Below, in pieces: positions 1-19,462 of a stretch of 19,462 bases of DNA; position 1 is the first letter of the stretch, and the number at the start of each line of letters is the position of its first letter. The translations under genes were made by a program, and so were the position numbers. The DNA comes from a bacterium (GTDB lineage: Bacteria; JAJVIF01; JAGGVT01), in the NCBI GenBank assembly GCA_021157815.1, contig JAGGVT010000177.1, forward strand, positions 1 to 19,462, given 5' to 3'. The notes under the pieces were generated by a model that saw only the letters and a list, made by a program, of their open reading frames with translations, was not told the origin of the DNA and searched no databases.

Positions 1-18
1 GAGGATTTAGGGGGGTAA

Positions 19-178
19 GTTAGCAGGTTAGCAAGTTAGCAGGTTAGCAAGTTAGCAGGTTAGCAGGTTAGTAAGTTAGCAGGTTAGCAGGTTAGCAGGT
101 TAGTAAGTTAGCAGGTTAGCAGGTTAGTAAGTTAGTAAGTTAGCAGGTTAGTAAGTTAGTAAGTTAGTAGGTTAGCAG
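19..178. repeat. Tandem array of twenty 8-bp units
   Basis: Twenty head-to-tail octamers fill this stretch without interruption. The main units are GTTAGCAG and GTTAGTAA, with GTTAGCAA and GTTAGTAG as variants. The array is not coding: 8 is not a multiple of 3, and each unit carries a TAG, so every frame is closed. The two main unit types alternate irregularly, which suggests slippage plus local spread of variants. One strand is G-rich. It lies just upstream of a repeat fragment and about 310 bp ahead of the first gene. Its function is unknown; it is probably a variable-number tandem repeat. Confidence 0.95.
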
Positions 179-182
179 GTTG

Positions 183-219
183 GGGTTGTGGTGCAGGCAT
201 CCTTGGGCTGTTGAAAAGG
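183..219 (+). repeat. Fragment of hairpin repeat plus 131-bp element end
   Basis: The stretch TTGTGGTGCAGGCATCCT followed by TGGGCTGTTGAAAAGG closely matches the junction at 11337-11373, where a 131-bp MITE-like element has entered a hairpin repeat. Here only the left arm of the hairpin and about 16 bp of element end remain. It is a decayed or truncated copy. The same junction at two loci suggests the composite itself was copied, or that the element repeatedly enters the same site. Confidence 0.7.
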
Positions 220-277
220 TTATCTCCACCGTAACCCGGTTATGCTGTCCCGAATAAAATCAATAATTACCTGTTAA

Positions 278-337
278 GTGAATCAGGCATGCCGGGGTCC
301 CGCATAAATAGCCATCTCCCCGGCATGCCTGATTTAC
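278..337. repeat. GC-rich inverted repeat upstream of the KARI-like gene
   Basis: Arms at 278-297 and 318-337 are 20 bp long with one mismatch (core AATCAGGCATGCCGGGG) and enclose a 20-bp loop. There is no T-run after it, so it is not an obvious intrinsic terminator. The rest of 220-490 contains a GTAACCCGG motif (about 233), also seen in the hairpin at 1486-1552, and a repeated GTTAAGTG (273 and 351). No other gene is visible there. It is probably one of the palindromic intergenic repeats of this genome. Confidence 0.8.
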
Positions 338-433
338 ATCATAGAAAATTGTTAAGTGTGCACAGGACGGCATGACCGGGTTGCGGTTCATCATCTTTTA
401 TCCGCTTTTTTAATCACCCATTGGAATCCAGCG

Positions 434-463
434 TTCCCAGGATAAGACAACTCGTGATACAAT
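434..463 (+). promoter_or_regulatory. Possible extended -10 promoter of the KARI-like gene
   Basis: TGATACAAT at 455-463 resembles an extended -10 (TGnTATAAT) with one mismatch. The -35 candidate TTCCCA at 434-439 is poor. Transcription would start near 470-472, about 20 nt before the gene's ATG. This is tentative and rests mainly on similarity to other extended -10 sites in the window. Confidence 0.3.
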
Positions 464-491
464 TATCCAGTATGCGAATACACCAGCGCGA

Positions 492-1433
492 ATGAGAGTT
501 AATCCTGAAAATATCCCCGATGGCATCCGTGATAAAAAAATCGCGATAATCGGTTATGGTCTTTTGGGGCGACCTGTCGCGCATTGCCTTCGCGATTCAA
601 ACCATGAGGTTAGAATCGGGCTTCGTGAAAATTCAAGAAGCATAAAGATGGTTACTGATGATGGCTTTGAGCATGGAACAATCGATGAGGCTGCAAGCTG
701 GGCAGATGGCGTTTTTCTTCTGATACCGGATGATCGTCAGGGAGCCGTTTACGCCACAAAACTGGAAACATCGATGCGTGACGGTTCAATGCTTGTACTG
801 GCGCATGGATTCGCGTTTCTATATTCCAGAATAACTCCGCGGGAAACAATAGACGCTGTGGTTATCGCTCCTCATGGCCCCGGAAACGCTTTGCGGGATT
901 TGTATTTAAAAGGGAAAGGACTCGCGGCACAAGTCGCTGTGCAGCAGGATTCATCGGGCATGGCGGAAACTCGCGCGCTTATGCTCGCGCGTTCGCTCGG
1001 GCACGACAAAGGTGGAATTAAGATCTGTTCCGTTAAGGATGAGGTCGTGATGGATCTTTTTGCTGAGCAGATGGTGCTTTGCGGCGGTGTTGTCGAATTA
1101 ATGCGCGCCGCGTACAGAACTCTTGTGGATGCCGGTTACGATTCCGAAAGCGCGTACGAATCAGTTGTCCGTGAGTTGAAATACACTGTGGATATTATTC
1201 ATCAGCATGGTCCTCATGGCATGTTAAGGCGGATTTCAAAAAGCGCTCTTGTTGGCAGTTTGTTCCATGGCGAACTTGCGGTTGGCGATGATGTTCTCGA
1301 CAGAATGAAAAATCTGCTTGAAAGAATTGAAAAAGGCGAATTCAAGGATAAACTCGACGAGTTGGCAGCAAATGAAGATGATACGGATTTGAATCAGATG
1401 ATTGAAAAGATAGAAGAGGATTTTAGAACGTAG
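492..1433 (+). CDS. Ketol-acid reductoisomerase homologue (divergent active site)
   Basis: This 313-aa protein belongs to the class I KARI (IlvC) family. True IlvC performs the NADPH- and Mg-dependent isomeroreduction of 2-acetolactate in valine, leucine and isoleucine synthesis. Seen: a Rossmann GYGLLG at 21-26, a cofactor loop near 41-50, HGF at 105-107, PHGPG at 127-131, DLFAEQ at 188-193, LCGG at 196-199, a knotted-domain ELK at 228-230 and RIS at 247-249. Two catalytic positions differ from the family as I align it. The Lys of P-K-GPG is His128, and the first of the two Glu in the second metal-binding helix is Ser224, with a Glu one residue earlier at 223. No ilvB, ilvN or leu genes adjoin it, so a role in branched-chain amino acid synthesis is doubtful; it may act on another 2-keto or hydroxy acid. 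No good Shine-Dalgarno is visible. A seven-codon ATG-started frame (472-495) ends in a TGA overlapping the start ATG. Confidence 0.85.
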   Translation: MRVNPENIPDGIRDKKIAIIGYGLLGRPVAHCLRDSNHEVRIGLRENSRSIKMVTDDGFEHGTIDEAASWADGVFLLIPDDRQGAVYATKLETSMRDGSMLVLAHGFAFLYSRITPRETIDAVVIAPHGPGNALRDLYLKGKGLAAQVAVQQDSSGMAETRALMLARSLGHDKGGIKICSVKDEVVMDLFAEQMVLCGGVVELMRAAYRTLVDAGYDSESAYESVVRELKYTVDIIHQHGPHGMLRRISKSALVGSLFHGELAVGDDVLDRMKNLLERIEKGEFKDKLDELAANEDDTDLNQMIEKIEEDFRT

Positions 1434-1439
1434 CATTAC

Positions 1440-1552
1440 CCCGGTGAAGGGACACCGGGCTACAATTGGAATTGTGTATTAAAAATGTAACCCGGCATCC
1501 CTTTGCCGGGGTATTTGGTGGCAATTTCCCGGCAAGGGGATGCCGGGTTACA
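1440..1552. repeat. Two GC-rich hairpins after the KARI-like gene
   Basis: A small perfect hairpin (CCCGGTG, 6-nt loop, CACCGGG) lies at 1440-1459. A large inverted repeat follows, with 25-bp arms at 1486-1510 and 1528-1552 that differ at one base (core TAACCCGGCATCCC). Neither is followed by a T-run, so simple intrinsic termination is not indicated. The two share the CCCGG core and look like members of one family of palindromic intergenic repeats. Confidence 0.75.
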
Positions 1553-1580
1553 TATGAATAAGGCAAAAATGGATTTGCAC

Positions 1581-1617
1581 AAAAAAAGCCTCCGGAGGGA
1601 CAAGTCCGCTCCGGAGG
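1581..1617 (-). terminator. Intrinsic terminator of the pilus operon
   Basis: On the minus strand an 8-bp stem CCTCCGGA/TCCGGAGG (1589-1596 with 1610-1617) has an inner GGAC-AA-GTCC extension and is followed by seven T (1581-1587). It fits a rho-independent terminator for the minus-strand pilin/TadG-like transcription unit. It lies about 300 bp past the last recognisable stop codon. Confidence 0.8.
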
Positions 1618-1914
1618 TTCACCAAGTTCCCCCTTGGCGATTGTTGATACCGGTTTGATACCACATGAGCCCGGCTCCTTTCGACTCGCTGAATATATCC
1701 AACGAGCCATAACATTTTGCATCCCACTTGCCCGGTCACATCCGGGATAGCCTGTAATTCAAATCGCCCCTTTTCTAAAAACACATCCTCCAATTAACCC
1801 CCTCTTTTATTCACTCCCCCTTTTTCCCTCCAGGTCATTCGCCCCCCATTCAAGTCCAGATTGTATAGAAATAACCCCTTTTATCTTTTTTCATGCACTG
1901 AGATTGTTGAATCT
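1618..1914. other. Untranslated tail between TadG-like gene and terminator
   Basis: I see no convincing gene here. A minus-strand frame starting with TTG at 1793 has GGAGG next to it, but its 81-residue product has no recognisable family and it runs straight through the terminator hairpin. The stretch is pyrimidine-rich on the plus strand near 1795-1850. It may be the decayed 3' end of a once longer TadG gene or simply a 3' untranslated region. Confidence 0.4.
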
Positions 1915-2301
1915 TTATACACCTGGCTTGAAGTCGAATATATGTATGTTTATAGGGATTCGACTAATGCCAATGTATTTCAGGTACATGGTTTCGTAAC
2001 TGCTGGACTTGTCAATCTCGAGCCACCTTTTGTTTGTATCATATGAAACTTCCCATGGTTGCAGATTCATTCCAAGTGAATTTGCAATACTCATAGTGAG
2101 AGTTGTCGCGCGATGTGTGTTTGGCAGAGCCTCAACTCCTGTCATGAGAGCAAGGTTCAGGCTGCTTTGCGTATCGAATCGCTTCGCCTGGTAGTAACCG
2201 ACATCCATGCACACAGCGAATACAAACAGCATCACGATAAACATTCCCAATGCTCGAACAGCTTCCACGTTGTGGTATTCTCTGGTCTTGGTATCCGTCA
2301 T
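1915..2301 (-). CDS. Short TadE/TadG-like pilus protein
   Basis: 128 aa. A short polar N-terminus leads into one membrane segment (about 17-34), then DVGYYQAKRFDTQSSLNLAL (33-52). This is the layout of TadE/TadG minor pseudopilins, in which one N-terminal helix is followed by an Asp-Val-Gly and an Ala-rich helix. The C-terminal part (95-125), with the pattern Y-Lys-Tyr-Ile-Gly-Ile, resembles the end of the N-terminal region of TadG-like proteins. TadG is usually several hundred residues, so this is a TadE-sized or truncated form. TadE/TadG proteins are inserted in the membrane and help assemble or anchor Flp pili. A good site (GGAGGTGACACT before ATG) sets the start. It is last in the operon behind four Flp pilin genes. 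The family call rests on weak sequence similarity plus strong context. Confidence 0.65.
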   Translation of the reverse strand: MTDTKTREYHNVEAVRALGMFIVMLFVFAVCMDVGYYQAKRFDTQSSLNLALMTGVEALPNTHRATTLTMSIANSLGMNLQPWEVSYDTNKRWLEIDKSSSYETMYLKYIGISRIPINIHIFDFKPGV

Positions 2302-2409
2302 AGTGTCACCTCCGTGTTGACTTCAGTGGTTTTTATACTCATCCTTGAGTTTAGAGTAAACACCAGCGTTAGAGAAGAAAGATGAGTTTAATAATATAAC
2401 GCCGGATTA

Positions 2410-2476
2410 TTTTTAAAACACAAGGGAAAGGAAAGATAGAACTACTGCGTCTAATAACCTCTAACTTTCCCTTCCC
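2410..2476 (-). terminator. Possible attenuator between pilin genes and TadG-like gene
   Basis: Arms at 2424-2439 and 2461-2476 form a 16-bp stem with two mismatches, and on the minus strand it is followed by TTGTGTTTT. This could act as a leaky terminator or an RNA-end stabiliser, leaving pilins more abundant than the downstream minor pilin. A second small hairpin (GGACTGC/GCGGTCC, 2485-2505) lies just before it. The 2302-2605 gap shows no other gene. Confidence 0.45.
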
Positions 2477-2605
2477 CTCTTTATGGACCGCATATTAAGC
2501 AGTCCGTACTCTGGTATCATGCCAAACCTCCCGTACCGTCACATCCAAAAGTCGCGTTAGCATAAAATCGTTCACAGCTATTAAGCCAGAACCGGATTGC
2601 GAAAA

Positions 2606-2773
2606 CTATCCCGCGCCGCCGCCAAGGTCTGAGTTGATGTCGCCGAAAATCGTCTGGATCTGTCCACCCAGAAGAGTCAGAGCGGCAACTGCTACGATTG
2701 CCACAAGAGCAATAATCAGGGCGTATTCGGTAAGCCCCTGCCCGTCTTCGTTTCGTAAGATGTCGAGTGTCAT
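2606..2773 (-). CDS. Flp-type prepilin (pilin 4 of the operon)
   Basis: 55-aa Flp/Fap pilin subunit. The 11-residue leader MTLDILRNEDG is followed by QGLTEYALI, matching the type IVb prepilin cleavage motif G/XXXXEY, which is processed by a TadV-like peptidase after Gly11. A 20-residue hydrophobic helix follows (ALIIALVAIVAVAALTLLGG), then a short tail QIQTIFGDINSDL and GGGAG. The tail is three residues longer than in its closest sisters. Ribosome site GGAGG sits 7 nt before ATG, and the GGAGGCACATT leader is identical to that of the gene at 3041-3199, so gene and ribosome site were duplicated together. Flp subunits polymerise into thin bundled pili for adhesion and biofilm formation. A 7-bp hairpin (2839-2855) lies upstream, before the preceding pilin gene. 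Confidence 0.93.
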   Translation of the reverse strand: MTLDILRNEDGQGLTEYALIIALVAIVAVAALTLLGGQIQTIFGDINSDLGGGAG

Positions 2774-2838
2774 AATGTGCCTCCGAATAATTGATAAAAA
2801 ATATAAATTAAATAAAAGTAATACATTTCCGTTTAACT

Positions 2839-2855
2839 ATCCTGGACCCCAGGAT
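2839..2855 (-). other. Intergenic hairpin between pilins 3 and 4
   Basis: ATCCTGG and CCAGGAT form a perfect 7-bp stem with a 3-nt loop in the 97-bp gap between two pilin genes. No T-run follows. It is likely an mRNA stability or processing element that helps set individual pilin levels. Confidence 0.5.
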
Positions 2856-2870
2856 TTCCTGCTGCTAACC

Positions 2871-3038
2871 TCATCCGCCTAAGTTAAGATCCTCCTTGAT
2901 TTGGCAGAAGATAGCGTCGATCTGTCCGCCGAGGAGTGTCAAAGCGCCAACTGCTACAATTGCGACAAGGGCAATAATCAATGCATACTCAGTAAGCCCT
3001 TGACCATCCTCGCTCGTTAGTAACCGAGCGTTGTACAT
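2871..3038 (-). CDS. Divergent Flp-type prepilin with a cysteine (pilin 3)
   Basis: 55-aa Flp pilin. The leader MYNARLLTSEDG (12 residues) precedes QGLTEYALIIALVAIVAV, so the G/XXXXEY processing site and membrane helix are intact. It differs from its three sisters in its leader and in its tail: QIDAIFCQIKEDLNLGG replaces the QI(N/Q)xIFGDINSDLGG pattern, placing a single Cys at residue 45 and adding charge. It starts only 2 bp after the stop codon of the preceding pilin (3041-3199) and has lost the GGAGG site the others have. The GGCGG of the upstream gene's last codons could serve as a weak ribosome site, so it is probably translationally coupled. It may be a minor or specialised subunit; this is inferred. 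Confidence 0.92.
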   Translation of the reverse strand: MYNARLLTSEDGQGLTEYALIIALVAIVAVGALTLLGGQIDAIFCQIKEDLNLGG

Positions 3039-3040
3039 AA

Positions 3041-3199
3041 TTATCCGCCAAGGTCTGAATTGATGTCGCCGAAGATCGTATTGATCTGTCCACCCAGCAG
3101 GGTCAATGCTGCGACTGCCACGATTGCCACAAGAGCAATAATCAGAGCGTACTCGGTAAGCCCCTGTCCGTCTTCATTTTTCAGTATATCGAATGTCAT
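3041..3199 (-). CDS. Flp-type prepilin (pilin 2)
   Basis: 52-aa Flp pilin: leader MTFDILKNEDG, cleavage motif G/QGLTEY, hydrophobic helix, and tail QINTIFGDINSDLGG. It differs from the first pilin of the operon (3470-3628) at only a few residues. The ribosome site GGAGG lies 7 nt before ATG. A 270-nt spacer with several small hairpins separates it from the first pilin gene, while its own stop is 2 bp from the next start, so it pairs tightly with the cysteine-bearing pilin. Confidence 0.94.
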   Translation of the reverse strand: MTFDILKNEDGQGLTEYALIIALVAIVAVAALTLLGGQINTIFGDINSDLGG

Positions 3200-3469
3200 A
3201 ATGTGCCTCCGAAATTTATATTTGTTAGATAATAAATAGCTAAAACAGTTTTCAGTTTTACCTGGTCGCGAAGACGTAGGAGGCAGAGATGAACTAATTG
3301 TTCAGATTAGGGTTCACGCGACAAGTCGCTGGCTGCCCCTTCAAATATGCCTCACAACGTCCCGGACCGGTTTCGTAGAACTACAACGACGTATAACATA
3401 CTACAAGTACCTCGCAATGTTCCTTTATGGAACTCAAAATACTGCGACCCGAAAGGGTCACCACAGTGA
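3200..3469 (-). ncRNA. Structured spacer between pilins 1 and 2 (unassigned)
   Basis: No coding frame or pilin remnant is visible in this 270-bp gap. Read on the minus strand it holds several short perfect hairpins: GACCC-TTTC-GGGTC (3450-3463), GTTCC-ATAAA-GGAAC (3420-3434), GCGAC-TT-GTCGC (about 3317-3328), and TAAAAC/GTTTTA near 3240-3259. It is much longer than the other gaps in the operon and unlike the c-di-GMP aptamer upstream. It may be a second regulatory leader, an attenuator or a processing region. No known RNA family is recognised. Confidence 0.35.
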
Positions 3470-3628
3470 CTAACCACCAAGATCAGAGTTAATGTCGCCA
3501 AAGATAGAGTTGATCTGACCGCCAAGCAGTGTCAGAGCCGCAACCGCGACGATAGCAACAAGCGCGATAATCAACGCGTACTCAGTAAGTCCCTGTCCGT
3601 CTTCGTTTCTTATAATGTCGAATGTCAT
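3470..3628 (-). CDS. Flp-type prepilin (pilin 1, first in operon)
   Basis: 52-aa Flp/Fap pilin: leader MTFDIIRNEDG, G/QGLTEY cleavage site, hydrophobic helix of about 20 residues, and tail QINSIFGDINSDLGG. It is the promoter-proximal gene behind the c-di-GMP riboswitch and is probably the major pilin. The ribosome site GGAGG lies 8 nt before ATG, just downstream of the riboswitch terminator, so read-through directly controls it. The product is inserted in the inner membrane, cleaved after Gly11 and assembled into Flp pili by a Tad machine that must be encoded outside this window. Confidence 0.95.
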   Translation of the reverse strand: MTFDIIRNEDGQGLTEYALIIALVAIVAVAALTLLGGQINSIFGDINSDLGG

Positions 3629-3665
3629 AACATTCACCTCCGTGAATAATAGGAAAAATATTTAT

Positions 3666-3718
3666 AAAAAAAAACTCTTCCGAACATTTTGTCGATATCG
3701 GCAAAACCATCGGAAGAG
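3666..3718 (-). terminator. Riboswitch expression-platform terminator
   Basis: On the minus strand a long hairpin with outer stem CTCTTCCGA/TCGGAAGAG (3710-3718 with 3675-3683) and an inner GTTTTG/CAAAAT stem is followed by nine T (3666-3674). It stands between the c-di-GMP aptamer and the first pilin's ribosome site. The GGAAGG at the aptamer's 3' end could pair with CTCTTCC of the terminator's 5' arm as an antiterminator. The direction of the switch cannot be settled by eye. Confidence 0.88.
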
Positions 3719-3741
3719 CTTGAACATAAAAAAAACGTCCT

Positions 3742-3822
3742 TCCTTCGGCAGCCTGGCTGTCTTCATTATGAAGATCCTCGGCTTTGCGTCATCACGTTG
3801 CCGTGATTTTGCCTTTATCGGG
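3742..3822 (-). ncRNA. c-di-GMP-I (GEMM) riboswitch aptamer
   Basis: The minus strand carries the GEMM-I hallmarks in order. GGCAAA is at 3813-3808. A hairpin ATCACG-GCAA-CGTGAT with a GNRA tetraloop follows (3807-3792). GACGCAAAGCC is at 3791-3781. A second stem region contains TCTTC/GAAGA, and CAGCCAGGCTGCCG follows at 3760-3747. The GNRA loop is expected to dock on the second helix, and the ligand binds at their junction. The family binds the second messenger cyclic di-GMP and is known to control motility, pilus and biofilm genes. It sits right after a promoter and before an intrinsic terminator and four Flp pilin genes. The exact ends are approximate. Confidence 0.92.
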
Positions 3823-3845
3823 AAAAACTCTCGCTTACAAATTGA

Positions 3846-3874
3846 ATTATACCACACGATGACATATCCGGCAA
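3846..3874 (-). promoter_or_regulatory. Promoter of the pilin operon
   Basis: On the minus strand TTGCCG (3874-3869) and TATAAT (3851-3846) are spaced 17 bp apart, with an extended TGG before the -10. Transcription would start about 7 nt downstream, near 3839, roughly 17-20 nt before the c-di-GMP aptamer. This fits a constitutive sigma-70-type promoter with control placed in the leader RNA. Confidence 0.75.
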
Positions 3875-4166
3875 GATGCAGGCCGGAAATTATTCTTGAT
3901 TTCCCCTTGTTTTAATAAGGGTTTAAAGGATTGAATGGAAATCGTATCAATTTGTATATCCAACTTTGGTATATTTTATAAAACGCAATCAACCTTAATT
4001 GAGACCTCTGAAAAAGGAGGAAATGATACTGGCTTTTATAAGCGAAAAAGAATAGATTCCGGGTCAAGTCCGGAATGACAATGAAAAATTGGTCAGTTGA
4101 AATTTCATGGATCTTTTGGAAAATGCTCAAAAACTTGTGATTTTGCAGTATCGGTGGAATGTTGAA
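3875..4166. other. Intergenic stretch with repeat remnant
   Basis: I see no gene. ATTCCGGGTCAAGTCCGGAAT at about 4056-4076 is a palindrome-like remnant of the type of intergenic repeat common in many bacteria. A GGAGG followed by ATG near 4017-4025 opens a frame of only ten codons, which I do not regard as a gene. Confidence 0.4.
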
Positions 4167-4345
4167 CCTGGGAGCGCTGGTCTCTGACCGGCATTTTTAC
4201 AATGTTAATGAAAATCAGTAGAGTTTGGTTAACAGATTAAACACCTAAAGACAGGAGTTGAATTTATCAACCATGTTCATAAGATTCCCTTTTTTGCATT
4301 TTGGTTGGTACGTTCAGGTGCCGGTCAGAGACCAGCGCTCCCAGG
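4167..4345. mobile_element. 179-bp element with perfect 27-bp inverted ends
   Basis: Positions 4167-4193 and 4319-4345 are exact reverse complements (27 of 27), beginning CCTGGGAGCGCTGG. They enclose 125 bp of AT-rich DNA with no coding frame. Length and perfect ends fit a MITE-like non-autonomous element or a large palindromic repeat. No target duplication is evident. Perfect arms suggest a recent origin or gene conversion between arms. Confidence 0.6.
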
Positions 4346-4420
4346 AAATAATATATTTGTAATAGGTTAAAATTTAAAACATAGTTTTTCAGGGGCAACT
4401 ACTTTATATTATCAATTGAA

Positions 4421-4449
4421 TTGCTTTAATATTTCGCTTGCGATATACT
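4421..4449 (+). promoter_or_regulatory. Candidate glnA promoter
   Basis: TTGCTT (4421-4426) and TATACT (4444-4449) are spaced 17 bp. Transcription would start near 4456, leaving a leader of about 108 nt before glnA. No sigma-54 -24/-12 element was seen by eye. Confidence 0.5.
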
Positions 4450-4563
4450 CCCTCACTTATTAAGGAAGATAGTTGATTCAGTCTGATTGTATGCGATAAA
4501 GCAATCCTGCTGAAATCGATATCGACCTGTAATAGGCATTAACACTGCTTTGGGAGAGATACA

Positions 4564-5976
4564 ATGACACCGGAAGAGTTTTTCAAGTTCGCGAAAGAGA
4601 ATAATGCCGAGATGATGGATCTTAAATTCGTCGATCTTCTTGGCTCGTGGCAGCATTGTTCATATCCGATCAGCTGTCTCGATGAAAGCATTTTCACTGA
4701 GGGGTTAGGGTTTGACGGCTCATCGATTCGTGGATGGCTGGAAGTGCACAAATCGGACGTAGTGGCTGTGTGCGACCCATCCACCGCGGCAATGGACCCT
4801 TTCTATGAAAAACCTACTGTCAGCGTTATCGCTGATATTGTTGACCCGAAAACCAAAAAGAACTATTCAAGATGCCCAAGGCGAGTAGCAAAAGATGCCA
4901 TTAAGTATTTACTGTCAACCGGAATTGCAGATCAGTGCCTTATCGGACCTGAGCCGGAGTTTTTCATTTTTGATCAGGTTCGCTATGAACAAAATCAGCA
5001 CACCGCAATGTATGAGATAGATTCATCGGAGGGCGCATGGAATACAGCACGTTTCGAGAAACCGAATCTTGGATACAAACCCGGATTCAAGGGTGGTTAT
5101 TTCCCCGTATCACCAACAGACACATTCCATGATTTACGCGGTGAGATGTGCTATGAAATGATGAAACTTGGCATCAATGTTGAGGCGCATCATCATGAGG
5201 TCGCCACTGCCGGTCAGACTGAAATCGATTTGAAATATGATGACCTTCTTACAATGTGCGACTGGTTCATGTGGTTCAAATACGTTGTAAAGAATGTCGC
5301 CAAGCGCCACAATAAAACCGTTACATTCATGCCCAAACCACTGTTTGAGGATAATGGCAGTGGGATGCATACGCATATCAGTTTATGGAAAGATGGCAAA
5401 CCTCTTTTTGCCGGTAATGAATACGCGGGTTTGTCGAAAATGGCGATGCATGCGACTGGAGGCATTCTCAAGCATGCCTCATCGATTATGGCGTTTGCCG
5501 CTCCGACCACAAACAGCTATCGTCGCCTGGTTCCCGGTTTCGAAGCGCCTGTGAATCTGGTGCTGTCCGCCGGAAACCGCTCGGCTGCAATCAGAGTGCC
5601 GATGTATTCTGATAATCCCAAGGCAAAACGAATTGAATTCAGATGTCCTGACCCAACCGCAAACGCTTATCTCTTATGGCCCGCAATGCTGATGGCCATG
5701 ATAGACGGCATCCAGAATGAAATAGAACCGGGAGAGCCGCTTGACCGAAATATCTTTGAAATGACGCCTGAAGAACTTTCCGCCATTCCGAAAGTTCCCG
5801 AGACACTTGCTGAATCAATCAATGCTTTGGAGAAAGATTATAAATATCTTCTTACAGGTGATGTGTTCACAGAGGATCTTGTCACGGCATGGATTAAGTG
5901 GAAACGAGATATGGAACTGGAGCCGTTGATGCTCAGGCCGCATCCGTATGAGTTCTATCTTTATTACGATAGCTAG
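4564..5976 (+). CDS. glnA: Type I glutamine synthetase
   Basis: 470 aa, the usual length for GSI-beta enzymes. It makes glutamine from glutamate, ammonium and ATP as a cytoplasmic dodecamer. Seen: beta-grasp N-domain with FDGSSIRGW (50-58; Asp51 is the ammonium-site Asp), [10 protein letters not shown] (128-137; metal ligands Glu130, Glu132), GQTEIDL (217-223), [10 protein letters not shown] (264-273), the flap [10 protein letters not shown] (323-332; Glu327), NRSAAIRVP (338-346) and [12 protein letters not shown] (358-369). The adenylylation segment is [12 protein letters not shown] (393-404). The Tyr that is AMP-modified in enteric GlnA (Tyr397 there) is Phe398 here, so GlnE-type adenylylation should not be possible. 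The start has GGGAGAG 6 nt upstream. There is no glnB or ntr gene beside it. It stands alone, with a 187-bp repeat element and a bidirectional terminator downstream. Confidence 0.97.
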
Positions 5977-6074
5977 TGATGTTTTGAAAACCGAGCCACG
6001 AACGTTAGTGAGGGGTCGGTGCGATAATAGATGAGCTTGAATATGAATCGGAAAACCTCTCATTTACAAGAGGC

Positions 6075-6261
6075 TGTCGGGAAAGGCGCCAACCCGATTT
6101 AAAACGTCGGTTGCTGCCCATACAGCCGTCCTGGCTTTATAGGTGACATGTTGCGAAGTTATGCATTTCACCCACAAATCACAAAAAGACGTGATGTGTG
6201 GGCGGCACCCGAGAGTTATCAGATACATGCTATGCTTAAAGATTAACATGCTTTCCCGACA
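6075..6261 (+). mobile_element. MITE-like family A, copy 1
   Basis: A 187-bp non-coding element runs from TGTCGGGAAAGG to CTTTCCCGACA. Related copies lie at 12538-12758 (opposite orientation) and 16712-16898. The shared inner block includes TTTCACCCACAAATCACAAA and GTGTGGGCGGCACCCG. Inner palindromes (GGTGCCGCCCA/TGGGCGGCACC) are partly decayed in this copy. It lies between arms of a degenerate inverted repeat (CCGAGCC near 5991 and GGCTCGG near 6277). No transposase is present, so it would need an enzyme in trans. Confidence 0.75.
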
Positions 6262-6316
6262 GGCTCTCACGTTCGAGGCTCGGATAATCTTTGAATTAGA
6301 ATAACCCAAATCAAAA

Positions 6317-6350
6317 AGCATGGAGATTCAGCTCCATGCTTTTATTATTT
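6317..6350. terminator. Bidirectional terminator between glnA and the 891-aa lipoprotein gene
   Basis: AGCATGGAG and CTCCATGCT form a perfect 9-bp stem with a 6-nt loop (6317-6340). It is flanked by TTTTATTATTTT on the plus side and a run of A (T on the minus strand) on the other side. Convergent genes end on both sides. Confidence 0.85.
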
Positions 6351-6374
6351 TCCACTCAATATGATATATATATC

Positions 6375-9050
6375 CTACGTGTTATTGTGCCCAATAAACG
6401 GATTGTTGGGACCACCGTAATCAAGCCAGAATCCATGCACATGCGGGAAATACCCCGGAATCGCATACATGGTAAACTGCGGAATCCTGTGCTCATGATC
6501 ATATGGCGGTGTATCAGTATTTATCTGGTAATCATCGATTAGCACTGTTTCACCATGCACATTCATGACTGTCATGAAAACCTGTGTGTAAGGATGCCTT
6601 TTATCCTCATAGATGACCCACGCATTATCGCTTTCCGGATTGATTACAATATCCGGTTTAAACTGGTTTGCGATAGGGAAATCATCGTTATTAACGACAA
6701 TGGGTTTTGTAAAACTTTTAGCTCCATCTTTTTTCATGGCAATGGCAATATCGGAACCGGCAATCGAGAAACTTCCGGTATCCTCCCAGACTATAACCGG
6801 CTCATTATGCGACGTAAGCGCCATTTTGGGCCAGTTTGCAGTGCCTAAAAAATTACTGTTCACTATATAGCAGAAATAATAAGGGAATTGGTTAGACGTA
6901 TCAGTGTTAGTGTAGAGAAGGTAATACCTGGTCCCCCAGTTTATCTGGTAAACAATGTGCTCCACACCATCATCCCCGATCATGACATCGACATAAGGCC
7001 TTGGATAAAGTGAGTAATAATAATCCACCAATACTTCCGAAAAGGTGGCTGTATCGCCAAGCCAGTCAATACGGGCATTTGTGCTTGAATAAAGGCATGC
7101 CTTATTTCTTGTGCTGTAGTTTGTTGAGATTACGATATGGTTGGAGTTGCCAGCATCACCCGCGATGGCGATATCTGGAGACAGAGAGGGATTATCATAA
7201 TTCGTGTCCACTCGGGTCAAAGTCCAGTTGACTTCATTAGAGCCTGATTTGGTTCCCATCTTGTAGATTACATTTGAGCTGCCGTCAATCCAGGCGCATA
7301 TGGGATTCCCATCCGCGTTGACATCACAGGCGATAGTCTTGACTGCATCGTTGATATCATCGGCATGGATGGAAATCTGCTGTGGTACACCCCATGTAAC
7401 GCCATTATCGCCTGATCGCTGCGACCAGATTGATTCATCCGTACCGACTCTTCCACGGTAAACCAGGAAAATGTTGTTGCCATCCTGAGCAACATTTGCG
7501 CGGTCAAACCGGATGTTTGACATGATGCTGTCGGTGTGAGTGATAATTTGCTGTGTCGGGTTGAATGGATTTTGCGTCATTGAAATGTCAATGGTAAACG
7601 GCATGTATGTTGTGAAATCACTGATCGGGAAAATCGAGATGCCATCACGCTCAACACCGATTGACAGCGGTGCTCCCTCAAGTTCATCACGAACCGCGAC
7701 AAGTCCGTTATATGTTCCAAGTCCGGCGCCGTTTTCATTCTGGACCTGGATTCGGTATTTCAACGGGTTACTTTCAGAACCATCGCCGGATTCAGGTGTT
7801 GTCCATATGAATAGATAGTCCTCATAAGGTGGATCAAGTGAGCCACCAGTGGCGTCCTTATCATAACCCAATTTAAATCCGGGAATGTCAACCGAAACCT
7901 CTCTTACACCACTCACAGCTGTGTAATCACCGGCTCGTGATGTCATTGGGTCAAAAGATGAGGATGAAACCAGGTGTCCATCGCTTTCCTGCCAGTCGCG
8001 AACATAAACAACAATATCAGCTGTCGATGTTGGACTCTGTGGGAGAAGCTCATTATTCTCGACAGTTACATATACCCGCCATGCCTCTTTGCGATTGAAC
8101 TGAGGGCAGAAATAGCGGGGCCAGAGCCGTTCTCCGAGATTTGTTCCCTGTCCTTTGGCTGACTGGCCATAAGATGCGCTGATGACCATCAGGAAACTGA
8201 AGGTTTCTCCGGGACCAATATTAAGCGTATAATCAACGTAATCCATGGAGGATCCCATTCCCATTACATTATATCCACGAGCGCTGTTTACACTAAGGAA
8301 TCCTGTTGTCGTGCTGTTCGGGTCGAAATTACCCTCGAAAGGATATTCGAAGAACATTTTAAATGGATGCGTGTTGAAATCAGTGGGGTAGATGTCGTCG
8401 ATTACTTCATCAAGTGTGGTGTTATAGCCATATGCGTCAACCAGAAATCCTCCTGAATCAATCTTTATGGTTTTATCTGATGTATGCGGCTTGCCGTCGA
8501 TATCGCTTCGTGTCGCGGGGAATTCCCGAATTCTTGTTGTTTCACTTCCATCAGGAGGATTCATGAAAACAACGCCCTGGACATCAAAAACATGAAGGTC
8601 TTTTCTGTTTAGATATTCGGGGAAATGCGGTTGAGGAAGATCATACGGATGTTTCAACCCAAAAGTAACAACCACGTACCCATCCTCATCAATATTTATC
8701 TCATCTATAATCAGGCAGTCAACACAGGGAGATATAAGAAGAAAATCCGTGATGTCAACGATAAAAAAATCTCCAATGCCTGTGTTTGAACGCAAACCGG
8801 TAACTTCACCTGTAAGGTTCTTAACATCGATATCAATCTCGTACGCTCCCAGAATTCCATATGCATTCGAGCCAGGGCCATTCAGTTCGGAAGTCGCAAG
8901 GATTGGGAATGTGTCAAAGTCATATGCCGGGTCGTTTCCAGTGGCATCTGGAGCAACAGATGAGCCTCCTGAACAGGAAGCAAGAAAAGCCATAAACAAT
9001 ATTGTGATGATTGAAAAACCAAGCCTGTGGGGAATATGATTTGTCCTCAT
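6375..9050 (-). CDS. Large lipoprotein with Asp-box beta-propeller-like region
   Basis: 891 aa. A signal peptide ends in a lipobox (FLASC, Cys26), so the protein should be lipid-anchored, probably at the outer membrane. Residues 45-165 form a beta-rich domain with conserved features such as a paired Cys (CVDC, 109-112) and the run LKHPYD. Residues 180-480 are further beta-rich modules. An Asp-box, SGDNGVTW (546-553), typical of sialidase/BNR propellers, begins a C-terminal region of repeated blades (about 505-880) with strings such as NGNPI-type turns and AWID. The catalytic Arg triad of sialidases could not be identified, so enzymatic activity is not claimed. GAGG lies about 8 nt before the ATG. 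It is the first of three lipoprotein genes on this strand, each separately terminated. Its function is unknown; surface binding or secreted scaffolding is plausible. Confidence 0.8.
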   Translation of the reverse strand: MRTNHIPHRLGFSIITILFMAFLASCSGGSSVAPDATGNDPAYDFDTFPILATSELNGPGSNAYGILGAYEIDIDVKNLTGEVTGLRSNTGIGDFFIVDITDFLLISPCVDCLIIDEINIDEDGYVVVTFGLKHPYDLPQPHFPEYLNRKDLHVFDVQGVVFMNPPDGSETTRIREFPATRSDIDGKPHTSDKTIKIDSGGFLVDAYGYNTTLDEVIDDIYPTDFNTHPFKMFFEYPFEGNFDPNSTTTGFLSVNSARGYNVMGMGSSMDYVDYTLNIGPGETFSFLMVISASYGQSAKGQGTNLGERLWPRYFCPQFNRKEAWRVYVTVENNELLPQSPTSTADIVVYVRDWQESDGHLVSSSSFDPMTSRAGDYTAVSGVREVSVDIPGFKLGYDKDATGGSLDPPYEDYLFIWTTPESGDGSESNPLKYRIQVQNENGAGLGTYNGLVAVRDELEGAPLSIGVERDGISIFPISDFTTYMPFTIDISMTQNPFNPTQQIITHTDSIMSNIRFDRANVAQDGNNIFLVYRGRVGTDESIWSQRSGDNGVTWGVPQQISIHADDINDAVKTIACDVNADGNPICAWIDGSSNVIYKMGTKSGSNEVNWTLTRVDTNYDNPSLSPDIAIAGDAGNSNHIVISTNYSTRNKACLYSSTNARIDWLGDTATFSEVLVDYYYSLYPRPYVDVMIGDDGVEHIVYQINWGTRYYLLYTNTDTSNQFPYYFCYIVNSNFLGTANWPKMALTSHNEPVIVWEDTGSFSIAGSDIAIAMKKDGAKSFTKPIVVNNDDFPIANQFKPDIVINPESDNAWVIYEDKRHPYTQVFMTVMNVHGETVLIDDYQINTDTPPYDHEHRIPQFTMYAIPGYFPHVHGFWLDYGGPNNPFIGHNNT

Positions 9051-9131
9051 TTTTTTACCTCGGTTTTACACCAACGGAATCGCGCCGATATTAGTCAAAA
9101 TTGCGAAATTTCAGTAGTTATCCTTATATGT

Positions 9132-9137
9132 ATTATA
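9132..9137 (-). promoter_or_regulatory. Possible -10 of the 891-aa lipoprotein gene
   Basis: A perfect TATAAT on the minus strand lies about 80 nt before the start codon in an AT-rich stretch. No good -35 is seen at the expected distance. Confidence 0.35.
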
Positions 9138-9217
9138 GAATAATAGGATAGATAAATACAGTAATAATTTCTATTCATTTAAGTTAGACGTGAACTTCAC
9201 CGAATTGTTACAACGTC

Positions 9218-9249
9218 AAAAAAAAAAAAGAGCTCTTAAGAGCCCTTTT
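9218..9249 (-). terminator. Terminator of the parvulin-tailed lipoprotein gene
   Basis: Minus strand: GGGCTC-TTAA-GAGCTC stem (9245-9230, one G-T pair) followed by twelve T (9229-9218). It lies about 45 bp past the stop codon of the upstream lipoprotein gene, and separates it from the next gene. Confidence 0.8.
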
Positions 9250-9293
9250 AATTTGGTTGAGATAATCAGGTGTCTGAATATTTCCAAACGCCT

Positions 9294-10124
9294 TTATTCA
9301 TCTTTTTTATCATCTTTCTTGTCAGGTATGTAGATATATCCAGCCTCAACACGGTCATCGGTGTCATCAATAAGCTGGACGATGAGAAATCCATCCATGA
9401 ATTTCACTGTTTCACTTACCTGTCCCGGTTTAAGCTTTGCGAAAAACTCTTTTGCCTTTTTGCCGATTTTTTCCTTTGACACAGGTCCCGCGATTCCAGC
9501 TTTTGCATTCAAGTCGCTTAATGAAGCGATGTATTTCTCGATTTGCGAGAACAGGGCGCGGGCGGTATCCGGCCTGTCCACCAGATTTGCCAGCGTTTCC
9601 CAGGCAGCCTGGATATCCTTTGTGGATGGTAGCTGCCTTGCGTTCTTTACCATATCTTTCATTGTTGTTGGTTCGGAACCCGCTGGGGATTTATCATTTG
9701 GTTGTGCTGTGTGGCTTATTTCGCTCCGGACAATTTCATCCAGAATTTTAAGCGCGTTTTGCGCTTTCTTAATATTTTCTTTTCGAATTTTAGCGGCGGA
9801 ATTAACAACGCCGCGGTCAACCGCGGATGTTATCCCCTGTTGGAGCTGCAATGCTCTCATCTGGGCAGGTGTGGGAATATTGTCAGGAGAATCGCCCTCG
9901 ATAAGGACCTCAAGCGCTTCAAGAGCCGACCAGAATCCCTCGGTAATGTCCTCTTTCAAATAGGGCGCGGCATCGGCGATATTTTGGGTTGCTTTCTTGA
10001 CACCCTCGTTAACAGATTCAATGATATCCTTGCCGGTCTCATCTGTAGTTTCTTTTGCGACATCACCAGAACAACTTGCCATGGTAATCAGGACACATAT
10101 TACAATAAATAGCTTTGAACTCAC
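9294..10124 (-). CDS. Lipoprotein with a parvulin-like C-terminal segment
   Basis: 276 aa from the chosen GTG. GGAGG lies 5 nt before this GTG, whereas an in-frame ATG four codons earlier has no ribosome site and contains the GGAGG itself. A short signal peptide ends at ITMASC, so Cys18 should be lipidated. The middle is helical and Lys/Glu/Ala-rich with no recognised domain. The end (about 213-256, GPVSKEKIGKKAKEFF then LKPGQVSETVKFMDGFLIVQL) resembles the C-terminal half of PpiC/parvulin rotamases, where a helix is followed by L-x-x-GxVS-x-x-V-x-x-x-x-G-x-x-I-x-x-x. The N-terminal half of a parvulin, with its active-site residues, is not seen, so it is probably not an active isomerase; it may be a chaperone-like envelope protein. 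The tail is charged (KKDDKKDE). Its own terminator follows. Confidence 0.75.
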   Translation of the reverse strand: MSSKLFIVICVLITMASCSGDVAKETTDETGKDIIESVNEGVKKATQNIADAAPYLKEDITEGFWSALEALEVLIEGDSPDNIPTPAQMRALQLQQGITSAVDRGVVNSAAKIRKENIKKAQNALKILDEIVRSEISHTAQPNDKSPAGSEPTTMKDMVKNARQLPSTKDIQAAWETLANLVDRPDTARALFSQIEKYIASLSDLNAKAGIAGPVSKEKIGKKAKEFFAKLKPGQVSETVKFMDGFLIVQLIDDTDDRVEAGYIYIPDKKDDKKDE

Positions 10125-10175
10125 GATGGCCTCCATGAAACGGTTGGTTTCATTTACGTATCTGTAATAAATCCA

Positions 10176-10194
10176 TGGGATTACTATAATCCCA
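10176..10194. promoter_or_regulatory. 19-bp palindrome upstream of the lipoprotein gene
   Basis: TGGGATTA-CTA-TAATCCCA is a perfect palindrome with 8-bp arms, 50-70 bp before the start codon at 10124. Size and place fit a binding site for a dimeric regulator or a leader hairpin. The regulator is unknown. Confidence 0.4.
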
Positions 10195-10340
10195 GAATAT
10201 TGTCAGGAATATATATTGAATGATTCACAGTGTGATTTAAACATTAATGCTCCTTAAATAAAGGTTTAATAAGGGATTTGAAGCATTAGCGTCCTGTAAT
10301 ACGCATATTTCACGACATCTGAAAAAATAAAAATTCTTGA

Positions 10341-10364
10341 AAAAAACTCGCGCAAAAGCGCGAG
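10341..10364 (-). terminator. Terminator of the BIG2/FN3 lipoprotein gene
   Basis: Minus strand: CTCGCGC-TTTT-GCGCGAG (10364-10347), a perfect GC-rich stem, followed by six or more T. It lies 36 bp after the stop codon. Confidence 0.9.
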
Positions 10365-10399
10365 GGAATTTCAAACACGTTGAAACTAATTAACCGCAG

Positions 10400-11143
10400 C
10401 TATTCATCCCATGGGTCTTCAGGGTTGAAATCGAGTTCAGCCTCATGGGAAAAAACACCGATGACATCATCTTCAGTCACCGCGGCAACGACATAATACA
10501 GAATCCCGCCACCCGGATTTATGTCGGTGAAGTGATTGAGTATTATTATATCTTCGTTCAATGGCTCGTCTTTATCGTAGCCCTCACCGGATGTTCTTGT
10601 CCTGTAAACGTTGTATCCCATTATGTTGGCTTCAGGGGAATAGCTCCATGAAATAAAAGCTTCGTTGCCTAGAATTGTCGCATTCACGTTCCTTACCGGT
10701 TCAGGCGGATACTCATCCCTGCTAAAGACATTAGCGAATGAATAGCTGGCGTACACGATATTATCCGAGCTTTGCTGGAAATACGCGCCTACACCGGCAT
10801 ATCCCGTTCCCAATGCATGAAAAACACCCTTGTCGGTGAGGTATCCAACACTTTCGTTGGTCGAATACCAGGTAACAACACCAGTGATGTCAATTATCGC
10901 GCTGTCGGAATAATAGCCATAAGCTTTGTAAATTTGACTGCCTTGATCTTCAATGTTAACTGCTTCCGGTTCAATGATAATTGCGTTCAGCCTTGGGCCA
11001 GTAGGCACCTGAGCCTGTGGGATATCAGTATTGCCTGGCAGTGAGTAAACGGGAATTCCAGTGTTGTCGGGGGTGCCTGAACACCCGATGCAGCACATAA
11101 TCGATAGTAAAACCAGGACCACGCTGATGCCGATATATCTCAT
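10400..11143 (-). CDS. Lipoprotein with BIG2-like and FN3-like domains
   Basis: 247 aa. A hydrophobic N-terminus ends at CCIGC, so Cys21 should carry the lipid. Residues about 52-138 resemble a bacterial Ig-like domain 2: a segment with VVTWYSTNESVGYLTDKGVF follows the BIG2 pattern (W-S-S-N-x-x-V-A-x-V-x-x-x-G-x-V-x-A), continuing into HALGTGYAGVGAYF. Residues about 143-236 resemble fibronectin type III (PEPVRNVNATI, then WSYSPEANIMGYNVYRT, then LYYVVAAV). Such proteins are typically surface-anchored adhesion or structural proteins. A strong AGGAGG lies before the ATG. A small hairpin (AACCTG/CAGGTT, 11211-11227) lies in the leader region. It is separately terminated from its two lipoprotein neighbours. 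Confidence 0.82.
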   Translation of the reverse strand: MRYIGISVVLVLLSIMCCIGCSGTPDNTGIPVYSLPGNTDIPQAQVPTGPRLNAIIIEPEAVNIEDQGSQIYKAYGYYSDSAIIDITGVVTWYSTNESVGYLTDKGVFHALGTGYAGVGAYFQQSSDNIVYASYSFANVFSRDEYPPEPVRNVNATILGNEAFISWSYSPEANIMGYNVYRTRTSGEGYDKDEPLNEDIIILNHFTDINPGGGILYYVVAAVTEDDVIGVFSHEAELDFNPEDPWDE

Positions 11144-11336
11144 CGTGGACCTCCTGAAATTTATGATTGTAATAATAAAATAATCCCAAAATCACCCCGT
11201 ACAAAAATTCAACCTGATAAACAGGTTACAGGGACAACAAAAACTATCACAGTATCAGCTTTAAATCAAGGAACAAAGTTGGCACAGGTGGATTTGAAAT
11301 TACTTTCAGATGTAGTTGGACTAAAGCAGGACGTTG

Positions 11337-11540
11337 TTGTGGTGCGGGCATCCTGGGGCTGTTGAAAAAGGGCTGAATGTAGGGGGTAGGTCTCTGTGCC
11401 TACCCTAAATATTGGCATAAATACAGGGCAACCACGGAGAGTTGCCCTTACGGTCTGGGATATAATAGGCTTTTTCAACAGCCCCATCCTTCCTGCAATC
11501 TTGAGTTGGAAACTGTTCAGGCAGGATGCCCGCACCACAA
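11337..11540. repeat. Hairpin repeat interrupted by a MITE-like element
   Basis: The 18-bp arms TTGTGGTGCGGGCATCCT (11337-11354) and its exact complement (11523-11540) now lie 168 bp apart. Taking out the 131-bp element at 11355-11485 and one ATCCT restores a compact hairpin with arms of about 23 bp and one mismatch. A fragment of the same repeat lies at 183-202. Confidence 0.8.
11355..11485 (-). mobile_element. MITE-like family B, copy 1 (131 bp)
   Basis: The ends GGGGCTGTTGAAAAAGGG and CTTTTTCAACAGCCCC are inverted repeats, with no coding frame inside. The identically sized copy at 14308-14438 and the truncated one at 19351-19462 lie in the opposite orientation. ATCCT is directly repeated at both edges (11350-11354 and 11486-11490), consistent with a 5-bp target duplication. 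Internal inverted repeats (GGGCAAC/GTTGCCC and others) make it strongly foldable. Confidence 0.8.
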
Positions 11541-11597
11541 ATTTACCGGATATTTATTCAATTCATTTAGCTCTGAGACAGCTTTCTATTCAGGATA

Positions 11598-12521
11598 TCA
11601 ACATTCGATCGATTTGCCATCCTCGGCGTATGTCATTTCAACAGCCGCGATACCAGCCGCGTCTATTGCCATTTTCTCAATTTCCAGAAATGAGTTCAGC
11701 GGGTTGTGATGAATTGTTACTGCTGTCCTGACCTTTGCCTCACGAGCTAATAACGCGACTGCCAGATTTGAACTATGCCCGTTCTGTCCGCTCAACCCAA
11801 GCAAATCCTTAACCTGTGCCGGAGTAACGACATCAGCGGGGATTTTATCCGCGAACCAGCAGTCATGAAGGAGAACATTCACTCCCATTGCGAATCCGAT
11901 TGTTTCATATTCAGGTTCAGTGTCCGTGCAGTAGGCGAGATGGTCACCAATTCTAACCGCGACAGTCGGATGAACATGCGACATCTGCGCGCGGAATCGA
12001 ATATCAATCCCATCGATTTTCATCCCGCTCATCGGGATATCCTTAATTTCAATCGACGGGATGAAATCCGCGAGTTTCCTTGGCAGCTGCGGCGGCTGAA
12101 ATGTATTTTCCAAAATGTCCTTCGCGCTTTTTGAATATAGGCCTTTGCCGGGAGCATACAAATCAAGATGGCGATTTGTGAAAAACGCAGGCAAGTAGAA
12201 CAATCCCATTATGTGATCAATGTGATAATGGCTGATTATCCCCGTTACTTTCTCGATGCCATTTAGAAGGTAGTCGTGTTCCTCTATCAGGCGCGTGATG
12301 CCGGTTCCGAAATCGAGCAGCACAAGAGTTTTACCTTTTTTAAAAGCGTAACATGCGGTGTGACGGCCTTTAACGGGAATCCATCCGCCTGAACCGAGCG
12401 GTGTGAGTACAGCTTTTGCGGGTTTATCCACGGCATCTTTCCCGTTTCCATTTTCAATCATTTTACCCATGCGGTGTATGATAACAGAAACGGAAAATAA
12501 TGGCACGTTGGAGATTAACAT
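11598..12521 (-). CDS. RNase Z-like metallo-beta-lactamase-fold hydrolase
   Basis: 307 aa. The metal-binding set of the MBL fold is complete. It comprises HYHIDH (98-103, the HxHxDH motif), His184 in SHVHPT, Asp200 in YCTDTEPE and a late His at 271/272 (TIHHNP); GHSS near 248-251 is an extra His. LLDFGTG at 68-74 is the usual strand before the active site. The layout matches RNase Z, CPSase-like or cyclic-nucleotide phosphodiesterase relatives. The long exosite arm of tRNase Z is not evident, so I do not call it tRNA 3' processing. The domain starts around residue 37, and neither the first ATG nor the internal ATG at codon 18 (12470) has a clear ribosome site, so the start is uncertain. It is a single gene between a family B and a family A element. 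Confidence 0.85.
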   Translation of the reverse strand: MLISNVPLFSVSVIIHRMGKMIENGNGKDAVDKPAKAVLTPLGSGGWIPVKGRHTACYAFKKGKTLVLLDFGTGITRLIEEHDYLLNGIEKVTGIISHYHIDHIMGLFYLPAFFTNRHLDLYAPGKGLYSKSAKDILENTFQPPQLPRKLADFIPSIEIKDIPMSGMKIDGIDIRFRAQMSHVHPTVAVRIGDHLAYCTDTEPEYETIGFAMGVNVLLHDCWFADKIPADVVTPAQVKDLLGLSGQNGHSSNLAVALLAREAKVRTAVTIHHNPLNSFLEIEKMAIDAAGIAAVEMTYAEDGKSIEC

Positions 12522-12537
12522 ATCAGAATAACATTAT

Positions 12538-12758
12538 CAGAGGATTTAAGAGGTTGTCGGGAAAACAAATTGATTTTTGAACTTACCATTCTACTGATAG
12601 CTATCGGGTGCCGCCCACACATCACGTCTTTTTGTGATTTGTGGGTAAAACGTGTAACTTCGTAATATTTCACCCATAAAGCCCGGAGGGCTGTATGGGC
12701 GGCACCCAGCAATTTGGATCAACTTGACGCCTTTCCCGACATTTTCTTAAACCCTCTG
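12538..12758 (-). mobile_element. MITE-like family A, copy 2 (best-preserved ends)
   Basis: The inverted ends extend to about 28 bp here. The left end runs CAGAGG-TTTAAGAGG-TGTCGGGAAA in outline, with a matching complement ending at 12758, and a few mismatches in the middle. The inner block CGGGTGCCGCCCA...TGGGCGGCACCC and the TTTGTGATTTGTGGGT segment match copies at 6075-6261 and 16712-16898 in opposite orientation. It has no coding capacity. It lies in the spacer between divergent genes. Confidence 0.78.
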
Positions 12759-12775
12759 CTATTCCAGATGAAAAT

Positions 12776-12784
12776 TGATATAAT
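12776..12784 (+). promoter_or_regulatory. Extended -10 of the SRPBCC gene
   Basis: TGATATAAT at 12776-12784 is a full extended -10. Transcription would start near 12791, leaving a leader of about 35 nt with GAGGTG before ATG. The -35 region is weak. The same nonamer precedes the Nudix gene. Confidence 0.5.
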
Positions 12785-12825
12785 GCCTGAAGGATAAAAT
12801 CCTGGCAAATAGCTAGAGGTGAAAC

Positions 12826-13281
12826 ATGGGAGTAATAAAAGCTGAAGTTCTAATAGACGCGCCACCATCTGAGGTTTTCGAAATGGCGCGGCGGGTCGAG
12901 GATTATCCCGATTTCATGCCCGATGTCGAGGAGGTCGAGATTCTAAGCCGTGATGACATAACCGGTATCGCGCGTGTCAGATGGCTTGGCAAGGTTGAGA
13001 TTAAGTCGATTCGGAAAAAGGTGCGGTGGACTGAAGAGGAGATATGGGACTCGGATAAATTGGCGGGAAAGTTTTCATTAATCGAGGGCGATTACAAAAC
13101 CTACGGCGGCAACTGGGAATTTGAAAAGGTTGATGATAGCAAAACGCGCCTGACTCTTGAACTCGATTTCAATTTGGGATTGCCGCTTGTGGGCCCCATT
13201 ATCAACAAGCTGCTCGATAAACTGATGTTGACAAACTGCCAGGGAATGCTCGATGCGATTAAGAAACGGGTGGAATCGTAA
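12826..13281 (+). CDS. SRPBCC/START-like protein (RatA/Coq10-related)
   Basis: 151 aa, a full-length single helix-grip domain. The opening strand IKAEVLIDAPPSEVFEMARRVEDYP followed by DFMPDVEEVEIL is the family's signature start (Ala-Pro at the strand end, then a helix with the YP-x-F-x-P motif). The C-terminal helix (about 120-150) closes a hydrophobic pocket. Relatives bind lipids or quinones (Coq10), act on polyketides, or act as the toxin-like RatA; function cannot be assigned from the sequence. AGAGGTG lies 6 nt before the ATG. The next gene follows after about 120 bp that includes no terminator, so co-transcription with the permease gene is possible. Confidence 0.85.
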   Translation: MGVIKAEVLIDAPPSEVFEMARRVEDYPDFMPDVEEVEILSRDDITGIARVRWLGKVEIKSIRKKVRWTEEEIWDSDKLAGKFSLIEGDYKTYGGNWEFEKVDDSKTRLTLELDFNLGLPLVGPIINKLLDKLMLTNCQGMLDAIKKRVES

Positions 13282-13402
13282 TATTACATTTTAGTAGCCG
13301 CCCGCTCGCGGTGGTGCATACGATGAAATTCTTTACACAAACACTCATCCGCATTAAAATCACACGCAGTTAAAACAATTTAATATCCAGACGGGCTGAC
13401 CT

Positions 13403-14218
13403 ATGAATCCCAAAAACCTGCATCCGTTGAAAGCGGATGACATACCGCCAAATCCCTTGACATATCTCAGGATATCCGTCCTGGCAGTATCAGCGTTGAT
13501 AGCTATTTTCATCTATGCCTGGTCGTTCAAGGCGGTGGAGTTTTCATTTGGTTCCCTAATCGATGGCGCGGACAAGATGCTGAATTTTCTCAGGGGCATG
13601 TTCCCGCCGGATTTGACAATTCTCAAAAGGGTTTTCGATGAAACGCTTCTAACAATACAGCTCGCGCTCGTGGGAACAACTCTGTGCGTGATTGTGGCAT
13701 TTCCGTTGAGCTTTCTCGCCGCCAAAAATACAGCGCCTGCATGGACGTATTACATCGTGCGGTTTTTCTTCAACGCCGTCCGCGCAATCGATACGCTTGT
13801 ATTCGCTCTTATTTTTGTCGCATGGGTCGGATTGGGCCCGTTTCCCGGAATGTTGGCGATGGCGGTTCATTCAATAGGAATGTTGGGAAAGCTTTTCAGT
13901 GAGGCAATTGAAAATATCGATACGGGACAGGTCGAGGCGCTCGAAAGCGTGGGAGCGTCAAGGATGGAGATAATTCGATGGGCTGTTATCCCGCAGGTTT
14001 CGAGTTATTTCATATCGTATTTTTTGTACAGGTTCGAGATTAACATCCGCGCGGCTGTGGTGCTTGGCCTTGTTGGAGCGGGTGGAATCGGGCAGTATCT
14101 TAAAACAAACATGGATTATTACGCCTATGAAAAAGTCTCGGTGATAATCTTCACGATACTCGTGCTTGTGATGACAATTGATGCCTTCTCGAACTGGCTC
14201 AGGCGCAGGTTGTTGTAA
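13403..14218 (+). CDS. phnE: PhnE-type phosphonate/phosphate ABC permease (orphan)
   Basis: 271 aa, normal length for PhnE. Membrane segments are at about 22-43, 83-108, 115-150, 195-215 and 240-262. The cytoplasmic EAA loop, EALESVGASRMEIIRWAVIP (179-198), contacts the ATPase in the ABC complex. The pattern RAIDTLVFALIFVAWVGLGPFPGMLA is typical of the PhnE family. The transporter normally needs the ATPase PhnC and the binding protein PhnD. Neither is adjacent: upstream is an SRPBCC gene, downstream a repeat element and then DUF47/PiT. It is either an orphan permease served by components elsewhere, or a remnant. No clear ribosome site (GGGCTGACCT before ATG). Confidence 0.85.
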   Translation: MNPKNLHPLKADDIPPNPLTYLRISVLAVSALIAIFIYAWSFKAVEFSFGSLIDGADKMLNFLRGMFPPDLTILKRVFDETLLTIQLALVGTTLCVIVAFPLSFLAAKNTAPAWTYYIVRFFFNAVRAIDTLVFALIFVAWVGLGPFPGMLAMAVHSIGMLGKLFSEAIENIDTGQVEALESVGASRMEIIRWAVIPQVSSYFISYFLYRFEINIRAAVVLGLVGAGGIGQYLKTNMDYYAYEKVSVIIFTILVLVMTIDAFSNWLRRRLL

Positions 14219-14291
14219 ACATTTGCAGATTAGCATCCCTTAAGCTGTTATTTCTTAAACTGCCGCTTGGCACTAATTTAGCAGAATAACA

Positions 14292-14454
14292 CGTCATTCC
14301 CGCTTTCGGGGCTGTTGAAAAAGCCTATTATATCCCAGACCGTAGGGGCAACTCTTCGTGGTTGCCCTGTATTTATGCCAATATTTAGGGTAGGCACAGA
14401 GACCTCCCCCATACATTCAGCCCTTTTTTAACAGCCCCTTTCGCGGGAATGACG
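14292..14454. repeat. Hairpin palindrome split by a MITE-like element
   Basis: The arms CGTCATTCCCGC (14292-14303) and GCGGGAATGACG (14443-14454) are perfectly complementary. TTTC, or TTTCG, follows the left arm and precedes the right arm. Removing the insert and one TTTCG restores a simple 12-bp stem with a TTTC loop. The same split palindrome occurs at 16691-16918, and its left half in the reverse loop orientation at 19335-19350. Confidence 0.85.
14308..14438 (+). mobile_element. MITE-like family B, copy 2 (131 bp)
   Basis: The element has the same length and ends as copy 1 (GGGGCTGTTGAAAAAG to TAACAGCCCC), in the opposite orientation. It differs by only a few bases from the copy at 19351, so movement may be recent. 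It sits in the loop of the palindrome at 14292-14454. No coding frame. Confidence 0.82.
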
Positions 14455-14522
14455 GAATCTTGTTTAGTTGGAATCCAATTGAAATGTTTGTGTACCATTG
14501 GTACCTGGCAACAATTTATAAT

Positions 14523-14577
14523 TGTTAGAATATTGTTAGAATTCTGTTAGACATCCACAAGTATCTATTCATATAAT
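14523..14577 (+). promoter_or_regulatory. Promoter with three 11-bp direct repeats (Pho-box-like)
   Basis: TGTTAGA occurs at 14523, 14534 and 14545, exactly 11 bp apart, as TGTTAGAATAT, TGTTAGAATTC and TGTTAGACATC. PhoB boxes are 11-bp direct repeats with a CTGTCAT-like core, so this resembles one in spacing and partly in sequence. The last repeat overlaps the -35 region (TAGACA, 14548-14553). A -10 TATAAT at 14572-14577 follows after 18 bp. It lies just upstream of a phosphate transport operon. The PhoB role is inferred. Confidence 0.55.
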
Positions 14578-14613
14578 GATGCGTTTTCTCATCTTGAAGG
14601 GAGGATGAAAGTA

Positions 14614-15285
14614 ATGCGATCTATATTTCAACTCTTTGCAAAATCTCCACTTGGCCCAATGGAAAAACACATGTCCAAGGTTAAGGAATGTGTTGATAAG
14701 GTTCCTGAGATGTTTGCAGCTCTTTATGAAAACAATCATGAACGCGTGAAGGAAATCGCGAAGGAAATCTGGACACTCGAACATGAGGCAGACCAGATTA
14801 AGACGGAAATCCGCGATAACATCCCGCGCAATATAATGCTGCCAATGGATAAAAAAGATTTTCTAAGCCTTCTGTCCGCGCAGGATAATATCGCTGATAC
14901 TGTCGAGGACCTTGGCTACATACTGACAATTCGTAAAACAACAGTTCCTGATGAATTGAAACCGGAACTCAAAATATTTCTTGAAAGTGTCCAAAAGGTT
15001 GTCGATCAGGCAATGGAAATTGTCGCTGAACTTGGCAATCTTGAGGCAACTTCATTCGGTGGCTATGAGGCAAAGGAAGTTTTAAAAATGGTCGATGTGC
15101 TAGGGCTTGCTGAATGGGAGTCCGACAAACGCCAGTACAAACTGTCCCAAAAGCTCTTTGAACTTGAGGACCAAGAAAGCCCGGTTTCGATTTTCATGTG
15201 GACGCATATAATCATCACATTGGCGAAAATAGCAAATGGCTCCGAGAAATTAGGCAAGATGATTAGGGGAACACTGGCAACCTGA
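14614..15285 (+). CDS. DUF47 (PhoU-like) phosphate transport regulator
   Basis: 223 aa. An all-helical DUF47/TIGR00153 protein with the family start MRSIFQLFAKSPLGPMEKHM and helices rich in Glu and Lys. HEADQIKTEIRDNIPRNIMLPMDKKDFLSLL (54-84 from this start) is the PhoU-like metal-binding segment, and SAQDNIADTVEDLGY follows. The family pairs with PiT transporters, usually in an operon, and is thought to modulate uptake. I chose the ATG at 14614: GGGAGG lies 9 nt before it, while the ATG at 14605 directly abuts GGGAGG with no spacing. The PiT gene starts 46 bp downstream. It is likely under the direct-repeat promoter upstream. Confidence 0.88.
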   Translation: MRSIFQLFAKSPLGPMEKHMSKVKECVDKVPEMFAALYENNHERVKEIAKEIWTLEHEADQIKTEIRDNIPRNIMLPMDKKDFLSLLSAQDNIADTVEDLGYILTIRKTTVPDELKPELKIFLESVQKVVDQAMEIVAELGNLEATSFGGYEAKEVLKMVDVLGLAEWESDKRQYKLSQKLFELEDQESPVSIFMWTHIIITLAKIANGSEKLGKMIRGTLAT

Positions 15286-15331
15286 TTGTATTTTGATTTG
15301 AACCACTACTAACCGGTTAGGGGAAACCGAA

Positions 15332-16609
15332 TTGGAATATATTTCATACGCACTCTGGGTTGCTCTCGCTGTCGGTGCCTACATGGCATGGAACATCGGT
15401 GCCAACGATGTCGCCAACTCAATGGGCACCTCTGTCGGTTCAAAAGCGATTAAGCTCAAGTATGCAATGTGGGTCGCGGCGATAATGAATTTCCTCGGCG
15501 CGGTCCTTGTAGGCCCCAACGTTTCCAGTACTGTTCGCGGCAAAATAGTTGATCCCGCGATTTTCACTGACATAAATATATTCATTATTGGCATGCTGGC
15601 AGCGCTTCTGGCATCCGCAATCTGGCTGAATGTTGCGACATCCCTCGGCTGGCCTGTTTCAACAACTCATTCAATCATAGGAGCAATTCTCGGATTTGGT
15701 TTAATCACTCATGGAGTCAAAGCTGTTAACTGGATAGTAACGCTTAAAATAGTCGCGAGCTGGGTTATTTCACCGGTCAGCGGAGGGATTATCGCATCGC
15801 TTGTTTTCATTGTGATAATCAGATTAATCTTCTTTGCAAAAAGGCCAATTGAAGCCGCAAAGCGGTGGATACCGTGGATAATCGCGGGTACTGTCGCGAT
15901 AATAATCCTGTCGTTGTTCTATAAAGGATTAAAAAACCTGCATCTGATTCAAAGCAAATCCGACCCCGGTGCTCTTTTGCCGTGGTGGTCAACATTCGCA
16001 TTTGCCGCCGCAGGCGCGATAATCGCTTATCTTCTTGGAAAACTATGGATGAGCAGAATTTCAGTTTCCGATAATGAAACTACCCGAACACAAAAGTTCA
16101 AGGTTGTTGAAAATATATTCGCCAAACTGCAGGTGGCAAGCGCATGTTATGTCGCTTTCGCCCACGGCTCAAATGATGTTGCTAATGCCATAGGCCCTGT
16201 TTCAGCTGTGGTCGCGGCGGCACAACATGGAGTTATCGATGCCAAAGCTCCGGTTCAAATTTGGCTTCTTATGGGTGGAGGGGTTTTTATCGGTGCCGGA
16301 ATCATAATCTGGGGCTGGAGGGTTATTAAAACAATCGGTGAGAAAATCACAAGCATTACGCCAAGCCGTGGATTCGCGGCTGAATTCGGAGCTGCGACAA
16401 CTGTTCTTATGTGCTCCCAGATGGGATTACCCATTTCAACTACTCATACACTTGTCGGTGCGGTTATCGGTGTTGGATTCGCGCGTGGAATGAAAGCACT
16501 TGATTTGGGAGTGGTTCGTAAAATCGTTGAAAGCTGGGTTTACACAATTCCGTTTACCGCGGTGCTCACGATAATTATTTTCTTCATACTCAAAGCGGTT
16601 TGCTTGTAG
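15332..16609 (+). CDS. pit: PiT-family inorganic phosphate transporter
   Basis: 425 aa, about 10-12 membrane segments, inner membrane. It carries both signature repeats: NIGANDVANSMGTSVG (21-36) and AHGSNDVANAIGPVSA (278-292). It also has the paired (V/I)STTH motifs (109-113 and 368-372), showing the internal duplication of the family. It imports phosphate, usually as a metal-phosphate complex, driven by the H+ or Na+ gradient. A soluble loop (about 200-215, 240-265) separates the halves. The start is TTG: AGGGG lies 8 nt upstream and there is no nearby ATG. A 12-bp perfect palindrome CTAACCGGTTAG (15309-15320) overlaps the ribosome site region. It lies 46 bp after DUF47 and should be co-transcribed. 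Confidence 0.95.
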   Translation: MEYISYALWVALAVGAYMAWNIGANDVANSMGTSVGSKAIKLKYAMWVAAIMNFLGAVLVGPNVSSTVRGKIVDPAIFTDINIFIIGMLAALLASAIWLNVATSLGWPVSTTHSIIGAILGFGLITHGVKAVNWIVTLKIVASWVISPVSGGIIASLVFIVIIRLIFFAKRPIEAAKRWIPWIIAGTVAIIILSLFYKGLKNLHLIQSKSDPGALLPWWSTFAFAAAGAIIAYLLGKLWMSRISVSDNETTRTQKFKVVENIFAKLQVASACYVAFAHGSNDVANAIGPVSAVVAAAQHGVIDAKAPVQIWLLMGGGVFIGAGIIIWGWRVIKTIGEKITSITPSRGFAAEFGAATTVLMCSQMGLPISTTHTLVGAVIGVGFARGMKALDLGVVRKIVESWVYTIPFTAVLTIIIFFILKAVCL

Positions 16610-16642
16610 TTCCCGAGTCAATGTGATTGTATATTATTTTTT

Positions 16643-16663
16643 CCCGGCTAATGATGAGCTGGG
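16643..16663 (+). terminator. Weak hairpin after the PiT gene
   Basis: CCCGGCT and AGCTGGG form a 7-bp stem with one G-T pair and a 7-nt loop. Only a poor T-rich tail (TTACAATTATTCTTT) follows. It is a possible terminator of the DUF47-PiT operon. Confidence 0.35.
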
Positions 16664-16690
16664 TTACAATTATTCTTTAGCTGAACTATA

Positions 16691-16918
16691 CGTCATTCCC
16701 GCTTTCGGGACTGTTGGGAAAGGCGCCAATCCGAATAAAAACATCGGGTGCCGCCCATAAGACCGTCTCGGTTTTATGGGTGACAGGTTGCGGAGTTACG
16801 CATTTCACCCACATATCACAAAAAGACGTGATGTGTGGGCGGCACCCGAAAGCTATCAGGTAAATGCTGTGTTTGAGAATTAACGTGCTTTCCCGACAGA
16901 CCCTTTCGCGGGAATGAC
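16691..16918. repeat. Second split palindrome, hosting family A
   Basis: The arms GTCATTCCCGC (16692-16702) and GCGGGAATGAC (16908-16918) are perfect complements. TTTCG is directly repeated at 16703-16707 and 16904-16908, just as at 14292-14454, but the insert is a family A element, not family B. Removing it restores the same 4-nt-loop hairpin. Confidence 0.85.
16712..16898 (+). mobile_element. MITE-like family A, copy 3
   Basis: 187 bp from TGTTGGGAAAGG to CTTTCCCGACA. The inner inverted repeat CGGGTGCCGCCCA (16744-16756) and TGGGCGGCACCCG (16836-16848) is intact here, and a GGTTTTATGGGTGACAGG segment matches copy 1. It lies inside a palindrome (16691-16918). It is non-coding. Confidence 0.82.
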
Positions 16919-16955
16919 ATAATCGAGATTTTCGGGAAATGGATTTTTTCGAGAT

Positions 16956-17864
16956 ATGAATATCAACGGATTCCTAAATATAAACAAACCACGCGGACCG
17001 ACATCGCACGACATCGTCCGCAGTCTGAAACGATTATTAAATGTGGGCGCGCGTCATAAAATTGGACACACAGGCACTCTCGACCCGCCGGCATCCGGTG
17101 TGCTTGTGATTGGAATCGGGCAGGCAAACCGTCTGGCTGAATATATCCTGATGCACCCAAAGGAATACAAAGGGATAATCAAGCTCGGTACATTTACAGA
17201 TACACTCGATGCCGATGGCGAAACAACTGAAACAAAAGAGATTCCCGGATTTGATAAAAACGTTCTGGATGAGATAACGCCGGCATTTACAGGCGATATC
17301 ATGCAGGTCCCGCCGATTGTCAGCGCGTTAAAAAAAGATGGCGAACGTTATTATGTCAAAGCTCGACGGGGTGAAACCGAGGAGCCTCCCGCCCGAAAAG
17401 TTACAGTTTACGCATTGAAACTGGATAAAATCGATGATGAAACTGTTGGACTTTATGTGCAATGTTCAAGCGGATTCTATGTCCGTTCACTGGCAAGGGA
17501 TATCGCGAGGCAAATCGGGACGGTTGGGCATCTGGATGAACTGGTAAGGATTTCAGTAGGTCCATTTAAAATCGAGGATGCAATCGATCTCGACTGGATA
17601 GAGCAAAACGGCGCGGATGCGGTTTTTAAAAACCGAATGAATCCTCTTGATTTCCCAATGGATATCCTTCCACGGATTGAAATCGATGGGGAAGAGGCAT
17701 CGCTGTTTAAACAGGGAATGAAGCGCCATGTCGCACCACCGGAGGATTTGCCCCATAATGCGGATATTGCGGTTTACAGTCCGGATGGATTTATTGGCAT
17801 AGGTCTGCTTAAACATGAAAACGACAATTTGATTCTAAAACCCCGCAAAGTGTTTGGGAAATAA
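16956..17864 (+). CDS. truB: tRNA pseudouridine-55 synthase TruB
   Basis: 302 aa, normal length. TruB makes pseudouridine at position 55 in the T-arm of tRNAs. Seen: GFLNINKPRGPTSHDIV (5-21), catalytic motif GHTGTLDPPASGVL (37-50) with Asp43, QVPPIVSALKKDGERYYVKAR (117-137) and SGFYVRSLARDI (172-183). The usual LDP-L-A-T-G is LDP-P-A-S-G here, with the catalytic Asp kept. The last 80 residues form the C-terminal domain, including an IEIDGEEASLFKQG segment. Usual neighbours rbfA, ribF and rpsO are absent. No clear ribosome site. A six-codon frame (ATG at 16939) ends in a TGA overlapping the start ATG, like the arrangement at the KARI-like gene. Confidence 0.95.
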   Translation: MNINGFLNINKPRGPTSHDIVRSLKRLLNVGARHKIGHTGTLDPPASGVLVIGIGQANRLAEYILMHPKEYKGIIKLGTFTDTLDADGETTETKEIPGFDKNVLDEITPAFTGDIMQVPPIVSALKKDGERYYVKARRGETEEPPARKVTVYALKLDKIDDETVGLYVQCSSGFYVRSLARDIARQIGTVGHLDELVRISVGPFKIEDAIDLDWIEQNGADAVFKNRMNPLDFPMDILPRIEIDGEEASLFKQGMKRHVAPPEDLPHNADIAVYSPDGFIGIGLLKHENDNLILKPRKVFGK

Positions 17865-17869
17865 AATCG

Positions 17870-17898
17870 CAAGACCTCCCGTATTGGGAGGCCTTGCA
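17870..17898. terminator. Strong hairpin between convergent truB and 98-aa gene
   Basis: GCAAG-A-CCTCCC pairs with GGGAGG-C-CTTGC around a 5-nt loop. It is a long stem with one mismatch, between convergent genes. The minus-strand side is followed by GATTTTATTTC, so it best serves as the terminator of the 98-aa gene. The plus-side tail has few T. Confidence 0.65.
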
Positions 17899-17925
17899 TA
17901 TCTAAGGAGGAGATTCGTGACTAGT

Positions 17926-18222
17926 TTAGTCTTCCAGATTTAATAAATCTTCAGGAGATAGTGTGCGAAGGAAATCCTCAATCTCGGCGTTGTCTCCTAA
18001 TTCATCATCCAGCTCAAACTGCTTCTTCAGCAGAAGATAGACAACGATGCCTGTTCCAATTATTTCAAGCGAATTTCTGGATTTCTGTGCCTGAACCTGG
18101 ATATACTCCGCAATTCGTGGGTTTTCCTTCTTGATGTCCTTAAAAAGAGCTTTTAGATCATAATTTCTGCTGTTGAGCTCATCGCTTACCTTTTCAACTG
18201 CATCTTCTGATACGAATATCAT
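17926..18222 (-). CDS. Unknown 98-aa protein with a central hydrophobic segment
   Basis: I do not recognise the family. Residues 1-50 are charged and probably helical (DAVEKVSDELNSRNYDLKAL). Residues 53-66 (EIIGTGIVVYLLLK) form a short hydrophobic stretch that is marginal as a membrane helix. The tail (68-98) is very acidic with LSPEDLLNLED. GGGAGG lies 5 nt before the ATG and a terminator-like hairpin follows the stop, so it is probably a real, singly transcribed gene. It could be a small membrane-associated effector or antitoxin-like partner, but no partner gene is present. Codon use is unremarkable. Confidence 0.6.
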   Translation of the reverse strand: MIFVSEDAVEKVSDELNSRNYDLKALFKDIKKENPRIAEYIQVQAQKSRNSLEIIGTGIVVYLLLKKQFELDDELGDNAEIEDFLRTLSPEDLLNLED

Positions 18223-18365
18223 AACTGCCTCCCGACTCCAAACGCTTTTTGCGTTTTTATCTTTTCATTGTCCTTCACTCATTTTTGATGCGATGATTAT
18301 GTTTTTCATAGGTTATACTGATATTTTTTTATATGTGCCTGTTATCCATCAATCCGGAAAATCCG

Positions 18366-18568
18366 GTGTCAGACACTAAAATTTCGGTGTCAGAGCCCTT
18401 GAGTGTCTTAATGTAGGGTGTCAGACCCCCTGATGCATTTTGCACATCGACGCTGTGAACGATAAACAGGTTGGTAGACAGACTTTACATTATGTGGCAT
18501 TAAAAATTAACTTGGGATATAGGTGTCAGACTCCTTGAGCCTGGGCTCCTTGAGCCTGGGCTCCTTGA
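18366..18568. repeat. Scattered GTGTCAGA repeats and a 15-bp tandem
   Basis: GTGTCAGA occurs at 18366, 18387, 18418 and 18523. CTCCTTGAGCCTGGG is duplicated in tandem at 18531-18560 and begins a third time. No gene is seen in 18240-18660. The pattern suggests remnants of a short-unit repeat that expanded by slippage and decayed. Confidence 0.6.
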
Positions 18569-18624
18569 TAATACCATTGTCAAGTGCCTGAAATGCTTAA
18601 ATCTGTGTATTATCCAAGTATTGA

Positions 18625-18654
18625 TTTACCAGGATAATAACAGCGTGATATAAT
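18625..18654 (+). promoter_or_regulatory. Promoter of the Nudix gene (leaderless transcript)
   Basis: TTTACC (18625-18630) and TATAAT (18649-18654) are spaced 18 bp, with TGA just before the -10, giving an extended TGATATAAT. A start about 7-10 nt later falls on or next to the ATG at 18664. No ribosome site exists between. A leaderless mRNA is likely. Confidence 0.55.
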
Positions 18655-18663
18655 CATCGCGCC

Positions 18664-19293
18664 ATGACAACAACCCCAAAAAATTCAACCAACGACAAAT
18701 TCAACTCGGAGCAGGTGCTTGTTGCGCCCGATGATATATTCAAAACCATCCTTGGCGATGGCGAGGATTTCTTTCGTTCAAGCGCTGAAACACTGATTGA
18801 AATCAAACGGAAGGCATCGTTTATCGCGCGGGAAAAAGCTGAGAATGATGAGTCCTTCCGCCAGATTATTCCCTATGTTGTGATTTACAGGACTCATCCG
18901 AAAACCGAGTTCTTTCTTTTTAAGCGTCTGAACACACAGGGCGAGGAACGTCTTCACAATTTGTATTCACTTGGAGCGGGCGGGCACATAAATCCAATCG
19001 ATAAAAAAAAGCATGACCCTTTGTCTGCCGGATTGATGCGTGAACTTGAGGAAGAGCTATTCCTTCCGGATTCCTATGAGCTTTCTTTTAAAGGCTGGAT
19101 TTATTCAAGAATCGACCCGGTGGCGTGTGTCCATGCGGGGATGATATATTTAATGAATGTCCCGGATGGTGAAATCAGAATTCGCGAAACAGACAAGATG
19201 ACAGGCGAATGGTGCGATATTCCCGCATTGATTTCCCGCAAGGACAGCATGGAGGGATGGTCGAGAATTGTGCTTGAACATCTGATAGGGTAA
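18664..19293 (+). CDS. Nudix hydrolase
   Basis: 209 aa. The Nudix fold is shown by the segment GAGGHINPIDKKKHDPLSAG followed by LMRELEEEL (104-132). The core REUxEE (126-131, RELEEE) binds the divalent metals. Compared with Gx5Ex7REUxEExGU, the leading Glu is Asp118 and the first Gly is five residues further away. This matches a subgroup of longer Nudix proteins with a GGH-x-N motif rather than MutT itself. An upstream 65-residue N-terminal extension and the late WIYSRIDPVACVHAGMIY region may contribute substrate specificity. Likely substrates are nucleoside diphosphates linked to another moiety; the specific one is not known. It lacks a ribosome site and appears leaderless from an extended -10 promoter. 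A repeat element begins 5 bp after the stop. Confidence 0.88.
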   Translation: MTTTPKNSTNDKFNSEQVLVAPDDIFKTILGDGEDFFRSSAETLIEIKRKASFIAREKAENDESFRQIIPYVVIYRTHPKTEFFLFKRLNTQGEERLHNLYSLGAGGHINPIDKKKHDPLSAGLMRELEEELFLPDSYELSFKGWIYSRIDPVACVHAGMIYLMNVPDGEIRIRETDKMTGEWCDIPALISRKDSMEGWSRIVLEHLIG

Positions 19294-19297
19294 ATAG

Positions 19298-19325
19298 CAG
19301 AGGGTTTTAGAGCGTGTCGGTAAAG
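19298..19325 (+). mobile_element. Solo end of family A element
   Basis: CAGAGGGTTTTAGAGC followed by GTGTCGGTAAAG matches the 28-bp end of the element at 12538-12758 with few changes. No second end is present in the window. It directly follows the Nudix gene stop codon and precedes a split palindrome. It is a fragment or an intact element broken by later insertion. Confidence 0.6.
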
Positions 19326-19350
19326 CTAGGCACCCGTCATTCCCGCGAAA

Positions 19351-19462
19351 GGGGCTGTTGAAAAAGCCCATTATATCCCAGACCGTAGGGGCAACTCTCC
19401 GTGGTTGCCCTGTATTTATGCCAATATTTAGGGTAGGCACAGAGACCTACCCCCTACATTCA
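19351..19462 (+). mobile_element. MITE-like family B, copy 3 (cut by window end)
   Basis: The first 112 bp of the 131-bp element run to the window edge, almost identical to the copy at 14308. The left flank CGTCATTCCCGC-GAAA (19335-19350) is the same palindrome arm with the loop read in the other direction (GAAA, not TTTC). The far side lies outside the window. Confidence 0.8.

Follow-up and report, generated by a model that had tools for sequence, protein, structure and literature searches.

The window, the whole 19,462-nucleotide stretch of DNA that was analysed, is the entire contig C137 (JAGGVT010000177.1, positions 1 to 19,462 of the forward strand) of a 3.2 Mb bacterial draft genome, whose nearest relatives in the genome collection are at class level. 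It carries copies of two families of miniature elements, A and B, several of which interrupt hairpin-forming palindromes:

6070-6266, + strand: exceptional family A copy with good ends (sequence)
11342-11497, − strand: site B2, second hairpin type (GTGCGGGC-ATCCT-[T/G]CCTGCA) split by family B (sequence; intact paralogues)
12546-12750, − strand: third hairpin type (CAGAGGATT..AAACCCTCTG) split by family A at 12550-12746 (sequence)
14292-14454, + strand: site B1, CGTC-type hairpin split by family B (sequence; intact paralogues with TTTC/GAAA loops)
14308-14438, + strand: B1 element, family B MITE of 131 bp with 16-bp ends GGGGCTGTTGAAAAAG / CTTTTTTAACAGCCCC
16691-16918, + strand: site A1, CGTC-type hairpin split by family A (sequence)
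16707-16903, + strand: A1 element, family A MITE of 197 bp with ends GGGACTGTTGGGAAAG / CTTTCCCGACAGACCC
19335-19350, + strand: site B3, left half of a CGTC-type hairpin in the opposite orientation, loop GAAA (CGTCATTCCCGC GAAA) (sequence)
19351-19462, + strand: B3 element, family B MITE, partial at the contig end (family B matches)

At B1, the arm CGTCATTCCCGC (14292-14303) and TTTC (14304-14307) precede the element, and TTTC (14439-14442) and the arm GCGGGAATGACG (14443-14454) follow it, a direct read that confirms the 131-bp family B insertion reported at 14308 in a first-pass annotation of this DNA. The family A insertion that the same annotation had placed in this type of hairpin is present at A1, flanked by CGTCATTCCCGC (16691-16702) and TTTC (16703-16706) on the left and by TTTC (16904-16907) and GCGGGAATGAC (16908-16918) on the right, although it measures 197 bp from 16707 rather than 187 bp from 16708, and the loop bases repeated at both edges are the four of TTTC rather than TTTC(G). 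Two further family B sites were found as described: the insertion into the GAAA orientation of the same hairpin type at 19335, where the element starts at 19351, and B2, where GTGCGGGC and ATCCT (11350-11354) are followed by a reversed family B copy (11355-11485), a second ATCCT (11486-11490) and TCCTGCA. The family A copy at 12550-12746 is bordered by duplicated TTAA (12546-12549 and 12747-12750), and the copy at 6070-6266 lacks both a direct repeat and a palindrome at its flanks.

Other repeats are also present in the window. Relic element ends lie beside hairpin halves at 204-219 (GCAGGCATCCT abutting TGGGCTGTTGAAAAGG) and at 19310-19325 (AGCAGAGGGTTTTA abutting GAGCGTGTCGGTAAAG), in both cases with a partner end that is not clear. 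A perfect 27-bp inverted repeat, CCTGGGAGCGCTGGTCTCTGACCGGCA, spans 4167-4345 with its arms 125 bp apart and resembles either a pair of GGGAGCGC hairpins or another interrupted palindrome. An array of 8-bp units (TTAGCAGG/TTAGTAAG) occupies 7-180, its motif also adjoining several copies of family A in other parts of the genome, and four copies of a 169-nt repeat (64-87% identity) lie between 2619 and 3642.

Families A and B each have at least 40 matches in the draft genome, and their copies were studied in 1.10 Mb of it, in stretches picked partly for holding copies. Both conform to the description of MITEs, being short (197 bp and 131 bp respectively) and non-coding, with inverted ends, target duplications and many near-identical copies. 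Family B has 55 matches in the 1.10 Mb, 44 of them with both ends, and the 32 full-length copies are 94.7-99.2% identical to the consensus, which suggests a fairly recent spread. Its sites fall into several classes: CGTCATTCCCGC-TTTC-GCGGGAAT, entered in either orientation with a 4-bp repeat; TGCRGGC-ATCCT-GCCTGCA, with 5-bp repeats (ATCCT, AGGAT, ATCTT, ATCAT); CGCCGGC-AAGAT-GCCAGCG, also with a 5-bp repeat; and GGGAGCGCCGCA-GGCTAC-TGCGGCGCTCCC, a perfect 12-bp stem with a 6-bp repeat. By eye, two more copies have 6-base repeats with one mismatch (AGCCTT/AACCTT at L091 and AAGACT/AAGGCT at L095). Family A occupies the palindromes CAGAGGGT-TTAA-ACCCTCTG, CACCATGC-TTTA-GCGTGGTG and ACAAGGGGC-TTAA-GTCCCTTGT, as well as the CGTC hairpin in the window; the first-pass annotation had overlooked that most copies of A lie in other palindromes. 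Family B prefers G+C-rich arms ending in GC, and family A prefers AGAGGGT and CACCATGC arms.

The elements are themselves composite. About 50 occurrences of the family A core (GGTGCCGCCCA...GGGCGGCACC, window 16747-16846) were counted in the 1.10 Mb, often without family A ends, which suggests that A took up a separate repeat or that such a repeat inserted into A. Family B holds a GTAG-type hairpin (GTAGGGGCAAC..GTTGCCC, window 14340-14368), a repeat in a MITE in another repeat, and this hairpin is the sole part of family B that matches the distant genomes G012, G022, G035 and G043.

Among the 44 family B copies with both ends, 11 lack a clean repeat, and most of these resemble mixed halves of two hairpins, flanks that look like the products of recombination or of assembly through the repeat; assembly errors may be involved because four contigs of the draft (C187, C115, C50 and C9) end within family B copies. 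Five copies (L076, L077, L097, L092 and L106) have inverted loop bases (GAAA..TTTC or ATCCT..AGGAT), both halves coming from one side of the asymmetric repeat, as would follow from inversion by recombination or from misassembly. Inverted loop flanks were considered as a second mode of insertion and set aside, as their asymmetry is consistent with misassembly or with recombination between oppositely oriented insertions.

The relation between insertion and palindrome was quantified in a census that required a degenerate end pattern, the matching inverted end no more than 400 bp away and flanking direct repeats of at least 4 bp; palindromes were left out of these criteria to avoid circularity, and a dyad was called where at least 5 of the 8 positions flanking the repeat on one side could pair with their mirror positions on the other. 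The census of the 1.10 Mb yielded 44 elements, with repeats of 4 bp (n = 32), 5 bp (n = 11) and 6 bp (n = 1), and for 40 of them the insertion point coincides exactly with a palindrome's dyad axis, compared with 3.2% of random sites (binomial p ~1e-55), so that the association is not due to chance. Of the four exceptions, one lies in a CGTC hairpin where the element boundary is ambiguous, and in the other three the second half of the site is degenerate or absent. All 23 TTTC/GAAA repeats are 4 bp long and all eight ATCCT-type repeats 5 bp, and family B enters the CGTC repeat in the TTTC orientation 12 times and in the GAAA orientation 11 times. Insertion is thus almost always at the dyad, with direct repeats of 4, 5 or 6 bp centred there, which bears out the earlier description of insertion into palindrome loops with duplicated loop bases.

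Empty sites were represented by paralogous copies within the same genome. Element-free CGTC hairpins number 18 under a strict search pattern and 20 when the pattern is shortened, with a 4-nt tip in 20 of 20; the strict copies have TTTC, GAAA or AAAA loops and many end in a CCA tail. Element-free hairpins of the second type have a 5-nt tip in 15 of 15 cases, and ten of the CACCATGC type have 4-nt tips. CGTC half-sites adjoining an element end number 59 in the 1.10 Mb (at most two per occupied site), against the 20 intact copies. Empty sites without a palindrome, or elements at random sites, would have spoken against palindrome targeting; instead, intact paralogous palindromes were found, and nearly all copies lie inside them.

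A point that the first-pass annotation did not contain is that the length of the duplication changes with the hairpin. When the reconstructed empty sites were folded as DNA, the 4-bp duplications corresponded to a predicted 4-nt loop, the 5-bp duplications to a predicted 3-nt loop together with the A-T pair that closes it, and the 6-bp duplication to a predicted 4-nt loop plus one pair, duplications of 6-9 bp overall amounting to the loop plus one or two closing pairs. Strict equality between duplication and predicted loop was rejected (rank correlation of the two sizes −0.08) and holds only approximately. As loop equality is unsupported, the claim is confined to dyad centring with a tip-dependent length: the dyad is firmly the midpoint of the repeat, and different hairpins give repeats of different parity and length.

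The ends of both families look like those of the IS1182 family. Two degraded IS1182-family copies with B-like sequence are present in the draft genome; the first 24 bp of one remnant (L062) are identical to those of B, its other end is GTATTTCAACAGCCCC, and it is flanked on both sides by halves of the second hairpin type. Two pieces of remnant transposase have NF033551 (IS1182) as their best NCBIfam match, with scores that, owing to truncation of the gene, stay under the full-length cut-off, and match DUF772 and DDE_Tnp_1_6 in Pfam. The connection to IS1182 runs through the matching ends of B, and for A solely through the similarity of its 16-bp ends to those of B, with which they agree at 11 positions; a palindromic target, as reported for some members of the family, was found for 40 of 44 elements of this genome and for six of six in the distant genome described below. 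From this agreement A and B are probably cousins within one IS family, which makes their shared target less surprising, and their earlier designation as unrelated is not upheld. An intact parent transposase able to mobilise these ends was not found in the draft genome, where the intact transposase on contig C155 has different ends, nor was a parent of family A, degraded or intact; this result concerns whether the elements can still move, not which family they belong to. Neither family B nor its transposase was found in the class-level nearest relatives, and a contig scan of other genomes for the parent gave only weak Neisseria matches.

A search with the remnant transposase reached a genome (G065) related to this one at the level of domain only, and hence of another phylum, in which an IS1182 element with ends GAGGGCACTGAAAAAG is present in six intact copies. 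All six lie in different terminator-like hairpins, with 6-8 of 8 pairs in the flanking stems (for example AAAAGCCATGT-AAAATTCAT-ACATGGCTTTT and AAAAGGCTAAGA-AAATGGAT-TCTTAGCCTTTT), and their dyad-centred duplications measure 8, 8, 9, 8, 8 and 6 bp. One further case, with a CAAG repeat and a stem of 8/8, was found in G338. Other IS1182 members occupy 4-bp sites of CTAG or GGCC-like sequence, or have direct repeats that no palindrome surrounds, and a dyad rule for the whole IS1182 family was rejected on account of these subgroups. The IS1182 elements of G037 and G170 have no direct repeat and are bordered by inverted arms that match perfectly or nearly so, as in IS1272. An IS1182 element in G138 (L212, L213) has variable 6-7 bp direct repeats but no clear palindrome.

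It is likely that A and B are non-autonomous, IS1182-ended MITEs that inserted at the two-fold axis of hairpin-forming repeats, the hairpin or cruciform being read and its tip duplicated. A pair of transposases would recognise the hairpin or cruciform that the palindrome extrudes and attach the two ends of the element to different strands, each at the 5' edge of one of the two opposed loops or immediately beside it, and gap repair would then duplicate the hairpin tip, so that the hairpin rather than a fixed stagger would set the length of the duplication. Symmetry appears to be what is recognised, since the CGTC repeat is asymmetric and yet B enters it equally often in either direction. Insertion may be ongoing or may date from a time when a transposase was active, and the copies presumably persist since such repeats are intergenic and plentiful. 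More generally, a subset of IS1182-type transposases may read hairpin or cruciform shape rather than sequence, joining each element end at the foot of the opposed loops, with the tip setting the duplication length, a proposal advanced tentatively and judged somewhat short of probable.

Dyad-centred insertion with repeats of spacer length would also result if a transposase dimer bound inverted half-sites (e.g. CCCGC/GCGGG) in linear double-stranded DNA and tolerated spacers of 4-6 bp, without any hairpin, and the arm preferences of A and B do point to some preference for sequence. Such a dimer would have to accommodate at least five arm sequences in this genome and six unrelated terminators in the case of the G065 element, within which the repeat length alone spans 6-9 bp, and we regard this explanation as unlikely. 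Another reading takes the palindrome arms as outer inverted repeats of the elements rather than target DNA, in keeping with the same arms flanking A and B in the window; however, one element is flanked by at least five different palindromes, and palindromes of the CGTC, second and CACCATGC types exist without an element, so that arms as outer ends were rejected and the reading is given practically no credence. The pattern might instead reflect survival, with random or broadly intergenic insertion followed by selective loss of copies outside the repeats, which, being intergenic, would be harmless landing places. Selection would nevertheless be unable to place 40 of 44 insertions on an exact dyad base pair, which makes this explanation very improbable.

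DDE transposases normally produce target duplications of fixed length. In two sets of MITEs and an intact IS of another phylum, the duplication stays on the hairpin axis and its length varies with the hairpin. Dyad-centred tip duplication may explain the erratic direct repeats of the IS1182 family, which span 2-60 bp and have been noted as an extreme, unexplained case (PMC7335449). If shape is read, these elements would provide a real case of the loop-duplicating pathway hypothesised for IS1272, and if the enzyme reads the cruciform they would be natural reporters of hairpin extrusion in living cells.

The likeness to IS families that target extragenic palindromes, suggested in the first-pass annotation, is supported by several known systems. 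The target CGTC-ATTCCCGC-GAAA-GCGGGAAT-CCA fits the plan of the CGTC-tagged REPs, CGTC and GTAG being tagged REP superfamilies (in the portion of PMC3733652 consulted); members of the CGTC superfamily have a CGTC end, an 8-9 bp stem beginning with AT, a 4-5 nt loop and a CCA tail, and the target has a CGTC end, an 8-bp stem starting with AT, a 4-nt loop and a CCA tail. No description of IS1182-type MITEs inside CGTC or GTAG repeats was found in that portion of the paper. Nine Y1 (RAYT/IS200-like; Y1_Tnp) transposase genes, which might mobilise CGTC and GTAG repeats, are present in the genome (G000; contigs C65, C216, C189, C151, C56, C83, C182, C85 and C84).

Insertion at the palindromy axis of REPs with short direct repeats is known for ISRm22 and ISPsy8 (6 bp and 3 bp respectively), whose hybrid flanks were explained by recombination; in contrast to A and B, these belong to the IS4 and IS3 families, are autonomous and have one fixed repeat length each (PMC1525189). 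Two families with one target also have a precedent, because ISPpu9 and ISPpu10 of the IS110 family share exactly one REP position, although they belong to another enzyme class and insert off axis, nine bases into the REP, with two-base repeats (PMC1525189). Enzyme and target are also alike in IS1272 and TnSha1, which have an IS1182-family transposase and hairpin targets with little common sequence, the targeting of palindromes by IS1182 elements having already been reported (PMC5678879, PMC4923244). Whereas IS1272 deletes the stem-loop, leaving blunt ends and no duplication, here the stems are retained and 4-6 bp of the tip are duplicated. The structure-directed insertion model for IS1272 includes a hypothetical loop-duplicating pathway c, drawn but not demonstrated (PMC5678879), and this model was the only instance of loop duplication found in the open-access literature; as far as that literature shows, a tip-duplicating variant with dyad-centred repeats of variable length is new.
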